Source of the DNA: Immundisolibacter sp.
GTDB lineage: Bacteria > Pseudomonadota > Gammaproteobacteria > Immundisolibacterales > Immundisolibacteraceae
Length of the DNA stretch: 64,000 nt
Assembly: GCF_014359565.1 (NCBI RefSeq)
Contig: NZ_JACIZD010000001.1
Span: 62,001-126,000 of the forward strand
Reading direction: 5' to 3'
Part shown: positions 1 through 64,000 of the stretch, piece by piece
How the letters are laid out: each line of letters opens with the position of its first letter
How positions within the stretch are numbered: position 1 is the first letter of the stretch
The notes under the pieces: generated by a model
Seen by the model: the letters and a program-made list of their open reading frames with translations, nothing else
The model's database searches: none
What the model was told of the DNA's origin: nothing
Position numbers and translations under genes: made by a program

Positions 1-1109
1 GTGTGGACCAAGTTCCTGCAGGGCTACTACGACCGCTCGGCGGTGGGCCAGGACAGCTTCGACCAGGTAGTGAACCTGGGCGCCGGGGGCGAGCTCGAGC
101 TCACCGAGGCCATGCGCGCGCGCGGCATGCGCCTCAGTTCCAGCGTCATGTCGTCGATCTTCTACACCGGTCTGAACATGCTCGACGACACCGTCGGCGG
201 TTACGGCCCGAAACAGCGCGCCATGCGCCAGGCCATCGCCATCGCCATCGACCAGGAAGAATCCATCGCCATCTTCCAGAACGGCCTGGGCCTGGCCATG
301 CAGGGGCCGCTGCCGCCCGGCATCTTCGGCTACCGCGACGGCGAGGCCGGCATCAACCCATACGTCTATGGCTGGCAGGCGGGCCGGCCGCAGCGCCTGG
401 GCATCGAGCGCGCCCGGGCACTGCTCAAGACGGCCGGTTACCCCAACGGGCGCGATGCCGCCAGCGGCAGGCCGCTGGTGCTGTACTTCGACTCCATGGC
501 CAGCGGCCCGGACGCCAAGAGCTACATGGACTGGCTGCGCAAGCAGTTCGGCAAGCTGGGCGTGCAACTGGTGGTGCGCAGCACCGACTACAACCGCTTC
601 CAGGACAAGATGCGCCGCGGCCAGGCGCAGATTTACCAATGGGGCTGGAACGCCGACTACCCGGACCCGGAGAATTTCCTGTTCCTGTTCTATGGGCCCA
701 ACGGCAAGGTCAAGCACGGCGGCGAGAACGCCAGCAACTACGCCAATGCCGAGTTCGACCGCGCCTTCGAGCGCATGCGGGTGCTGCCAAACGGCGCCGA
801 GCGCCAGCGGCTGATCGACCGCATGGTCGAGCTGCTGCGCCGCGACGCGCCCTGGGTAGCCGGCTTTCACCCGCAGCAGGTGGTGCTCAATCACGCCTGG
901 ACCGGCAACCTGAAACCCAACGACATGGCCACCAACACGCTCAAGTACCAGCGCCTCGATCCGTCCCTGCGGGCCAGCATGCGGGCGGCCTGGAACAAGC
1001 CTCACTGGGCACCGGTCGTGGCCGTCGGCGCGCTGTTGCTGCTGAGCACGCTGCCGGCGATCCGCCTGTGGCGCAGACGCCTGCGCGCAAACGCCCACGG
1101 CGACCACCC

Positions 1110-1113
<4 letters not shown>
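1..1113 (+). CDS. ABC transporter substrate-binding protein, family 5 (3' part)
   Basis: Periplasmic oligopeptide/dipeptide-type solute-binding protein (SBP_bac_5), cut by the window edge; the visible 370 codons are the C-terminal portion of a protein normally 550-700 residues long. Family features are the RQAIAIAIDQE helix, the QGPLPPGIFG segment and the WNADYPDPENFL motif before the C-terminal lobe. It is followed with a 4-base ATGA overlap by two permease genes and a double ATPase gene, so it supplies the binding protein of that operon. Odd feature: after the normal end of the fold there is a hydrophobic segment (about residues 338-356) followed by Arg-rich residues, predicting a C-terminal membrane anchor. 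Substrate cannot be read from sequence; the closest familiar operon is yejABEF. The frame is open to base 1, so the true start lies upstream. Confidence 0.88.
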
Positions 1114-2083
<970 letters not shown>

Positions 2084-2087
<4 letters not shown>

Positions 2088-3493
2088 TGACCTGGCCAGT
2101 GCAGCCGGTGCTGCTGACCACCGATCTGCTGCTGTGGCTGATCGTGGCCGCCGCGACCGCACTGCTGTGGCGGGCCCGCTACACGCCGCGCCTGGCGGCG
2201 GCCTTCAGGCAGCTCGCGCGCCGACCAATGGCGATGGCCTCGCTGGTGTTTCTGGCGCCCTATGTGGCGGTGGCCCTGCTCGATTCGGTGCATTTTCGGC
2301 CGCCGCTGGCGGACACGCCCGGCGCCTACAGCCCGGTGGTGGAATCCGTTCTGGACCGGCTGCTCATGCCGCTGCGCGAGCGCGGCGAGAAGACCTACTC
2401 GGCACCGCTGGCCCTCTACAGCTACGCCCGCGAGACGGTCACCGCAGACGACGGCAGCGTGCAGCGGGTGTTTCCGCGCCTCGAGCACGGCGGGGCGCAT
2501 CTGGCCGATGTCAGCGCCCGCCGTGGCGACATCGCCCGGCGACTGTGGCCAGCGCTGGTCGCGGGCCTGGCGGTTGGCGCGGCGCTGACGGCGCTGGTCT
2601 GCTGGCGCGTGGCGCGCCGCGCGCGGCTGCCGTGGCGCGTGGCCGCCCGCCACCTGCTGCGGGGCGATACCGATGTGGCCTGGCGCAGCGCGCTGCTCAC
2701 AGCCACGCTGCTTGCCATCACGGTCGCCGCCGTGGCCGCGCTGGCAACCGCCTACCACGTGCTGGGCACCGACAAGGTCGGTCAGGACGTGCTGTACCTG
2801 AGCCTCAAAAGCATCCGCACCGGCGTCATCATCGGTAGCGGCAGCCTGCTGCTGGCGCTGCCGCTGGCGGTGCTGCTGGGCACCGCGGCCGGTTACTTCG
2901 GCGGGCGCGTGGACGATCTGGTGCAGTACCTGTATGCGACGCTGAACGCCATCCCCGGCGTGCTGCTGATCGCCGCCGCGGTGCTGACGCTGGACCTGTA
3001 CATGGACCAGCACGTGGCGGCCTTCGCCGACGTGCAGCAGCGGGCCGACCTGCGCCTGACGGCGCTGTGCCTGATCCTGGGCGCCACCGGCTGGATTGGC
3101 CTGTGCCGACTGCTGCGCGGCGAGGCGCTCAAGCTGCGTGAGCTCGAATACGTGCAGTCGGCGCGCGCCCTGGGACAGACGCAGTGGCGCATCATCGCCC
3201 GCCACCTGTGGCCCAACCTCACGCATCTGGTCTTGCTTACCGCGGTCATCGACTTCAGCGGCCTGGTGCTGGCCGAGGCCGTACTGTCCTACGTCGGCGT
3301 CGGCGTGGATCCGGGCACCGTGTCGTGGGGCAACATGATCAACACCGCCCGCCTGGAGCTGGCCCGCGAGCCGGCCGTGTGGTGGTCGCTGGCGGCGGCC
3401 TTCACCTTCATGCTCGGCCTGGTGCTGCCGGCCAACCTGCTGGCCGATGCCCTGCGCGACGCGCTCGATCCACGCCAGGGCGGTAAGCACTGA
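2084..3493 (+). CDS. ABC transporter permease (YejE/DppC type)
   Basis: Second permease, 469 residues, longer than DppC (about 300) because of an extended N-terminal region carrying three or four hydrophobic stretches and a soluble insert (about residues 65-150). The transport domain is in the C-terminal half: a [15 protein letters not shown] entry motif (about residue 230) and the EAA loop [20 protein letters not shown] (about residues 350-370). The length and the GTDxxGxD motif resemble YejE. It overlaps both neighbours by a few bases, so the four genes are one operon. Inference: it forms a heterodimeric pore with the preceding permease. Confidence 0.9.
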
Positions 3494-5319
3494 TGTCCCA
3501 CCTGCTCGAACTGCGCGAACTGCGCACGCAGTTTTCGACCCCGACCGGGCCGCTGGTCGCCGTCGATGGCGTCACGCTGAGCCTGGATGCCGGCCAGACG
3601 CTGGTGCTGCTGGGCGAATCCGGCTGCGGCAAGTCGGTCACGGCGCTGTCCATCCTGCGCCTGCTGCCGCCCAGCGCCCGCCAGGTCGGCGGCGAAGTGT
3701 GGCTGGACGGCACGAACCTGAGCGCCCTGCCGGAGGCGGCCATGCGCGCCGTGCGCGGCCGGCGCATCGGCATGATCTTTCAGGAGCCGATGACCAGCCT
3801 CAATCCGGTCATGCGCATTGGCGCACAGATCGCCGAGGTCATCACCCAGCACCTGGGCGGCAGCCGGCGCGCCGTGCGTGCGCGCGGTGTGGAGTTGCTG
3901 GCCGCCACCGGCATGGCCGACCCGGCGCGCCGCTACGACGAGTTCCCGCACCAGTTGTCGGGCGGCATGAAACAGCGCGCCATGATCGCCATGGCGCTGG
4001 CCTGCGACCCGCAGCTGCTGATCGCCGACGAGCCCACCACGGCGCTGGACGTCACCACCCAGGCGCAGATCCTGGACCTGCTGCAGGGCCTGCAACGCGC
4101 GCGCGGCATGGGCCTGCTGCTGGTCACGCATGATCTTGGCGTGGCCGCGCGCATGGCCGACCAGGTCGCCGTGATGCAGGCCGGGCGGGTGGTGGAACAG
4201 GCGCCGCGGGAGCGGTTCTTCAGCGCTCCCCAGCATCCCTACTCGCAGGCGCTGTTCGCCGCGCTGCCGGACTTCTCGCGCCGCGGCCAGTCGCTGACCG
4301 GAGCGCGGCAGGATGGCGCCGTGCCGGCAACGGCGGACGCGGCCGGCGAAACCGTGCTCGAAGTGCGCGACCTGAAGGTGCATTTCCCGATCCGCCGCGG
4401 CCTGCTGCAACGCCAGGCCGGCGCCGTGCGGGCCGTGGACGGCGTGTCGCTCAGCCTCGCCCGCGGCCGCACACTGGCCGTGGTCGGCGAGTCCGGCTGC
4501 GGCAAGACCACGCTCGCCCGCGCCATCCTGCGCCTGCAGGACATCAGCGCCGGCAGCGTGCATTTCGAGGGCACCGATCTGGCCAGCCTGCCGCCGCGGC
4601 GGCTGCGACCCCTGCGCCGTTATTTTCAGATCGTGTTCCAGGACCCCTACGGCTCGCTGAACCCACGCCTGCGCGTGGCGGACATCGTGCGCGAGGGCCT
4701 GGATGCGCTCGGCATCGGGCAGCGCGCCTGGCGCGAACAACGGGTGGCGGAATTGCTGGCCCGCGTCGGCCTGCCCACCAACGCCGCCGACCGCTACCCG
4801 CACGAGTTCTCCGGCGGCCAGCGCCAGCGCATCAGCATCGCCCGCGCGCTGGCCGTGCAGCCGCGCCTGCTGGTGTGCGACGAGCCCACCAGCGCGCTGG
4901 ACCTGTCCATCCAGGCGCAGATCCTGGACCTGCTGCAGGAACTGAAGGCCGAGCTTGGCCTCAGCTACCTGCTGATCACGCACAACCTGGGCGTGGTCGA
5001 GTACCTGGCCGATGAAGTGGCGGTGATGTACCTGGGCAGGATCGTCGAACACGGCCCGGTGGCCGGCGTGCTGCAATCGCCACAACACCCCTACACGCGC
5101 GCCCTGCTGGCGGCCGTGCCGCGCGTGGCGGTGGATGCCGTTACAGAGCCACACGTAGCGGCCGGCGATCCGCCCTCGCCCGCGGCACCGCCGGCCGGCT
5201 GCCACTACCACCCGCGCTGCCCGCTGGCCACCGACCTGTGCCGCCAGACCTATCCGCCCACGGTGACACTGGCCGGCGGGCTGCGGGTGGCCTGCCATCA
5301 CCTCGACCAGCGCCAGTAG
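3493..5319 (+). CDS. Double-ATPase subunit of peptide ABC transporter (YejF-like)
   Basis: 608 residues containing two complete ABC ATPase modules in one chain, as in YejF. Module 1: Walker A GESGCGKS at residues 41-48, signature LSGGMKQR, Walker B LLIADEPT. Module 2, starting near residue 285: Walker A GESGCGKT, signature FSGGQRQR, Walker B LLVCDEPT. Each module ends with the oligopeptide-transporter extension, the last one having the Cys-rich [14 protein letters not shown] segment. It powers import through the two permeases encoded just upstream. The start codon is the ATG of a TGATG overlap with the permease stop. Last gene of the operon; a GC-rich hairpin follows. Confidence 0.93.
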
Positions 5320-5384
5320 GCAGCTGCCGGACGAACCTTCGCGTCAGGCGTCCTCAGGGCTTCCGAATCACGGCGCCTTGGCGT

Positions 5385-5403
5385 GACTCGCCCTGGGCGA
5401 GTC
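5385..5403 (+). terminator. Hairpin after the ABC transporter operon
   Basis: Perfect 8-bp stem GACTCGCC / GGCGAGTC with a 3-base loop, 65 bases after the ATPase stop codon. No T-run follows, so it is a weak candidate for transcription termination or mRNA 3'-end protection. Confidence 0.35.
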
Positions 5404-5561
5404 GGCGACCGGCTGCCGCCTGGATGCCCCATCGATACCGTTGACGCCGGTCAAGATGGCCTGCCGGCCCCGTCCGCATGATGCGTTCTGCGTTTCACCC
5501 GGCGCGCCCCGCTCGTCGGACCCGCCGCATGGACGACGTCGCTCATAAGGAGATGAGAACG

Positions 5562-6500
5562 ATGGCAACACACGCCCCGGCCCCCAGCGAAACCCTGCTG
5601 CGTGAATACATGCGCGCCCCGCGGCTGGCCATACCGACCGCCCTGCTGGCGGTCCTCATGCTGGGCGGCATGGCGGCCGTCTGGTACCTGTGCCTGAGCG
5701 GCCGCATGAGCTTCTGGGCCGGCGCGCTGATCAACGGCCTGCTCAGCTACGGCCTGTTCAGCCCGATTCACGACGGCGCCCACCGCGCCATCTCGCGCAT
5801 CGGCTGGCTGAACGAAACCATCGCCGACGTGTCGCTGCTGTTCCTGTTCCCGTACGCGCCGATGGTGGCGCTGCGCTGGCTGCACAACCAGCACCATATC
5901 CACGCAAACGGCGTCGAGGATCCGGACCGCTTCGAGCACGACGCGCCCAAATGGCAGGCACCGCTGCGCTGGGCGTTCTTCGACCTCTGGTACATCTGGT
6001 ACTTCTTTACCCGCGGTCAGCACCTGGTGAAGAAACACAGGAAGGAACTGATCGCGTTCTACAGCTGCCTGACGCTGGCGGTCGGGACCCTGATCGCGCT
6101 CGGCTACGGCTACGAGCTGTTCATGCTGTGGTTCATCCCCACGCGCATCTCGCTGTTCCTGATCGCCGTGGTGTTCGTCATCCTGCCGCACCACCCGGCC
6201 ATGGTCAGCCATCATGAGGATCCGTATCTGGCCACCACCATGCGCATGGGCTGGGAATGGCTGCTCACGCCGCTGCTGGTGTATCAAAACTACCACCTGA
6301 TCCATCACCTGTACCCGACGGTGCCGTTCTACAAGATGCACCGCGTGTGGTACCTGCGCTACGACGAGCACGTCCGGCACAACGTCAGCTACCAGACGGC
6401 GTTTGCGCTCGAGCCGCAGAACATCGAGCTGCACCGCAAGTTCCATGCAACAACGGGCGTGACCGGTAACGGCTCCGCCGCCCCCCTGTCGCCAGCCTGA
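5562..6500 (+). CDS. Membrane fatty acid desaturase / hydroxylase family protein
   Basis: 312-residue integral membrane di-iron enzyme of the fatty acid desaturase superfamily (PF00487 type), which inserts a double bond or hydroxyl group using O2. Three histidine boxes are visible: HDGAH (about residue 70), HNQHH (about residue 109) and HLIHH (about residue 247), plus further conserved His in PHHPAMVSHH. Four or more hydrophobic segments surround them. The start at 5562 is chosen because AAGGAG lies 9 bases upstream; the in-frame ATGs further upstream have no such site. Sequence style is close to the beta-carotene hydroxylase branch, but a lipid desaturase is equally possible. Monocistronic, with a hairpin directly downstream. 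Confidence 0.85.
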   Translation: MATHAPAPSETLLREYMRAPRLAIPTALLAVLMLGGMAAVWYLCLSGRMSFWAGALINGLLSYGLFSPIHDGAHRAISRIGWLNETIADVSLLFLFPYAPMVALRWLHNQHHIHANGVEDPDRFEHDAPKWQAPLRWAFFDLWYIWYFFTRGQHLVKKHRKELIAFYSCLTLAVGTLIALGYGYELFMLWFIPTRISLFLIAVVFVILPHHPAMVSHHEDPYLATTMRMGWEWLLTPLLVYQNYHLIHHLYPTVPFYKMHRVWYLRYDEHVRHNVSYQTAFALEPQNIELHRKFHATTGVTGNGSAAPLSPA

Positions 6501-6513
6501 AGCAGATCATCAC

Positions 6514-6543
6514 GACGGCCCCGACGCCTAGCGCGGGGCCGTC
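6514..6543 (+). terminator. Terminator-like hairpin after the desaturase gene
   Basis: Stem GACGGCCCC / GGGGCCGTC (9 bp, perfect) with a 12-base loop, starting 14 bases after the stop codon. The following bases are TGTGTG rather than a T-run, so termination is probable but not certain. Confidence 0.55.
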
Positions 6544-6900
6544 TGTGTGCTGGACGGGGCCTGTCCCTGTGTGCCGGGTTGTGGCGCCTGCCGTCCTGGA
6601 CCGCTAACGACGGCGCGGACCCCGCTCGGTCGCAGCGCGGGCAAGGTGATGCCCACTTTGCGCCTGCACGATCAACGGCCGGCGCCGATCGGATAACCGG
6701 CCGGACAAAAGGTCGGTCCCGTCCCGGATGGCATGTTCCCTGAAGCGGCGCCGACAAATACCGCCTTCGCTGGCCAGGCCCCGCGGTCCGCCCGCGCGGG
6801 CTTCTGGCCAATGGAATGATGCGGTGGCGCCAGCCAGCACCCTTGGGTGAACCGCCATCGAGGGCACAATGCCCTGCGACGTTCCCAGTGGGAGAGCACA
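6544..6900. other. Non-coding stretch upstream of the Mrr-like gene
   Basis: No gene is convincing on either strand; the open frames here have no family resemblance. The only site of note is GGGAG at about 6890, which serves the GTG start at 6901. Confidence 0.5.
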
Positions 6901-7995
6901 GTGCGCTGGATAGTGACGGCATCCGCCTTTTTTGTTCTGTCGTCGACGAGCGCCGCGGCCAGGCCGCCGGTGGAGTATTGGCTTTGCCGGTCGTCCACAG
7001 GCGTAATGGGAGCGCAGGATCGCCCGTGTGATCCGTCGCAGCAGACCGTCGCGGCACCGAGCTCGGCGGAGACTCCCGTCCAGTCTGCGCCACCTGTCCA
7101 ACCGCGGCCGACGGAACGCCCGCGCGTGAATGTGCCGGCCCAGCGACCGGCACGGATTGAAAACGCGTTTCAGCCCATCGTCACCATGGTCTGGAAGCTG
7201 GCGTTCTGGGTTATAGCGATGCTGGCGCTCCTCACCGTCGGCAAGATCTGGCTCCGCGGCCGGCTGGGCAAGAAGCGCCGCGGCGCTGCCAAACGAACAC
7301 CCGGCACGGTCATCGACGCATTGCCGCGGACTCGAAATGCCCGCTCAGCGCCAGGCGCAGATTGGATGTCCGGCCCTCCACCCCGCCCTGACCCCACGCC
7401 CGTCCCGGTTGCTCGCCCAACCGAATGGACGGCCGCAGTCTTGCAGTCACTGGAATGGAAGCGCCTCGAGGAACTTTGCGAGGGCTTCTGGAAAGCGAAG
7501 GGGCACCCTGCACGCAGCACCGGCCCCGGATCGGATGGCGGCGTGGACGTGATCATCGCCGACCACCGGAACCCGGACCGGGTGTTTGCCGTGGCGCAAT
7601 GCAAGGCCTGGTCGAAGCCCGTAGGCGTCGAGCCAGTGCGCGCACTGTGGGGGGCCAAGGATCATTTCGGTGCGCAGCTGGCGATTTTCTATTCGGTGTC
7701 CGGATTCTCGACGGAGGCCAGCAACTTTGCCGCCGGCAAACACCTGAAGCTGGTATCAGGCGACGAGCTGCTGCGGCAACTGCAGACGCTCGCCGACGCC
7801 GAGCGCGCGGCGCTGCTGCAGCACGTCACACGCGGCGATTACGTTACGCCCAGTTGCCCGAAATGCGACATCAAGATGATCCGCAAGGCCGGACGCGCGG
7901 GGCGAAGTGATTTCTGGTCCTGCCCGAATTTCGGCGCATGCCGAACGCGGCCTATCGCCGTCCGTGGCGCGGCGCAACAGGCGTGGTCCGCGTAG
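6901..7995 (+). CDS. Membrane-anchored Mrr-like nuclease-fold protein with topoisomerase-type zinc ribbon
   Basis: 364 residues from the GTG at 6901 (GGGAG upstream; an earlier in-frame ATG at 6847 would precede the signal sequence with a charged stretch). Order of parts: signal-peptide-like segment (1-20); a short exported region with two Cys (C29, C43) resembling DUF4124; a Pro-rich linker; one transmembrane helix (about 93-118) followed by basic residues, placing the remainder in the cytoplasm; a restriction-endonuclease-like Mrr_cat domain (about 170-305) with GSDGGVDV at 210-217 and the Q-x-K motif QCK at 233-235; and a C-terminal zinc ribbon with C319, C322, C341 and C347 as in topoisomerase I. 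Family knowledge predicts DNA cleavage by the D-(Q)xK site. The biological role is unknown; defence or DNA-uptake quality control are guesses. Confidence 0.75.
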   Translation: MRWIVTASAFFVLSSTSAAARPPVEYWLCRSSTGVMGAQDRPCDPSQQTVAAPSSAETPVQSAPPVQPRPTERPRVNVPAQRPARIENAFQPIVTMVWKLAFWVIAMLALLTVGKIWLRGRLGKKRRGAAKRTPGTVIDALPRTRNARSAPGADWMSGPPPRPDPTPVPVARPTEWTAAVLQSLEWKRLEELCEGFWKAKGHPARSTGPGSDGGVDVIIADHRNPDRVFAVAQCKAWSKPVGVEPVRALWGAKDHFGAQLAIFYSVSGFSTEASNFAAGKHLKLVSGDELLRQLQTLADAERAALLQHVTRGDYVTPSCPKCDIKMIRKAGRAGRSDFWSCPNFGACRTRPIAVRGAAQQAWSA

Positions 7996-8044
7996 GCCGA
8001 ATCATCTCGGATTCCGCTGCGCTTCATCCAGGCTACGGTTGCTG
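7677..8044 (+). repeat. Direct repeat copy 1 (3' end of the Mrr-like gene plus flank)
   Basis: 368-base segment covering the last 106 codons of the Mrr-like gene and 49 bases downstream. It recurs in the same orientation at 10389-10746. The last 200 coding bases are identical in the two copies; differences, including a 9-base deletion in copy 2, cluster in the first 130 bases. Confidence 0.92.
8008..8037 (+). repeat. Dispersed extragenic repeat R1, copy a
   Basis: 30-base element beginning CGGATTCCGCTGCGCTTC and ending CCAGGCTACG. Near-identical copies lie at 10710, 14043 and 15682, all on the plus strand. Confidence 0.8.
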
Positions 8045-8296
8045 CCAGATGCGACGTTCGCCAGCGTGTAGCCCATACGCGCCGGTCGGGATATGGCGGT
8101 CAAAGGTGGTCTTAATCAGAATGTAGGATGGGTGCAGCGCAGCGAAGCCCATCACTCCGCAAATAGGCACAGTCTGCCGGATTGCAGGCGCGGGGTCAGG
8201 CGTGTGCCCGGCCCCGGATGATGGGTTGTGGCGTCGCAGTCTTGACCCGTCCTACGGCGGGAGGGCCGCTGATTCGTCCTTGCCACGCCGCGGGCC
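8045..8296. other. Non-coding stretch with a short palindromic repeat
   Basis: No gene seen. It contains the palindromic element listed at 8124-8154. Confidence 0.45.
8124..8154 (+). repeat. Short palindromic extragenic repeat (R2 type)
   Basis: GTAGGATGGG followed by TGCAGCGCAGCGAAGCCCATC: an imperfect inverted repeat (GATGGG / CCCATC around a GCGCAGCG centre) of the kind scattered through many proteobacterial genomes. Related elements with different arms occur at 15354, 16237 and 16407. Confidence 0.65.
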
Positions 8297-8520
8297 CATT
8301 TTTACGCCGTGTTTGGCCGCATGGGCCTGGCGTCGGACCTTGGCATGTTCCACCTGCTACCGCGCGTAGTAGGCCTGGTGCGCGCCAAGGAGCTGATCTA
8401 CTCGGCCCGCGTCCTGCCGGCCAAGGCAGCGCAGGCACTCGGCATCGTCTACACCCTGCCGCCAAGACCGACGCCGAGATTGAAGCTGCACTGCTTCAGG
8501 ACATGCACAGGAATTATTGT
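8297..8520 (+). pseudogene. Enoyl-CoA hydratase/isomerase remnant
   Basis: The frame from 8297 to about 8465 reads as the middle of a crotonase-family protein: FGRMGLASDLGMFHLLPRVV, then GLVRAKELIYSARVLPAKAA and QALGIVYTL, matching the substrate-binding and oligomerisation region of enoyl-CoA hydratases. Near 8465 the frame shifts; a neighbouring frame continues with TDAEIEAALLQDMHRNY. There is no N-terminal half and no intact C-terminus, so this is a decayed fragment of about 75 codons. The parent gene is not in the window. Confidence 0.6.
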
Positions 8521-8580
8521 TGACAGGTGAGTGTTTCATGAATTAGTTTCGGCCACCATTTTTTGCACGATAGGTGAGCA

Positions 8581-9576
8581 ATGAAAGCGCTGGTGCTGAT
8601 CGTGGCATTCACCCTTGTATTGGCTGGATGCGGGGGCGACGGGAGTGAAGCCGAAACTTCTGCTCAAGCCGGCAAATCAGCGACGGCTCGCATGGGCGAA
8701 GCAGGTAAACCAGCGACCGCTCCCACCGGCAATGCCAGCGCGGCTGAGGTGGCGAAAGAGGCACGCGGCAAGATTAAATGCCCCCCCAAGCTCGCCACGC
8801 CAGCCCGAGCCGCCGACGCTCCCGTTGACGACATCGTCGGTGTGCGTCCCGGTCTCGATTACGACGAGGCCGCGAAGCTGGTGATGTGCAGCCATGACCT
8901 GATGATCGTGGTGGACGACAAGCGCGCACGCTTCAATATCCCAACCTACGGCCAGACCGTTCGCCAGGGTTTTCACGGTCGCTTTGCCAAGGAGCGCATC
9001 CAGAAAACCAGCAAGGAAATCATGCAGGAAATGCAGGATGCGGCGATGGCGCGCGGCACCAATCGACTGGTGCGCGATGTCGCGCCGGGCGAGGCTAAGT
9101 GGTTCGTCGGAACGATGGGTATGCCGGGTGCCGAGCGGGTGACCGACGTTTCCCGCGAAGAATGGTTCGCCGAAGGCCGCCAGCCGACAGTCGCTTCGGT
9201 CGAAAAAGCGCTTGTCGACAAATACGGACCGCTAACTGAACGGCGAGCAGGCGATGGCACCCTGCGTTGGGCATACGACACCTTTGGTCGACACATCACC
9301 GAATCCTCGCCGCTGTTCGGCGCCTGCTACGCCAACGCGTACGTCAACTCCGGCGTGAATTTCTCGCCTGACTGCGGTGTGGTAGTCGCCGCCCGCATCG
9401 TGCCACTGCGCGACAACCCGGCGATTGCCGAATCGATGACTGTCATCGTCGTCAACCAGGCCGAAGGCTACGAGCGCATTCAGGCCACCGAGCAAGCGCT
9501 GCTGCAGCAGGAAAACGCCCGCCGCGCGAAACAAGCCGAGGACGCGGCGAAAAACGCCGACGGCCCCCAGCTGTGA
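8581..9576 (+). CDS. Hypothetical lipoprotein, 331 aa
   Basis: Begins with a lipoprotein signal peptide and lipobox (LVLAGC, lipidated Cys17), so it is expected on the outer or inner membrane facing the periplasm. An Ala/Thr-rich low-complexity linker (about 22-60) precedes the folded part, which contains VDDIVGVRPGLDYDEAAKLV, a phrase found in several uncharacterised proteobacterial periplasmic proteins. No enzymatic motif is recognisable. It overlaps the next lipoprotein gene (GTGA), so the two are co-translated. Both genes sit between the two copies of a direct repeat, which suggests they were acquired or duplicated with it. Confidence 0.7.
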   Translation: MKALVLIVAFTLVLAGCGGDGSEAETSAQAGKSATARMGEAGKPATAPTGNASAAEVAKEARGKIKCPPKLATPARAADAPVDDIVGVRPGLDYDEAAKLVMCSHDLMIVVDDKRARFNIPTYGQTVRQGFHGRFAKERIQKTSKEIMQEMQDAAMARGTNRLVRDVAPGEAKWFVGTMGMPGAERVTDVSREEWFAEGRQPTVASVEKALVDKYGPLTERRAGDGTLRWAYDTFGRHITESSPLFGACYANAYVNSGVNFSPDCGVVVAARIVPLRDNPAIAESMTVIVVNQAEGYERIQATEQALLQQENARRAKQAEDAAKNADGPQL

Positions 9577-10319
9577 AGCGCACTGCCCTCGCCATCCTTG
9601 TCGCGCTTGCGGGGTGCGGCAAGGAAGCGCCGCAAGACGCCGCCCCCGCAGGGCAAGCGGCCGCACCTCTCTCCGCCACGCCGGACGTCCCCGCCGTCCC
9701 CGCGACCACCGCCGCCGGGCCAGCGACCAGTCCTGCGTCTGCCACGCCGTATGCGGATCGCACCGGCGAGCTGAGCAATCCCGAAAACGTGGCAATGGTG
9801 ATGCTGTATCACGATCTGGCCGGCATACCCGCGCCCATCGCGCGCTGGGTCGAGGCCGACAACCGGCTGCAGTTCGCCCCCGGCCCGCAAAAGGCTGCAC
9901 TGCGTGAGCAGATCACCGCTGAATTTGAAGCCGCGCGCGACGCCGTCAAGAACGTTGGCCTCCTGCGCGTCACGCTCGCCGATGCCCAGTTGAGCGACTA
10001 CGACCCCGGCTACGGCGAGTACACCATCCGCGCGCTTTCCCCCAGCTCGACCATCCCGTACAAGGCGCTCGGCACCGATGTCACGCTGAAATTCGACAAC
10101 GCGCGCACCGCGCAGCTATGGCGCGTGCCAGCCGAAGACGCGCAGCGCATCGCCGACACGCTGGGACCTTACGGTCGCGCCGCGCTCGATCTCACGCTCG
10201 CAGTGACCGGCGTGGTTCCCGGCACGGCGGGCGGCACGATCACCACGCGCATCGTCGAGTACGAACTGCGCACTCAGCGCGGCGGGCAGACGCTGACGCG
10301 CGCCAAACCGGGCCAATGA
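9573..10319 (+). CDS. Hypothetical lipoprotein, 248 aa
   Basis: Starts at a GTG overlapping the stop of the preceding lipoprotein gene. The signal peptide ends in a lipobox (ALAGC, Cys15). A Pro/Ala-rich linker (about 20-62) is followed by a compact domain with alternating hydrophobic segments and the phrase VTLADAQLSDYDPGYGEY near residue 130. No family recognised. The overlap and shared lipoprotein nature suggest the two products act together on the membrane. The truncated Mrr-like gene copy begins about 70 bases downstream. Confidence 0.68.
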   Translation: MKRTALAILVALAGCGKEAPQDAAPAGQAAAPLSATPDVPAVPATTAAGPATSPASATPYADRTGELSNPENVAMVMLYHDLAGIPAPIARWVEADNRLQFAPGPQKAALREQITAEFEAARDAVKNVGLLRVTLADAQLSDYDPGYGEYTIRALSPSSTIPYKALGTDVTLKFDNARTAQLWRVPAEDAQRIADTLGPYGRAALDLTLAVTGVVPGTAGGTITTRIVEYELRTQRGGQTLTRAKPGQ

Positions 10320-10388
10320 CGCTCCGGGCGCGGAATCCATGCCGCATCAAGCCGTTTTCCGCGTCGCCTCCCGGGTAAGGGGCTACTC

Positions 10389-10698
10389 GCTGGCGATTTT
10401 CTATTCGGTGTCCGGCTTTTCAACGGAGGCCAGCAACTTTGCCGCCGGCAAGCTCGTATCAGGCGACGAGTCGCTGCGGCAAGTTCAGACACTTGCCGAC
10501 GCCGAGCGCACCGCGCTGCTGCAGCACGTCACACGCGGCGATTACGTTACGCCCAGTTGCCCGAAATGCGACATCAAGATGATCCGCAAGGCCGGACGCG
10601 CGGGGCGAAGTGATTTCTGGTCCTGCCCGAATTTCGGCGCATGCCGAACGCGGCCTATCGCCGTCCGTGGCGCGGCGCAACAGGCGTGGTCCGCGTAG
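10389..10698 (+). pseudogene. Truncated duplicate of the Mrr-like gene (C-terminal part only)
   Basis: Copy of the last 106 codons of the gene at 6901-7995, lacking signal peptide, membrane helix and nuclease catalytic motifs. An ATG at 10339 gives an open 119-codon frame (20 unrelated residues, then the duplicated part), retaining the zinc-ribbon cysteines CPKC and FWSCPNFGAC. The frame survives despite a 9-base deletion and several substitutions, so expression of a small zinc-ribbon protein cannot be excluded, but a gene fragment is the simpler reading. The 3' 200 bases are identical to the parent, pointing to recent duplication or gene conversion. Confidence 0.75.
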
Positions 10699-10709
10699 GT
10701 CGGTCATCC

Positions 10710-10739
10710 CGGATTCCGCTGCGTTTCATCCAGGCTACG
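10710..10739 (+). repeat. Dispersed extragenic repeat R1, copy b
   Basis: Same 30-base element as at 8008 with one C-to-T change. The terC stop codon (CTA on the plus strand, 10735-10737) lies within it. Confidence 0.78.
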
Positions 10740-11691
10740 GTTGCTGACGGCGCGCCTGCCACAGGCTCGCCAGCACGCTGATGGCCAGAATCAGCGCCAC
10801 CAGCCCCAGCGCCACGCCGATCGGCAGCTTGTACAGCTCGGCCAGCAGCATCTTGGCGCCGATCAGCACCAGCACCAGCGCCACGCCGTACTTGAGCAGG
10901 TGAAAGCGCTGCGCCATGTCGGCGAGCAGAAAGTACAGCGCTCGCAGGCCGAGGATGGCGAACATGTTCGACGTGAACACGATGAACGGATCGGTCGTGA
11001 TGGCATAGATGGCCGGAATGCTGTCCACCGCGAACACCAGGTCGCTGATCTCGATCATCACCAGCACCAGGAACAAGGGCGTGAACCACAGCACGCCGTC
11101 CCGGCGCACGGTGAAGCGGTCGCCGTGGTAGTCGTCGGTCACCCGCAAATGCCCGCGCAGCCAGCGCAGCACCGGGTTTTTCGCCAGATCCGGCGCGTGG
11201 TCGGCGAACAGCAGCATCTTGAAGCCGGTGGCCACCAGCAACGCGCCGAACAGGTACAGCACCCAGTGAAAGCGCGCGATCAGCAGCGCGCCGGCCAGGA
11301 TCATTGCCGCGCGCAACACGATCGCGCCCAGCACGCCGTACAGCAGCACCCGCCGCTGGTACTCGGCCGGCACGGCGAAGTAGCCGAAGATCAACACGAA
11401 CACGAAGATGTTGTCGACCGCCAGCGCCTTCTCGACCAGATAACCGGTCAGGAATTCGAGCGCCCGCTGGTTGGCGATCTCCCGCCCCAGCTGCCCGTCC
11501 AGCCACCACCACAGCGCGGCGTTGAAGGCCAGCGCCAGCGCCACCCACACCAGCGACCAGACGCCTGCCTCGCGCGCGCTGACGCGGTGCGCCCCCTGCC
11601 TGCCGAGCAGCAGCATGTCGATGGCCACCATCACCCCGATGAAGGCGACGAAGCCTGTCCACATCCAGCCGTTGCCGATCGTCTCGATCAT
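10735..11691 (-). CDS. TerC/Alx family integral membrane protein
   Basis: 318-residue polytopic membrane protein with eight or nine hydrophobic segments. TerC-family signatures are present: EKALAVDNIFVFVLIFGYF (about 87-105) and EISDLVFAVDSIPAIYAITT (about 214-233), which carry the paired acidic residues of the metal-ion transport motif. Alx/MntX-type members export Mn2+ and respond to alkaline pH; others link to tellurite resistance. The stop codon is provided by a dispersed repeat, so the final residues may have been altered by its insertion. No yybP-ykoY riboswitch was recognisable in the 97 bases upstream. It follows the zinc-ribbon gene and htpX on the same strand. Confidence 0.9.
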   Translation of the reverse strand: MIETIGNGWMWTGFVAFIGVMVAIDMLLLGRQGAHRVSAREAGVWSLVWVALALAFNAALWWWLDGQLGREIANQRALEFLTGYLVEKALAVDNIFVFVLIFGYFAVPAEYQRRVLLYGVLGAIVLRAAMILAGALLIARFHWVLYLFGALLVATGFKMLLFADHAPDLAKNPVLRWLRGHLRVTDDYHGDRFTVRRDGVLWFTPLFLVLVMIEISDLVFAVDSIPAIYAITTDPFIVFTSNMFAILGLRALYFLLADMAQRFHLLKYGVALVLVLIGAKMLLAELYKLPIGVALGLVALILAISVLASLWQARRQQP

Positions 11692-11788
11692 GGTGTCGCG
11701 TTCTCAGGGAGGCAGAAATCCAGCGGCCGGCCATACGCCGCCCGCCTGCGGTGACGCCGGCCGGGCCGGCCGCGCGGGCGCGCCGGGT

Positions 11789-12070
11789 TCAGTCGAAGTC
11801 GAACAGCTCGCCGAGCAGGCTGCGCTTGCGCGATTTCGGATGGCGATGATCGCGACCGCGATAGTCGTCATCACCGGGACGAAGATCGTGCTCAGGCGGC
11901 GCCTGCCGGGGCGCCGCTCGCGGACGGCCCTCATTGGCGCCGGCGCGTTCGATGATCTTGTCCAGTTCGCCGCGGTCCAGCCACACGCCGCGGCAGCGCG
12001 GGCAATAATCGATCTCGATGCCGTGGCGCTCGGTCATCTGCAGGTCGAGCTGGCAGTTTGGGCATTGCAT
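11789..12070 (-). CDS. TFIIB-type zinc-ribbon protein
   Basis: 93-residue cytoplasmic protein. The N-terminal 42 residues form a zf-TFIIB domain: MQCPNC, then YCPRCRGVWLDRGELDKII, giving four Cys for one zinc. The remainder is a basic, low-complexity tail ending LLGELFDFD. The ATG at 12070 is preceded by GGAGG at good spacing; longer readings of this frame would run into htpX. Such proteins are widespread and uncharacterised. Co-directional with htpX, 35 bases apart, so probably cotranscribed. Confidence 0.8.
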   Translation of the reverse strand: MQCPNCQLDLQMTERHGIEIDYCPRCRGVWLDRGELDKIIERAGANEGRPRAAPRQAPPEHDLRPGDDDYRGRDHRHPKSRKRSLLGELFDFD

Positions 12071-12105
12071 GGCGACATCCTCCGGGTGATCGGAAAAGGG
12101 GCGGC

Positions 12106-12984
12106 TCAGAGGGCTGCGCGCAGCGCCGCGATGCGCTCTTCGAGCGGCGGGTGGGACATGAACAATCGCGCCAGCGCCTTGCCGCCCAGGATGCCGAAGG
12201 CGTTCAGCGAGGCCGGCAGCGCCTGTGGCTCGTGCACGGCGCGCAGGCGCTCCAGCGCGGCGATCATGGCGCCACGCCCGGCCAGCCGCGCGCCGCCGGC
12301 ATCGGCGCGAAATTCTCGCCGGCGGCTGAAGGCCATCACCACCATCGTGGCCAGGATGCCCAGCAGCAGCTCGCACACCAGACTGGTGATCCAGAAGCCG
12401 GGACCGGGCGCCTCGCGCTCCTGCCCGCCGGCCAGCGCCCGGTCGACGGCGTAGCCGACGATGCGCGCCAGCGCGATCACGAAGGTGTTGACCACGCCCT
12501 GGATCAGCGTCAGGGTCACCATGTCGCCATTGGCGATATGGCTGATCTCGTGCGCCAGCACCGCCTCGACCTGGCGCCGGTCCATCTGTTCGAGCAGGCC
12601 GCTGGATACCGCCACCAGCGAGCGCGCGCGGCTGGGGCCGGTGGCAAAGGCGTTCGGCTGCGGCGAGTCAAAGATCGCCACCTGCGGCATCGGCAGGCCG
12701 GCCATTTGCGCTTGCCGCGCCACGGTATCGAGCAGCCAGCGCTCGGTGGCGTCGGCCGGCTGGCCGATCACCCGCGCGCCGGTGCTGCGCACCGCCATCC
12801 AGCGCGACAGGGCAAGGGAAATCAGCGCCCCGCCCATGCCGAACACGGCGGCAAATCCGAACAGCGCCGGCAGGTCGAGGCCGTTTTGGGTGAGGAACCG
12901 ATCCACGCCGAGCAGGCGGCTGGTCACCGCCAGCACCGCCAACACGGCGAGGTTGGTAAGCAGGAACAAACCGACACGTTTCAT
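12106..12984 (-). CDS. htpX: Membrane zinc metalloprotease HtpX
   Basis: 292 residues, full length for HtpX. Two N-terminal transmembrane helices (about 7-25 and 38-60), then the M48 peptidase domain with the zinc motif HEISH at 145-149 and the third-ligand region later in the chain (EFRADAGGARLAGR). Two more hydrophobic segments lie at about 155-175 and 195-215. HtpX degrades misfolded membrane proteins in the inner membrane. It is divergent from the NhaR-like regulator across 110 AT-rich bases, and upstream of the zinc-ribbon gene on its own strand. Confidence 0.94.
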   Translation of the reverse strand: MKRVGLFLLTNLAVLAVLAVTSRLLGVDRFLTQNGLDLPALFGFAAVFGMGGALISLALSRWMAVRSTGARVIGQPADATERWLLDTVARQAQMAGLPMPQVAIFDSPQPNAFATGPSRARSLVAVSSGLLEQMDRRQVEAVLAHEISHIANGDMVTLTLIQGVVNTFVIALARIVGYAVDRALAGGQEREAPGPGFWITSLVCELLLGILATMVVMAFSRRREFRADAGGARLAGRGAMIAALERLRAVHEPQALPASLNAFGILGGKALARLFMSHPPLEERIAALRAAL

Positions 12985-13044
12985 GGCGAGCCTCGGATTT
13001 CAGATAACGACGCCGGGGCAGCCTACGACAAGCTTGATAACAAC

Positions 13045-13058
13045 AAAAATCGATTTTT
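13045..13058. promoter_or_regulatory. AT-rich perfect palindrome between htpX and the NhaR-like gene
   Basis: AAAAATCGATTTTT, a perfect 14-base palindrome in the 110-base divergent intergenic region, 37 bases before the regulator start. Position and symmetry suit an operator; the protein that binds it is not known. Confidence 0.35.
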
Positions 13059-13094
13059 TAATGGTCCATACCTAATGTAATTCCGAGTAAATGG

Positions 13095-14021
13095 ATGCGC
13101 GGCCTCAACTACAACCACCTGTACTACTTCTGGACCGTGGCGCGCGAGGGCAGCGTCATTGGCGCGGCCAAGGTGCTGTTCCTGACGCCTCAGACCATCA
13201 CCGGCCAGTTGCGCGCGCTGGAGCGCACGCTGGGTGGACGGCTGTTCGCCCCGGCCGGGCGGGGCATTGCGCTCACCGAGCTCGGGCACCTGGCGTTCGG
13301 CTACGCGCAGGAAATCTTTCGGCTGGGCTCGGAAATGCAGGCCGCCGTCGCCGGACGCAGCATCGACCGGCCGTTGCCGTTTCGCGTGGGCGTCGTGGAT
13401 GTGCTGTCGAAGGTCATCGTGCAGCGCCTGCTGGCGCCGGCCCTCGCCCTGGACCGCCCGGTGCAGCTGGCCTGCCGGGAAGGCCCGCTCGAGGATCTGG
13501 TGGCGGAACTGGCGCTGCACAGGCTCGACCTGGTGCTGGCGGACACGGCACTGGCGGCCAATCTGGAGCTGCGCGCCTTCAGCCACCTGCTGGGCGAGTG
13601 TGGGATCAGCTTCTTCGCCGCGCCGGGCCTGCGCGAGCGGCATCCGGGGCGGTTTCCGGACCTGCTGCGCGAAGCGCCGCTGCTGCTGCCGGCACCCCGC
13701 GGGGCGCTGCGCGGCGCCATCGACCACTGGCTGGACCGCCATGACATCCGTCCGCTGATCGCCGGCGAGTTCGACGATGCCAGCCTGATGAAGTCCTTCG
13801 GCCAGGCCGGCGTGGGCGTGTTCACCGGTCCGAGCGCGGTGGCGGACGACATCGTGCGCCAGTACGGCGTGGTCCTGATCGGCGCCACGGACGAAGTACG
13901 CGAGCGCTTCTACGCCATCTCGACCGAGCGGCGACTGCGCCACCCGGCGGTCCGAGTGGTCACCGAAGGCGCGCGCAGTTCGCTGTTTCTTTCCGGCAAC
14001 GCCGAAAAACCGTATCCATGA
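13095..14021 (+). CDS. LysR-family regulator, NhaR-like
   Basis: 308 residues. N-terminal winged helix-turn-helix (about 5-65) starts LNYNHLYYFWTVAREGSVIG and includes LFLTPQTITGQLRALE, the NhaR variant of the LysR DNA-binding helix. The C-terminal part is a LysR substrate-binding fold. NhaR activates the sodium/proton antiporter gene nhaA and biofilm genes in Escherichia coli; no nhaA is in this window, so the target is unknown. It is divergent from htpX, so it may also control that side. Start is the second of two nearby ATGs; the first (13091) is in another frame. Confidence 0.85.
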   Translation: MRGLNYNHLYYFWTVAREGSVIGAAKVLFLTPQTITGQLRALERTLGGRLFAPAGRGIALTELGHLAFGYAQEIFRLGSEMQAAVAGRSIDRPLPFRVGVVDVLSKVIVQRLLAPALALDRPVQLACREGPLEDLVAELALHRLDLVLADTALAANLELRAFSHLLGECGISFFAAPGLRERHPGRFPDLLREAPLLLPAPRGALRGAIDHWLDRHDIRPLIAGEFDDASLMKSFGQAGVGVFTGPSAVADDIVRQYGVVLIGATDEVRERFYAISTERRLRHPAVRVVTEGARSSLFLSGNAEKPYP

Positions 14022-14042
14022 CGTTTTCAGCTCGCCACATCC

Positions 14043-14072
14043 AGGATTCCGCTGCACTTCATCCAGGCGACG
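14043..14072 (+). repeat. Dispersed extragenic repeat R1, copy c (next to the IS110 element)
   Basis: Same 30-base element with two or three changes, lying 22 bases after the NhaR-like gene stop and 38 bases from the transposase stop codon. Confidence 0.75.
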
Positions 14073-15300
14073 CTTATTGGCAGTGGCGGGTAGATACCGT
14101 CTCTCCCGGTCAAGCGATTTTTGCCACCAGGGCGGGGTTGAAGGGAGCCTGATGCTTGAGGATGCCAAAGGCGATGTGGACCAGGCGGCGCATCAGGGCG
14201 CCCAGGGCCGACATCTTGGTTTTGCCGCGCCCGATCAGGTCCAGATAAGCCTTACGCAGCGGTGGGTTGTGGCGCGAGGCGACGATGGCGGCCATGTACA
14301 GCGTGGCGCGCAGGCGCGGATCGCCTTGCTTGGACAGGCATGGACGCTTGTAGACGCTGGTCCCGGACTGGTATTCGATCGGCACCAGGCCGGCACAGGC
14401 GGCGGCCTGGCGGGCCGACTCAAACCGATGCCGCTTGAGCAGGCACAGCAGGCGCCGGGCGCAGGCATCACCCACGCCGGGAATGGTTTTGAGCTGATCG
14501 CGCGCCTGCTTGAGCGGTGGATGCTGGTCGTAGTGGGCGTCGATGGCGCGCAGCAGCCGCTCGCGTTCGGCGCGCAAGGCACTGAGCGAACGCTGCAGCG
14601 AGTCCCGCACCGGGCCGGGCGTATCGGTTGCCTGCGCCTTCTCCAAGCGGTTCTCCTCCCGTTGCAGGTCCTGCGACACCGCATCCAGGCGCGCCACCAG
14701 CGCGCGCAGGGTGCGGATTTCCGGCGTCGGCGGCAGCCACGCCACCAGCTCATCGCCTTCGGCGCCGTAGCGTGCCAACAGGCGGGCGTCGACGGCATCG
14801 TTCTTGGTCAGCAGGCCACGACCCTTGGCATAGTCGCGTACTCGCTTGGGGTTGGCGATGACAACCTCGTAACCGGCGTCATGGAACACCTGTGCCGCCG
14901 CCTCGTGATACACGCCGGTGGCTTCCAGCACCACCCGACAAGCCGACGGCGCCAGCGCTGTTTTGGTACGCAGCCACTCGATCAGGGTATGAACCCCGGC
15001 CGGTTGGTTGTCGACCTTGGCCTTGGTGTGCCACTTGGACCGATCGCCCAACCACAAGGCCGCATCCAGCGTGGCTTTAGACACATCGATACCGAGCGTT
15101 ACCGTTTTCACAACGTGCCCCCGCTCTGTTCATCACATGACCGCGATCCGCGCCTTGGCCGTGAGGCCGTGCTTTCCTTGTCCATGCAGACTCTCAGGCA
15201 CTGCTGGGTCTTGGACTACCGTTCAGTTTCAAAAGGCGCACAGCGGCACGGCGGGGTTGATCTACGTCACAGGCTCGCAGCCTCAGGGTGGGCACAATCT
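14073..15300 (-). mobile_element. IS110-family insertion sequence (approximate limits)
   Basis: Limits are estimates: IS110-group elements lack long terminal inverted repeats, so the ends cannot be read without an empty site. Left limit is set after repeat R1 copy c; right limit allows about 190 bases of non-coding DNA upstream of the transposase start, where family members encode the bridge RNA. Element sits between the NhaR-like gene and AT-richer DNA. Confidence 0.55.
14110..15111 (-). CDS. IS110-family transposase (DEDD recombinase)
   Basis: 333 residues, intact. The N-terminal DEDD_Tnp_IS110 RuvC-like domain has D9 (TLGIDVSKATLDAA), E63 (LEATGVYHEAA), D105 and D108 (KNDAVDARLLARYG). A coiled linker (about 130-185) leads to the Transposase_20 domain with a helix-hairpin-helix (TIPGVGDACARRLL) and the serine-containing SKQGDPRLRATLYMAA region that supplies the nucleophile. 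IS110 elements move a circular intermediate guided by a bridge RNA encoded in a non-coding end. No frameshift or stop is seen, so the element may be active. Confidence 0.95.
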   Translation of the reverse strand: MKTVTLGIDVSKATLDAALWLGDRSKWHTKAKVDNQPAGVHTLIEWLRTKTALAPSACRVVLEATGVYHEAAAQVFHDAGYEVVIANPKRVRDYAKGRGLLTKNDAVDARLLARYGAEGDELVAWLPPTPEIRTLRALVARLDAVSQDLQREENRLEKAQATDTPGPVRDSLQRSLSALRAERERLLRAIDAHYDQHPPLKQARDQLKTIPGVGDACARRLLCLLKRHRFESARQAAACAGLVPIEYQSGTSVYKRPCLSKQGDPRLRATLYMAAIVASRHNPPLRKAYLDLIGRGKTKMSALGALMRRLVHIAFGILKHQAPFNPALVAKIA

Positions 15301-15353
15301 CCCGCCACGCCATACCCCAAGGTCGCGTTTCCAGGGGCAGAAATAAGATACAA

Positions 15354-15380
15354 GGGTGGGCAAAGCGCAGCGTGCCCACG
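15354..15380 (+). repeat. Short palindromic extragenic repeat (R2 type)
   Basis: GGGTGGGCAAAGCGCAGC followed by GTGCCCACG: arms GTGGGCA / TGCCCAC around an AAGCGCAGCG centre, the same layout as the element at 8124 with different arms. Confidence 0.65.
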
Positions 15381-15566
15381 CGGTTGTTCAATAATTCACC
15401 GGTGACGTCTTCGGTTTTACGATTCGACATAGAGAATTTCTCAAGACGGCCAACGCGCAAAAATTCGTACGGCGTCAGCTCGGAATATCAACAACCCGGC
15501 TATTCGCTCAATTTTTTGTAGCGACAGGAAGGTCGCGATTAGTTACACCAATACGCCGCTTTGCGA

Positions 15567-15600
15567 GGCCGCGGTCGCGGGCATGGCCCGCTCCTACAAG
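15567..15600 (+). repeat. Palindromic repeat, GCGGGC-ATG-GCCCGC type
   Basis: Contains GCGGGCATGGCCCGCTCCTAC: arms GCGGGC / GCCCGC around ATG, followed by CTCCTAC. Similar in style to REP elements of Pseudomonas-like genomes. Single copy in this window. Confidence 0.55.
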
Positions 15601-15681
15601 CAACCGATCACGTCGATAAAAGTTCACCCACTTTACGCAGGGTGGATTAGAATCTTAGCGGACGCTATGGCCGGATCATCC

Positions 15682-15711
15682 CGGATTCCGCCGCGCTTCA
15701 TCCGGGCTACG
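15682..15711 (+). repeat. Dispersed extragenic repeat R1, copy d
   Basis: CGGATTCCGCCGCGCTTC followed by ATCCGGGCTACG, two changes from copy a. These changes improve internal symmetry (CCGGAT / ATCCGG), showing R1 is an imperfect palindrome. Confidence 0.75.
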
Positions 15712-15818
15712 CTTGCTGACGTCTAAAGCAGTGTTAGCCTGCAGCGCCGCCTGATACAACATATTAAACCCGAGCACAGTCCGAGAGTCGAACCGTCAGG
15801 TTGACCGACGGGCCCGAA

Positions 15819-16217
15819 TTAATAGGGGCAGCCATTTTCTCTGCATGCAACGTAAGATTTCAGATCCTCAATGCGTTGCTTGGTGTGCTGCCAAAGACAC
15901 CTACTCATTTCCATTGGCCATATTGAGCCAGATTCCTCTTGAGGACCCGATTCATAAAGGCACGCCTTGTCCCTGAAGGCAATCCACGCCCGTTGAGATT
16001 GTTTCAGCCGGGTTTTGGCGGGATCTTTGAGATAATTGATCTGTTCCTTGTACAGGGCATTCATTTCTCCGTCAGCCTTCTTGAAGTCATCACCCGCGCA
16101 AAAATTCAACTGCAGTTGATTGCCACCCTCGACGCACGTCATTTCGGACGAATCAGCCCAGCCGAAAGCTACAGAGCCGGCCACGACAAACATCAAGCCG
16201 ATATTTCTGTACGACAT
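15819..16217 (-). CDS. LprI-like (DUF1311) secreted protein
   Basis: 132 residues with a signal peptide (about 1-21). The mature part matches the LprI/DUF1311 lysozyme-inhibitor fold: LNFCAGDDFKKADGEMNALY, then LKQSQRAWIAFRDKACLYES, and a closing CLWQHTKQRIEDLKSYV helix, with Cys residues positioned for disulfides. Family members bind and inhibit lysozyme or are of unknown periplasmic function. The ATG has AGGA upstream. Codon use is AT-richer than neighbouring housekeeping genes and it is flanked by palindromic repeats and an IS, consistent with horizontal acquisition. Confidence 0.82.
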   Translation of the reverse strand: MSYRNIGLMFVVAGSVAFGWADSSEMTCVEGGNQLQLNFCAGDDFKKADGEMNALYKEQINYLKDPAKTRLKQSQRAWIAFRDKACLYESGPQEESGSIWPMEMSRCLWQHTKQRIEDLKSYVACRENGCPY

Positions 16218-16236
16218 ATATCATTCCTAAGTTCAT

Positions 16237-16270
16237 GTAGGTTGGGTTGGGTTGACGCAGGAAGACCAAC
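16237..16270 (+). repeat. Palindromic repeat (R2 type), left member of an inverted pair
   Basis: GTAGGTTGGGTTGGGTTGAC followed by GCAGGAAGACCAAC. Arms GTTGGG / C-CAAC around TTGACGCAGGAAG. Its reverse complement, slightly shorter, is at 16407-16435. Confidence 0.65.
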
Positions 16271-16406
16271 GTTTATTTCTCTCCGCCACGGGTCGTCGAC
16301 GCGCCAAATCTGCGTATCCGGGCTTTTTGCCCGCAGGTTTGTTTCGGACCAATGTGGCGCGCTAACGTCCGCCGATTACGCATTATGTCCTTGCCTGCCT
16401 TGGCTT

Positions 16407-16435
16407 GTTGGGCTTCCTGCGTCAGCCCAACCTAC
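16407..16435 (-). repeat. Palindromic repeat (R2 type), right member of an inverted pair
   Basis: Plus-strand GTTGGGCTTCCTGCGTCAGC followed by CCAACCTAC, the reverse complement of the 16237 element without one duplicated GTTGG. The 136 bases between the pair hold no recognisable gene. Confidence 0.65.
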
Positions 16436-16467
16436 CTGCCGTTGTGCGTGGCGCCGGGTTGTTCGCT

Positions 16468-17187
16468 TCACCCACACTTCGACTCCCCGCAATTCAGACA
16501 CGTCAGACACCCATCCATCATGATCATGGCCTTGGTGCTGCACTTGTAGCAGAGCTGGGCGCCGTCGGGGTAGGTGGCGTCGGTGTCGGCTTTGGTCTGG
16601 CCGGTGCGGGTTTCGTATTCGTTGCGCTTTTCTTCGATCAGTTTCAGTTGGCGGGCGTCGAGTTCGCTGTCGGGCAGCATGCCGATGGTGCGTAGGTGCT
16701 GTTCGATTGCATCACCGATTTCGGCCACCAGGGACGGCATGTAGCGGCCGCCTTTCTTGAAGTAGCCGCCGCGCGGGTCGAACACGGCCTTGAGCTCTTC
16801 CACCAGGAAGGTGATGTCGCCGCCCTTGCGGAACACGGCGGACACGATGCGCGTCAGCGCCACGATCCACTGGAAGTGCTCCATGCTCTTGGAGTTGATG
16901 AAGATCTCGAACGGCCGGTAGTGCTCGTGCTCGGTGCCGGCGTTCAGCACGATGTCGTTGATGGTCAGGTACAGGGCGTGCTCGGTGAGCGGCGTCTTGA
17001 TCTTGTAGGTGGTGCCGCGCAGGGTTTCCGGCCGCTCCAGCTTTTCGTGCATCTGGATGACTTTGGCGCTTTGCCGATCGGCGCTTTCTGCGGCCGGCAT
17101 TTCGGTTTTGGGCGCGCTGGTGCGGGCCGGCTCGTCGGCGCCAACCACGCTGTAACCGGTGATTTTCTTTTCGATGCGAATGGTCAT
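16468..17187 (-). CDS. nrdJb: Class II ribonucleotide reductase, second polypeptide NrdJb
   Basis: 239 residues. Corresponds to the C-terminal part of single-chain class II reductases, encoded separately as in Pseudomonas aeruginosa. Visible parts: a TSCPD-type core (about 50-180: LYLTINDIVLNAG, FEIFINSKSMEHFQWIVAL, GGYFKKGGRYMPSLVAEIG) and a C-terminal Cys-rich ribbon CYKCSTKAMIMMDGCLTCLN ending ESKCG. The tail cysteines are where such enzymes are re-reduced by thioredoxin. Start is the ATG at 17187, 17 bases after the nrdJa stop, so the two are one operon. Longer upstream frames run through nrdJa and are not real. Confidence 0.9.
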   Translation of the reverse strand: MTIRIEKKITGYSVVGADEPARTSAPKTEMPAAESADRQSAKVIQMHEKLERPETLRGTTYKIKTPLTEHALYLTINDIVLNAGTEHEHYRPFEIFINSKSMEHFQWIVALTRIVSAVFRKGGDITFLVEELKAVFDPRGGYFKKGGRYMPSLVAEIGDAIEQHLRTIGMLPDSELDARQLKLIEEKRNEYETRTGQTKADTDATYPDGAQLCYKCSTKAMIMMDGCLTCLNCGESKCG

Positions 17188-17204
17188 GGGTTGATTCCTG
17201 GCGA

Positions 17205-20200
17205 TCAGAACTTGCCGTAGTAGCCTTCTTTGAGGGCATCGAACAGGTTGGCGGCCGTGTGCACTTCGCCGTCGTATTCGATTTCCTCGTTGCCCTTGGC
17301 CTCGATGGTGGTGCCATCGTCCAGCTCGAAGCGGTAGGTGGTGTTTTCGAGGTCCTTTTCCTTGACCAGCACGCCCTGGAAGGCAGCCGGGTTGAAGCGG
17401 AAGGTGGTGCAGCCTTTCAGGCCCTGGTCGTAGGCGTACAGGTAAATGTTCTTGAAGTCCTCGAACGGGTAGTCGGTGGGCACGTTGGCGGTTTTGGAGA
17501 TGGACGAGTCGATCCACCGCTGCGCGGCGGCCTGGATGTCCACGTGCGCCTTGGGGGTGATGTCCTCGGCGGTGATGAAGTACTCCGGCAGTTGCTCGGC
17601 CGGGTCGGCGCTACCCGGGATGGCGCGCGGGTTGACCAGGTGGCGGTAGGCCAGCAGTTCGTACGAGAACACGTCCACCTTTTCCTTGGTCTTGCGACCC
17701 TCGCGGATGACGTTGCGGAAGTAGTGGTGGGCGAAGCTGGGCTCGATGCCGTTGCTGGCGTTGTTGGCCAGCGACAGGGAGATGGTGCCGGTGGGCGCGA
17801 TGGAGCTGTGGTGGGTGAAGCGCGCGCCGCGCTCGGCGATGGCCTCGATCAGGTCCGGGCGCACGCCGCCGACGCGCTGCATGTAGCGGCTGTAGCGCGC
17901 CAGCAGCACGCGGCCGGGCAGCTTGTCGCCCAGCTTGTGGCCGTCGGCGGCCAGTTCCGGGCGCTTGCGCAGCATGTCCGGCGTGATCTCGAACAGCTCG
18001 TCCATGATCGGCGCCGGGCCTTTTTCCTCGGCCAGCGCCACGCCGGCTTCCCAGCCGGCAATGGCCATTTCACGCGACACGGCTTCGGTGAATTCCAGGG
18101 ACTGGGCGTCGCCGTAGCGGCGACCGAGCATGGTCAGCGTGGAACCCAGGCCCAGAAAGCCCATGCCGTGGCGGCGCTTGCGGAAGATTTCGTCCCGCTG
18201 CTGCTGCAGCGGCAGGCCGTTGATTTCCACCACGTTGTCCAGCATGCGCGTGAACACGCGCACTACCTCGCGGTATTCGTCCCAGTTGAAGCGCGCCTCG
18301 GGCGTGAACGGCGCCTCGACGAAGGTGGTGAGGTTGATCGAGCCCAGCAGGCAGGCGCCGTAGGGGGGGAGTCCCTGCTCACCACACTGCCCGGTCACGA
18401 TGCCGTTGAACACGACGGAATTGTGGTCCGGCTGGGTGGTGTCATAAACCGGATGCACACCCTCGTAAGCGATTTTCTCTACGCGAGCGGTGAAACGCTG
18501 GGTCTTGCGCAGACTTTTATCCGCGACCCATGCATTGTATTTGGCCGTCTTGTTTTCTGACAGAAAACCGATTTCATGCATGAAGCGATCGCGGGACTCG
18601 CCGTCGATGATCAATTCGTAGTCGGCCTTGCAGTGATACAGCTTGTGGCTGCCCTTGCCGTCTGGCAGGAGACGATCTTGCTCGTCACGGCGCTTGTGGA
18701 TTCGGGAAAATATTCCAAAATTGGCCAGCAACATCTGGACGTCTTTCAACAGGCTCGGTTGACTGGAGGCAAGCCGGACGGAGCACGTCAAGGACTTGCC
18801 CGAAACATTGACCGAACCGTCGGCCTGAAACAGGCCGCGCAGGTAGCCGACCACGCAGTCTTCAGTACCCTGCCAGACCACTTCGGGCACTTGGAACTTG
18901 CATTCCTTGGTGAAACCGTAGTGCTGCAGATAGCGCGCCAGCAACACGGAGCCCACAAAGACGTGGTTGCGATTCTCGACCGCAACCGGCTGCACCTGAT
19001 AGTCCCGGCCCTTCTGAAGGCCAGTCCCGGCAATCAAGGTGTTTACATGGCTGGCGATGTTTGTGGCGAGAGGCCGATCCTCACCCCAGAAATTGACATA
19101 GGCAATCGATTGCTTGTTCTTCGTTTCAGTGAAATGCCCATCGCCGGTTATCAGACCGATAAGTAATCCAAGTTCAAGGCTGCCCTGATCGCCAAATTGG
19201 CCCTTGCCGGACTGGATCAGTAGCTCGTCACCGACTTTCAGCTCCTTGAGCTTGAGCTTGCCGCGCTGAGTATAGAAATCGTGCCACTCGGTGGCCTTGA
19301 TTTCGTAGCCCTCCCGAGTGACCACGCGGTACACGTCTGCAGTTTGCGATGTCATGAACGCGGGCTTGGCCGGGCGTATGGCTGTGCCGCGCGTTGCCTC
19401 GGACAAGGTCCGCGTGTCGACCGTCACCTGCAGCGGCTCGCCGGTCTCGTACAACTCGCCGATCGGGATCATGCCGCGCGCGGTGTGCAACCGGGTGTCC
19501 GCCGTCACGCAGGGATTCGTCGCGCGGATGTTCTCGCAGAACCAGTTGTTGTTCAGGTCGTTGTACTGGTCGATCAGGATGAAGCCCGGCTCGGCGTAGT
19601 CGTAGGTGGACGTCATGATCAGGTCCCACAGCCGGCGCGCCTTGATGGTCTTGTAGACCCGGCAGGCGACCAGGCCCTGGTCGTTGACGATGTAGCCGCG
19701 GTGGGTGGGCCATTCGCGCCAGATGATGTTGTCGGCGGTATGCACGTCGATGCCGTCAGCCGCCGCCTCGTGACTGGCGACCGGGAAGGCGAGCTGCCAG
19801 TCGCTGCCGGCCTTGACCGCCTCGATGAACTCGCGCGTGACCAGCAGCGACAGGTTGAACTGGCGCAGGCGGCCGTCCTCGCGCTTGGCGCGGATGAAAT
19901 CGACCACGTCCGGGTGGCCGACGTCGAAGGTGGCCATCTGCGCGCCGCGCCGCCCCCCGGCCGACGACACGGTGAAGCACATCTTGTCGTAGATATCCAT
20001 GAACGACAGCGGCCCGGAGGTGTACGAGCCGGCGCCGGTCACGTAGGCGCCGCGCGGGCGCAGGGTGCTGAATTCGTAGCCGATGCCGCAGTTGTGGATC
20101 ACCAGCAGGCCGGCGTTGCCGGCCAGATAGTTGTTGTGCTTCTCGACCGTGAAGTCGTAGAAGGTTTCGGGCAGATCCAGGCCGCGCTCGATGGCCTCGA

Positions 20201-21800
20201 CCGGGCGCAGACAGCGGGCGAAGTCGATCAGCGGCGCAAGGGCCGGGAAGCGCTGCGCCCAACGATTCAGCCAGATGCGGCTGACGACTGCCTGGCGGTG
20301 GTAGCCGTGATAGAAGCCGAGCCGCTGACGTTCCTGGTGGCCAAGCTCGCCCTCCAGGGTGGCCAGCGCCGCGTGCAGGTCGGCCGGCACGACGTAACGG
20401 TCGTACTGACCGGCTTGGCTGGCGTGGTCCTGAATACGCTGGCGCTTGCCACTATCGGCCATATAGCCCGCCAATGCGTCCAGGAAGGCCGAGTCGCTGA
20501 TTTTCAGCATGGCGCCGCCGCTGTCGCGTACGGTGTGACCGTTGTAGTCGTGCTCGCGCGGCTGGCGCACGGTGAGCCCGGCGTGGACACCGAACAGGCC
20601 AAGCAGGGCCTTCAATTCCGCGGCAAACACGGTGTTTTGCGTGGCCAGGCTGACGCTGCCATGCTCGCGGCAGACTGTGCCGTCGGTGTCGATCAGGCCG
20701 GCCAGGAATGGCAGGAAGTGGCGCTCGGGATGGCGCGCGATCCAGTCCGGCACGCGCAGGCAGGCGGTCTTGGCGCCGACCTGCCAGTCGATCAGTTCAG
20801 CCGCCCGGCTGGCGGCGAAACTCGCCACGGCAAAGTCCCACACCGGGGTACCGTTGCGGGTGCTGGTGGCCACCACTTGCGCACGGCTACCGCAAAAGGC
20901 CTGAAAGAACGCGGCATAGCGCTCGACCACCTCGCGCTCGGCAGCGCGGATCTTGAACACCAGCCGCCGGCCAAGGGCGGCCGCGCGGTGCTGCCAAGCG
21001 CTGCGCGTCGGCCGGTAGCTGTGGCGTTTTTCGCAGGCACTGCCATCGCCCAGATGTGCGCCGGCAAACCAGGCTTCCTGCTGCGCCTGCGCGTCGGCCC
21101 GCCACGGGAAGCAATGCTGCACCAGAGCATCCGACATCCGGACCTCGTCGGCGCGCTGATAGCTCAGGGCACCGTCCCGGTACACCAGCACCGGGTGGCG
21201 GATCGAGGTTTTCAGGGCCACACCGTTGGCGCGCAGTTCAATGTTGTCTGCACGCGGCACGTGTGTGGTCAGGTGGCGCTCGATACGGCGCATCTCGAAG
21301 CGCCGGGCGCTTCGGTCGTAGGCCAGGATTTGCGCGTGCTTTCCTTGCACCGCCTGCTGGGCGCTGACCAGGCCCTGGTCCGTGAACACCCAGGTATCAG
21401 GCGCGACACAGCCGGCTTTCAGCGTGAGCCCCGCCTCGTGGACCTTCTGCAGGATGTCGTCCATCGAGTCCTCGATGGTGCCGGACACGGTGCAGTTGAT
21501 GGTGGAGGTGGCCGGCTTGTGCTCCAGCGCGCCGGCGTTGGAGGTGATGCGGCCGGCCGGGATGGCGCCGCGGCGCAGCGCCCACAGGAAGCGTTCGTAC
21601 CAGTGCTCGCGCAGGTCCGGGGCTTCGGCGTCGGCCAGGGCGCGCGCCACGCGCTGGTAGGTCTCGTCCACGGTGCGGTCGATGACCGTGCCGTCCTTGG
21701 CCTTGAGGCGGTATTTCTTGTCCCAGATGTCCAGCGAGGCCGGCTGGACGGGCACGTCTGCGTTACGCGCAGCTGCGTGAATGGCGACCACCTTATTCAT
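17205..21800 (-). CDS. nrdJa: Adenosylcobalamin-dependent (class II) ribonucleotide reductase NrdJa with two inteins
   Basis: 1531-residue precursor; removing residues 131-570 and 764-1138 leaves a host protein of 716 residues, the normal NrdJa length. It reduces ribonucleotides to deoxyribonucleotides using a cobalamin-generated thiyl radical and needs no oxygen. Host landmarks: N-terminal TINCTVSGTIEDSMDDI with the first redox Cys; KAG|CGIGYEFSTLRPRG split by intein 1; NIRATNP|CGEQGLPPYG split by intein 2, where the Cys is the radical Cys (N-x-C-x-E, equivalent to Cys439 of E. coli NrdA); and TGTISLSLANNASNGIEPSF. The ATG at 21800 is preferred over the adjacent TTG at 21803; GGGAG lies upstream. 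Followed 17 bases later by nrdJb. Confidence 0.95.
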   Translation of the reverse strand: MNKVVAIHAAARNADVPVQPASLDIWDKKYRLKAKDGTVIDRTVDETYQRVARALADAEAPDLREHWYERFLWALRRGAIPAGRITSNAGALEHKPATSTINCTVSGTIEDSMDDILQKVHEAGLTLKAGCVAPDTWVFTDQGLVSAQQAVQGKHAQILAYDRSARRFEMRRIERHLTTHVPRADNIELRANGVALKTSIRHPVLVYRDGALSYQRADEVRMSDALVQHCFPWRADAQAQQEAWFAGAHLGDGSACEKRHSYRPTRSAWQHRAAALGRRLVFKIRAAEREVVERYAAFFQAFCGSRAQVVATSTRNGTPVWDFAVASFAASRAAELIDWQVGAKTACLRVPDWIARHPERHFLPFLAGLIDTDGTVCREHGSVSLATQNTVFAAELKALLGLFGVHAGLTVRQPREHDYNGHTVRDSGGAMLKISDSAFLDALAGYMADSGKRQRIQDHASQAGQYDRYVVPADLHAALATLEGELGHQERQRLGFYHGYHRQAVVSRIWLNRWAQRFPALAPLIDFARCLRPVEAIERGLDLPETFYDFTVEKHNNYLAGNAGLLVIHNCGIGYEFSTLRPRGAYVTGAGSYTSGPLSFMDIYDKMCFTVSSAGGRRGAQMATFDVGHPDVVDFIRAKREDGRLRQFNLSLLVTREFIEAVKAGSDWQLAFPVASHEAAADGIDVHTADNIIWREWPTHRGYIVNDQGLVACRVYKTIKARRLWDLIMTSTYDYAEPGFILIDQYNDLNNNWFCENIRATNPCVTADTRLHTARGMIPIGELYETGEPLQVTVDTRTLSEATRGTAIRPAKPAFMTSQTADVYRVVTREGYEIKATEWHDFYTQRGKLKLKELKVGDELLIQSGKGQFGDQGSLELGLLIGLITGDGHFTETKNKQSIAYVNFWGEDRPLATNIASHVNTLIAGTGLQKGRDYQVQPVAVENRNHVFVGSVLLARYLQHYGFTKECKFQVPEVVWQGTEDCVVGYLRGLFQADGSVNVSGKSLTCSVRLASSQPSLLKDVQMLLANFGIFSRIHKRRDEQDRLLPDGKGSHKLYHCKADYELIIDGESRDRFMHEIGFLSENKTAKYNAWVADKSLRKTQRFTARVEKIAYEGVHPVYDTTQPDHNSVVFNGIVTGQCGEQGLPPYGACLLGSINLTTFVEAPFTPEARFNWDEYREVVRVFTRMLDNVVEINGLPLQQQRDEIFRKRRHGMGFLGLGSTLTMLGRRYGDAQSLEFTEAVSREMAIAGWEAGVALAEEKGPAPIMDELFEITPDMLRKRPELAADGHKLGDKLPGRVLLARYSRYMQRVGGVRPDLIEAIAERGARFTHHSSIAPTGTISLSLANNASNGIEPSFAHHYFRNVIREGRKTKEKVDVFSYELLAYRHLVNPRAIPGSADPAEQLPEYFITAEDITPKAHVDIQAAAQRWIDSSISKTANVPTDYPFEDFKNIYLYAYDQGLKGCTTFRFNPAAFQGVLVKEKDLENTTYRFELDDGTTIEAKGNEEIEYDGEVHTAANLFDALKEGYYGKF
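18387..19511 (-). other. Intein 2 of NrdJa (375 aa, LAGLIDADG endonuclease)
   Basis: Residues 764-1138 of the precursor. It begins CVTADTRLHTARGMIPIGEL (splicing block A) and ends VVFNGIVTGQ before the host Cys. The homing endonuclease has two dodecapeptides, LIGLITGDG (880-888) and LRGLFQADG (987-995). The terminal residue is Gln and the penultimate one Gly, instead of the usual His-Asn; terminal Gln is known for some reductase inteins. DNA here is AT-richer than the flanking host parts, suggesting a later arrival than intein 1. Confidence 0.9.
20091..21410 (-). other. Intein 1 of NrdJa (440 aa, LAGLIDADG endonuclease)
   Basis: Residues 131-570 of the precursor. It begins CVAPDTWVFTDQGLVSAQQA, has a block-B-like segment (LKTSIRHPVLVYRDG) and ends with the canonical block F/G phrase FYDFTVEKHNNYLAGN...LLVIHN before the host Cys. 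Homing endonuclease dodecapeptides are FAGAHLGDG (245-253) and LAGLIDTDG (366-374), both with the catalytic acidic residue, so the nuclease may be functional. Base composition matches the host gene. Confidence 0.93.
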
Positions 21801-21885
21801 CAATGCTCAGACTCCCTGGGTCGTTATGCGTGCGAGGATGCCAACGCGAGCGCGGCTGCCGGTGGCCTTTGGCCAGGGCTAGAAA

Positions 21886-21901
21886 ACACAACATCTTGTG
21901 A
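21886..21901. promoter_or_regulatory. Candidate NrdR box at the nrdJ promoter
   Basis: ACACAACATCTTGTGA resembles the 16-base NrdR consensus acaCwAtATaTwGtgt, with arms CACAA / TTGTG. It lies just downstream of the predicted -10 element, where bound repressor would block transcription. Confidence 0.5.
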
Positions 21902-21911
21902 AGGCCGATGG

Positions 21912-21940
21912 ACATTACGCGCGCCGGGTTGGGACGTCAA
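21912..21940 (-). promoter_or_regulatory. Predicted sigma-70 promoter of nrdJa-nrdJb
   Basis: On the minus strand, -35 TTGACG (21935-21940), 17-base spacer, -10 TAATGT (21912-21917). Predicted start near 21905 gives a leader of about 105 bases. Confidence 0.45.
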
Positions 21941-21962
21941 CGGCTGCCAAGAATATTTTTTT

Positions 21963-21980
21963 ATCTGTTAAATAACAGAT
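21963..21980. promoter_or_regulatory. Operator-like inverted repeat upstream of the nrdJ promoter
   Basis: ATCTGTTA-AA-TAACAGAT, 8-base perfect arms with 2-base centre, in an AT-rich block 23 bases upstream of the -35 element. Position suits an activator site. Binding protein unknown. Confidence 0.4.
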
Positions 21981-22051
21981 AGTTAAAATATCTAATGCAG
22001 TGGCCTTCAAGGGTTTTCAAGCCTCCGCGTGGGGCCGCTTAAATTCCTTTC

Positions 22052-22069
22052 ATCACAACATGTTGTGAT
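22052..22069. promoter_or_regulatory. Perfect palindrome between nrdJa and the HAD gene (second NrdR-like site)
   Basis: ATCACAACATGTTGTGAT, an 18-base perfect palindrome with the same CACAACAT/TTGTG arms as the site at 21886. It lies 17 bases beyond the 3' end of the HAD gene and about 165 bases from the first site. Confidence 0.4.
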
Positions 22070-22085
22070 GGGTCTTGCAGTCGAT

Positions 22086-22742
22086 TCAGGTCTGTGGCAG
22101 CAGCTGGCGGAAGCTTTCGAGCATCGGCAAGTCGGGCAGAAATTGCGGCTGCGCGCGTGAATCCGGCTGGGCGATGGCCAGCAGGTGGCCGATGCCGTAG
22201 TCGCGCGCCGCGCGCAGCACGTGCGCGTTGTCGTCGACCAACAAGGTGCGTGCCGGGTCGAAGCCCTGCTGCGCCTGCAGGCGCGGCCAGAAGTCCGGCG
22301 CTTCCTTGGGCAGGGCCAGATCGTGCGCGCAGATGATCTCGTCCAGCCACGCCGCAAGCCCGGTGCGGGCAAGCTTGAAATCGAGCCCGCTGCGGTGCGA
22401 GTTGGTGACCAGCACGCGCCGCTTGCCGGCCGCGCCCAGCCATTCCAGGAATTCGGGCACCTGCGGGCGCAGGCCGATCAGGTGCGCCAGCTCGGTATTG
22501 AGCGCCGCCACGTCCAGTTCCAGCAGCTCGCTCCAGTAGGCCATGCAGTAGAAATCCAGCGTGCCGCGGCGGCTCTCGGCCTGGCCGTGAATGACGCTGC
22601 GCGCCTCGTGCAGGCCCAGTCCCCGCCGTTCGCCCCAGGTGCGCGGCAGGTGGTCGAACCAGAAGGCGTTGTCGTAATGCAGGTCCAGCAGCGTGCCGTC
22701 CATGTCCAGCAGCACGGTGTCGATGCAGCTCCAGTCAATCAT
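22086..22742 (-). CDS. HAD-superfamily hydrolase, YrfG-like (GMP/IMP nucleotidase)
   Basis: 218 residues. HAD motifs: I, DTVLLDMDGTLLDL (nucleophile Asp in DMDGT, about residue 12); II, VLVTNSHRSGLDFK; III, the Lys of DLALPKEAPDFW; IV, LLVDDNAHVLRAA. The cap region and the HYDNAFWFDHLPRTWGER phrase match the YrfG branch, which dephosphorylates purine 5'-nucleotides. It starts at the ATG at 22742, overlapping the stop of the DUF167 gene (ATGA), and is the last gene of the yggS-proC-yggT-DUF167 run. Role in nucleotide balance is an inference from the family. Confidence 0.83.
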   Translation of the reverse strand: MIDWSCIDTVLLDMDGTLLDLHYDNAFWFDHLPRTWGERRGLGLHEARSVIHGQAESRRGTLDFYCMAYWSELLELDVAALNTELAHLIGLRPQVPEFLEWLGAAGKRRVLVTNSHRSGLDFKLARTGLAAWLDEIICAHDLALPKEAPDFWPRLQAQQGFDPARTLLVDDNAHVLRAARDYGIGHLLAIAQPDSRAQPQFLPDLPMLESFRQLLPQT

Positions 22743-23044
22743 GACGACGCCCCCATCAGGCCCGCCAGGCGCGGGGCGAGCTCGCAACCGGCGTTGATGC
22801 TGACCGTCTTGCGCCGGCCGGTGCTGCCGCTGGCGACGCTCAGCGCGCTGCGCGGCAGGTCCAGACGCTCGGCCAGAAACTGCACCAGCGCCGCGTTGGC
22901 GGCGCCGTCCACCGGCGGTGCGGTCAGGCGCAATTTCAGGCGGCCATCGTGCAGGCCGGCCAGTTCGGTGCGCGCCGCCCGCGGCTGCACCAGCAAATCA
23001 ACCAGCCAGACCGCGCCCTGGCGACGATACGGCGCTGCGTTCAC
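22739..23044 (-). CDS. DUF167 / YggU family protein
   Basis: 101 residues, typical length for YggU. Landmarks: VWLVDLLVQPRAARTELAGL at the start, the LKLRLTAPPVDGAANAALVQ core and the SVASGSTGRRKTVSI end. Function unknown; the fold is a small alpha/beta protein. GTG start overlapping the yggT stop, and its own stop overlaps the next start, so tightly coupled on both sides. The same neighbourhood is conserved in many gammaproteobacteria. Confidence 0.88.
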   Translation of the reverse strand: MNAAPYRRQGAVWLVDLLVQPRAARTELAGLHDGRLKLRLTAPPVDGAANAALVQFLAERLDLPRSALSVASGSTGRRKTVSINAGCELAPRLAGLMGASS

Positions 23045-23634
23045 AGACCCTGCACCATGATCCGGGCCGCCAAGATGATGAACGGCTGTACCAGCAGGAT
23101 GTTGACCAACTGCACCGCCACCAGCGCCACCAGCACCGAGAAATCCATGCCGCCCAAGGGCGGGATGATGCGCCGCAGCGGCGCCAGCAGGGGTTCGGTG
23201 AGCTGTTCGAGCAGGCGCAGCATGGGGTTGTAGCCGGCGCCGGCGGCGACCACCCAGCTGGCGATCGCCCGCACGATCAGTAGCGCGCTCAGGGTCAGCA
23301 TCAGCAGCGCCAGGGACTGCGCCACCGCCATCAGCAGCGCGCCGATCAGGCCCGGCAGGTAGCCGCGCAGGCCACTGAGGGCATATACCTCCAACAGCTT
23401 GACCAGTAGCAGCAACACAACCAGCGCCGGCTCGACCCGTGCGCGCATCGGCAGCACGCGGCGCAGGGGTTTGAGCACCGGCTGCGTCGCCTTGTAGACG
23501 GCCTGCGACAGCGGGTTGCGGAAGTCGACGTCCATGGCCTGGAACAGCAGGCGCAGCAGCACCAGCGCCGCATACAGGCCAAACGCGGTCTGTACCAGGA
23601 ACAGGCCGGCCTGGGTGAGGGGTGAGTACACCAT
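23041..23634 (-). CDS. YggT family membrane protein
   Basis: 197 residues with two YggT repeats, each of two hydrophobic helices with an FxNP-type turn: DVDFRNPLSQAVYKATQPVL in the first and NPMLRLLEQLTEPLLAPLRR in the second. YggT proteins sit in the inner membrane; roles in cell division, osmotic shock tolerance and plastid thylakoid assembly have been reported for homologues. It lies 3 bases after proC and overlaps the DUF167 gene. Identification is by the duplicated NPL...PLLRPLRRxLP pattern. Confidence 0.88.
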   Translation of the reverse strand: MVYSPLTQAGLFLVQTAFGLYAALVLLRLLFQAMDVDFRNPLSQAVYKATQPVLKPLRRVLPMRARVEPALVVLLLLVKLLEVYALSGLRGYLPGLIGALLMAVAQSLALLMLTLSALLIVRAIASWVVAAGAGYNPMLRLLEQLTEPLLAPLRRIIPPLGGMDFSVLVALVAVQLVNILLVQPFIILAARIMVQGL

Positions 23635-23637
23635 GCC

Positions 23638-24459
23638 TCAGTCCTGCGCCTGCCGCGCCAGTTCACCCGCGCGGCGGTGGGCGGCGCCGATTGCCTCGTT
23701 GAACAGCCTTGCCAGCCCGCCGGCCTGCAGCACCTCGAGCGCCGCCTGCGTGGTGCCGCCGGGCGAGGTGACCTGTGCCCGCAGCGTGGCGGGCGCTTCA
23801 CCGCTCTGGGTGGCCAGCACGGCCGAGCCCAGCGCCGTCTGCAAGGTCAGCCGGCGCGCGACATCGGCGCTCAGACCCAGTGCCACGCCGGCTTGCTCCA
23901 TGGCTTCCATCACCGCAAAGAAATACGCCGGACCGCTGCCCGACAGCGCCGTGACGGCGTCCAGCTGCGCCTCGTCCGGCACCCACACCACGCTGCCCAC
24001 GGCACGCAGGATGTGTTCCGCCTGCTGCCGCTGCGCAGCGCTGGCCCGGGCATTGGCGTGCAGGGCGCTGATGCCCTGGCGCACCAGCGCCGGGGTGTTG
24101 GGCATGCAGCGCACAACCGGGAAATCGCCGCCCAGCCAGGCGTCGATGTCGGCTTCGGTAATGCCGGCAACGATCGACACGATCAGCGGCCGCGTGGACG
24201 CAAAGTGTGCGGCCAGGCCCCGCGCCACCGATTTGAGCACCTGCGGCTTGACCGCCAGCACCACGACGCCGGCAGCGCCGACCAGATCCTCGCCGCGCGC
24301 TGCGGTCAGCATGCCGAACTCGCGCGCCAGTGCCTCCCGGCGGCCGGCATCCGGCTCGGCAGCGGCCAGGCGCTCGGGCGGTGTGCCGTCGGCAAGCAGC
24401 CCGCCCAGCAGCGCACGGCCCATGTTGCCGCCGCCGATGAAGACGATTTCACCCGCCAT
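23638..24459 (-). CDS. proC: Pyrroline-5-carboxylate reductase
   Basis: 273 residues, full length. Last step of proline synthesis: NAD(P)H-dependent reduction of pyrroline-5-carboxylate, in the cytoplasm. N-terminal Rossmann motif IVFIGGGNMGRALLGGL, then VVLAVKPQ, the CMPNTPALVRQG motif, and the C-terminal dimer/active-site segments ALSGSGPAYFFAVMEAMEQA and QVTSPGGTTQAALEVL. The start at 24459 is chosen because it sits directly before the Rossmann fold; earlier in-frame codons add unrelated residues. Cotranscribed with yggS (34 bases upstream) and yggT. Confidence 0.95.
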   Translation of the reverse strand: MAGEIVFIGGGNMGRALLGGLLADGTPPERLAAAEPDAGRREALAREFGMLTAARGEDLVGAAGVVVLAVKPQVLKSVARGLAAHFASTRPLIVSIVAGITEADIDAWLGGDFPVVRCMPNTPALVRQGISALHANARASAAQRQQAEHILRAVGSVVWVPDEAQLDAVTALSGSGPAYFFAVMEAMEQAGVALGLSADVARRLTLQTALGSAVLATQSGEAPATLRAQVTSPGGTTQAALEVLQAGGLARLFNEAIGAAHRRAGELARQAQD

Positions 24460-24493
24460 GCCGATTGTCCTTTTTGTCCTTTTCCAAGCCGTG

Positions 24494-25099
24494 TCAATAC
24501 CGCGTCGGACGCGGCCCAAACAGGGCGGTGCCAATGCGCACTATCGTGGCGCCCTCGGCGACCGCCGCTTCCAGATCACCACTCATGCCCATCGACAGCG
24601 TATCGAGCTCAAAGCCCTGCCCGCGCAGTTCCAGCCACAGCTCACGCAGCGCCCGCAAAGGTCGACGCTGGTCCTGGAAATCGGAGGCCGGCGCCGGAAC
24701 GGCCATCAATCCACGCAGGCGCAGCTGTGGCAATCCAGCCACCGCGCGCGCCAGATCGGCCACCGCGACCGGCGCCACGCCAGCCTTGCTCGGCTCGGCA
24801 TCGATGTTGACCTGCAGGCATACGTTCAGCGGCGGGAGGGCCGGTGGACGCGCAGCGGCCAGACGCAGCGCCGTCTGCTGCGACGCCAGCGTATGCACCC
24901 AGTCGAAGCGACAGGCGACCTGCGCTGCCTTGTTGCCCTGGATGGCGCCGATGAAGTGCCATTCCAGGTCGAGGTCGGCGCAGGCGTCCATTTTCGGGCA
25001 CGCTTCCTGCAGGTAGTTTTCCCCGAAGGCACGCTGGCCCAGCGCGGCGAGTTGCCGAATGTGTTCGACAGGCTGGGCCTTGCTTGCCGCCAGCAACAC
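24494..25099 (-). CDS. YggS/PROSC family pyridoxal-phosphate homeostasis protein (start uncertain)
   Basis: PLP-binding protein with alanine-racemase-like TIM barrel: LLAASKAQP (PLP-lysine), AFGENYLQEACPK, LEWHFIGAIQGNKA, LRGLMAVP, LSMGMSGDLEAAVAEGATIV and IGTALFGPRP. The GTG at 25099 lies just before the PLP-lysine strand and would delete the family's first helix. That helix is present upstream in the same frame (YLDARWWAVQERLRVAQERF, 25100-25180), but no ATG, GTG or TTG exists between it and the in-frame stop at 25259-25261. A CTG at 25177 is one option; an overlapping 11-codon ATG frame at 25218 lies one base out of frame. Either initiation is unusual or a single-base error or mutation is present. 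Confidence 0.88.
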   Translation of the reverse strand: MLLAASKAQPVEHIRQLAALGQRAFGENYLQEACPKMDACADLDLEWHFIGAIQGNKAAQVACRFDWVHTLASQQTALRLAAARPPALPPLNVCLQVNIDAEPSKAGVAPVAVADLARAVAGLPQLRLRGLMAVPAPASDFQDQRRPLRALRELWLELRGQGFELDTLSMGMSGDLEAAVAEGATIVRIGTALFGPRPTRY

Positions 25100-25306
25100 G
25101 ACACTGCCCGGCGGGCGACCAAAGCGTTCTTGTGCAACGCGCAGGCGTTCCTGAACGGCCCACCAGCGGGCGTCCAGATACGTTAAAGAATTTGCAGCAG
25201 TGGCAGATGTAATGGCATAACCCCACTGTTGGATCGCGGCGCAGTATAGCAGCGGCCCCTACCGCCCCCGGGTCCGAGGGGCGCTCGCGCAAGGTGCATC
25301 GACCGC

Positions 25307-26344
25307 ATGGACATCACTGAACTGCTGGCATTCACGGTTACCAACAAGGCGTCTGACCTGCACCTGTCGGCGGGCATGCCGCCGATGATCCGCGTCGATG
25401 GCGATGTGCGCCGGCTCGACCTGCCGGCGCTGGACCACTCGCAGGTCCACGACATGGTGTACGACATCATGAACGACCGCCAGCGCAAGGACTACGAGGA
25501 GTTTCTGGAAACCGACTTCTCGTTCGAGATCCCCGGCCTGGCGCGTTTTCGGGTCAACGCATTCAACCAGCACCGCGGCGCGGCGGCGGCCTTCCGCAAC
25601 GTGCCCAACAAGATCCTGAACCTGGAGGAGCTCGAAGCGCCGCAGGCCTTTGCCGAACTGGCCATGCTGCCGCGCGGCATCGTGCTGGTGACAGGACCCA
25701 CCGGTTCGGGCAAGTCGACCACCCTGGCGGCCATGCTCGACGAGAAGAACCGGGCCGAATACGGCCATGTGGTCACCATCGAGGACCCGATCGAGTTCGT
25801 GCACGAGAGCAAGCGCTGCCTGATCAACCAGCGCGAGGTGCACCGCGACACGCTGGGCTTCAGCGAGGCCCTGCGCTCGGCCCTGCGCGAGGACCCCGAC
25901 ACCATCCTGGTCGGCGAAATGCGCGACCTGGAAACGATCCGCCTGGCGCTGACTGCGGCCGAAACCGGGCATCTGGTGTTCGCCACCCTGCACACCAGCT
26001 CGGCCGCCAAGACCATCGACCGCATCATCGACGTATTCCCGTCCGGCGAGAAGGATATGGTGCGCGCCATGCTGTCCGAATCGCTGCGCGCGGTGATCGC
26101 GCAGACCCTGCTCAAGCGCATCGGCGGCGGACGCGTCGCCGCGCACGAGATCATGATGGGCACGCCGGCGATTCGAAACCTGATCCGCGAGAACAAGGTG
26201 GCGCAGATCTACTCCGCCATCCAGACCGGCCAGGCGCACGGCATGCAGACACTCGACCAGTGCCTGCAGAAAATGGTCACGCACCGCAAGATAACCCGGG
26301 AAGAGGCCGCCGTGCGTGCCGTCAACAAGGAACTGTTCCGCTAG
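25307..26344 (+). CDS. pilT: Type IV pilus retraction ATPase PilT
   Basis: 345 residues, full length. Hexameric cytoplasmic ATPase that depolymerises the pilin fibre for twitching motility and DNA uptake. N-terminal PAS-like domain (LLAFTVTNKASDLHLSAGMP), Walker A GPTGSGKS at 130-137, Asp box VTIEDPIEFVH, Walker B ILVGEMRDLET, His box GHLVFATLHT, and the C-terminal AIRNLIRENKVAQIYSAIQT retraction motif. Divergent from yggS; pilU follows 44 bases later. The pilTU-yggS-proC arrangement is classic for gammaproteobacteria. Confidence 0.97.
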   Translation: MDITELLAFTVTNKASDLHLSAGMPPMIRVDGDVRRLDLPALDHSQVHDMVYDIMNDRQRKDYEEFLETDFSFEIPGLARFRVNAFNQHRGAAAAFRNVPNKILNLEELEAPQAFAELAMLPRGIVLVTGPTGSGKSTTLAAMLDEKNRAEYGHVVTIEDPIEFVHESKRCLINQREVHRDTLGFSEALRSALREDPDTILVGEMRDLETIRLALTAAETGHLVFATLHTSSAAKTIDRIIDVFPSGEKDMVRAMLSESLRAVIAQTLLKRIGGGRVAAHEIMMGTPAIRNLIRENKVAQIYSAIQTGQAHGMQTLDQCLQKMVTHRKITREEAAVRAVNKELFR

Positions 26345-26388
26345 CCGGCAACCGCCCGCTGGAACTGCCTCATCACCCGGAGCCCGCC

Positions 26389-27588
26389 GTGATCGACTTC
26401 GCCACCCTGCTGCAGATGATGGTCGACCAGAACTCGTCGGACCTGTTCGTGACCGCCGGCGTCGCGCCCAGCATCAAGACGCACGGCACCGTGAAGCCGG
26501 CCTGTGAGGAAAAGCTCGACGCCGAACAGGCGCGCGAAATGTGCTACGCCGTCATGAACGAGCGCCAGCGCACGCAGCTGGAGAACACCTTCGAGTGCCA
26601 GTTCGCCATCTCGGCGCGCGGCATCGGGCGCTTCCGGGTCAGCACCTTCATCCAGCGCGGCAACGTCGGCATGGTGGTGCGCAAGATCGAGACCCACATC
26701 CCGACCCTGGAAGAGCTGCAGGTGCCGATGGTGCTGCGCGAGATCTCCATGATCAAGCGTGGGCTGGCGCTGATGGTGGGCGGTACCGGCACCGGCAAGT
26801 CCACCACGTTGGCGGCCATGGTCGGCTACCGCAATAACAACAGCACCGGCCACATCATCACCATCGAGGATCCGATTGAGTACCTGCACCCCCACGGCGG
26901 CTGCATCGTCACCCAGCGCGAGGTGGGCGTGGACACCCTGTCCTTCGAGGAAGCGCTCAAGAACACGCTGCGCCAGGCGCCCGACGTGATCCTGATCGGC
27001 GAAATCCGCGCCCGCGAAACCATGGAACACGCCATCGCCTTTGCCGAAACCGGCCATCTGTGCCTGGCCACGCTGCATGCCAACAATGCCAACCAGGCGC
27101 TGGACCGCATCATCAACTTCTTCCCCGAGGACCGGCGCCAGCAGCTGTTCATGGACCTGTCATTGAACCTGAAGGCCATCGTCTCGCAGCGCCTGCTGCC
27201 GACCGTCGACGGCAAGGGGCGGCGCGCGGCAGTGGAGGTGATGCTGGCCAGCCCGCTGATCACCGACCTGATCCGCAAGGGCCAGGTGCACGAGATCAAG
27301 CCGATCATGGCCCGCTCGAACGAGCTTGGCATGCGCACCTTCGATCAGGCCTTGCATGCCCTGTATGCCGAAGGCGTCATCACCTACGACGAGGCCATCG
27401 CCAACGCCGATTCGGCCAACGATTTGCGCCTGCTGATCAAGCTGGAACGCGATGGCGCGGCGGCCCAGATGGCGCAGGATTCGCAGAAATTCTCACTCAA
27501 GCAAGAGGTCAAGGACGAGCCGGCACCGCTGGTGTTCAGCCGCCCGCTGCCGATGGCCTCCCGGCCGGGCGAAGGCCAGAACAGCTAG
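26389..27588 (+). CDS. pilU: PilT-dependent retraction ATPase PilU
   Basis: 399 residues. Paralogue of PilT that assists forceful pilus retraction. Walker A GGTGTGKS near residue 132, Asp box ITIEDPIEYLH, Walker B ILIGEIRARETMEHA, His box GHLCLATLHANNANQALDRI, and the acidic PilU C-terminal tail with EVKDEPAPLVFSRP. The GTG at 26389 with CGGAG upstream is chosen; it reads VIDFATLLQMMVDQNSSDLF, the exact PilU beginning. An earlier in-frame ATG at 26260 lies inside pilT. Confidence 0.96.
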   Translation: MIDFATLLQMMVDQNSSDLFVTAGVAPSIKTHGTVKPACEEKLDAEQAREMCYAVMNERQRTQLENTFECQFAISARGIGRFRVSTFIQRGNVGMVVRKIETHIPTLEELQVPMVLREISMIKRGLALMVGGTGTGKSTTLAAMVGYRNNNSTGHIITIEDPIEYLHPHGGCIVTQREVGVDTLSFEEALKNTLRQAPDVILIGEIRARETMEHAIAFAETGHLCLATLHANNANQALDRIINFFPEDRRQQLFMDLSLNLKAIVSQRLLPTVDGKGRRAAVEVMLASPLITDLIRKGQVHEIKPIMARSNELGMRTFDQALHALYAEGVITYDEAIANADSANDLRLLIKLERDGAAAQMAQDSQKFSLKQEVKDEPAPLVFSRPLPMASRPGEGQNS

Positions 27589-27636
27589 GGAACGGCGGCT
27601 CCCGCAGCGCAGGGATGCCCTGCCACGATCGCTGGT

Positions 27637-27738
27637 TGTAGGAGCCCGGCTGTGCCGGGCGATCCTCGCGCAGCGAGGCTGCGTTCCCACCCGGGTTTTC
27701 TCCAGGTGGCGGGCGCCGAGAAAATCCAGGGTGGATCC
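27637..27738 (-). repeat. Dispersed ~100-bp repeat R3, copy A
   Basis: Contains the palindromic core GGAGCCCGGC-TGTGCC-GGGCGATC, then TCGCGCAGCGAGGCTGCG, and an outer part with GAAAATCCAGGGTGGATCC. The reverse complement matches 33971-34066 and 37068-37165. Located between pilU and the convergent nitronate monooxygenase gene. Confidence 0.75.
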
Positions 27739-27780
27739 CCAGCGTCCCCAGGCTTCAGCCGGCTGCCGGGCCGGGCCGGC

Positions 27781-28743
27781 TCAGCTCACCGGCAGACGCT
27801 CGAGCGCAGCACCCGCCTCGGCCAGAAAATCCCGCACGATGGCGCCGGCCGGCTTGATGTCGTGCACGCCGCCGCAGCTCTGGCCGGTCGGCAGGCAGCC
27901 GCGGTCCGGGTCGTCGCTGGTGCCCAGCAGGTCCAGCACGCCGGCTTGCCGCGACGCCTCCATCTGCTGCGGAAACGGCAGGATGTCCGCCTCGCGGCCG
28001 ATCCAGGAATCCGTGTAGCTGTTGCGAAAGCCGCGCATCTGCTTGCCGCTGTAGCAGCGCGTGAGCGTGGTGTCGCTGGCCTCGGCGCCGACGATGCGCC
28101 GTTTCCAGGACTCGACCGCCCGGGCCTCGTCGCTGGCGATGAAGCGCGTGCCCAGCACCACGCCCTGCGCGCCCATGGCCAGCGCCGCCACCAGCTGACT
28201 GCCGTGGGCGATGCCGCCGGCCGCCAGTACCGGCGTGTCGCCGGCCACCGCCACTACCTGCGGGATCAGGCTCCAGGTGCCGATGTTGCCGGTGTGACCG
28301 CCGGCATCGGTGCCCTGCGCGACGATGAAATCAACCCCGGCCGCGACCACCTTTCGGGCGTGGCGGGGCGCGCCGATCATGGCGCCGACTTTCATGCCAG
28401 CCCGGCGCAGCTGTGGCATCAGCTCGACCGGCAGGCCCAGCGCCGACAGAAAGATAGGGCAACCCTCGTCCATCATCACGTCGAGCTGGGCGTCGAACAC
28501 GCCGGCCATCGGCACCAGCAGGTCCAGCGCCCAGGGCTTGTCGGTGAGGGACTTGATTTCCTGGATGTGCTCGCGAATCTGCGCCGGCTCCAGCCCGGCG
28601 GCGCCGTACACGCCAAGGCCACCGGCATTGCTGACCGCGGCGACCAGCCTGGGCCAGGACACGCCGCCCATGCCGGCCAGCACGATTGGCAGCTCGATGC
28701 CGATGTGTTCGCAAAACGGGGTTCTGAATTGCCTTGCAGTCAC
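27781..28743 (-). CDS. Nitronate monooxygenase / enoyl-ACP reductase II-like flavoprotein
   Basis: 320 residues, FMN-dependent TIM-barrel oxidoreductase of the 2-nitropropane dioxygenase family. Visible: IELPIVLAGMGGVSWPRLVA at the N-terminus, GLGVYGAAGL, the catalytic-His motif QGTDAGGHTGNIGTWSLIP, and the phosphate-binding AGGIAHGSQLVAALAMGAQG. Members oxidise nitronates or act on unsaturated acyl substrates; the exact substrate is unclear. Starts at GTG 28743 beside the dioxygenase beta gene (8-base gap), so it is part of that operon and may process a catabolic intermediate. A longer frame upstream overlaps the beta subunit and is not used. Confidence 0.85.
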   Translation of the reverse strand: MTARQFRTPFCEHIGIELPIVLAGMGGVSWPRLVAAVSNAGGLGVYGAAGLEPAQIREHIQEIKSLTDKPWALDLLVPMAGVFDAQLDVMMDEGCPIFLSALGLPVELMPQLRRAGMKVGAMIGAPRHARKVVAAGVDFIVAQGTDAGGHTGNIGTWSLIPQVVAVAGDTPVLAAGGIAHGSQLVAALAMGAQGVVLGTRFIASDEARAVESWKRRIVGAEASDTTLTRCYSGKQMRGFRNSYTDSWIGREADILPFPQQMEASRQAGVLDLLGTSDDPDRGCLPTGQSCGGVHDIKPAGAIVRDFLAEAGAALERLPVS

Positions 28744-28751
28744 GGGCAGCC

Positions 28752-29246
28752 TCAGACCAGATAAAAATCGAGCAGGGTCGGGATGTAGTCGTTCAGCACG
28801 CTGATTTTCTGGCGCGCGATGCGCCAGTCGGTGCCGTCGCGGCGCAGCGTGTGCTGGTAGTGGCCAAAGTAGGCCTGCGACTGCGCCCGCCAGTGGTAAT
28901 CCACCCGAAAGACGGCAAACAGCCGGATCGCATCGTCGCCGGCTTCGTCCACCTGGATGTTGGTAATGGCGTGACAGGTGCGCGGCATGGGGTCGGAGGC
29001 CACCGAGGTGCCGGACTGCACGCGCCACACCCGGTCCGCCAGGCGTGAGCGCAGGTCGTAGTAGATCAGCGACACCTGCGTGTTGGGGTCTTCGGTCTGG
29101 CGCTGTTCGCTCAGCCAGGCCGGCACCCAGTACTCGCAGTCCTCGGTGAACAGGTCCAGCCAGTCCTGCCAGCGGCGCTCGTCGAGCAGCCGGGCCTGGC
29201 GGTACAGCAGCGCGCTGCCGGTGGCGAGGGCCTGCTCGGGACTCAT
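28752..29246 (-). CDS. Ring-hydroxylating dioxygenase small (beta) subunit
   Basis: 164 residues, SnoaL/NTF2-like beta subunit (PF00866 type). Landmarks: ALLYRQARLLDERRWQDWLD, LFTEDCEYWVP, the LIYYDLRSRLADRVWRVQSG segment and the closing ARQKISVLNDYIPTLLDFYL. It pairs with the Rieske alpha subunit to make an alpha3beta3 oxygenase. The start at 29246 overlaps the alpha stop (ATGA), so the two are translationally coupled. Confidence 0.92.
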   Translation of the reverse strand: MSPEQALATGSALLYRQARLLDERRWQDWLDLFTEDCEYWVPAWLSEQRQTEDPNTQVSLIYYDLRSRLADRVWRVQSGTSVASDPMPRTCHAITNIQVDEAGDDAIRLFAVFRVDYHWRAQSQAYFGHYQHTLRRDGTDWRIARQKISVLNDYIPTLLDFYLV

Positions 29247-30604
29247 GGCGTCACCTCGCTGGCCAGGCCGGCCTTGATGCGCCGCGCCCACTCCCGATAG
29301 GAGCCATGGAACACGGTTTCGTCCTGCACGTCCGAGCGGCCGCTGGACGAGGTCAGCGGCGTGATGCCGATCTCCCGCGCGAACTCGTCCGGCCCCTGAA
29401 TGACCTGACGCAGCCCGCGCAGATGACCGAGGCCAACCGCCGGCGCGCTGCGCGCGCGCAGACCCATCTGAACCGACTCGTACACCCGCGAGTCGTCCGG
29501 CGTGGCGAGGCCAGTCGGGTTGAAGAAATCCTCGAACTGGTGAATCCGCAGCTTGCGCTGGTCGGCCGGCTCGCCCTTCGGGCCGATGCAGTAGCTGCGC
29601 ATCTCGGTGCGGTCCACCGCCAGCGGGCGCATGACGCGCATCTGGATGCAGGCGTTGCACGAGAACTGCAGGTTCGGGAACACCGTGAAGTTGATGGTTT
29701 TGAGCATCATGTCGGCGCGCTGCTGGCCGACGCGCGCCTTGAGCGCGTCGTACTGGCGGTACAGCGGCCGCACCTCGGGGTTGGCGGTGTGGATCCAGAT
29801 CGCGCCGTGGCCGTTGGCGAAGGTGTAGCTGCCCGACGGGATGGCCGGGTCCACGAAATCGGCGATGTCGATGTTGCGAAAGCTGCTGCCGCCGCTGGCG
29901 CGCGAGGCGGCGATGTTGATGAAGCTCGGGTGGGTGGAGGTCAGGTGATAGGCGTCCAGGCAGTTCTCGAGCTGCATCTTCCAGTTGGCGTCGTAGGTGT
30001 AATACGAGCGCCCGGGGATGACCTCGGTGCCGTGCTCGGACTGGTCGACGATCATGTCCAGAAACGCGCTGATGCCGGCCAGGTGTTCTTCCAGTGGTGG
30101 CACGTCGGGGTTCAGGCTGCCGAACAGGAAGCCGCGGTAATTGCCAAAGCGCGCCAGCGGCGGCAGGCGCGTGTCGGCCTGCTCGAAATGCGCCGGATAC
30201 GCGCCCTGGGCGCGGTCCTTGACCAGCACGCAGTTGCCTCGGGCGTCGAAGGTCCAGCCGTGGTACGGGCAGACGTGGAACTTGCGGTTGCCCGATTCGC
30301 TCTGGCACACCGCCGCGCCCTTGTGCGGGCACACGTTCAGGAAGGCGCCGATCTTGCCCTTGTCGTCGCGGTGCAGCAGCACCGGCTGGCGGCCGATCCA
30401 GGTGGCCAGGTAATCGAGCGGTTTGGGCAGCTGCGTTTCGTGCGCCAGGAACACCCAGTGGCGCTCGAACACGTGGCGCATTTCCAGCTCGAACAGCGCC
30501 GGGTCGCGGTACACGTCGCGGTGGACATCGAACACGCCGGCCGCCGGGTCGTCGCGCAGGTAGCGTTCCGGCACCGGCAGGGCGCTGTCGTGGATGGCGT
30601 TCAT
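29243..30604 (-). CDS. Ring-hydroxylating dioxygenase large (alpha) subunit, Rieske type
   Basis: 453 residues. Rieske [2Fe-2S] ligands C92/H94 (NVCPHKG) and C112/H115 (CPYHGW); mononuclear iron ligands D217-region, H220 and H225 (NCLDAYHLTSTH), with a later Asp in the QFEDFFNPTG segment as likely third ligand. It hydroxylates an aromatic ring using O2 and electrons from a reductase that is not in this window. Overall it resembles the benzoate/anthranilate/toluate branch by length and the DDSRVYESVQ phrase, but the substrate cannot be named. First gene of a three-gene operon with beta subunit and nitronate monooxygenase-like gene; divergent from a class II aldolase gene. Confidence 0.93.
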   Translation of the reverse strand: MNAIHDSALPVPERYLRDDPAAGVFDVHRDVYRDPALFELEMRHVFERHWVFLAHETQLPKPLDYLATWIGRQPVLLHRDDKGKIGAFLNVCPHKGAAVCQSESGNRKFHVCPYHGWTFDARGNCVLVKDRAQGAYPAHFEQADTRLPPLARFGNYRGFLFGSLNPDVPPLEEHLAGISAFLDMIVDQSEHGTEVIPGRSYYTYDANWKMQLENCLDAYHLTSTHPSFINIAASRASGGSSFRNIDIADFVDPAIPSGSYTFANGHGAIWIHTANPEVRPLYRQYDALKARVGQQRADMMLKTINFTVFPNLQFSCNACIQMRVMRPLAVDRTEMRSYCIGPKGEPADQRKLRIHQFEDFFNPTGLATPDDSRVYESVQMGLRARSAPAVGLGHLRGLRQVIQGPDEFAREIGITPLTSSSGRSDVQDETVFHGSYREWARRIKAGLASEVTP

Positions 30605-30819
30605 TGAGCTTCTCCTCCGGTTCGCGGACGGCGATCCACCGCTGCGACGGTTTGCTGTCGGGCACGCGCCATCCCTGGCGAGGCAACTTTAACGATCGTA
30701 AGGTAAGTGCCGCAAGCGCGCCGCCGGGCGCTATGCTTCACCGGACCCGCGCCGGTACGTCGGCGCACCGCTCACGTGGCTACGGATGGCCCGCCCATGA
30801 CCCCGAGGAGAAACACGCC
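30605..30819. promoter_or_regulatory. Divergent promoter region of the dioxygenase and aldolase genes
   Basis: 215 bases between the two starts. Contains an 8-base palindrome ACGATCGT (30692-30699) inside CTTTAACGATCGTAAGG, a plausible centre for a TetR- or GntR-type operator. No regulator gene lies nearby. Confidence 0.35.
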
Positions 30820-31617
30820 ATGAACCAGCCCCGTGACTTCGAACTGCCGGTCGGCATCCGCCCCGACCAATGCTCGCCCGAGGAATGGCAGACGCGGGTG
30901 GAGCTTGCCGCCGCCTACCGCCTGGCCGACCGCTTCGGCTGGTCGATGCTGATCTTCAACCACATCACCGCCCGGGTGCCGGGCAAGGACGATCACTTCC
31001 TGATCAACAACTTCGGCCTGATGTACGACGAGATCACGGCCTCCAACCTGCTCAGGATCGATCTGGACGGCAAGCTGGTCGGCGACTATGTCGGCGAGAC
31101 GCGCGTGAACCGCGCCGGCTACGTCATCCACAGCGCCATCCATGCCGCCCGCCACGACGTGCAGTGCGTCATGCACACCCACACCGTGGCCGGCGAGGCG
31201 ATATCGACCTGCGCCACCGGCCTGCTGCACGTGAACCAGGACTCGATGCAGCTGACCGGGCAGGTGGCCTACCACGAGTTCGAGGGCCTGGCCGTCGACG
31301 AGGGCGAGAAGCAGCGCCTGGTGGCCGACTTCGGCGACAAGAAAGTGCTGGTGCTGCGCAATCACGGCATGCTCACGGCCGGCGCCAGCGTCGGCGAGGC
31401 CTTCATGCTGATGTGGCTGCTGGAGCACGCCTGCCGCGTGCAGGTGGCGGCATTGTCGATGGGCCAGCCGTTGCACGGCGCGCCGGAGGTGCTCGGGCGC
31501 ATCGCCGACCTGGTGCCCACCCAGCAGGGCATCATCACGCCGACCGGCCTGGGCGGACTGCCGTTTCGGTCGCTGATGCGCTGGCTGGACCGGCAGGATT
31601 CGAGCTACCGAAACTGA
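30820..31617 (+). CDS. Class II aldolase/adducin family protein
   Basis: 265 residues. Zinc-dependent aldolase fold: SMLIFNHITARVPGKDDHFL, LLRIDLDGKLVGDY, the zinc-binding pair MHTHTVAGEAIS, and the third-ligand region VLRNHGMLTAGASVGEAFML. Members split sugar phosphates or act as decarboxylases on catabolic intermediates; substrate is not apparent. Start at 30820 chosen for GAGGAG 12 bases upstream. Divergent from a ring-hydroxylating dioxygenase operon, so a role in the same catabolic route is plausible. Confidence 0.88.
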   Translation: MNQPRDFELPVGIRPDQCSPEEWQTRVELAAAYRLADRFGWSMLIFNHITARVPGKDDHFLINNFGLMYDEITASNLLRIDLDGKLVGDYVGETRVNRAGYVIHSAIHAARHDVQCVMHTHTVAGEAISTCATGLLHVNQDSMQLTGQVAYHEFEGLAVDEGEKQRLVADFGDKKVLVLRNHGMLTAGASVGEAFMLMWLLEHACRVQVAALSMGQPLHGAPEVLGRIADLVPTQQGIITPTGLGGLPFRSLMRWLDRQDSSYRN

Positions 31618-31646
31618 GCTGCGCTTTCACACAGGGAGGAGTGACC

Positions 31647-32033
31647 ATGCCACTGGCCAGATTCGTGCTGATCTTCACCGGCATTTCGTTTTTCGGATAT
31701 GCCGTCGCCTGCTTTCTGTATCCGGTCGAGGTGGCTGGCCGCTTCACCGGCTACGGCCTCGAAGCCGCCGCCGGGCTGGTCGAGGTGCGCGCCATGTACG
31801 GTGGGCTGCAGGCCGGTTTCGGCGTCTTCTGCCTGCTGGCCGGCTGGCGGCGGGAATGGACGGTGCCGGGCCTGACGGCCATCGCCACCGTGATGGGCGG
31901 CCTGGTTCTGGCGCGCAGCGTCGCCATGGGCATCCACGGTCCAGCCGGTGCGAATCCGGGCGCCGCCATCTACGAGGGCATCACCACGCTGCTGGCGGTG
32001 GTCGCGCTGATCCGCCTGCGGGGGCGCGTGTGA
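31647..32033 (+). CDS. Small membrane protein, DUF4345-like
   Basis: 128 residues with four hydrophobic segments (about 5-24, 45-65, 74-92, 103-122). The phrase LVEVRAMYGGLQAGFGVFCL matches the conserved core of DUF4345-type membrane proteins. Function unknown. AGGGAGGAG precedes the ATG. It overlaps the next gene (TGATG) and follows the aldolase gene by 29 bases, so the three are probably one transcript. Confidence 0.75.
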   Translation: MPLARFVLIFTGISFFGYAVACFLYPVEVAGRFTGYGLEAAAGLVEVRAMYGGLQAGFGVFCLLAGWRREWTVPGLTAIATVMGGLVLARSVAMGIHGPAGANPGAAIYEGITTLLAVVALIRLRGRV

Positions 32034-32464
32034 TGAGCTGGGCCAGGCGTCTGATGTTTCTGTTGATTGCCGTCAGCGGCGCAGCCGGAGCCGATCCTAT
32101 GCAAGAGGTTCTCGCCGCCGATGACGCACGCACCGCAGCTCTGATCGCCGCCGACCGGCCGGCCCTGGACCGCACCCTGGCCCGGGAACTGCGCTACGTG
32201 CACAGCAACGGCCTGACGCAGGACCGGGCCGAATATTTGGATGCCGCCATCGGCGGCGCCATGCAGTACCGCGTCATCCGGCCGCTGCAGCGGCAGGCGC
32301 GCCCGATTGCCGACACGGTGGCGCTGCTGACCGGCAGCAATCACGTTGAGGTCGTTCTGAACGGCAGGCCGCTGCAGGCCGAGGTGCTGTACACCGCGGT
32401 TTACGTGCAGGAAGACGGCGCCTGGAAGATGACCGCCTGGCAGTCCACACCCGCCCCGAACTAG
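32033..32464 (+). CDS. Secreted NTF2/SnoaL-like protein (DUF4440 type)
   Basis: 143 residues: a signal peptide (about 1-19, [14 protein letters not shown]) then a cone-shaped NTF2-like domain with [40 protein letters not shown]-like spacing and the closing [13 protein letters not shown] strand typical of DUF4440. Periplasmic location predicted. Function unknown; such domains often bind small hydrophobic ligands or act on them. Coupled to the preceding membrane-protein gene. Confidence 0.75.
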
Positions 32465-32475
32465 AGCCCCACGCG

Positions 32476-33930
32476 GTGACGACCCTTTCCCTGGGCGCCA
32501 GCGCCGCCGGCGTCCCGGTTGACCTGCGGGTCGGCATGGCCAACCGGCATGGCCTGATCGCCGGCGCCACCGGCACCGGCAAGACCGTCACCCTGCAAAC
32601 CCTGGCCGAGGGCTTCTCGCGGGCCGGGGTGCCGGTGTTCCTGGCCGACGTGAAGGGCGACCTGTCCGGCCTGGCGCAGCCGGCGCAGCCGGGCAAGCGC
32701 ATCCTGGCCCGCGTGGCCGAGCTGGGCATCAGGGACTACGCGCCGCGCGCCAACCCGGTGGTGTTCTGGGATCTGTACGGCAAGGCGGGCCACCCGGTGC
32801 GGGCCACCGTCTCGGACCTCGGGCCGTTGCTGCTGGCGAGCCTGCTGGAACTGAACGACACGCAGACCGGCGTGCTGTACGCGGCGTTCAAGGTCGCGGA
32901 CGACCAGGGTCTGTTGTTGCTGGACCTGAAGGATCTGCGCAGTTTGCTGGCCTGGGTGGCCGACAACTCGGCCGCCCTGCGCGGCCAGTACGGCAACCTC
33001 AGCGGCGCCAGCGTGGCGGCCATTCAGCGTCAGCTGCTGGTGCTGGAAGCGGACGGTGCCGGGCAGTTCTTCGGCGAGCCGGCGCTCGATCTGGCCGACC
33101 TGACGCGCACGGATTTCTCCGGCCAGGGCGTGATCAGCGTGCTCGACGCCACCGCGCTGATGCCCCGGCCGCGCCTGTACGCCACCTTCCTGCTGTGGCT
33201 GCTGGCCGAGCTGTTCGAGCGGCTGCCGGAAGTCGGCGACCTCGACCGGCCGCGGCTGGTGTTCTTCTTCGACGAGGCGCACCTGCTGTTCGACACCGCG
33301 CCCAAGGCCCTGCTGGAAAAGATCGAACAGGTGGTGCGGCTGATTCGCTCCAAGGGCGTCGGCGTCTACTTCGTCAGCCAGAACCCGCAGGACATTCCGG
33401 ACCCGGTGCTGGGCCAGCTCGGCAACCGCGTGCAGCACGCGCTGCGCGCCTTCACGCCGCGGGACCGCGCCGCCGTGCGGGCCGCGGCACAGAACTTTCG
33501 CGCCAATCCGGGGCTGGACGTGGAAAGCACGCTGACCGAGCTGGCGATCGGCGAGGCGCTGGTGTCGGTGCTCGACGCGCGCGGCATGCCAACGCCGGTC
33601 GAGCGCACGCTGATCCGCCCGCCGCAGTCGCGCCTGGGCCCGCTCACGCCGGCCGAACGGGCCGAACACATGGCCCGCTCGCCGCTGGCCGGGCGTTACG
33701 ACACGGCGGTCGACCGCGAATCGGCGCACGAGCTGCTGGCGGCGCGGGCGGCCGCGGCCGATGCCGGCGCGCCGGCGCCGTCCACCGGATCGGCGCCGAG
33801 GCCCCGCCGCCGCGAGCCGGACACGCTGCTGGAAACCACCGCCAAAAGCGCCCTGCGCGCCATCGGCAGCCAGCTTGGCCGGCAATTGGTGCGCGGCGTG
33901 CTGGGTTCGTTGCTGGGCGGTCGGCGCTAG
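32476..33930 (+). CDS. HerA-like ATPase of the YjgR/DUF853 family
   Basis: 484 residues, GTG start. P-loop [15 protein letters not shown] (about 30-44), Walker [13 protein letters not shown] (about 256-267) and the [16 protein letters not shown] sensor segment define the YjgR branch of HerA/FtsK-type ATPases. The N-terminal sheet and the Ala/Arg-rich C-terminal tail (ending [10 protein letters not shown]) are usual for the family. Some relatives work with nucleases in DNA end processing or defence; YjgR itself is uncharacterised. No partner nuclease gene is adjacent. Confidence 0.88.
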
Positions 33931-33970
33931 CGCGGGGCGTGGGGGAGCGCCGGCGCGTGTAGGGAATCTG

Positions 33971-34066
33971 AATAAATCTGTCCTGGATTTTTCAGCGCCC
34001 GCAACCGAAAACCCTTGTGCGCAGCTTTGCTGCGCGATGATCGCCCGGCGCAGCCGGCCTCCCACA
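33971..34066 (+). repeat. Dispersed ~100-bp repeat R3, copy B
   Basis: AATAAATCTGTCCTGGAT at the left, then CAGCGCCCGCAACCG and the core GCAGC-TTT-GCTGC GCGATGATCGCCCGGCGCAGCCGG. About 11 bases shorter than copy C in the centre. Lies between the HerA-like gene and the convergent sulfotransferase gene. Confidence 0.78.
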
Positions 34067-34086
34067 GTCCTCTGTGCAGCGTTTCC

Positions 34087-34725
34087 TTATGTGATCTGGT
34101 ACCGCTGCGCGTGCGTGTCCAGCAGCTCCTGCTGGGCATTGATGCGCGGGAATGGCGCGTCCGGTACCGGCACGCCCAGGAACGCGCACAGCGGCGCCCA
34201 GCCCTGCGCCACGTCATACACCAGCAGGCGCTCGGCCGGCAGGGCGTCCTGCACGGCGCGGTTGTGGCGCTCGAAGACCTCGATCACATGCGCCCGGTCG
34301 CCGATGCGGTCCGCGAAGATGCGTTGCTGCACGATGTCGCGCGCCATCACGATCTGCCGCCGGGCCGCCTCGTCGTCCGGCATTCCCGGCGCTGCCATGA
34401 AGCGAAACAGCGTGCTGTCGATGCTGTTGAACCAGCGCGCGGCGTCGCGCACGGTGAGAATTACCTTCGCCTGCGGGTAGAACGCCGCCAGTTCGCGCCA
34501 GAAATGGCTGGCCGGCCAGTCCACCGCGGCCCGGAAATCACCCAGCAGGCTGTCCCAGTCGTCGCGCGCGCCGGCGGCGAACTGCTGCCACATCGGCCCG
34601 TGCTCGATGTGCTCGAAGATGCGCGTCATGTGGTAGCACGGCCCAAAGCCGAGCTGTTCGAGGGCCGCCTTCAGCGACAGCGTGCCGGTGCGGCCCATGC
34701 CGGCGCCGATTACTTGCAAGGCCAT
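34087..34725 (-). CDS. Sulfotransferase family protein
   Basis: 212 residues. N-terminal PAPS-binding loop VIGAGMGRTGTLSLKAALEQ (5'-phosphosulfate motif), LGFGPCYHM, and the 3'-phosphate motif region VILTVRDAARWFNS (about 97-110). This matches the short sulfotransferase/P-loop family found in many bacteria and fungi, where the acceptor is generally unknown. Cytoplasmic. Monocistronic, followed by repeat R3 copy B. Confidence 0.85.
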   Translation of the reverse strand: MALQVIGAGMGRTGTLSLKAALEQLGFGPCYHMTRIFEHIEHGPMWQQFAAGARDDWDSLLGDFRAAVDWPASHFWRELAAFYPQAKVILTVRDAARWFNSIDSTLFRFMAAPGMPDDEAARRQIVMARDIVQQRIFADRIGDRAHVIEVFERHNRAVQDALPAERLLVYDVAQGWAPLCAFLGVPVPDAPFPRINAQQELLDTHAQRYQIT

Positions 34726-34783
34726 GATCGCTTGCTCCTTGAATGAACCTCACAACGACCGGCGCCGACCGACGCGCCGGGCG

Positions 34784-35314
34784 TCACCTGTCCGGGGAAT
34801 GGTAGGGCATGGCCCGGCCGGCAAAGGCCGCCAGCGCCGTCGCCACGTCGGCAAACTCCTGCAACTGCTGCAGCGTGGCGACTGTCGGCCGGATCAGGTG
34901 CAACTGGCCACGCCAGCCGGCATCGAGCGCGTCGGCCGGACGCAGCCAGCGGTAGTCCACCGCCTCCACATCGTCGATGCGCACGCCACCGCAGCCGTTG
35001 GCATCGGCGACGAAGAACCAGGTCGCATAGCGGCGCGGTTGCCCGGGCGGCGTGGTCCAGTGGGCCACTTCCACCAGCGCGTCGGGGTTCAGCAGCAGGC
35101 CGGCTTCCTCGGCCGCCTCGCGCACCGCCGCCAGCCGCGGCGCCAGGTCGGCGCCACGGTGATGATCGCCCGCGTCGACCCGCCCGCCGGGGAACACCCA
35201 GGCGCCGGGCGCGAACACCAGCGCCGGGCTGCGCTGCAGCAGCAGCACTTCAAGGCCGTGCGCACCGTCGCGCAGCGGTGCCACGGTGGCCGCCGGTTGC
35301 ACCGCTACCGTCAT
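34784..35314 (-). CDS. Nudix hydrolase
   Basis: 176 residues. The Nudix box is split by an insertion: GGRVDAGDHHRG, then LAAVREAAEEAGL giving the RExxEEAG core. The N-terminal LLLQRSPALVFAPGAWVFPG strand is typical of the NUDT7/NUDT19-like group that hydrolyses CoA derivatives, but the specificity cannot be assigned. The ATG at 35314 overlaps the stop of the DUF218 gene, so it is cotranscribed downstream of it and lipA. Confidence 0.87.
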   Translation of the reverse strand: MTVAVQPAATVAPLRDGAHGLEVLLLQRSPALVFAPGAWVFPGGRVDAGDHHRGADLAPRLAAVREAAEEAGLLLNPDALVEVAHWTTPPGQPRRYATWFFVADANGCGGVRIDDVEAVDYRWLRPADALDAGWRGQLHLIRPTVATLQQLQEFADVATALAAFAGRAMPYHSPDR

Positions 35315-36063
35315 GCGTCGCCGCCGTAACGCAGGCGGTACCAGGCGCCGCCCAGATACTCGTGCAGCGCCAGCGTCGAGCGCGCCAGCGCCGTCGCATC
35401 GGGCAGCCAGTCGAGTGCATCGAAGCGGCGCTCGACTGGCACCAGCGTCGGCGCCGGCAGCACGGTAAAACCGACGCGCCGGAACACCGCCGCCGCGCGC
35501 GGCAGGTGCCAGGCGTGGCTGACCAGCGCAATGCGGTCTATGCCGTCAGCCGCCAGCATCTGGCGTGCGTAGCGGGCATTGTCGTAGGTGGTCAGCGCGC
35601 GGCCCTCCACCCAGCGCGCCCGCACGCCCCAGTCGAGCAGGGTTTCGGCCATGAGCTCGGCCCCCGGCCGGCGGCCGGCCAGCGCCCCATCGGTGACCAG
35701 GACCGGCAGCTTGCCTTCCCTGGCGAGCCTGGCGCCGTAGCGCAGTCGCTCCAGTGCCAGCGGCGATACCGTCGCCCCGTCGTAGTCCGCCAGACCCCGC
35801 TGCGCGCCCGCACCCAGGATGACCACGGCCTGCGCCGTGCGCAGTTGCTGCACGCCGAGCGGCGCATAGCGGCTCAGCGAATCGAGCAGCGCATCGGCGA
35901 CGCGGCCGCACGACAGCACCAGCAGCAAGGCCGCGCCGACAACACCGATGGCGCGCACCAGGCGCGGCCGGCGCGCCGCCACTGCCGCCGCCAGCAGTAG
36001 CAGCGCGAACAGCCCCGGCGGCTTCAGCAACGCCGCCAGCACCTTGACGGCGTAGAACTCCAT
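35311..36063 (-). CDS. DUF218 membrane protein (ElyC/SanA/YdcF type)
   Basis: 250 residues. Two N-terminal membrane helices (about 5-26 and 34-52), then the DUF218 domain: AVVILGAGAQRGLADYDGAT, LERLRYGARLAREGKLPVLV, ALTTYDNARYARQML and VSHAWHLPRAAAVFRRVGF. ElyC affects peptidoglycan precursor supply and envelope stability in Escherichia coli. The ATG is one base after the lipA stop region, giving a lipA-DUF218-Nudix run. Domain assignment is firm; function is inferred. Confidence 0.88.
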   Translation of the reverse strand: MEFYAVKVLAALLKPPGLFALLLLAAAVAARRPRLVRAIGVVGAALLLVLSCGRVADALLDSLSRYAPLGVQQLRTAQAVVILGAGAQRGLADYDGATVSPLALERLRYGARLAREGKLPVLVTDGALAGRRPGAELMAETLLDWGVRARWVEGRALTTYDNARYARQMLAADGIDRIALVSHAWHLPRAAAVFRRVGFTVLPAPTLVPVERRFDALDWLPDATALARSTLALHEYLGGAWYRLRYGGDA

Positions 36064-36064
36064 C

Positions 36065-37009
36065 TCAGGCCACGGCGTGCCCGGCGGCCTGCAGGTCGGC
36101 GTGGTAGGACGAGCGCACCAGCGGGCCGCTGGCGACGTTGGCAAAGCCCATCCGCCGGCCGCGGGCGGCCAGTTCCGCAAAGGTGTCCGGCGGCACGTAG
36201 CGGCGCACCGGCAGGTGGTGCGCGGACGGCGCCAGGTACTGGCCGATGGTCAGCATGTCCACGTCGTGGGAGCGCAGGTCGGCCATTACCGTGAGCACCT
36301 CCTCGTCGGTCTCGCCAAGGCCCAGCATCAGGCCGGACTTGGTCGGCAGCTGCGGCAGCAGCGCCTTGCAGCGCTTGAGCAGGTCCAGCGAGCCCCGGTA
36401 GTCGGCGCCCGGCCGGGCCGCCGCGTACAGGCGCGGCACGGTCTCGATGTTGTGATTGAACACGTCCGGCGGCGCGGCGGCCAGGATCTCCAGCGCCACG
36501 TCGATGCGGTGGCGAAAGTCCGGCACCAGCACCTCGATGGTGGTGGCAGGCGAGCGCTCGCGCACGGCGCGGATGCAGTCCACGAAGTGCCCGGCGCCGC
36601 GGTCGGGCAAATCGTCGCGGTCCACCGAGGTGATGACCACGTATTTCAGGCTCAGCCTGGCCACCGCATCGGCCAGGTGCGCCGGTTCGCTCGGGTCCAG
36701 TGGGTCCGGGCTGCCGTGCGCCACGTCGCAGAACGGGCAGCGGCGGGTGCATTTGTGGCCCATGATCATGAACGTTGCGGTGCCCTTGCTGAAGCACTCG
36801 CCGATGTTCGGGCACGACGCTTCCTCGCACACTGTGTGCAGGGCGTTGTCGCGCAGCAGGGTCTTGACGCGCTGGAAGTTGGGGCTGGCCGGCAGGCGCA
36901 CGCGCAGCCAGTCCGGCTTGCGCAGCGGCGCGGCGGCCGGCTCCACCTTGACCGGGATGCGCGAGACCTTGTCCAGGCCACGCTGGCCGAGCTTGCGGGA
37001 AATGGTCAC
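36065..37009 (-). CDS. lipA: Lipoyl synthase
   Basis: 314 residues from the GTG at 37009. Radical-SAM enzyme inserting two sulfurs into protein-bound octanoyl groups. Radical-SAM cluster C87, C91, C94 (CTRRCPFC); auxiliary cluster C61, C66, C72 ([12 protein letters not shown]); and the C-terminal RSSYHA motif whose Ser also ligates the auxiliary cluster. The upstream in-frame extension to 37183 runs through a dispersed repeat and is not coding. lipB is not adjacent. First gene of a lipA-DUF218-Nudix run. Confidence 0.95.
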
Positions 37010-37067
37010 GGCGGCGTTCCTTGCTGGGTGGGAAGAAGTCAATTCTAGAATCCTCGAGGAACGCTGG

Positions 37068-37165
37068 ATAAATCCATCCCGGATCGCCGAGCGCCCGCTA
37101 CCGACAAAGCTTGCGGGAGCGCAGCTTCGCTGCGCGATGATCGCCCGGCGCAGCCGGGCTCCCAC
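37068..37165 (+). repeat. Dispersed ~100-bp repeat R3, copy C
   Basis: ATAAATCCATCCCGGATC, GAGCGCCCGCTACCGAC, then GGGAGCGCAGC-TTC-GCTGCGCGATGATCGCCCGGC and GCAGCCGGGCTCCCAC. It has two nested palindromes: GCGCAGC/GCTGCGC and GCCCGGC/GCCGGGC. Most complete copy. Confidence 0.8.
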
Positions 37166-37282
37166 GGTTTTCCGATGGCTCACACGATCAGCAGCTTACA
37201 GTCGCTGATCGTGGCAATGCGCCCCGGCCCTGCGCCAAGCGTTGAATACGTCGACGCTTGCGGCAAGGCAAGCGCCGAAACG

Positions 37283-37310
37283 CGCGATGATCGCCCGGCG
37301 CCGCCGGGCC
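37283..37310 (+). repeat. Partial copy of repeat R3
   Basis: Only the CGCGATGATCGCCCGGCG core and a GCCGGGC arm remain, 118 bases after copy C. Confidence 0.6.
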
Positions 37311-37359
37311 CTATCCCGGCCCACTTTGCTTCAATCTCCCGGCGTCTGCGGGCACCCAC

Positions 37360-38313
37360 ATGGAATCAGACCACCATCACCACCACGGCCCGCTGAGCGA
37401 CCGGCGCCTGGCGTCGGCCATCGCCATCAACGTCTTGCTGACGGTGGTGCAGGTGGCGGCCGGCGTGGTGTCCGGCTCGCTGGGCTTGATTGCGGACGCA
37501 CTGCACAACCTGTCCGATGCCGCGTCCATGGGCATTGCGCTGCTGGCACAGAAGATCGCCCGCCGCCCGGCCGACCGGCTGATGACCTTCGGCTACCAGC
37601 GCGCCGAGCTGGTGGCGACGCTGATCAACGTGACCGCGCTGTTGCTGGTGGGCGGTTATCTGCTGGTCGAGGCAATCGGCCGCTTTGTGTCGCCGACGCC
37701 GGTGCAGGGCTGGCCGGTGGTGATCGTGGCCGGCGTGGCGCTGGCGGTGGACACGGCGACGGCCTGGATCATCGCCGGCGGCGCCCGGGACAGCCTCAAT
37801 GTGCGTGCGGCGTTCCTGCACAACGTGAGCGATGCGCTGGCGTCGCTGGGCGTGATCGTGGCCGGCACGCTGATCCTGCTGTACGACCTCGTGGTGGCGG
37901 ATCTGCTGATCACGGTGGCGATTTCCGGCTACGTCATTTATCAGGCCGCGGGGCTGCTGCCGCGCACCGTTCGCCTGCTGATGGGCGCGATGCCGGACGA
38001 CCTGGAGTACGACGCCATCGTGGCGGCGCTGCGCGCCACGCCGGGCGTGCGCGACATCCACCACCTGCACGTATGGAATCTGGACGAGCACCGCCGCGCG
38101 CTGGAGGCGCACCTGGTGCCGGAGGCGGACGACCTGGCCGCCTTCGAGCGTCTCAAGCAGCGGGTGCGCGAGATGCTGCGCGAGCGTTTCAACGTGGAGC
38201 ACGCCACGCTCGAGCCGTGCATCGCCGACCGCACGGGCGCGCCCATCGTGCGCATGCAGCCGCCGCATCGTCACGACACGCAGGTCAAGCCCAGGGCCGG
38301 CGACGCACACTGA
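37360..38313 (+). CDS. CDF family divalent metal exporter (CzcD/ZitB type)
   Basis: 317 residues. Six transmembrane helices with zinc-site motifs in TM2 (ADALHNLSDAASMG) and TM5 (FLHNVSDALASLG): the H-x-x-x-D pairs characteristic of zinc/cobalt-type CDF proteins. A His-rich N-terminus (five His in residues 5-9) and a cytoplasmic C-terminal domain with VRDIHHLHVWNLDEHRRALE complete the family pattern. Exports Zn2+ or similar cations in exchange for protons. Monocistronic, downstream of repeat elements. Confidence 0.93.
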   Translation: MESDHHHHHGPLSDRRLASAIAINVLLTVVQVAAGVVSGSLGLIADALHNLSDAASMGIALLAQKIARRPADRLMTFGYQRAELVATLINVTALLLVGGYLLVEAIGRFVSPTPVQGWPVVIVAGVALAVDTATAWIIAGGARDSLNVRAAFLHNVSDALASLGVIVAGTLILLYDLVVADLLITVAISGYVIYQAAGLLPRTVRLLMGAMPDDLEYDAIVAALRATPGVRDIHHLHVWNLDEHRRALEAHLVPEADDLAAFERLKQRVREMLRERFNVEHATLEPCIADRTGAPIVRMQPPHRHDTQVKPRAGDAH

Positions 38314-38436
38314 AGCGAGCCGATCACCTGACGCCGGACAAGCCCAGGCGCCGATGCCGTCATCGACCACCGTATCGCTGCGGCACAATGGCCCGGACGC
38401 CGGTCCGGGGCGACCGGCTCTCAGGGAGGAGATGTC

Positions 38437-39108
38437 ATGGAATCACTCATCGCCGCCACGGCGCTGTTCCTGGGCATGCACTGGATCGTCTCGGGCAGCC
38501 CGCTGCGGGCTGTCATCGTCGCCCGCACCGGCGAGGGGCCGTTCAAGGCCGGCTTCGCGCTGATCATCGCCATCAGCATCGCCTGGATGGGCTGGGCCTA
38601 CGCGCACGCGCCGTATCTGGAAACCTGGGGCACGGCGTCCGCCTTCAAGCCGCTGAGCTGGGTGTTGATGGCGCTGGCCTTCGTCCTGCTCGCGGCCAGC
38701 GTGACGGCTAAAAACCCCACCACGCTGGGCGCCGTGCCGCCGGATCAGGTGCAGGCGCGCGGCATCGTGCGCATCACCCGCCACGCCGGCCTGTTCGGGC
38801 TTGGCCTGTGGGGCCTGGCGCACTTTCTGGTCAACGGCGACTGGGCCTCGCACCTGCTGTTCGGCAGCTTCGCGTTCGAGGGCCTGATCGCGCCGCTGAA
38901 CCTGGACCGCAAGTACCGCCAGCGCTTCGGCGCGGCCTGGGAAAGCTTCGCCCGGCAGACCTCCTACCTGCCGTTCGTCGCCATCCTGCAGGGGCGAAAC
39001 CGGCTGGTGCCCGGCGAGATCAACTGGATCGCCGTGGCGGTGGGCCTTGGCCTGTTCGGGCTGACGCTGGTCTACCACCAGGCGTGGTTCGGGGTGTCGG
39101 CGCTGTGA
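38437..39108 (+). CDS. NnrU family membrane protein
   Basis: 223 residues, six hydrophobic segments. NnrU features: LFLGMHWIVSGSPLRAVIV start, the RGIVRITRHAGLFGLGLWGL motif and HLLFGSFAFEGLIAPLNLDR. NnrU was named from denitrification clusters, and its relatives belong to the isoprenylcysteine methyltransferase-like membrane fold; exact role is unknown. GGGAGGAG precedes the ATG. No denitrification genes are nearby. Confidence 0.83.
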   Translation: MESLIAATALFLGMHWIVSGSPLRAVIVARTGEGPFKAGFALIIAISIAWMGWAYAHAPYLETWGTASAFKPLSWVLMALAFVLLAASVTAKNPTTLGAVPPDQVQARGIVRITRHAGLFGLGLWGLAHFLVNGDWASHLLFGSFAFEGLIAPLNLDRKYRQRFGAAWESFARQTSYLPFVAILQGRNRLVPGEINWIAVAVGLGLFGLTLVYHQAWFGVSAL

Positions 39109-39142
39109 AGCCGGCGGGGCGTCCCTGCCCCGCGGCGGCGCG

Positions 39143-39559
39143 TCAGTTGCTCACGCCCTGCGCATCGCGGGCGTCGAATACCTGCTCCAGCACCTTGATG
39201 CCGTTGATGGCGGTCGGAAAGCCGACATAAACCGCCTGTTGCGAAACGGCTTCGACGATCTGCTCGCGCGTGCAGCCGATGTTCAGCGCCACGTTGGCGT
39301 GCAGCTTCAGCTCCAGCTCGGCGCCGATGGCGGTCAGCACCGCCACGTTCAGCAGCTCGCGCGTCCTGGGGTCCAGCCCCGGGCGGGACAGCACGTCACC
39401 GAGCACGAACTCCATGGCCTGGCGCGCCATGTGCGGCGCCACCTTGTTCAGGGTGTTCATGACCGAATCGGTCACGCTCGGGCCCTTGGAAAACTCGGCG
39501 ATCTTGGCCTGGCCCATCTGGTAGCGGACTTCGTTGACGTAATCGGCGTTGTCGGACAT
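39143..39559 (-). CDS. Carboxymuconolactone decarboxylase family protein
   Basis: 138 residues, alpha-helical CMD domain: LGDVLSRPGLDPRTRELLNV, LTAIGAELELKLHANVALNI and GCTREQIVEAVSQQAVYVGF with PTAINGIKV at the end. This fits the PcaC-like group (the GCT position often carries the catalytic Cys in AhpD relatives, but a full CxxC is absent). PcaC acts in the beta-ketoadipate pathway, consistent with aromatic degradation elsewhere in the window. AGGAG lies before the ATG. Convergent with the NnrU-like gene. Confidence 0.85.
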   Translation of the reverse strand: MSDNADYVNEVRYQMGQAKIAEFSKGPSVTDSVMNTLNKVAPHMARQAMEFVLGDVLSRPGLDPRTRELLNVAVLTAIGAELELKLHANVALNIGCTREQIVEAVSQQAVYVGFPTAINGIKVLEQVFDARDAQGVSN

Positions 39560-39760
39560 GGGTTTCTCCTGTGCGTTTTCTGCTGACAAAGGCGCCACCC
39601 GGGCACCTGCCGCAACTGTGACACGAAGCAGTCGGACGCACAGCCATTGCGCGCGCCGGCGCTGACGATGGAACTATCCCCCCGGCGTTTCGATCGAAGA
39701 AGCTGTCGTCATGGCGACGACCTACCTTCCCTCACGAAAGATCAGGAGTCCAAGCACACC

Positions 39761-40366
39761 ATGAAACGCGCAACATTCTTGTCAACCATCCTCGCCACCG
39801 GCACCCTGGGCGTGGCTACCCTGGCGACAGCACCCGCCCTGGCTGCAAGCGAAGGCGAGGGCTGGACGGGGCCCAAGGCCTACGTCGGTGCCGGCGGCAG
39901 CTTCGCCAAGATCGACGATGCCAAGGTGCGCGACAACGACGTCAACACCGGCGACCTGAGCGACTTCGATGACGACCACGTCACCTGGCAAGCCTTCGCC
40001 GGCGTGATGGTCACGCCCTGGCTGGGCGTGGAAGCCGGCTACCTGGACCTGCCCAAGTACGAGGACAACGGCTTCGAGATCGACGGCCACGGGTACACCG
40101 CCACGGCCTTGCTGGCGGCGCCGCTGGGAGACCGCTTCGAGGTCTACGCCAAGGGCGGCCGGGTGTGGTGGGATGCGAAGGCGGATGGTCCAGTCGGCTT
40201 CGACGCCGACGTCGACGGTAATGACTGGGTGTACGGCGCGGGCCTGAACGTCGGCCTGGTGCCGCACCTCAGTCTGCGTCTGGAGTACACCCGCTACCAG
40301 CTGGATGGTGACCGTGCCGAGGCCGACCTCGACCTGGCCACAGCAGGCCTGCAGTATCAGTTCTGA
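39761..40366 (+). CDS. Opacity-type outer-membrane beta-barrel protein
   Basis: 201 residues: a signal peptide (cleavage after APALA, about residue 28), then an eight-stranded OMP_b-brl/OmpA-like barrel with alternating residues (YVGAGGSFAKID, VEAGYLDLPKYE, YGAGLNVGLVPHLSLRLEYT) ending with the C-terminal YQF signature for outer-membrane insertion. Asp-rich loops (DFDDDH, DADVDGND) would lie outside. Start at 39761 chosen because it begins the signal peptide. Followed by two hairpins, the second a classic terminator. Confidence 0.87.
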   Translation: MKRATFLSTILATGTLGVATLATAPALAASEGEGWTGPKAYVGAGGSFAKIDDAKVRDNDVNTGDLSDFDDDHVTWQAFAGVMVTPWLGVEAGYLDLPKYEDNGFEIDGHGYTATALLAAPLGDRFEVYAKGGRVWWDAKADGPVGFDADVDGNDWVYGAGLNVGLVPHLSLRLEYTRYQLDGDRAEADLDLATAGLQYQF

Positions 40367-40387
40367 TGGATTGACGCATCGGCCGAT

Positions 40388-40427
40388 GGCGTCTGCACCA
40401 TGCCCGCGCGGGGCTGGTGCAGACGCC
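40388..40427 (+). terminator. 13-bp perfect hairpin after the barrel gene
   Basis: GGCGTCTGCACCA (40388-40400) pairs perfectly with TGGTGCAGACGCC (40415-40427) around a GC-rich 14-base centre. No T-run; likely RNA 3'-end stabiliser or a first terminator stem. Confidence 0.55.
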
Positions 40428-40474
40428 TGCGCCGAACCCTCTGCCCCGGACTCTCCGCCACCACCAACACCAAA

Positions 40475-40503
40475 GGTCTGGATAGTCTCCAGGCCCTTTT
40501 TTT
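40475..40503 (+). terminator. Rho-independent terminator of the barrel gene
   Basis: Stem GGTCTGGA / TCCAGGCC (one G-T pair), 5-base loop, followed by C and seven T's. Confidence 0.85.
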
Positions 40504-41097
40504 CTTACATCCCCGCCTGGCGCGCAGTCCCGGGCGTCTGCCCGGCGGGTCGCAGGCCTGCCAGAAGCGCCGCACCGGGCCGATTTCCGGCTATCCAAGT
40601 CTCTTTTTGTTCCATTGTTAGTCGCAAGGCGGAACTGCGCATTTACGCGAGTTTTGCGTGGCCTCTGCGCCGTCAGCTGTGCCTACCGATTGGCCGACAA
40701 ATCGCTACACATCGCACTGTGCGACCACCTGCAGCTGCTCGATCCAATCCTGAAGCCGGCGCGGGCTTCAAGCGTTCCCGTCAAAACCGTTCCCGAACAA
40801 GGGGTAACGCGCAAACCCCGCAACGGCGCCATTTTTCCGGCTTCCGGCGGTTCATCACTAAAAACACAGGGTGAGTATCGGGAATGCTCCCCTCCCTCGA
40901 TGCCAATGGGTGGCCGGGCACGGGAACGATGCCCCCAGCCGGAGGACACGGCCCAACAGGGCAAGTCTGGCGGCAATGACGTAATGAGGTAATGGTCGAG
41001 GCGATTAGCGTATTGATATGTAAAAATAAAACCGGTCCGCCACTGACAGATGCCACCTCCCTGATAGTGTCTCGGGACCACAACGCGGAATCCAGAA
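40504..41097. other. Non-coding stretch at the left edge of the defence-like island
   Basis: Nearly 600 bases with no convincing gene on either strand; composition falls toward the right end (AT-rich near 40990-41040). Confidence 0.45.
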
Positions 41098-41435
41098 ATG
41101 CGCACAGTGACAGGCATCCGTCCGGCCGAGCCCGGCCGTCGGGCAGTCGATGACGCCAACAACCCGCGCCCACCGTCTGGTTCGATTCCCGGCGGCAGCT
41201 GGCGTGCATGCTGTCGGACGAGAACCGCGCGCTGCTGCGCCTGATGCGCGCGCTGCAACCCAATCCCGCACGGTGCTGGAGCTGGCCGAGTGGTCCGGCC
41301 CCGCGGCCAGCAATGTGTTGCGCACTCTGCGTCACCTGGAGCGCCACGGCCTGGTCAAGCAGCACCACGAGCCCAGACACCCGCGCCGTGCGCCCGGAAG
41401 CACTGGCCACCGAATTCTTGATCGTGTTGGATTGA
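41098..41435 (+). pseudogene. Broken TumA/HVO_A0114-type HTH antitoxin-like gene
   Basis: Pieces of one winged-HTH protein appear in order but in different frames: MRTVTGIRPAEPGRRAVDDA (frame of 41098), then VWFDSRRQLACMLSDENRAL and LRLMRALQP (from 41175), then TVLELAEWSGPAASNVLRTL and RHLERHGLVKQHHE (another frame), then VRPEALATEFLIVLD to a stop at 41433-41435. Reassembled it is about 110 residues, the normal size of DNA-binding antitoxins paired with TumE-type toxins. At least three indels break it. No recognisable toxin gene lies upstream. Directly precedes the AlbA-domain gene. Confidence 0.65.
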
Positions 41436-41476
41436 TGGAGAAGGAGAATGAATAAAAGTCAGCAGGAGTGCGCCGT

Positions 41477-43114
41477 TTGAGCCAGGAAGGCCAACTCCTC
41501 GACCAAAAATCCTTGCGGTCCGTGACCGGCAAGAGCGCCGACTGGAACGAGCTGGTCAAGGATTGCATCGCCTTCGCCAACGCGACGGGCGGTCGTTTGC
41601 TGCTCGGCATTGAGGACGGCCAGAACAAGCCACCCGCAGGCCAACGGATTCCTGCCGATCTTCCGGACACCATCAGGCGCAAGATTGCCGAGCGCTGCGT
41701 CAACGTGGCCGTGCTTCCGGATGTCGTTACCGCAACCAATGGCGGTCAGTACATCAACCTCGCCATTCCCCGGGCCATCGCGGTGGCATCGACCACCGAT
41801 GGCCGCTACTTCCTGCGCCTGGCCGACCAGAGCAAACCTGTCACGGGTGACGACGTGCTCCGATTGGCGGCGGAGCGGGGGGCTCTACCGTGGGAAACAC
41901 AGACCACGCTGCAGGTGCCCAGATCAGCTACCGATCCGGACAAGCTCGGCAAGCTGGTGAATGCGCTGAGGGCATCCGACCGCGTCAAGCCGTCCGTCAA
42001 GGAAAAGTCCAATGACGAACTGCTCGATCATTACCAGCTCGCGCAAGGTGGCTACCTGACCCACCTGGGCATCCTTTGTCTGGGACAGCAGCATCAACGT
42101 GCGCAGCTGACCACCGCCCCAGTGATCCAGTTCATCAAGTACGACGAGCGCGGCCAGAAGGTCAACAAGCTGGTGTGGGACGACCACACGTTGAATCCGA
42201 TGGAGCTGATTGAGGTCGTCTGGCTGGAAGTGCCTGATTTTCGCGAGCGCTACGAATTGCCCGATGGCCTGTACCGCCAGAACGTGCCCGCCTTCGACGA
42301 GGTGGTGGTACGCGAGCTTCTGGTCAACGCGCTGGTGCATCGTCCCTACACCCAGCGCGGCGACATCTTCCTGAATCTGCACCCGGATCGACTGGAAGTG
42401 GTCAACCCGGGTCCGCTGCCGCTGGGCGTCACGCCGCAAAACGTGCTGCACACCACCGTGCGCCGCAACGAACATCTGGCCCGTCTGTTCCACGATCTGA
42501 AGCTGATGGAGCGCGAAGGCAGTGGCTTCGACAAGATCTTTGAGGTGCTGCTGTCGCAGGGCCGCCCGGCGCCGGAGCTGATCGAAACTCACGACCGCGT
42601 GCAGGTCACGGTACGCCGCCGCATTCTCAAGCCCGAGGTCATCGACTTCATCGCCAAGGCGGACCAGACCTACCAGCTCACCCAGCGCGAACGCATTGCC
42701 TTGGGCTTGCTGGCGCAGCACGATGCCATGACCGCCCGGGAGTTGGCCGCTGTGTTGGAGCTGCCTACGGTCGAGGCACTGCAACCGTGGATCAAGCGAC
42801 TGCTGGAATGGGAGCTGATACGCAGCGCGGGCCGCACGCAGGCCACACGCTATTTCGTCGATCCGGGGCTACTGCGCAATCTCGATTTCGCCGGGGAAAC
42901 GACCCTGAAGCGGATCGAACCGCACCGGCTCGCGGCCTTGATTCTGGAAGACCTGAAGCGCTACCCAGAATCGGCCATCGGCGATATCCGTCAGCGCATC
43001 GGCAGCGAAATCCACCCCAGGCAGGTCAAACGTGCGCTGGACGGCCTGGTCGACAAGGGCGACGTGCGCTTTACGGGTGACAAGCGCTGGCGACGCTACT
43101 GGGCGGTGTCATGA
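41477..43114 (+). CDS. AlbA_2/Schlafen-type ATP-binding regulator
   Basis: 545 residues from a TTG with AGGAG 8 bases upstream (a GTG at 41468 is the alternative). N-terminal AlbA_2 (Schlafen-like) domain (about 5-125) with LVKDCIAFANATGGRLLLGI (about 27-46); then an HATPase_c_4 domain with VVRELLVNALVHRPYTQRGD (about 277-296) and an EGSGFDKIFEVL segment; then one or two winged-helix domains in the C-terminal third (RELAAVLELPTVEALQPWIK and SEIHPRQVKRALDGLVDKGD). Such proteins act as DNA-binding regulators and often occur in defence islands. Follows the broken antitoxin-like gene and precedes the SIR2 gene by about 660 bases. Confidence 0.85.
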   Translation: MSQEGQLLDQKSLRSVTGKSADWNELVKDCIAFANATGGRLLLGIEDGQNKPPAGQRIPADLPDTIRRKIAERCVNVAVLPDVVTATNGGQYINLAIPRAIAVASTTDGRYFLRLADQSKPVTGDDVLRLAAERGALPWETQTTLQVPRSATDPDKLGKLVNALRASDRVKPSVKEKSNDELLDHYQLAQGGYLTHLGILCLGQQHQRAQLTTAPVIQFIKYDERGQKVNKLVWDDHTLNPMELIEVVWLEVPDFRERYELPDGLYRQNVPAFDEVVVRELLVNALVHRPYTQRGDIFLNLHPDRLEVVNPGPLPLGVTPQNVLHTTVRRNEHLARLFHDLKLMEREGSGFDKIFEVLLSQGRPAPELIETHDRVQVTVRRRILKPEVIDFIAKADQTYQLTQRERIALGLLAQHDAMTARELAAVLELPTVEALQPWIKRLLEWELIRSAGRTQATRYFVDPGLLRNLDFAGETTLKRIEPHRLAALILEDLKRYPESAIGDIRQRIGSEIHPRQVKRALDGLVDKGDVRFTGDKRWRRYWAVS

Positions 43115-43630
43115 AAAGCCTATCGGACAGGCTGCGTCCTATCGGCCATGGTCGGGCAATAGAAAGTGGACGATAAACTCACAACGATCAAACAAATCAA
43201 AGGCTTATATAGATCACCATGGTTGTCTCGTGGTCGATAGCGGCACCACAGCCCCCCCCGCATTCCAGGACTTACGCATGAGTGCAGGCTTTCAGCAAGT
43301 CGCCAATTTCATAACGAAATCAAATCACGCGTCGGCGCACTGCGGGAACGCCAGCAAGGCATGGTCACATGCAGCATGCCTCCGTCTGCTGGGAGGTGGC
43401 GCGTGATCGCGGCCCAGAAAAAAAGGCCGCTGATTCGCTACGCGGGTTCAGCGGCGGAAACCTCGATAGGTTCAAAGCCGATAGGCAGTGAACTCGGCGT
43501 GAGAATGTATTCCGAACGGCCCCTTTGTCTTAGTCGAGCCGAGCTGGCGTTGGCTACAACCGGCGTCTATCTGCCCGGCTCGCGCCAAACCGCCGCGCCA
43601 AACGCACCTCTCCGCCGTGCCGCAGAGGGG
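43115..43630. other. AT-richer non-coding stretch between the AlbA gene and the SIR2 gene
   Basis: Over 500 bases without a convincing gene. A GCGGCC/GGCCGC hairpin with an A-rich 10-base loop lies at 43409-43430. It probably holds the SIR2-gene promoter. Confidence 0.45.
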
Positions 43631-43780
43631 ATGACCCACGAACAGGACGGTTGGCCTCCGCGCCGCGAGCAATCTCGAGTTGTGCGGATCTACGACCTGC
43701 ATTTCGCGTTGCGAGCCCGCCACGCCAACGAAGCGCTGATCCCGGCGACGCTCAAGCGCGTGTTCTGCGGGGCCCACTGA
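43631..43780 (+). CDS. Possible small ORF abutting the SIR2 gene, 49 aa
   Basis: Starts MTHEQDGWPPRREQSRVVRI and ends KRVFCGAH; its TGA is immediately followed by the GTG of the SIR2 gene, the arrangement expected for translational coupling. Basic (many Arg), no membrane segment, no family recognised. The frame stays open upstream to 43361 but that part looks non-coding. It could be a genuine small partner, or only the tail of an open frame. Confidence 0.3.
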   Translation: MTHEQDGWPPRREQSRVVRIYDLHFALRARHANEALIPATLKRVFCGAH

Positions 43781-46700
43781 GTGCAGTTCGTCCGCCGCGG
43801 CCCCGACATCCCGGAACGCCTGCTGCAGGCGCACGAGGACGGGCACGTGGTGTTCTTCTGCGGGGCGGGCATCTCCTACCCCGCGCGCTTGCCGGGTTTT
43901 GATGGCCTGGTGAAGGAACTCTATGCTGCGTTGGCCCCCACGCCTAACGCGGTGCAGCAAGCGGCAATCAAGGCTAAACAGTTTGACACTGCCATCGGCT
44001 TACTGGAAGACAACATCATCGGCCGTCGCAAAGAGGCCCTTGTTCGGAAGGCGCTCGCTGAAATCCTCACCCCGGATCTCACAGCCGCGAACGCGACGGT
44101 GGCCCACGAGTCGTTGCTGACGCTGAGCAAGTGCCGCAACGGCCACACTCGCCTCGTCACCACCAACTTCGATCGTCTGTTCGAGGAGGTGATTGCGGCG
44201 AAGTCCCTGCCCATCGAGCGGTTTCAGGCGCCGCTGCTGCCGGTGCCGAAGAACCGTTGGGACGGACTGGTCTATCTGCACGGCCTGCTCAGCGCCACGC
44301 CGACCGCGAGCGAGCTGGATCGGCTGGTCGTCTCCAGCGGTGATTTCGGATTGGCCTATCTCACCGAGCGCTGGGCGGCGCGTTTTGTCAGCGAACTGTT
44401 TCGCAACTACACCGTGTGCTTCGTCGGCTACAGCATCAACGACCCGGTACTGCGCTACATGATGGATGCCCTGGCCGCCGACCGCCTGCTCGGCGAATCG
44501 CCGCCGGAAATGTTCGCCTTCGGCAGTCACACCAAAGGCAAGGAGGATGAGCGCGCCAACGAGTGGCGGGCCAAGAACGTCACGCCCATCCTCTACCGCG
44601 AACACAACAGGCACGCCTATCTTCACAAGACCCTGCGCGCCTGGGCCGAAACCTATCGCGACGGCGTGCGCGGCAAGGAGCGCATCGTGGTCGAGTGCGC
44701 CATGGCCCGGCCCTTGGCCAGCACCCGGCAAGACGACTTCGTCGGCCGCCTGTTGTGGGCGTTGAGCCATTCGGGTGGCCTGCCGGCCAGACGCTTTGCC
44801 GAACATGACCCGGTGCCATCACTGGATTGGCTGGAGCCCTTGAGTGAGGAGCGCTACCAACACGCCGACCTGGGCCGCTTCGGCGTCCCGCCCGAGACGA
44901 CCGTGGATGCCAAGCTCGCCTTCAGCCTGACCCGCCGGCCTTCGCCTTATCCTCTGGCGCCGGTGATGTGTTTGGTCGATGCCGGCGCGCATGGCAGTCG
45001 CTGGGACAAAGTGATGTGGCAACTGGCGCGCTGGCTGATCCGTCATCTGGACGACCGGGACCTGTTGCTGTGGCTGGTCAAACGTGGCGGTCGGCTGCAT
45101 GACGATCTGGTCTGGTTGATCGAACGCCGTCTGGACGAGTTGGCTAAACTCGAGCGCGAGGGCAACACGGCGGAGTTGGCACGGATTCGCGCGAACGCAC
45201 CCAACGCGATCCCCGGTCCGTTGATGCGCACCTTGTGGCGACTGCTGCTGACTGGGCGCGTCAAATCAAGGCTGCGCGACTTCGACCTGTATCGCTGGCG
45301 CGACCGTTTCAAGCGCGATGGCCTTACCGCTACCCTGCGCCTGGAACTGCGCGAGATGCTGACACCACGCGTATCGTTGCACGAGCCGTTCCGCTTGACA
45401 GCCGAGGACGGCGAAAGCCGCGAGCCAGAGCGCATCAAGGATCTGGTGGAATGGGAGATCGTGCTGTCGACGGATCACGTCCATTCCAGCCTCCGCGATC
45501 TGCCCGAGGATGAGCGCTGGACCGCCGCATTGCCGGAGCTGCTGTCCGATTTCACCGCCTTGTTGCGCGATGCGCTGGATCTCATGCGCGAGCTCGGCAG
45601 CGCGGAGGACAGAAGCGACCTGTCCTACATACGTCAGCCCTCGATCAGGGAGCACCCACAGAACCGGGGCTTCCACGGCTGGACTGCATTGATCGACCTC
45701 AGCCGCGATGCTTGGCTGGCCACAGTGGCGCAGTCGCCAGCACGGGCAGCGCTGGTCGCGCAGTCCTGGTGGCACACGCCCTATCCGCTGTTCCGGCGTC
45801 TCGCCTTCTTTGCCGCCGCACAGGACAACGTGATACCCCGTCGCCAAGCACTCGACTGGCTGCTGGCGGACGAACACTGGTGGCTGTGGTCAGTGGAAAC
45901 CGAACGGGAAGCCATGCGCCTGCTGGTGGCGCTGGCGCCGCACCTCAATGGGGTAATGCTGCGAAAGCTGGAGCAAGCCGTACTCGCCGGGCCTCCGCGA
46001 GACATGTTCAAGGATGACGTCGAGCCCGAGAGCTGGACCTGGATTGTGGAACATGAAACCTGGCTGCGGCTGGCAAAAATGGCTGAGGGCGGTTCAGCCT
46101 TGGGCGCTGACAGCAGCGAGCGGTTACAGGCACTTTCGGCACAGTATCCGGAGTGGAGGCTGGCAGAGGATCAGCGCGATGAGTTTCCTTACTGGATGGG
46201 CGACGGCGACGAGTGGCGCAAGTTCGTAACCACACCGCGTCGTCGCCGTGAACTGATCGAGTGGCTCAGGCAGCAACCTAGCACAGATCATTGGCGGGAA
46301 GACGACTGGCGACAGCGCTGTCGCGACAACTTTGCCACGACCGTTTGCGCCTTGTGCGCCTTGGCCGGGGAAGATGTCTGGCCAACGAATCGTTGGCGCG
46401 AGGCCCTGCAAGCCTGGTCAGAGGAAAAACTCCTGAAGCGCTCCTGGCGTTACGTGGCACCGGTGTTGATCACTGCGCCCAACGATGTGCTGCAAACGCT
46501 CGCCCACGGCGTTGGCTGGTGGTTGCAGTCCATCGCCAAGACCTTCGAAGGCCACGAAGCACATTTCTTCACGCTCGCTCGCCGTATCCTGGCGCTGGAT
46601 CAGCAAGACAGCGCCGATACCGACGACCCCGTCAGGCGCGCCATCAACCATCCCGTGGGCCACGTCACCGAGGCACTGCTGCGCTGGTGGTATCGACGCT

Positions 46701-47569
46701 CGCTGGATGATGGACAAGGCTTGCCCGAGGAGCTCAAGCCCACGTTCACCGAGCTTTGCGATACCCGGATGGACAAATTTCGGCATGGCCGCGTATTGCT
46801 GGCAGCGCATGTCATCGCGTTGTTCCGCATCGACGGGGATTGGGCGACGCGACACCTGTTGCCGCTTTTCGACTGGCAGCGCTCGGAAGCCGAAGCACGT
46901 GCGGCGTGGGAAGGCTTCTTGTGGTCACCGCGCCTGTACCGTCCTCTGATGGAAATGCTCAAGCAGGCCTTCCTCGACACCGCGCGCCACTATGCGGTAT
47001 TGGGCAAGCACGACGGGCAATACGCATCGCTGTTGACATTCGCCGCGCTCGACCCAGGTGACACCTTCACCATTCCAGAACTGGCAGCCGCTACACGCTC
47101 ACTACCGCCGGACGGTCTGCACGAATCAGCGCAAGCTCTGGTCAGCGCGCTGGAGGGCGCGGGCGATCAACGGGCCGACTACTGGACCAACCGGGTCGTC
47201 CCATACCTCCACGCCATATGGCCCAAGACCCGGGACCATATTTCACCCGCCATCGCCGAAAGCCTCGGCCGCCTGTGCGTGGCGGCACAGGATGCGTTCC
47301 CCGCAGCCTTGGCGCTGCTGCGCGCCTGGCTGCAACCACCGGCCCATCCCGACTACCTGGTGCATCGTCTTCATGAGGCCGCTCTTTGCGGCAGGTTCCC
47401 TGAACAAGCCCTCGAGTTCCTCAGCCTGGTGACGGGGGATCAGGCCGAATGGCCGCCTAGCGACCTCGGCGCTTGCCTTGACGCGATACGGACAGCCGCG
47501 CCGCAACTTGAGGCTGACCCGCGCTTTGAACGGTTGATGGCATACCTGCGCCAGCATGGCCGGGGATGA
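43781..47569 (+). CDS. SIR2-domain protein, candidate anti-phage NADase, 1262 aa
   Basis: N-terminal SIR2 domain (about 15-290): NAD-binding FFCGAGIS (25-32), TTNFDRLFE (127-135) with the conserved Asn129, catalytic His167 in YLHGLL, and FVGYSINDPVLRYMMDAL (214-231), the SIR2_2 signature. The rest, about 970 residues, is mainly alpha-helical, Trp-rich and unassigned. This layout (SIR2 plus a large C-terminal sensor) is that of defence-associated sirtuins such as DSR1/DSR2, which deplete NAD+ when they sense a phage protein. Starts at GTG abutting a small ORF's stop. Neighbours are an AlbA/HATPase regulator and a broken antitoxin-like gene. NADase activity is inferred from the residues. Confidence 0.85.
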   Translation: MQFVRRGPDIPERLLQAHEDGHVVFFCGAGISYPARLPGFDGLVKELYAALAPTPNAVQQAAIKAKQFDTAIGLLEDNIIGRRKEALVRKALAEILTPDLTAANATVAHESLLTLSKCRNGHTRLVTTNFDRLFEEVIAAKSLPIERFQAPLLPVPKNRWDGLVYLHGLLSATPTASELDRLVVSSGDFGLAYLTERWAARFVSELFRNYTVCFVGYSINDPVLRYMMDALAADRLLGESPPEMFAFGSHTKGKEDERANEWRAKNVTPILYREHNRHAYLHKTLRAWAETYRDGVRGKERIVVECAMARPLASTRQDDFVGRLLWALSHSGGLPARRFAEHDPVPSLDWLEPLSEERYQHADLGRFGVPPETTVDAKLAFSLTRRPSPYPLAPVMCLVDAGAHGSRWDKVMWQLARWLIRHLDDRDLLLWLVKRGGRLHDDLVWLIERRLDELAKLEREGNTAELARIRANAPNAIPGPLMRTLWRLLLTGRVKSRLRDFDLYRWRDRFKRDGLTATLRLELREMLTPRVSLHEPFRLTAEDGESREPERIKDLVEWEIVLSTDHVHSSLRDLPEDERWTAALPELLSDFTALLRDALDLMRELGSAEDRSDLSYIRQPSIREHPQNRGFHGWTALIDLSRDAWLATVAQSPARAALVAQSWWHTPYPLFRRLAFFAAAQDNVIPRRQALDWLLADEHWWLWSVETEREAMRLLVALAPHLNGVMLRKLEQAVLAGPPRDMFKDDVEPESWTWIVEHETWLRLAKMAEGGSALGADSSERLQALSAQYPEWRLAEDQRDEFPYWMGDGDEWRKFVTTPRRRRELIEWLRQQPSTDHWREDDWRQRCRDNFATTVCALCALAGEDVWPTNRWREALQAWSEEKLLKRSWRYVAPVLITAPNDVLQTLAHGVGWWLQSIAKTFEGHEAHFFTLARRILALDQQDSADTDDPVRRAINHPVGHVTEALLRWWYRRSLDDGQGLPEELKPTFTELCDTRMDKFRHGRVLLAAHVIALFRIDGDWATRHLLPLFDWQRSEAEARAAWEGFLWSPRLYRPLMEMLKQAFLDTARHYAVLGKHDGQYASLLTFAALDPGDTFTIPELAAATRSLPPDGLHESAQALVSALEGAGDQRADYWTNRVVPYLHAIWPKTRDHISPAIAESLGRLCVAAQDAFPAALALLRAWLQPPAHPDYLVHRLHEAALCGRFPEQALEFLSLVTGDQAEWPPSDLGACLDAIRTAAPQLEADPRFERLMAYLRQHGRG

Positions 47570-48032
47570 GGTGGTGTCTTTGGCGGGCGCGAGTTCTCCG
47601 GAAACTCCGGAAAGCTGCGCCCCCAACCGCAACCCTCCAGCGATGCCAGACAGTTACCTACCCGCAGGTTCGCGGGAATTTGCACCCGTTCGCAACGGCC
47701 CGAAATGGCTGACCGAGGGACCATTTCTGCGATCAACCATCCGCCAGAACGGTTGCCACGCGTGACCGTTCCACAGCGTGCAAGACCGCTGAGCAACCCG
47801 CAGCCCGGCCTGCGTAGCGGTTTGAATGGCGACAGCACGCCCCCTGTCGACCGCTTCCCGAGCGCCGCTGCCACAGGCGCACGCCGCGCCTTGAACCCAC
47901 TGCCCGTACACCGGCACACTGTGCTGCGCCCGGGCGTCTGCGGGGCAACCGGCCAGCGGTTCGCGTCCGGCAACCTCACGCCCGCGGTGCCGATTCGAAC
48001 GCCCGCCGCAGCCACAGCCGAGCCTGATCCCG
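47570..48032. other. Non-coding stretch between the SIR2 gene and mltD
   Basis: About 460 bases; no gene with family resemblance on either strand, no tRNA or attachment-site-like duplication seen. Likely right edge of the island. Confidence 0.45.
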
Positions 48033-49346
48033 ATGCCAATCCGCCTGCTACTCGGCCTGCTGCTGTGCTGCGTCGCCGGCGCGCGCGCGCAGCCGGAGGT
48101 ACTGCCGCGGCCGGCGGCGCTGGAGCCGGCGGTGCGCTTCTGGAGCCGGGTGTTCAGCGAGGTCGACACGCGCAGCGGCTTTCTGCACGACGATCGGCAC
48201 CTGAACGTCGTCTACGAGACGCTGCGCTGGTCCGGCGACCTGGATCGCGGCGCCCGCCAGGCGATGGTCGAGCCGCAGCGACTGGCGATCCAGAACATCC
48301 TGCTGCGTCTGGCCGATGGCGACGCCGACACCTCCGATCCCCAGGTGCGGCGGGTGCGCGCGCTGTGGCAGGGCGCCTCGCCCACGCAGCTGCGCGAGGC
48401 GGCGGGCCGGGTGCGCTTTCAGCTCGGCCAGGCCGACCGCTTCGCCGCGGCGCTGCACCGTTCCGGCACCTGGGAAGACCACATCCGCCGCACGCTGGGC
48501 CAGTACGGTGTGCCGCAGGAAATCGGCGCCCTGCCGTACGTGGAATCGGGCTTCGATCCGCTGGCCGGCTCGCACGTCGGGGCGGCCGGCCTGTGGCAGT
48601 TCATGGCCAGCACCGGGCGGCTGTTCCTGCGCATCGACAACTACGTGGACGAACGCTACGACCCGCACGCGGCGACCGTGGCGGCGGCCAAGCTGCTGCG
48701 CGGCAACTATGACGCGCTGGGCACCTGGCCGCTGGCGCTGACCGCCTACAACCACGGCCGCGCCGGCATGCGCCGGGCCGTCGACAGCATGGGCACCGAC
48801 GACATCGCGACGCTGATCGAGCGCTACGACGGCCCGGCCTTCGGCTTCGCCTCGCGCAATTTCTACCCGACCTTCCTGGCGGCCCTGGAACTGTCGTCGG
48901 CGCCCGAGCAGCACTTCGGACCCATCGTGAAGGCACCGGCGGCGCAGATTCGCGAGGTCACACTGCCGTCCTACCTGCCGCTGCGTGCCGTCGAGCAGGG
49001 ACTGGGCGTGGATCGCACCACGCTGCGCCTGCTCAATCCCGCCCTGCGCCGCACGGTGTGGGACGAGACCGGGTTACTGCCGAAAGGCTACGACTTGCGC
49101 CTGCCGGCGACCACCACCAACGCCGACCGGCGCATCGCCGACATCGGGCGCCGCGCTGGCCAGGCCGCGCCGCTCACCGAGCGTCGGCACCTGGTGCGCC
49201 GCGGCGAAACGCTGAGCGGCATCGCCGCCCGCAACGGCCTCAGCACCCGCCAGCTCGCCGCCCGCAATGGCCTGAAGCCGACCGCGCAGCTGCGCATCGG
49301 TCAGGTGCTGAAGGTGCCGGTCGGCGCCACCGCGGCGGCGCGCTGA
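48033..49346 (+). CDS. mltD: Membrane-bound lytic murein transglycosylase D
   Basis: 437 residues. Signal peptide (about 1-19, ending AGARA); the lipobox Cys of classical MltD is not obvious. Transglycosylase SLT domain with catalytic Glu171 in PYVESGFDPLAGS, then GAAGLWQFMASTGRLF and ALTAYNHGRAGMRRAV; one C-terminal LysM domain (about 388-432) with HLVRRGETLSGIAARNGLST. It cleaves peptidoglycan strands leaving 1,6-anhydromuramic ends, in the periplasm. Only one LysM repeat is present where Escherichia coli MltD has two. Followed by a terminator. Confidence 0.9.
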   Translation: MPIRLLLGLLLCCVAGARAQPEVLPRPAALEPAVRFWSRVFSEVDTRSGFLHDDRHLNVVYETLRWSGDLDRGARQAMVEPQRLAIQNILLRLADGDADTSDPQVRRVRALWQGASPTQLREAAGRVRFQLGQADRFAAALHRSGTWEDHIRRTLGQYGVPQEIGALPYVESGFDPLAGSHVGAAGLWQFMASTGRLFLRIDNYVDERYDPHAATVAAAKLLRGNYDALGTWPLALTAYNHGRAGMRRAVDSMGTDDIATLIERYDGPAFGFASRNFYPTFLAALELSSAPEQHFGPIVKAPAAQIREVTLPSYLPLRAVEQGLGVDRTTLRLLNPALRRTVWDETGLLPKGYDLRLPATTTNADRRIADIGRRAGQAAPLTERRHLVRRGETLSGIAARNGLSTRQLAARNGLKPTAQLRIGQVLKVPVGATAAAR

Positions 49347-49347
49347 A

Positions 49348-49378
49348 CGGCGCCTTGCAAGGCGGCGCCGAAGTTTTT
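49348..49378 (+). terminator. Rho-independent terminator of mltD
   Basis: Stem CGGCGCC / GGCGCCG around TTGCAAGGC, followed by AAGTTTTT; starts right after the mltD stop codon. Confidence 0.7.
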
Positions 49379-49431
49379 GGAGCCGCAGGACGGACATCCG
49401 GCAGCGCACCGGAATTCCGGACGGCTCATAC

Positions 49432-49587
49432 CTACATGATTCGCAGATTGCTTCCGCCAAACAGCCCGATCAGACCGATGATGATCAGATAAATGGCGAC
49501 GATGTAGTTCAGCAGACGCGGCACTATCAGAATGAGAATGCCGGCAATCAGCGAAACGAGTGGGCCGAGACTGAGCGTCACGTTCAT
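49432..49587 (-). CDS. DUF3096 small membrane protein, 51 aa
   Basis: Two hydrophobic segments: LVSLIAGILILIVPRLLNYI and VAIYLIIIGLIGLFGG, the standard DUF3096 pattern; ends SNLRIM. GAGGAG sits 6 bases before the ATG at 49587, favouring it over the ATG at 49593. Same strand as and 50 bases after the cyclic-glucan synthase gene. Function unknown; relatives are common in stress-related gene sets. Confidence 0.82.
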   Translation of the reverse strand: MNVTLSLGPLVSLIAGILILIVPRLLNYIVAIYLIIIGLIGLFGGSNLRIM

Positions 49588-49637
49588 GTTCATCTCCTCG
49601 GGTCAGGCTCAATGAGACGCTGAAGTATTCAGCGGTT

Positions 49638-52600
49638 TCAGCGGTTCTTCGATTGCGCGGGTGACATCATCCTTATTTCGACGGCATGGTCCCGGCGATC
49701 GTCGATCAAGTGAATGACTTGGTCCGGGCATTCGACACCATCCACCGTCATGTGCATCGCTTCGGCCCGCGCAGCGTCGCAGACGACTTCCTGCGTCACC
49801 GCGACATGGTAGACCGTCTCCCGATAGCGGTAGTGAAGCTTGAAAGCCTGCCAGTCCGCGGGCAGGCAGGGCGCCAGATGCAGCTGGTCGGCTTCGAGCC
49901 GCAAACCGAGCAACGATTCCATGATGAGGCGGTACATCCAGCCGGCCGACCCGGTGTACCAGCTCCAGCCGCCACGGCCGATGTGCGGCGCGACCGCATA
50001 GACGTCGGCGGCGACGACGTAGGGTTCCACCTTGTAAGTCGCGATGGCTGCCGGCGAACGCGCATGGTTCGCCGGGTTGATCATGGTCAGCAGCTCCCAG
50101 GCCCGTTCGCGATCGCCGAGCGCGGCAAACGCCATCGCCGCCCAGATGGCGCCGTGGGTGTATTGCCCGCCGTTTTCGCGCACGCCGGGCACGTAGCCGC
50201 GGATGTAACCCGGATCCACGGCCGATTTGTCGAAGGGCGGATCGAGCAGCTGGACCAGTTGGCTGTCGCGGCGCACCAGGCGCTGGTCGACCGAGTCCAT
50301 GGCCAGCAACGAGCGGGGCGAGCTGACCAAACCGGTCGCCCCGGATGGCCCGACCTGGGAGAGCACCGACCAGCTCTGCGAGATGGAATCGATCTGGCAT
50401 TCGGCGCTGCTCGCCGAGCCCAGCGGCGTGCCATCGTCGAACCAGGCGCGGCGGTACCAGGCGCCATCCCAGGCATGCGCGTCGAGGTTGTGGCGCAGCT
50501 GCTGCGCCTGCGCCAGGCAAAAGTCCGCGAAGGCGGTGTCGCCATGCCCGCGCGCCAGCTCGGCAAACTGCCGCAGCACGGCGCACAGAAAGAACCCCAG
50601 CCAGACGCTCTCGCCGCGGCCCTGCATGCCGACCAGGTTCATGCCGTCGTTCCAGTCGCCGCCGCCCATCAGCGGCAGGCCGTGCGCGCCGAAACGCAGG
50701 CCGTGGCGGATGGCGCGCACGCAGTGTTCGTACAGGCTGGCTGAATCGGGCGAGCGGCCCGGCAGGTCGTAGTAGGAATCGTCCTCCGGGTTGACCGGCC
50801 GGCCCTCCAGGAAGGGCACGGGCTCGTCCAGCACGCCGGTGTCGCCGATGCTCGCCACGTAGCGGCACACCGCCAGCGGCAGCCACAGGTAGTCGTCCGA
50901 ACAGTGGGTGCGCACGCCGCGGCCGGCCGGCGGATGCCACCAGTGCTGGACGTCGCCCTCCGGGAACTGCCGGCTGGCGCACAGCAGCAGGTGTGCGCGC
51001 ACCAGCGCCGGCTCGGCATGGACCAGCGCCATGGTGTCCTGCAACTGGTCACGGAAACCGAAGGCGCCGCCGGACTGGTAATAGCCGCTGCGCGCCCAGA
51101 CGCGGCAGGCAATGGTCTGGTACAGCAGCCAGCCGTTGGCCAGCACATTGACCGACGGGTCCGGGGTTTCCACCTGCACCGCGCCCAGGGTGTGGTTCCA
51201 GTAGTGCCACACGGCTTCCAGTGCTGTGCGCGCCGCTGCGCCGCCGCGAAAGCGCTGCACCAGCGCGGCGGCATCGTCGGCATTGCGCCCGACGCCGAGC
51301 CGGAACACGATCTCCTGCTCCTGCCCGTCGGCCAGCTCGAAACTCACCTGGATGGCGCCGCAGGGGTCCAGGCCCGCGCCGACCTTGCCGGACAGGCGCG
51401 CATGCCGCAGCGCCGCCGGATCGCGCAGGCTGCCGTTGCGGCCCAGGAATTCCGTGCGATCGCCAGTTACCCGCCGCATCGGGTCGTCGACGTCGAAGAA
51501 GGCCACCGGCTCGGCGAACTCGGGGTTGTAGGGGTTGTGGGCGCACAGCGCACCGCTTTGCGGGTTGAGCTCGGTGGTCACGTGCATGGCCGATTTGGCC
51601 GGCAGATCGCCCAGCACCCACTCCACGTAGCCGGTCGCCGAGAGTTTGCGCGCCCGTCCCGACAGATTGCGCAGCTTCAGCACCGAGAACTTGACCGCCG
51701 CATCGGTGGCCACGTACACCCACAGCTCCGAGCGGATGCCGTGGCTGACGTGCTCGAACACGCTGTAGCCGAAGCCGTGCCGGGTGACGTAGGGCGCTTG
51801 GGCGCGCGCCGGCAGGGGCGTCGGCGACCAGAACTGGCCGGTTTCCTCGTCGCGCAGGTACAGCGCTTCGCCGCTGCCATCGCTCACCGGGTCGTTGTGC
51901 CAGGGCGTGAGGCGGAATTCGTGGGCGTTCTCGCTCCAGCTGTAGGCGCCGCCGCTCTCCGAGACCACGGTGCCGAAGTGGGGATTGGCAAGCACGTTGA
52001 CCCAGGGCGCGGGCGTCACCTCGCCGGGCGCGAGCGCAATCACATATTCGCGCCCGTCGGGCGTGAAGCCGCCGAGGCCATTGGCCAGGATCAGATCGCG
52101 CCGGGTGAGCGCGGGGTCGATGGGGGCGCCGGTTTCCGGCCGTGGCGCCCGGCTGGGCACCAGGCGCGGCGGTCGCGGCTCCACCGGCCCGCGCCGGCCG
52201 AGCTGTTCGGCCAGGCTGCCGCGGTCGTCGGCGATCACCGCGCGCGCCACCGCCTGGAACAGGATGCGATCCTCGGCGGAGATCTGTTCCGCCGAGCGCA
52301 CGAAGATGCCGCCCGGCCGGTCGATCACGCTGGCCTCGGTGCCAGACGCGATCAAGCCCATGATCTGGTCGTGCAATTGCTGCCGGTAACCGGCGTGATC
52401 CTCGTTCCAGATCACCAGGTCCACCGCCAGCCCCTTCTGGCGCCAATAGGCATGGGCCTGCACCAGTTGCCGCACCAACTCCATATTGGCCGCATCGCCG
52501 ATCTGCAGCAGCACGATCGGCAGATCGCCGGATATGGCATAGCCCCACAGCCCGGACTGGCCGCGGCGATTGCGGATCAGCACCGCGGGGTCGGCGCGCA

Positions 52601-55600
52601 GGACGTCGTCGGCGTAGATGACGGCGCTCGCCAGGCGCGCATACAGCTGCGCATCGGCTTCGCTGGCATTGAGCTGGCGCAGCACCACTTGGCTGTGGGT
52701 CCAGCTGAGCTCGAACACGCGGTCGGCCAGATACCGGTCCTGGTATTTGTCCACCAGGCCGAGCGCCCAGTCGCGGCTTTCGGCAACACCGGACACGATG
52801 TCCACGGTCACCGACTGTTCCGGCTCCAGGCTCACCACGCGGCGGATGGCGACGATCGGGTCCAGCACCGAACCGGCGCTGCCGGACAGCGCGCCGGACT
52901 CGCTCATTGCCAGCGGCGCGGCCGGGCTGCGCGTGCGGCCGATGAAGCGCAGGCGGTCGGTTTCGAAAGACGGGGCGCTCGCCTGCTCGCCGCGCACCAC
53001 CATCAGGTGCAACATCCAGGGCGGCCGTTCGTCGTGGGCGCGGGGCCGGCGCGTGCACAGGATGGCGCGCCGCTCGGGCAGCAGCTCGGTCTGTACGAAC
53101 AGGTTGCTGAACGCCGGGTGCAGGGCGTCGGCAGCCGCCGGCGCGATCACCACCTCGGCGTAGCTGGTCAGCTCGATCTGCCGACTCTGGCGCGAGCGGT
53201 TGGTGATGCGCACCCGGCGCAGCTCGATATCGTCCTCGGGCGAGACCACGATGTCGGTATGGGTCTCGATCTGCCCGCGCTCCGCGCCGCTGCCGACGGC
53301 GTCGCGACGGCGAAACTCGGCGCGGCCCTCGGAGAAAATCGCCTCGAAGCGCTGCGCGCGCTTGCCGGTCGGCTGATGGGTGGTCGACCAGAACGCCCCA
53401 CTGGCGAGATCGCGCAGGTAACAGAAGCTGCCCCAGTTGTCGCAGGTGCCATCCTCGCGCCAGCGGGTGACGGCCAGGTCCTGCCAGCGGCTGTAGCCAC
53501 CGCCAGCGTTGCTGACCATGACGTGGTAGCGGCCGTTCGAGAGCAGCTGCACCTGTGGCAGCGGCGTGTCGGCGGTGCCAAACACGCGTATCGGTACCTC
53601 CGCAGTGACTGCGGTGGAGCGCACCTCGGACAGCTGCGCCGTGTGCGGAAACAGCGCCGTGGCCTGCGGAACCCGCTCCTGGAGCAGCAGCAACACCGCC
53701 CGGAACATCGGTTCCGACACGAAGCGCCGCTGCATCGGCCGCTCGAGCAGCAGGTAGGCCAGTGCCAGCAGGCTCATGCCCTGGTGATGGGCCATGAACG
53801 AGCGCACGAGTGTGCTCGACTGCCCGCGCCGCTGGCGGGCCGGCGTGTAGTCGATGGCCTCGAAGAAGCCGAACCGGCCCAGCGTCCCTTCGGCGGCCAG
53901 GCGCTGCAGATTCACGCAGGCCGCCTCGGGCGCCACCATCAGCGCCATCACCGAGGCATAGGGCGCGATCACCAGATCCTCGGCCAGGCCGCGCTTGAGT
54001 CCCAGGCCCGGCACGCCAAAGGCGCGGTACTGGTAATTGAGCTGGGCGTCGACCGTGTTGTAGCCGGATTCCGACATGCCCCAGGCCACGCCGCGCTGCT
54101 TGCCGTACTCGATCTGTCTGGCCACCGCCGCCTGGCAGGTCTGGTCGAGCAGCGAGTTCTCGTAGCTCGGCATCACCAGCAGTGGCATCAGGTACTCGAA
54201 CATCGAGCCGCTCCAGGACAGCAGCGTCGGTGCGCCGGTGGTGCCCGTGAGCAGGCGTCCCAGGGCGAACCAGCTGTCCTGCGGCAACTGGCCCTGGGCG
54301 ATGGCGACGAAACTGGACAGGCGCGCTTCGGACGCCAGCAGATCGTAGTAGCCCGAATCCAGCCGGCGCTCATCGACGTCGTAGCCGATGGTCAGCAGGT
54401 TGCGCGCCTTGTCGAACAGGAAGTCGTAGTCGAGATGCGCGAATTCGCCGGCCTGCGCTGCCAGGGCTTCGAGGGTGGCGATACGCTCGCGGGCGCGCTC
54501 GCTGCCTTGCCTGACGCAGCCGAGCGCCGCCGTGAGCGCCTCGCGCTGCGCAGCCTCGGGCGCAGCGGCGATGCGCGCCGCGAGGCGCCCATCCAGGGTG
54601 GCGAGTTCGCGCAGGGTCGGGATGGCGGTGAGGTCCGGGCACGGCTCATCCGCCGCCCCGGCCACAGCGGGCGCCGTCGCCGCTGGCAGTTCCGGCAGCG
54701 CCAGCCAGGGCGCAAGGAACATCAGATCGTCCTGCGCCGCCCGGCACTGCCCGGCCAGCGCTTCGGCCCAGATGCGCGCTTCATCGTCGGGCGCAGCCTC
54801 GCCACTGCCGGCGCTGGCGAGCGCAGCAGCGCGGGTTGCCAGGCCTTCGAGACTGGACCGCAGCGCCGCCAGGGATCCCGGCGGGGCGGCGCAGAGGGAG
54901 TCCAGTTCCCTGCGTAACCCAGCCAGCTGCCGGGCGGCGGCAGCCGTTGCGTCCGCGACGATCTCCAGCGTGTCGCGCAGGCCCTCGAACAGCCGCGCCG
55001 GCAGGAGCCGGTCATCGGCCAGCGCCAGCAGGCCCGGGCGCAGGGTCAGCAAATGACCGGCGAGGTTGCCGCTGTCGACGGACGAGACGTACCTTGGGTG
55101 CAGCGGCTGCAAGGTCCGCATGTCGTACCAGTTATAAAAATGTCCCCGGTACCGCTCGAGGCCATCCAGCGTGCGCAGGGTATTGCCGGTGCGCAGGATC
55201 AGTTGTCCGGCCGTGAGGTAGCCGAAGTCGTAGGCGGACAGGTTCGCCAGCAGGGCGAGGCCGATGTTGGTCGGCGAGGTGCGGTGCGCGACCGGATCGG
55301 CGCGGTTGTCCTGCACGTTGTCGGGCGGCAGCCAGTGGTCCTCCGGGCCGACGAAGGTGTCGAAGAAGGCCCAGGTCCGCCGCGCCAGCGCGCGCAGAAA
55401 GCGGGTTTGATCCGCTGTCAGGGCCGCCTCGCGGCGCACCCGCGGGCGGCTGATCCACCAGGCGATGGCCGGTGATGCCAGCCACAGCAGCAGGATCGGC
55501 GTTGCCGCGATCGATGCCGCCGGGCGGGTGGCCAGCAGCAGGCCGGCACTGGCCAGCGCGATGGCGGGGGCGACCCACATGGCGCGCACGCTGGCGGCCA

Positions 55601-58478
55601 GATCGCTGCCACCGGACCGCGCCAGTTGGCGATCGACCTCGCTGGACGGGTTCCATTCCAGCAGCCGTCGGTGCGTGACCAGCATCCGCCACAGCGTGCG
55701 GGCGATGGCGTCCAGGCTGAACACCGCCTCATACGGCAGGCAGGCGAGCTCGAACGCCACCTGCGCCAGGCGCCGCGCCGCCGACCGCCCAACGGCGGCC
55801 AGATGTTGCCGCCACAGAACCTCGTCCGGCTTGCGGAATAGATCGAGCAGCGTGGCGCACAGCGTCGGCAGCGCCAGGATGGCGATCACCGCCAGGCTCC
55901 AGAAGCCCGGCGACCCCAGCGCCCAGCCCGGCAACAGCAGCAGCGTCAGGGCCGCCGGAACCAGGCTGCGGCGCAGGTTGTCCTGCAGCTTCCACTGCGA
56001 CAGCGCCGACAGCGGATTGCGCTCCCGTGGCGCGCCGGGCGGGCCGGGCACGCGTCGGCGCAACCAGCCCGCCAGTTGCCAATCGCCGCGAATCCAGCGC
56101 CGGCGGCGGCTCACGTCCAGGCTGTAGCGGGCCGGATAATCCTCGTAGAGCTGCACGTCGCTGAGCAGCCCTGAGCGCGCGTAACAGCCCTCCAGCAGGT
56201 CATGACTCAGGATCCGGTCGTCCGGAAAGCGCCCGCCCAAGGCCTGCTCGAAGGCGTCGACGTCGTAGATGCCCTTGCCTATGAACGAGCCCTCCCCGAA
56301 CAGGTCCTGGTAGACATCCGAGACGGCGCGCGTGTAGGGATCGATGCCCGCCTCGCCACTGAACAGCTGCGCATAGCGCGAGCGATTCGCCCCCGGCAGG
56401 CTGGCGGCCACGCGCGGTTGCAGGATGCCGTAACCGGCCATCACCCGGCGTTTTGCCGCGTCGTAGCGGGGGCGGTTCAGCGGATGCGCCATGGCGCCGA
56501 CCAATTGCCGCGCCGCATCGCGCGGCAATTGGGTATCCGTGTCCAAGGTGATCACGTACTGCACGGCGCCCAACTCGGCCGTGTCCCCGGCCACCAGTAC
56601 AAAGGCGTCGCCGGCGCTGCCCCAGCTGGCGCCGCGCAGCAATGCGTTCAGGTCCGCGAGCTTGCCGCGCTTGCGCTCATAGCCCATCCAGCAGCCTTCC
56701 CGCGGATTCCAGCGTCGCGGACGGTGGAACAGGAAGAACTGGTCGCCGCACGGCTGATCGCCGCCTCGCGCGTATTTCTGGTTCAGCGCCGCAATCCGCT
56801 GCTCGGCCAGTTGCAGCAGCGCTTGGTCCTCGGGAAGTGTTTCCTGCGGCGCGTCCGCAAAATCGGTCAGCAGGCCGAAGTGCAGGTGTTGGTCGCGATT
56901 GGCCAGAAACCGCACTTCCAGTGCTTCGACCAGCTCCTCGATGCCGGCGGTGCTGGTGAGCAGGGTCGGCACCACCACCAGCGTGCGCACCTGCGGCGGG
57001 ATGCCTTCGGAGAAGTCCATGCGGGGCAGTGGCTGCGGCGTCACCAGCAGGCTGGAGCACCAGTTCACCAGCGCCCCGGCCAACTGACTGGCCGCCAGCA
57101 CCGCCAGCACGCCCAGCGCCGCCCCTGCCCAGCGGGGTATTTCGGCAATCGGCATGCCCATCAGCAGCACAGCCGTGACGAGCGCCGTGAGCAGGACGAT
57201 CCCGCCCAGATAAACCGGCAGCGGCGCGCGGCCGAGCGCCCGGCACGCCGCCAGCGGCGAGCGGCGCACCTGCACCGCGCGCTCGAGCTGTGGCCGGCCC
57301 GCGTCGATCAGGTAGTAACCGACGTGCGAGGCGCGGGCATCGGCGCCGGCTGGCGTCTTTACCGCCGCGGTGCGCGCCAGCTCGATGGCTTGGCGCGCCA
57401 CCTCGCCCTCGTCCATGGCGCTCTTTTTTGCCATCGCCTCGACGGCGTGGCGGTAGCGGTCGCGGGTAGCAAAATCCATGCTGCGGTAGACATCGGCCGG
57501 ATCGTGGCGCAGCGTCTGATCGATGACGCTCAGGTTCTCGACGAAATCGCGCCATTCCAACGCACCCAGCACCCGCAGACTGCCGATGCTGTTGCTGATG
57601 GACACCTGGTCGGCGGCCTGTTGCTGGTTCTCCGACTGCACCAGCTGGGCGATGGTCAGGCCCGCTTCCGCCAGGCGCTGTTCGATCCAGCTCAGCGGCA
57701 GGGCCAGGGCCGGACCGCGTCCCTGCAGGCGGCGTGCGAGCTCGGCGACGAAGGTGCCGACCATCGGCGGATCCGAGCGCGCCATGTCGGCCACCACCAG
57801 GATCAGGCTCTTGGGATCCTGCTCGGCGGCCTGCGTCATGCGGTCCGCCCAGACATCGGCCAGGTCGCGCTCGGCCCAGCCGGCGCCGATCCGCACCGCG
57901 ATGCGGCGCAGGTTCTCGATCACGGCCAGCCGCAACATGATCGGGATCGCCCACAACTCGCCGATGCGCAGCGCGGTGACGGTCTGGTAGGCGGCTACGA
58001 AGCGGCTGAGGCTTTGCGCGTCCACCCGGCCGTCGCCGTGGGCGATCGTTTCCAGGGCGATGTCGTAGACCCGCGGATGTCCCGCCGCCGAGGCCTGAGC
58101 GAGGTGCGGCAGCTCGCGTATGTAACCTTTGGGCAGGTGCCTCCGCGCGGTACGGATCTGTTCTTCGACCAGATGGAAGTTGTCGAGCAGCCATTCCCCG
58201 GCCGGTGTGATCTGGCGCCCTTGCGAGACCGCCGCGGTCAGCAGATTGCACACCCCGACCAGCGCCGTCTCGTTTTCCGCCAGACGATCGAGCAGCCGGT
58301 CCGCTGCGCGCCCCGCCCCCAGCCGATGCGAGCGCGCCAGCACCAGGCCGTGCTCGGCCATCTGATCGGCGCTGAACAACTCCGATCGCAAGGGCGGTTC
58401 GAGGCTCGCCAACGGCCGGGGCCAGCCATTGCGGCCCGGCTCGGTCCCGGTACGCCGCGAATGACCGGTGAAGTTCAT
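49638..58478 (-). CDS. ndvB: Cyclic beta-glucan synthase, NdvB/ChvB type
   Basis: About 2946 residues from the ATG at 58478. Multi-domain inner-membrane enzyme that makes and cyclises beta-glucans (osmoregulated periplasmic glucans). Order: cytoplasmic N-terminal region; membrane helices near 430-480; GT84 glycosyltransferase with [10 protein letters not shown] near 645 and [11 protein letters not shown] near 790; more membrane helices near 860-1030; two sugar-binding repeats near 1646 ([20 protein letters not shown]) and 2163 ([20 protein letters not shown]); and a C-terminal GH94 phosphorylase domain with GGDWNDGMN near 2605. Length equals Rhizobium/Brucella homologues. DUF3096 gene follows on the same strand. 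Start codon lacks a strong ribosome site, so the N-terminus is less certain. Confidence 0.93.
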
Positions 58479-58699
58479 GCCAGTGTTCAATGCCGGGAAA
58501 GCCTTTGCTGAAGTGCGATCTGCACGACGCCTATCGCATCGGGCACGCAGGCCATCCATTCAGTGATCGCCCGCAGGGCGCCCAGCTTGCCCTCTTTTGC
58601 CACCGCGCACCGTGCCGCAGCGAACCTACGTTTGCCCGGCGCCGCGAAATTGCGCGGCATAGGGAAAAAACCACAGCCGGCAACGCCGGGCCCGCGGAG
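58479..58699. other. Intergenic region between the glucan synthase and thiD genes
   Basis: About 220 bases without a gene; should hold the glucan synthase promoter. No clear -35/-10 pair found. Confidence 0.4.
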
Positions 58700-59509
58700 T
58701 CAGACCTGCCAGGCGTGAAAGTGTTGCACCGGGCCGTGACCGTGGCCGACATCGAGGGAATCCGCGGCGGCAATGGCGGCGGTCAGATAGGCCTTGGCGT
58801 CGGCCACCGCCTGCGGCATCGCCAGGCCGTGGGCGAGTCCGGCCGCGATGGCCGCCGACAGCGTGCAGCCGGTGCCGTGTGTATTCGCGGTGGGGATGCG
58901 CCGCCCGGGGAATTGGACGAACTCCCGGCCGTCGTAGAGCAGGTCGGTGCAGTCCTCGCCGGGCAGGTGACCGCCCTTTAGCAGCACCCAGGCCGGGCCG
59001 AGTGCGCGCAGCGCGCGCGCTGCCTCGCGCATGGCCGGCAAATCCGCGGGCGGCGGGGCGTCCAGCAGGGCGCCGGCCTCCGGCAGGTTCGGCGTGATGA
59101 TGGTCGCCAGCGGCAGCAGTTCGCGACGCAGTCGCTCCACGGCCGAGTCGGCCAGCAGGGCGGCGCCGCTCTTGGCCACCATCACCGGGTCCAGCACGAT
59201 CAGCGGCGGCCGCCAGCGGCGCAGGCAGTCGGCCACCGCGGCCACTACGTCGGCGGCGCCCAGCATGCCAAGCTTGACCGCATCGACGCGGATGTCCTCG
59301 AACACGGCGTCGATCTGCGCCGCGATGAAGGCGGGCGGCAGCGGTTGGATGGCACTCACGCCGCGGGTGTTCTGCGCTGTCAGGCCGCTGAGCGCCGCCA
59401 TGCCGTACACGCCCAGCGCGGCGAAGGTTTTGAGGTCAGCCTGAATGCCGGCGCCGCCGGACGGGTCGGAACCGGCGATGCTCAGCACGTTGGGGATGGC
59501 GCACGGCAT
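58700..59509 (-). CDS. thiD: Hydroxymethylpyrimidine/phosphomethylpyrimidine kinase
   Basis: 269 residues, ribokinase-fold enzyme of thiamine synthesis, phosphorylating HMP and HMP-P. Landmarks: VLSIAGSDPSGGAGIQADLK at the N-terminus, GMAALSGLTAQNTRGV, VLDPVMVAKSGAALL, ITPNLPEAGALL, LLKGGHLPGEDCTDLLYDG and the anion-hole/catalytic motif NTHGTGCTLSAAIAAGLAHG with catalytic Cys. No TPP riboswitch recognised upstream. Divergent from the RidA-like gene. Confidence 0.95.
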   Translation of the reverse strand: MPCAIPNVLSIAGSDPSGGAGIQADLKTFAALGVYGMAALSGLTAQNTRGVSAIQPLPPAFIAAQIDAVFEDIRVDAVKLGMLGAADVVAAVADCLRRWRPPLIVLDPVMVAKSGAALLADSAVERLRRELLPLATIITPNLPEAGALLDAPPPADLPAMREAARALRALGPAWVLLKGGHLPGEDCTDLLYDGREFVQFPGRRIPTANTHGTGCTLSAAIAAGLAHGLAMPQAVADAKAYLTAAIAAADSLDVGHGHGPVQHFHAWQV

Positions 59510-59618
59510 GGGGCAGGACTGGCGGGCTTACGAAGGTGGTCGCAGTATAGGACCCGCCTTTTCAGACCGGCATGGCGCCTGCGCGCCGGCACTGCACAAT
59601 GACCCGAGGAGAACCACC

Positions 59619-60011
59619 ATGAACAACCGCACCGTTCCCGCGCCGCCGCACTTTGCGGACAAGTTCGGCTACTCGCAGGCGCGCCGCGTCGGTGATTTCA
59701 TCGCCGTGTCCGGCACGCCAGGGCGGGATGCCAGCGGCGCCGTGGTCGGCGAGGGCGATGCCTACGCGCAGGCGCGCCAGGCGCTCGAGAACGTCAAGCG
59801 CAGCGTGGAGACGCTCGGCGGGCGGCTCGACCAGGTGGTGCGCACGCGGATTTACCTGACCGACATGAGCCACATCTGGGACATCGGGCGGGCGCATCTG
59901 GAGTTTTTCGGCGGCATCGACCCGGCCACCTCGCTGGTGAAAGTGACCGGTTTTTTCGACCCGAAGATTCTGGTCGAGGTGGACTGCGACGCGGTGGTTG
60001 TCGCCGGCTGA
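59619..60011 (+). CDS. RidA (YjgF/YER057c/UK114) family protein
   Basis: 130 residues, chorismate-mutase-like trimeric fold. Landmarks: FGYSQARRVGDFIAVSGTPG, AYAQARQALENVKRSVETLG, the Arg-containing VRTRIYLTDMSHIWDIGRAH segment and VEVDCDAVV. RidA hydrolyses reactive enamine/imine intermediates, but this copy has the VSGTPG and T-x-R-I-Y variants of a RidA subgroup, so substrate is uncertain. CGAGGAG precedes the ATG; longer upstream starts overlap thiD's leader. Confidence 0.87.
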   Translation: MNNRTVPAPPHFADKFGYSQARRVGDFIAVSGTPGRDASGAVVGEGDAYAQARQALENVKRSVETLGGRLDQVVRTRIYLTDMSHIWDIGRAHLEFFGGIDPATSLVKVTGFFDPKILVEVDCDAVVVAG

Positions 60012-60246
60012 GGGGGTCGGGTCGTGGACCAGTTCCTCACCCAACTGCCAGGTGGTGCGGCCCACGATGGCCTGATTCGGGCAGCGGCTCATCCAGGCCC
60101 GGCCGCATTACCCGTGCGGATAAAGCGATTGCACCGCACGTGTTGCAGGATGCGGGCCTGCCCACCCGGCAGGGCCAGCGGCGCCAGCACCCAGACGCAG
60201 TGCGGTCATGGATTTTTCCTCGCGGGCGTTGTGACTTGCGGGTCGG
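60012..60246. other. Intergenic region between convergent RidA-like and DUF3108 genes
   Basis: 235 bases; no gene or clear terminator recognised. Confidence 0.4.
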
Positions 60247-60972
60247 TCAGGGCACGCTGCTTTCGCCGCCGCGATAGCTTTTCAGCAGCAGCGTACCCTG
60301 CGAGCGGCCGCGCTTGTGGCGGTCGATGCGCACCGGAAAGTAGTCCAGCTGCGGCGCACACCACAGGGTGACGGTGTACTTGCCGCCGGTCTGCGTGCGC
60401 TGCACCTTGATGGTCTTGAAAGTCCCGGCGGGGGTGGAAACCTCCTCCTCGCCCTGGGTTTCGAGCCGGTACTCGCGAATCTCGCCATCCGATCCGTACA
60501 GCACCGGCAGCACCAGGCTGGTGCCACCCTTGGCCAGCGTGCGGCGCAGCGCCTCGACGTAGGTCAGTTCGTCCAGGGTGCCGGGCAGCAGCGTGGCCGG
60601 CGGGCGGTCGCCCTGGCGCTCGCTGGTCTGTTTGGCTTTCCAGTCGAACAGGAATTCGTAATCGCGCTGCTTGCGCCCGCCGCTGCGGATGTGCACGTAG
60701 CGCTGCGGTTGCCAGCCGCCGCTGCCGACGGTGCCCTCGCTTTCGTCGTGAAAGGTCTCCTGCGTGAACAGGGCCACCACGCCGCCAGGGGCGACGTCCA
60801 GCGTCAGCCGGTAGCGACCATCGGCAGCCTTGTAGCTCTGCACCGCCTCGCCGCCCTCGATGCTGCCCTGGGTCACCGCATAGGTTGCCTGCCATTGGGC
60901 CGGCGGGTCGGCACGCACCGTCGCCGCAGCAAGCAGGGCCAGCACCGTGGCAAACAGACGTCCTTTATTCAT
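60247..60972 (-). CDS. DUF3108 periplasmic protein
   Basis: 241 residues, signal peptide 1-21 (ending AATVRA). Beta-rich mature domain of the DUF3108 family: QWQATYAVTQGSIEGGEAVQ, GGWQPQRYVHIRSGGRKQRD, KTIKVQRTQTGGKYTVTLWC and the closing LDYFPVRIDRHKRGRSQGTL. The fold resembles lipid-carrier proteins; function unknown. Starts inside the purN stop (8-base overlap), the standard purM-purN-DUF3108 arrangement of gammaproteobacteria. Confidence 0.88.
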   Translation of the reverse strand: MNKGRLFATVLALLAAATVRADPPAQWQATYAVTQGSIEGGEAVQSYKAADGRYRLTLDVAPGGVVALFTQETFHDESEGTVGSGGWQPQRYVHIRSGGRKQRDYEFLFDWKAKQTSERQGDRPPATLLPGTLDELTYVEALRRTLAKGGTSLVLPVLYGSDGEIREYRLETQGEEEVSTPAGTFKTIKVQRTQTGGKYTVTLWCAPQLDYFPVRIDRHKRGRSQGTLLLKSYRGGESSVP

Positions 60973-61633
60973 CGAGTCCTCCCGTGGCGGTGAACTGGAC
61001 CGGCGCTGCCAGCGGCAGGCCGTCGAGTCGCACCGTGTCCTCACCCAGCACCAACCGCCCCGCGGCATACCACCCTATGACCCGCGGATAGAGCCGGTGT
61101 TCGGCCGGCAGCACGCGCGCCGCCAAGGTGTCCGGCGTGTCGCCGGCCTGCACCGGCACGCGGATCTGCGCGATCAGCGGCCCGCCATCCACGGCGGCGG
61201 TGACGAAATGCACGCTCGCGCCGTGCTCGGTGGCGCCCGCCGCCAGCGCCCGCGCGTGCGTGTCCAGTCCCGCAAAGGCCGGCAGCAGCGAGGGATGGAT
61301 ATTGATCAGCCGGCCGCGGTAGCGGTGCACGAAATCGGCCGTCAGCACGCGCATGAAGCCGGCCAGCACCACGAGCTCGGCTTGTGCGGCGTCGAGCGCG
61401 CTGCCCAGCGCCTGCTCGAAGGCCGGGCGGTCCGGGTACTGGCGATGGTCGATCACTGCGGTCGGGACTGCGGCGGCAGCGGCGATGTCCAGCCCGGCGG
61501 CGCCGGGCCGGTTGCTGATCACCAGTACCACCTGCGCCGCCAGACGGCCGGCGCCGATGGCCTCCAGGATGGCCTTCAGGTTGCTGCCGCGGCCGGAGAT
61601 CAGCACCGCCAGGCGCAGCGGGCGCGCGGTCAC
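60965..61633 (-). CDS. purN: Phosphoribosylglycinamide formyltransferase
   Basis: 222 residues. GAR transformylase of purine synthesis using 10-formyl-THF. N-terminal [18 protein letters not shown], catalytic Asn/His in [11 protein letters not shown] and Asp in [14 protein letters not shown], plus [15 protein letters not shown] start at 61633 overlaps the purM stop. About 10-15 residues longer than Escherichia coli PurN at the C-terminus, ending FTATGGLDE. Confidence 0.96.
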
Positions 61634-62682
61634 GGTTCCAGCACGACGCCCGGGCCGTCGCCGCGCGGCACGATCTCGCCGACCAGGCAGGCGCTCTCGC
61701 CGGCTTCCTGCAGCAGGGCGATGGCCTCGTCGGCGCGCGCGGCCGGCAACACCACGATCAGCCCCAGGCCGCAGTTGAAGGTGCGCCACATTTCCGCAGC
61801 GGCGATGCCGCCGTTGCGCTGCAGCCAGTCGAAGATGGCCGGCCGCTGCCAGTTGCGCGTGTCCAGCCGCGCCGCCAGGCCGTCCGGCAGGATGCGCGGG
61901 ATGTTCTCCGGCAGGCCGCCGCCGGTGATGTGGGCAATGCCGACCACCGGCAACGCCGCCAGCAGCTCGAGCACCGGCTTGACGTAAATGCGCGTCGGGG
62001 CGAGCAGGGTGGCGCCCAGCGTGCTGTCGCCAAACGGCGCCGCCAGGTCCGCGCCGACGGTCTCGACGACCTTGCGCGCCAGCGAATAGCCGTTCGAGTG
62101 CAGGCCGCTGGAGGCCAAACCGATGACGGCATCGCCCGCCCGGATGGCCTGGCCGTCCAGGATGCGCGCTTTCTCGACCACGCCGACGCAGAAACCGGCC
62201 AGGTCGTAATCGCCGGCCGGGTACATGCCGGGCATCTCGGCCGTCTCGCCGCCGGCCAGCACAGCGCCGGCCAGCTCGCAGCCGTGGGCGATGCCCGCGA
62301 TGACGCCGGCGGCGGTGTCCACGTCCAGCTTGCCGGTGGCGAAATAGTCCAGGAAAAACAGCGGCTCGGCGCCCTGCACCAACACGTCGTTGGCGCACAT
62401 GGCGACCAGGTCGATACCGACCGTGTCGTGCACGCCAAGATCGATGGCCAGGCGCAGCTTGGTGCCCACGCCGTCGGTGCCGGCCACCAGCACCGGCTCG
62501 CGAAAGCGCTTGGGCAGCTCCAGCAGCGCGCCGAAGCCGCCGATGCCGGCCAGCAGCTCCGGCCGGCGGGTGCGCGCGGCCAACGGGCGGATGCGGTCGA
62601 TGAGCGCATTGCCGGCGTCGATGTCGACACCGGCGTCGCGGTAACTGAGGCCGGAGGTGGGGCTGACGGGCGCGTCGCCCAT
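61630..62682 (-). CDS. purM: Phosphoribosylformylglycinamidine cyclo-ligase
   Basis: 350 residues. AIR synthetase, fifth step of purine synthesis. Landmarks: [20 protein letters not shown] at the start, [48 protein letters not shown] and [36 protein letters not shown] at 62682 chosen; an in-frame GTG 15 bases upstream is possible. Coupled to purN. Divergent from the DUF2066 gene across 80 bases, the usual gammaproteobacterial arrangement. Confidence 0.96.
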
Positions 62683-62762
62683 GACGTTGAGACTCACGGT
62701 GGGGCACGGATCGGGGCACAATGGTAGCCGTTCCCCCCGCTTACCGCCTAGCCGCGCCCACC

Positions 62763-63782
62763 ATGCGCCTGCCCCTGCCGCTCGTTTGCGTCGTCCTTGC
62801 GCTGGGTCTTTGCCGGCCCGCGGCGGCGCTCGATCTGTACCAGGCCAGCGCCCCGCTGGCAGACGCAGGTGATGCAGCCCGCAGCAGCGCCGTGACCACC
62901 GCCTTCGGACGCGTGCTGGGGCAGGTCGCCGGCCGTCCGGCGGCGGCAGCGCTGGCCCAGCAGCCGGCCGGACGCGCGGCCGCGCAGCGGGCGCTGCTGG
63001 GCTTCGGCAGCAAAACCGGCCGTGACGGCGAGCCGCTGATCGAGGCCCGCTTCGATCAGCGCGCGGTGCGCGAATTCCTGGCCGCCCAGCACGTCGCCAC
63101 CTTGCCGGACCAGCGCCCGACCCTGCTGCTGTGGCTGCTGGCCGGCACCGATGCAGGACCGACCTGGGTCGGCGCCGACGAGCCGCTGGAGCTGGCATCC
63201 ATGCTGGCGCAAGCCGCCGCCGACCGCGGCCTGCCGTTACTGCTGCCGGTGCTGGATCTGGGCGAGCGGGCCGACCTGCCGACCAGCGCCGACCCCTCGG
63301 ACCCGGCCAGCCTGGCCGCGCTGAGCACGGCCGCCGCCCGCTACCGGCCGGACGGCGTGCTGTATGGCCGGCTGGATGGCAGTGGCGAGCGCTGGCGGGC
63401 CGATCTGCGCCTGGCGCTGCCCGGCAAGGACGATGCCGTGTGGTCCGCGACCGGCACGAGTCAGCGGGCGGCCGTGGATGCGGCGCTCGACCGGCTTGCC
63501 CTGCAGCTTGCGCCGGCCGCTGCGACGCCCGATGGGCCGCTTGCGGCGGTGCAGATCGCCATCGATGGCATCGATGGCATAGCCGCCTACGGACGCGTCT
63601 GGGAATACCTGGGCCAGGTGCCGGGCCTGCGCGGCCTGCGTCCGCTGGCGCTGGGCAACGGCCGGGCGATGTTCCGCTTCGAGCTTGCCGGCGGCCAGGC
63701 CGCGCTGGCCGGCCGTGTGGAGCCGGGCGCACCGTTCACGCGCATGGCCGGCGAGGCCCCCACTTACCGGTATCAGCCATGA
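62763..63782 (+). CDS. DUF2066 exported protein
   Basis: 339 residues. Signal peptide (about 1-23, ending PAAALD). Mature part matches DUF2066: [20 protein letters not shown], an [13 protein letters not shown] helix, [20 protein letters not shown], and [14 protein letters not shown]. Function unknown. The ATG at 62763 begins the signal peptide; an earlier in-frame ATG at 62721 adds unrelated residues. Coupled by ATGA overlap to the PerM-like gene, and divergent from purM, as in many gammaproteobacteria. Confidence 0.85.
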
Positions 63783-64000
63783 CCCCTCTGCTGCAACGCC
63801 GCCTGCTGATCGGTGCCGTCGCCGCTGGCGCACTGGTTTTGTTGTATCTGCTGGGACCGGTACTGGCGCCGTTTTTCGGTGCCGCCCTGCTGGCTTACAT
63901 CGCCGACCCGCTGGTGGAGCGCCTGCAGCGCCTGCTGCCCCGCGGCTGGGCCACCGCGCTGGTATTTGCCGTCCTGAGTCTGGCGGGACTGCTGGCGCTG
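63779..64000 (+). CDS. AI-2E/PerM family transporter (5' part)
   Basis: First 74 codons of an integral membrane protein, cut by the window edge. [20 protein letters not shown], then LLGPVLAPFFGAALLAYIAD, PLVERLQRLLPRGWATALVF match the start of the AI-2E transporter family (PerM), whose members have about 350 residues and eight helices. ATG overlaps the DUF2066 stop. Role in PerM-type permeation is not established here. Confidence 0.88.
   Translation, partial: MTPLLQRRLLIGAVAAGALVLLYLLGPVLAPFFGAALLAYIADPLVERLQRLLPRGWATALVFAVLSLAGLLAL

Follow-up and report, generated by a model that had tools for sequence, protein, structure and literature searches.

Does the non-coding DNA upstream of an intact IS110-family recombinase gene in our window (the whole 64-kb stretch of Immundisolibacter sp. 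DNA that was analysed) encode a bridge RNA, and which sequences would such an RNA recognise? The first-pass annotation had placed a candidate within 15112-15300, next to the transposase start. That IS110-type elements encode RNAs in the longer of their non-coding ends is already published (sections of PMC11208160 and PMC11187229), and we are highly confident, on the basis of sequence comparisons, that the left end of a 1.26-kb IS110-group element at this locus encodes a bridge RNA of ~190 nt that directed insertion to the foot of a REP-like repeat.

The recombinase gene (14110-15111, minus strand) is intact, as the annotation had it, an ORF of 333 aa with a GTG start; it matches the Pfam families DEDD_Tnp_IS110 (5.4e-24) and Transposase_20 (5.3e-23) and is also placed in the IS110 family by NCBIfam. 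It is related over its length to the IS621 recombinase (E 1.8e-48, 38% identity), and its residues D9, E63, D105, D108 and S249, with the conserved serine in the Tnp domain, align with the catalytic residues of IS621 (as given in part of PMC11208158) and are invariant across 7 aligned sequences, among them an IS621 sequence entered by hand. Close relatives are rare: none turned up in 6 further genomes from the family at E 1e-80 or in 7 others from the order at 1e-85; of 368 other genomes of the class, 3 hold relatives at 1e-85, and of 397 others of the phylum, 1 does at 1e-70, the draws overlapping. Six loci with relatives lie on genome contigs, the viral contigs yielded no close relatives, and a search of plasmid DNA found none; the protein search of plasmids returned 2467 records, each below 60% identity. 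The gene is present in a single copy in its genome, and there is therefore no sign of recent spread within it; three weaker relatives occur there (at 40%, at 32% and, over a 69-residue stretch, at 41%).

The borders of the element follow from an empty site in a genome of the same genus, in which the flanking DNA is uninterrupted. A BLAST comparison of 13000-17500 with this site aligns 1094 columns at 96% identity, ending at 14093, and a further 151 columns at 93% identity from 15353 onward, with an overlap of 2 bp; the plus strand of the empty site reads GGCGGGT-AG-GGTGGGC, which gives CT on the element strand. As the empty-site join falls at this CT core, the element (14094-15352, minus strand, 1259 bp with one core copy uncounted) has a left end of 241 nt (15112-15352) and a right end of 16 nt (14094-14109), bordered by core copies at 15353-15354 (left junction) and 14092-14093 (right junction); the right target half opens with AC at 14090-14091, two bases that are found in the empty site. 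Copies from Marinomonas (four) and Catenovulum (two) diverge at the homologous ends, as judged by eye from printed flanks, and, of the five best matches to other genomic copies of the target repeat, REP-B, four stop at 15353 and one at 15354; both observations agree with these borders. The ~190 bases that the annotation had described as non-coding and retained are indeed non-coding, with no recognisable gene in the left end, and belong to the element; their limit at 15300 was set too short, the border lying at 15352, and the worry that the element might end too close to the ORF for such an RNA is answered by the 241 nt that the mapped ends leave.

A long non-coding left end, a short right end and a CT core at both ends constitute the layout of IS110, not of IS1111. 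That the element could nevertheless be of the IS1111 type, with its RNA in the right end and the upstream region a mere leader, finds some footing in the shared protein family name and in known REP-targeting insertion sequences (part of PMC1525189), but we give it practically no credence: a right end of 16 nt is too short for the long RNA-carrying end of that type, the terminal 60 bases hold no subterminal inverted repeats of 7-17 bp (the longest exact inverted match there is 6 bp and lies well inside), and it is the upstream region that matches an RNA model. IS1111 membership is contradicted by the mapped ends.

To the IS110 reading we can add a conserved fold. The left ends of 14 elements (ours, six from other genomes and seven from plasmids), aligned without structural information, share an initial block, CTTGTATC, a GTAG or CAG on the first loop's 3' side, and the further blocks TGAACGGTA and GCATGnACAAGG. 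Both sides have changed in 24 of the 32 pairs of the structure read from this alignment (shuffles, 15.3 ± 2.2), and 81.7% of its cells are paired, versus 39.4-46.6% when the pairing partners are displaced by 1-3 columns, a control biased in favour of the structure because the latter was read from columns of the same sequences. A covariance model (R2) built from the 13 relatives, with our sequence left out, matches 15160-15354 on the minus strand at E 4e-20, its sole match in the window at a cutoff of E 10; over the whole genome the locus is the best of 4 matches, the next standing at E 0.019, all E-values being rough owing to a short calibration. This interval gives the extent of the model match, CT core included, and not mapped RNA ends.

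The predicted RNA would consist of a 5' stem-loop (15313-15339, from the single-sequence fold and the alignment), a target-binding loop (15245-15311, with helix strands 15301-15311 and 15245-15255 and an inner hairpin at 15271-15283) and a donor-binding loop (15166-15244, with helix strands 15238-15244 and 15166-15172 and an inner hairpin at 15188-15211), all on the minus strand and, with covariation among relatives, fitting the plan of IS621. In our sequence, all 11 model pairs of the target-loop helix form, the donor helix is shifted in register relative to the relatives, and the 5' stem-loop is formed by other bases, the TTAGCTA loop of most relatives being replaced. The folding energy of this single sequence does not stand out (z -0.68, with 43 of 200 shuffles equally good) and was set aside as uninformative; RNAalifold also paired CTTGT with ACAAG as a helix, which we read instead as donor-guide complementarity. 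Rfam at gathering scores gave zero matches over the window, and a permissive search over 14050-15450 gave one chance-level snoRNA match within the ORF. The covariance-model search that the first-pass annotation had suggested, together with the conserved fold, thus supports a putative bridge-RNA locus upstream of the transposase; the interval given for it, 15112-15300, captures both target guides and the donor loop and misses the stem-loop at 15313-15339 and the helix strand at 15301-15311.

The first internal loop matches the bases that flank the element, as the annotation had wondered. Its left target guide, GTGCCCACCCT (15285-15295, minus strand), equals the flank TTGCCCACCCT at 10 of 11 positions; a scan of the 64 kb on both strands for this 11-mer finds that level nowhere but in these two places, and from base composition one would expect 0.0017 matches as good in the left end. 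The right target guide, GTAG (15262-15265, minus strand), followed by the handshake bases AT (15260-15261), fits CT-AC, that is, the core and two bases, at 4/4 and the next four bases at 0/4; in IS621, according to a part of PMC11208158, the right target guide is 4 nt long, covering the core plus a further two bases, and handshake bases come next.

Since the element sits in REP-B, which has the same letters, CCCACCC in the left end might be a leftover of the repeat and no guide, with the fold arising by chance. This is very improbable: relatives carry other letters at the same place of the RNA, which match their own, different flanks, and the covariation and the blind model match would be left unexplained. 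Among 14 families, left guides agree with their own flanks at 6.5 of 9 positions in a hand-set register (other pairs, 2.63) and at 5.43 in a mechanical register (other pairs, 2.53), with 0 of 200,000 permutations reaching either value when relatedness of the elements is ignored; L069 and L072 do not match their flanks, agreeing at just 2 and 4 of 9 positions. These permutation tests contradict a REP origin of CCCACCC. On the right side, nine elements score 3.33 over the 4 nt past the core (other pairs, 1.83; 74 of 200,000 permutations, relatedness again ignored), our own scoring 2/4. Of 24 elements, 20 have a handshake base that forms a Watson-Crick pair, a count reached in 142 of 100,000 permutations; the 24 come from 40 rows, 7 duplicates and 9 rows lacking CAAG in register having been dropped. 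As a separate observation, L072 and L076, from Enterobacteriaceae plasmids, are near-identical elements at apparently the same site; L076 matches its flank at 11/11 and lacks part of the left end, and L072 has a complete left end and a flank match of 6/11.

The reading of the first loop as a guide extends to elements outside the model. A second model that includes our own sequence (R1) hits 22 of 369 class genomes, ours among them, with 36 matches in all. We took 30 of these loci, 11 of which end within 54 nt of the match, leaving 19 that could be checked; a stretch of IS110 recombinase starts within 120 nt downstream in 14 of the 19 (just 79 residues in L107), and 4 of these 14 are our own or were used for the model. 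No recombinase was found by tblastn with our protein in L114, L115, L116, L117 and L118. For the guide comparison, 40 rows were aligned, from which 14 model rows and 7 further copies from the same genomes were removed; the remaining 19 elements agree with their own flanks at 6.79 of 9 positions versus 3.42 for other flanks (0 of 200,000 permutations, relatedness ignored), although L114 and L116 score 2/9 each against their own. Three further loci in our own genome, L094, L095 and L096 (contigs C9, C18 and C25), score weakly with the model (19.5-19.7 bits) and resemble a second IS110-like left end, present in several copies and lying near contig ends; judged by eye, guide-like stretch and flank differ at one base in each copy, and the difference runs opposite in L094 versus L095 and L096, possibly as an assembly effect.

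The second loop resembles the element's own ends. The left donor guide, AACGGTA (15217-15223), faces a right end that reads GACGGTAT, and the right donor guide, ACAAG (15177-15181), lies with the handshake base G15176 in 15176-15182, all on the minus strand; ACGGTA and CTTGT are common to donor loop and element ends and other positions differ, a match made by reading. In 2 of 9 elements, L005 and L009, end and guide share a changed base (GATGGTAT with GAATGGTAT). Six of the 9 elements carry TTGAC at a distance of 19 or 20 nt ahead of the core, which is no more than suggestive of a promoter across the joined ends.

We propose that the first internal loop would recognise the chromosomal site through both guides, GTGCCCACCCT on the left pairing with the bottom strand at TTGCCCACC-CT and GTAG on the right with the top strand at CT-AC, and that the second would pair with the joined element ends, AACGGTA with the right end and ACAAG with the left, whereupon the DEDD/Ser recombinase would swap strands at the CT core. 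By analogy with IS621, the RNA would be expressed from a circular form and bound by the recombinase, which would exchange strands and may be active at present; we infer, as the annotation had held plausible, that the guide is expressed and functional. It is nonetheless conceivable, if unlikely, that the bridge-RNA locus is real and this copy now inactive, for instance through a drifted 5' stem-loop or donor helix: the element is single copy, its 5' stem-loop is replaced and its donor helix is shifted. Against this, the ORF is intact with its catalytic residues kept, the target helix and guides are intact, the insertion is younger than the divergence from a genome whose flanks are still ~93-96% alike, and loss of the 5' stem-loop only slightly lowered recombination in IS621 (part of PMC11208158).

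The target of the proposed bridge RNA is the foot of a REP-like palindrome that recurs in dispersed copies; the element lies there, beside a lysR-type gene. The left half of REP-B that remains here (15353-15390, minus strand) is defined by the other genome copies, two of which read GCGTGGGCACGCTGCGCTTTGCCCACC-CT-ACG, the remaining copies differing by at least one base; bases past CTAC vary between copies. REP-A (14038-14075) was considered as the target and discarded, the empty site having revealed REP-B. REP-A and REP-C repeats crowd the same intergenic region (14038-14075, 15568-15608 and 15668-15718), and, on the minus strand, a 1532-aa ribonucleotide reductase ORF (17205-21803) appears to hold two inteins, its reductase match being broken by two LAGLIDADG_3 and two Intein_splicing stretches. 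REP-specific insertion has been described for several insertion sequences (part of PMC1525189), and elements that we chose for similar flanks also lie, by eye, at palindrome feet, several of these flanks being arms of palindromes that differ in sequence. Tentatively, the target guide of bridge RNAs in this IS110 clade may change faster than the scaffold and settle repeatedly on the feet of REP-like palindromes, so that REP families would be shared landing sites for different elements. Elements elsewhere with guides ending in CCCACCCT share just 46-60% of the scaffold with ours, and the nearest relative by scaffold (61%) carries a different guide, a comparison that is a lead, as loci were picked for guide or flank.

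At this locus an RNA-guided recombinase element can be followed completely, from its empty site and exact ends to its target and donor guides; the covariance model finds more such RNAs where Rfam has none in the window, and the link between guide RNA and dispersed repeat is directly testable by altering the guide. Our search of the literature from 2025 on found nothing on IS110 bridge RNA orthologues. Among solved structures, the best match of the recombinase is the ISCro4 transposase (PDB 9t56, E 9.8e-51). In the seekRNA systems, where an RNA from the non-coding region of IS1111 and IS110 elements picks the target, passages of PMC11187229 place this RNA usually upstream in the IS110 type, as here, and usually downstream in the IS1111 type, along with subterminal inverted repeats, neither of which our element has. 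IS621 (IS110 group, PDB 8wt6 and others), as far as described in parts of PMC11208160 and PMC11208158, likewise has its RNA in a long left end, a CT core, a 5' stem-loop, a target loop and a donor loop, the same order of guide strands, a 4-nt right target guide that covers the core and two further bases, and handshake bases; it differs in its guides, target repeat, and the sequences of the 5' stem-loop and the donor-loop hairpin. The element thus appears to be a clear new example of the recently described RNA-guided mobile elements, and its unusual point is the replaced 5' stem-loop.

Follow-up and report, generated by a model that had tools for sequence, protein, structure and literature searches.

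Described SIR2 defense systems

The closest described relatives of the gene considered here are the defense-associated sirtuins DSR1 and DSR2, which place an N-terminal SIR2 domain ahead of a large C-terminal part. Mutation of N133 and H171 abolishes the NADase activity of DSR2 (PMC11290490), and a review describes DSR1 as halting phage replication while sparing the cell, in contrast to DSR2 (PMC10952713). A trigger of Dsr1 is not named in the literature searched. The SIR2 NADases KomC, ThsA, and Avs5 share the SIR2 domain fold with the protein described below (Z 12.5-16) but are shorter proteins or parts of partnered systems and carry other sensor parts.

A full-length Dsr1 in Immundisolibacter

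We examined a 64,000-nucleotide stretch of an Immundisolibacter sp. genome, referred to here as the window. It contains an uninterrupted open reading frame of 1262 codons, running from a GTG start to a stop codon and encoding the following features.

43781 to 47569, forward strand: dsr1, encoding the anti-phage defense-associated sirtuin Dsr1, 1262 aa
43781 to 44632, forward strand: SIR2 NADase-type domain, residues ~1-284, with N129 and H167
44633 to 47566, forward strand: C-terminal helical solenoid, residues ~285-1262, a putative phage sensor and assembly region
45941 to 46390, forward strand: least conserved 150-residue stretch, residues 721-870

The NCBIfam equivalog model for Dsr1, NF041818, which has 1263 positions and a curated cut-off of 1400 bits, matches residues 2-1257 at 2007.6 bits (profile positions 2-1263), and the PADLOC Dsr1 model (PDLC02183) matches residues 1-1259 at 1716 bits (E=0). 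Over 1277 alignment columns, BLASTP finds the protein 52% identical, with 2% gaps, to the 1275-aa E. coli Dsr1 WP_029488749.1, which we take to be the protein first described as DSR1 (Gao et al. 2020). The two proteins thus share homology over their whole length, essentially the same length, the SIR2 motifs, and the overall layout, but differ at 48% of residues, most of them in residues 41-120, 721-870, and 1201-1262. Their neighborhoods also differ: the E. coli copy that we checked adjoins an integrase and phage genes, while the window copy adjoins a relic of hsdS. Closer homologs that have not been characterized, at 80-87% identity, occur in Dokdonella immobilis, Pseudomonas, Thauera, and several MAGs, with those of Dokdonella and the MAGs at 85-87% (87% for locus L011). 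Judged by its sequence, the window gene is an ordinary full-length member of the already described Dsr1 family.

The SIR2 residues that the initial annotation had reported as intact are all there: G28-A-G-I-S32, T127-T-N129-F-D131, H167, and F214-VGYSINDP222. Among 16-18 aligned homologs, G28, A29, G30, S32, T127, T128, N129, F130, D131, and H167 are invariant, as are F214, G216, Y217, S218, I219, N220, D221, and P222. N129 and H167 lie 38 residues apart, exactly the spacing of N133 and H171 in DSR2. Pfam places SIR2_2 at residues 125-270 (E=1e-23), and a single-sequence search matches KomC alone in the PDB. AlphaFold2 models built with 18 aligned homologs reach moderate confidence (pLDDT 73 and pTM 0.44 for residues 1-1200). 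In them the SIR2 domain is matched best by DSR2 chains, with Z of 16-17.5 (about 17) and 3.4-3.8 Å over about 250 residues, followed by ThsA and KomC at Z of about 16.

Linkage to type I restriction-modification genes

Directly upstream of dsr1, we identified the tail of a type I restriction-modification (R-M) specificity gene.

43670 to 43780, forward strand: 3' relic of the type I specificity gene hsdS

Residues 357-390 of the Dokdonella HsdS align by tblastn with window positions 43670-43777 (E=6e-4), leaving an HsdS tail of 36 residues before dsr1, and the end of the PADLOC Specificity_I profile matches the same relic (E=0.008). Each of these E-values is modest taken singly; the call holds because the position, the frame, and the stop/start junction, in which the TGA of the relic frame abuts the GTG of dsr1, are as in L011 and L012, and because the blastn matches to L011, L012, and L019 share a start at 43717, within the relic. 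No match to HsdR or HsdM was found in the window.

In Dokdonella (L012), hsdR, hsdM, and hsdS stand directly before dsr1, all confirmed by Pfam, and the same order is found in Ramlibacter sp. WS9 (L019), with hsdR and hsdS identified by Pfam and hsdM by tblastn. These are the only two loci with an intact hsdR-hsdM-hsdS-dsr1 arrangement, and in both the ends of hsdS and dsr1 abut or overlap. Since the hsdS tail of the window abuts dsr1 in the manner of these operons, we read it as the remnant of one. Partial linkage takes several forms elsewhere, namely a partial HsdS in L011 (E=4e-17), an HsdS-like tail before dsr1 recognized by eye only in L016, an HsdR N-terminal relic in L020 (E=4e-17), and a methylase gene with an endonuclease-domain gene abutting dsr1 in L018. 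No R-M gene was found upstream of dsr1 at L013, L014, L015, L017, L022, the predicted-prophage loci, or most plasmid loci. Because intact operons, relics, and unlinked loci all occur, Dsr1 appears to spread in part within R-M operons, placed next after hsdS, and to persist once they are lost. The literature searched revealed no link of SIR2 proteins with hsdS operons, and we consider this one mildly unusual and noteworthy, without claiming a mechanism for it. In L019, a TOTE conflict-system primase-helicase gene (11742-14126; Pfam AEP-TOTE, E=1e-98) lies directly 3' of dsr1, beside the hsdRMS-dsr1 genes.

PrrC is known to guard the type I restriction system EcoprrI, and a similar role could be imagined for Dsr1 in this clade, made together with HsdRMS and firing when a phage disables restriction. 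The two intact operons with their touching hsdS and dsr1 ends, along with the hsdS tails, the hsdR relic, and the abutting methylase and endonuclease pair, speak for such a guard. The many homologs with no R-M gene upstream argue against it, as does the window itself, where dsr1 is conserved though the R-M genes are gone, and we regard it as very unlikely that Dsr1 of this clade guards type I restriction. It is likewise quite unlikely, if a shade less so, that the clade protein was the product of an operon end gene translationally coupled to hsdS, as it would still be in Dokdonella and Ramlibacter, and that it backs up HsdRMS as a NADase counterpart of PrrC, acting once anti-restriction by a phage has blocked the restriction system. 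We instead favor a Dsr1 that acts as a system of its own.

A horizontally acquired segment

The dsr1 gene and the hsdS relic lie in a segment with one further identified gene.

About 40463 to 47741, no strand assigned: 7.3-kb insertion holding the gene at 41468-43114, the hsdS relic, and dsr1
41468 to 43114, forward strand: Schlafen/AlbA_2 and HATPase_c_4 protein, 548 aa

In G002, a genome of the same genus, the positions corresponding to 40463 and 47741 are adjacent, and the flanking genes are 92-94% identical. An insertion here, rather than a deletion in G002, is favored because G001 also lacks the segment. The comparison favors horizontal acquisition of dsr1 on a stretch of about 7.3 kb. 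The 7-mer TCCGCCA is present as a direct repeat at both ends (40457-40463 and 47735-47741), and the Dokdonella homology 3' of dsr1 stops at the same CCGCCA, an agreement that suggests, without proving, that the two share an element end. No integrase or transposase was recognized among the open reading frames examined in the insertion.

The Schlafen/AlbA_2 protein, recognized through Pfam SLFN_AlbA_2 and HATPase_c_4, has a 53% identical copy elsewhere in G002. We considered it as a partner of Dsr1 and set it aside, as it had no match at any other Dsr1 locus tested. Beyond the insertion, on the reverse strand at 49638-58559, a 2973-aa open reading frame resembles a cyclic beta-glucan synthase/glycosyltransferase, judged from its sequence only.

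Sequence conservation and selection

The dsr1 gene is under purifying selection throughout. Overall dN/dS against four relatives is 0.13-0.16, or about 0.14, and by segment it is 0.11-0.24; being pairwise, these values are compatible with a recent relaxation. Positive selection on the C-terminal part was rejected on the same range, which holds in every segment. Residues 721-870 form the lowest 150-residue window of conservation among both close and distant homologs, with 0/500 and 1.6% of permutations as low, respectively, and are a candidate for the target-facing part. Residues 41-120, inside the SIR2 domain, and 1201-1262 are also variable.

Loss of the upstream operon, and of any promoter that it gave, means that expression of dsr1 is not assured, since a search around the gene gave no sigma-70-type promoter. 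This raises the possibility of a decaying copy, no longer functional, left after the operon was lost. The reduction of hsdRMS to a scrap and the use of GTG as start codon, in place of the ATG of most relatives, would fit such a history, but the full-length frame, the complete set of catalytic residues, and the low dN/dS speak for a maintained gene, making decay highly improbable. The reading of a working Dsr1 is the one that we carry forward.

The C-terminal region

Pfam names no part of the protein besides SIR2_2, so the C-terminal part could look unassigned. The initial annotation had described these ~970 residues as mostly helical, and in the AlphaFold2 models they are almost wholly so. Modeled in isolation, residues 285-1262 (pLDDT 80, pTM 0.52) are predicted to form a HEAT/ARM-like solenoid. 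The matches listed for this region are generic HEAT/ARM proteins whose Z, 12.6 at most, falls in the range quoted for common helical repeats, and for that reason we claim no specific structural relative.

DSR2 shares the N-terminal SIR2 domain and the large helical C-terminal part, but membership in DSR2 was rejected. The C-terminal regions have no detectable sequence similarity, DSR2 is absent among the matches listed for the C-terminal model, a C-terminal profile found no PDB sequence match, DSR2 included, up to E=10, and the PADLOC hits for the window protein include no Dsr2 model. Foldseek with the whole model ranked DSR2 first, at a TM of only 0.2.

The initial annotation was right that the protein is laid out as a defense-associated sirtuin and that it is longer than DSR2 (about 1005 aa). 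It had not recognized the C-terminal region as DSR1 or DSR2, whereas NF041818 and PADLOC both name Dsr1, and a length of 1262 aa is usual for that family. The distinct subtype that it proposed, with a trigger of its own, could draw on the region's lack of a Pfam name or a PDB sequence match, but the Dsr1 models cover this region end to end and the alignment with E. coli Dsr1 has few gaps, so a previously undescribed sirtuin subtype, distinct from both DSR1 and DSR2, is exceedingly improbable. A C-terminal match to a characterized subtype, the finding named in advance as refuting the proposal, is essentially what these comparisons gave. The trigger may differ from that of other Dsr1 proteins, as the distance to an assayed homolog is large enough.

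Distribution of Dsr1

The family is patchy. The NF041818 cut-off is passed in 3/369 genomes sampled from the class, and a close copy of the E. coli Dsr1 gene is present in 74/5426 E. coli genomes. A tblastn search of the "phages" genome records returned no Dsr1 match; the E. coli type is present in predicted viral contigs, and one PHROG covers the family.

Several loci have arrangements of their own. In Pseudomonas yangonensis (L013), dsr1 is flanked by two 95% identical copies of a NERD/topoisomerase zinc-finger gene (7069-7917 and 12360-13208); in a related Pseudomonas (L014), a copy was found upstream only, among the matches found. The flanking copies suggest movement by recombination. On the reverse strand of L074 (G053:C1:17000-36000), three dsr1-like genes stand in tandem; their identity to the window Dsr1 is 44-53%, and two or more of them are interrupted. 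A large restriction-helicase-like open reading frame precedes them, and a fourth SIR2-like open reading frame follows. A chimeric sensor in L059, where identity falls from 52% to 32%, was discounted because the frame is broken, so that the drop reflects damage to the gene.

Proposed function

For the window gene, the analysis establishes membership in the Dsr1 family, catalytic residues that are conserved and intact, the layout of the domains, purifying selection, and horizontal acquisition. We consider it very probable that it encodes a single-gene anti-phage system, a full-length Dsr1 whose SIR2 NADase is triggered by a phage product, and that it is the survivor of an hsdRMS-dsr1 operon. By analogy with its family, the C-terminal solenoid would act as the sensor and bind a phage product, upon which the N-terminal SIR2 domain, with an activity and mode of triggering likewise expected from the family, would hydrolyze NAD+ and phage production would stop.

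What had appeared to be a possible new subtype is thus settled as Dsr1, and the family gains one more well-placed homolog. Whether Dsr1 works alone or as a back-up to restriction can be addressed concretely in the hsdRMS-dsr1 operons of its close relatives.
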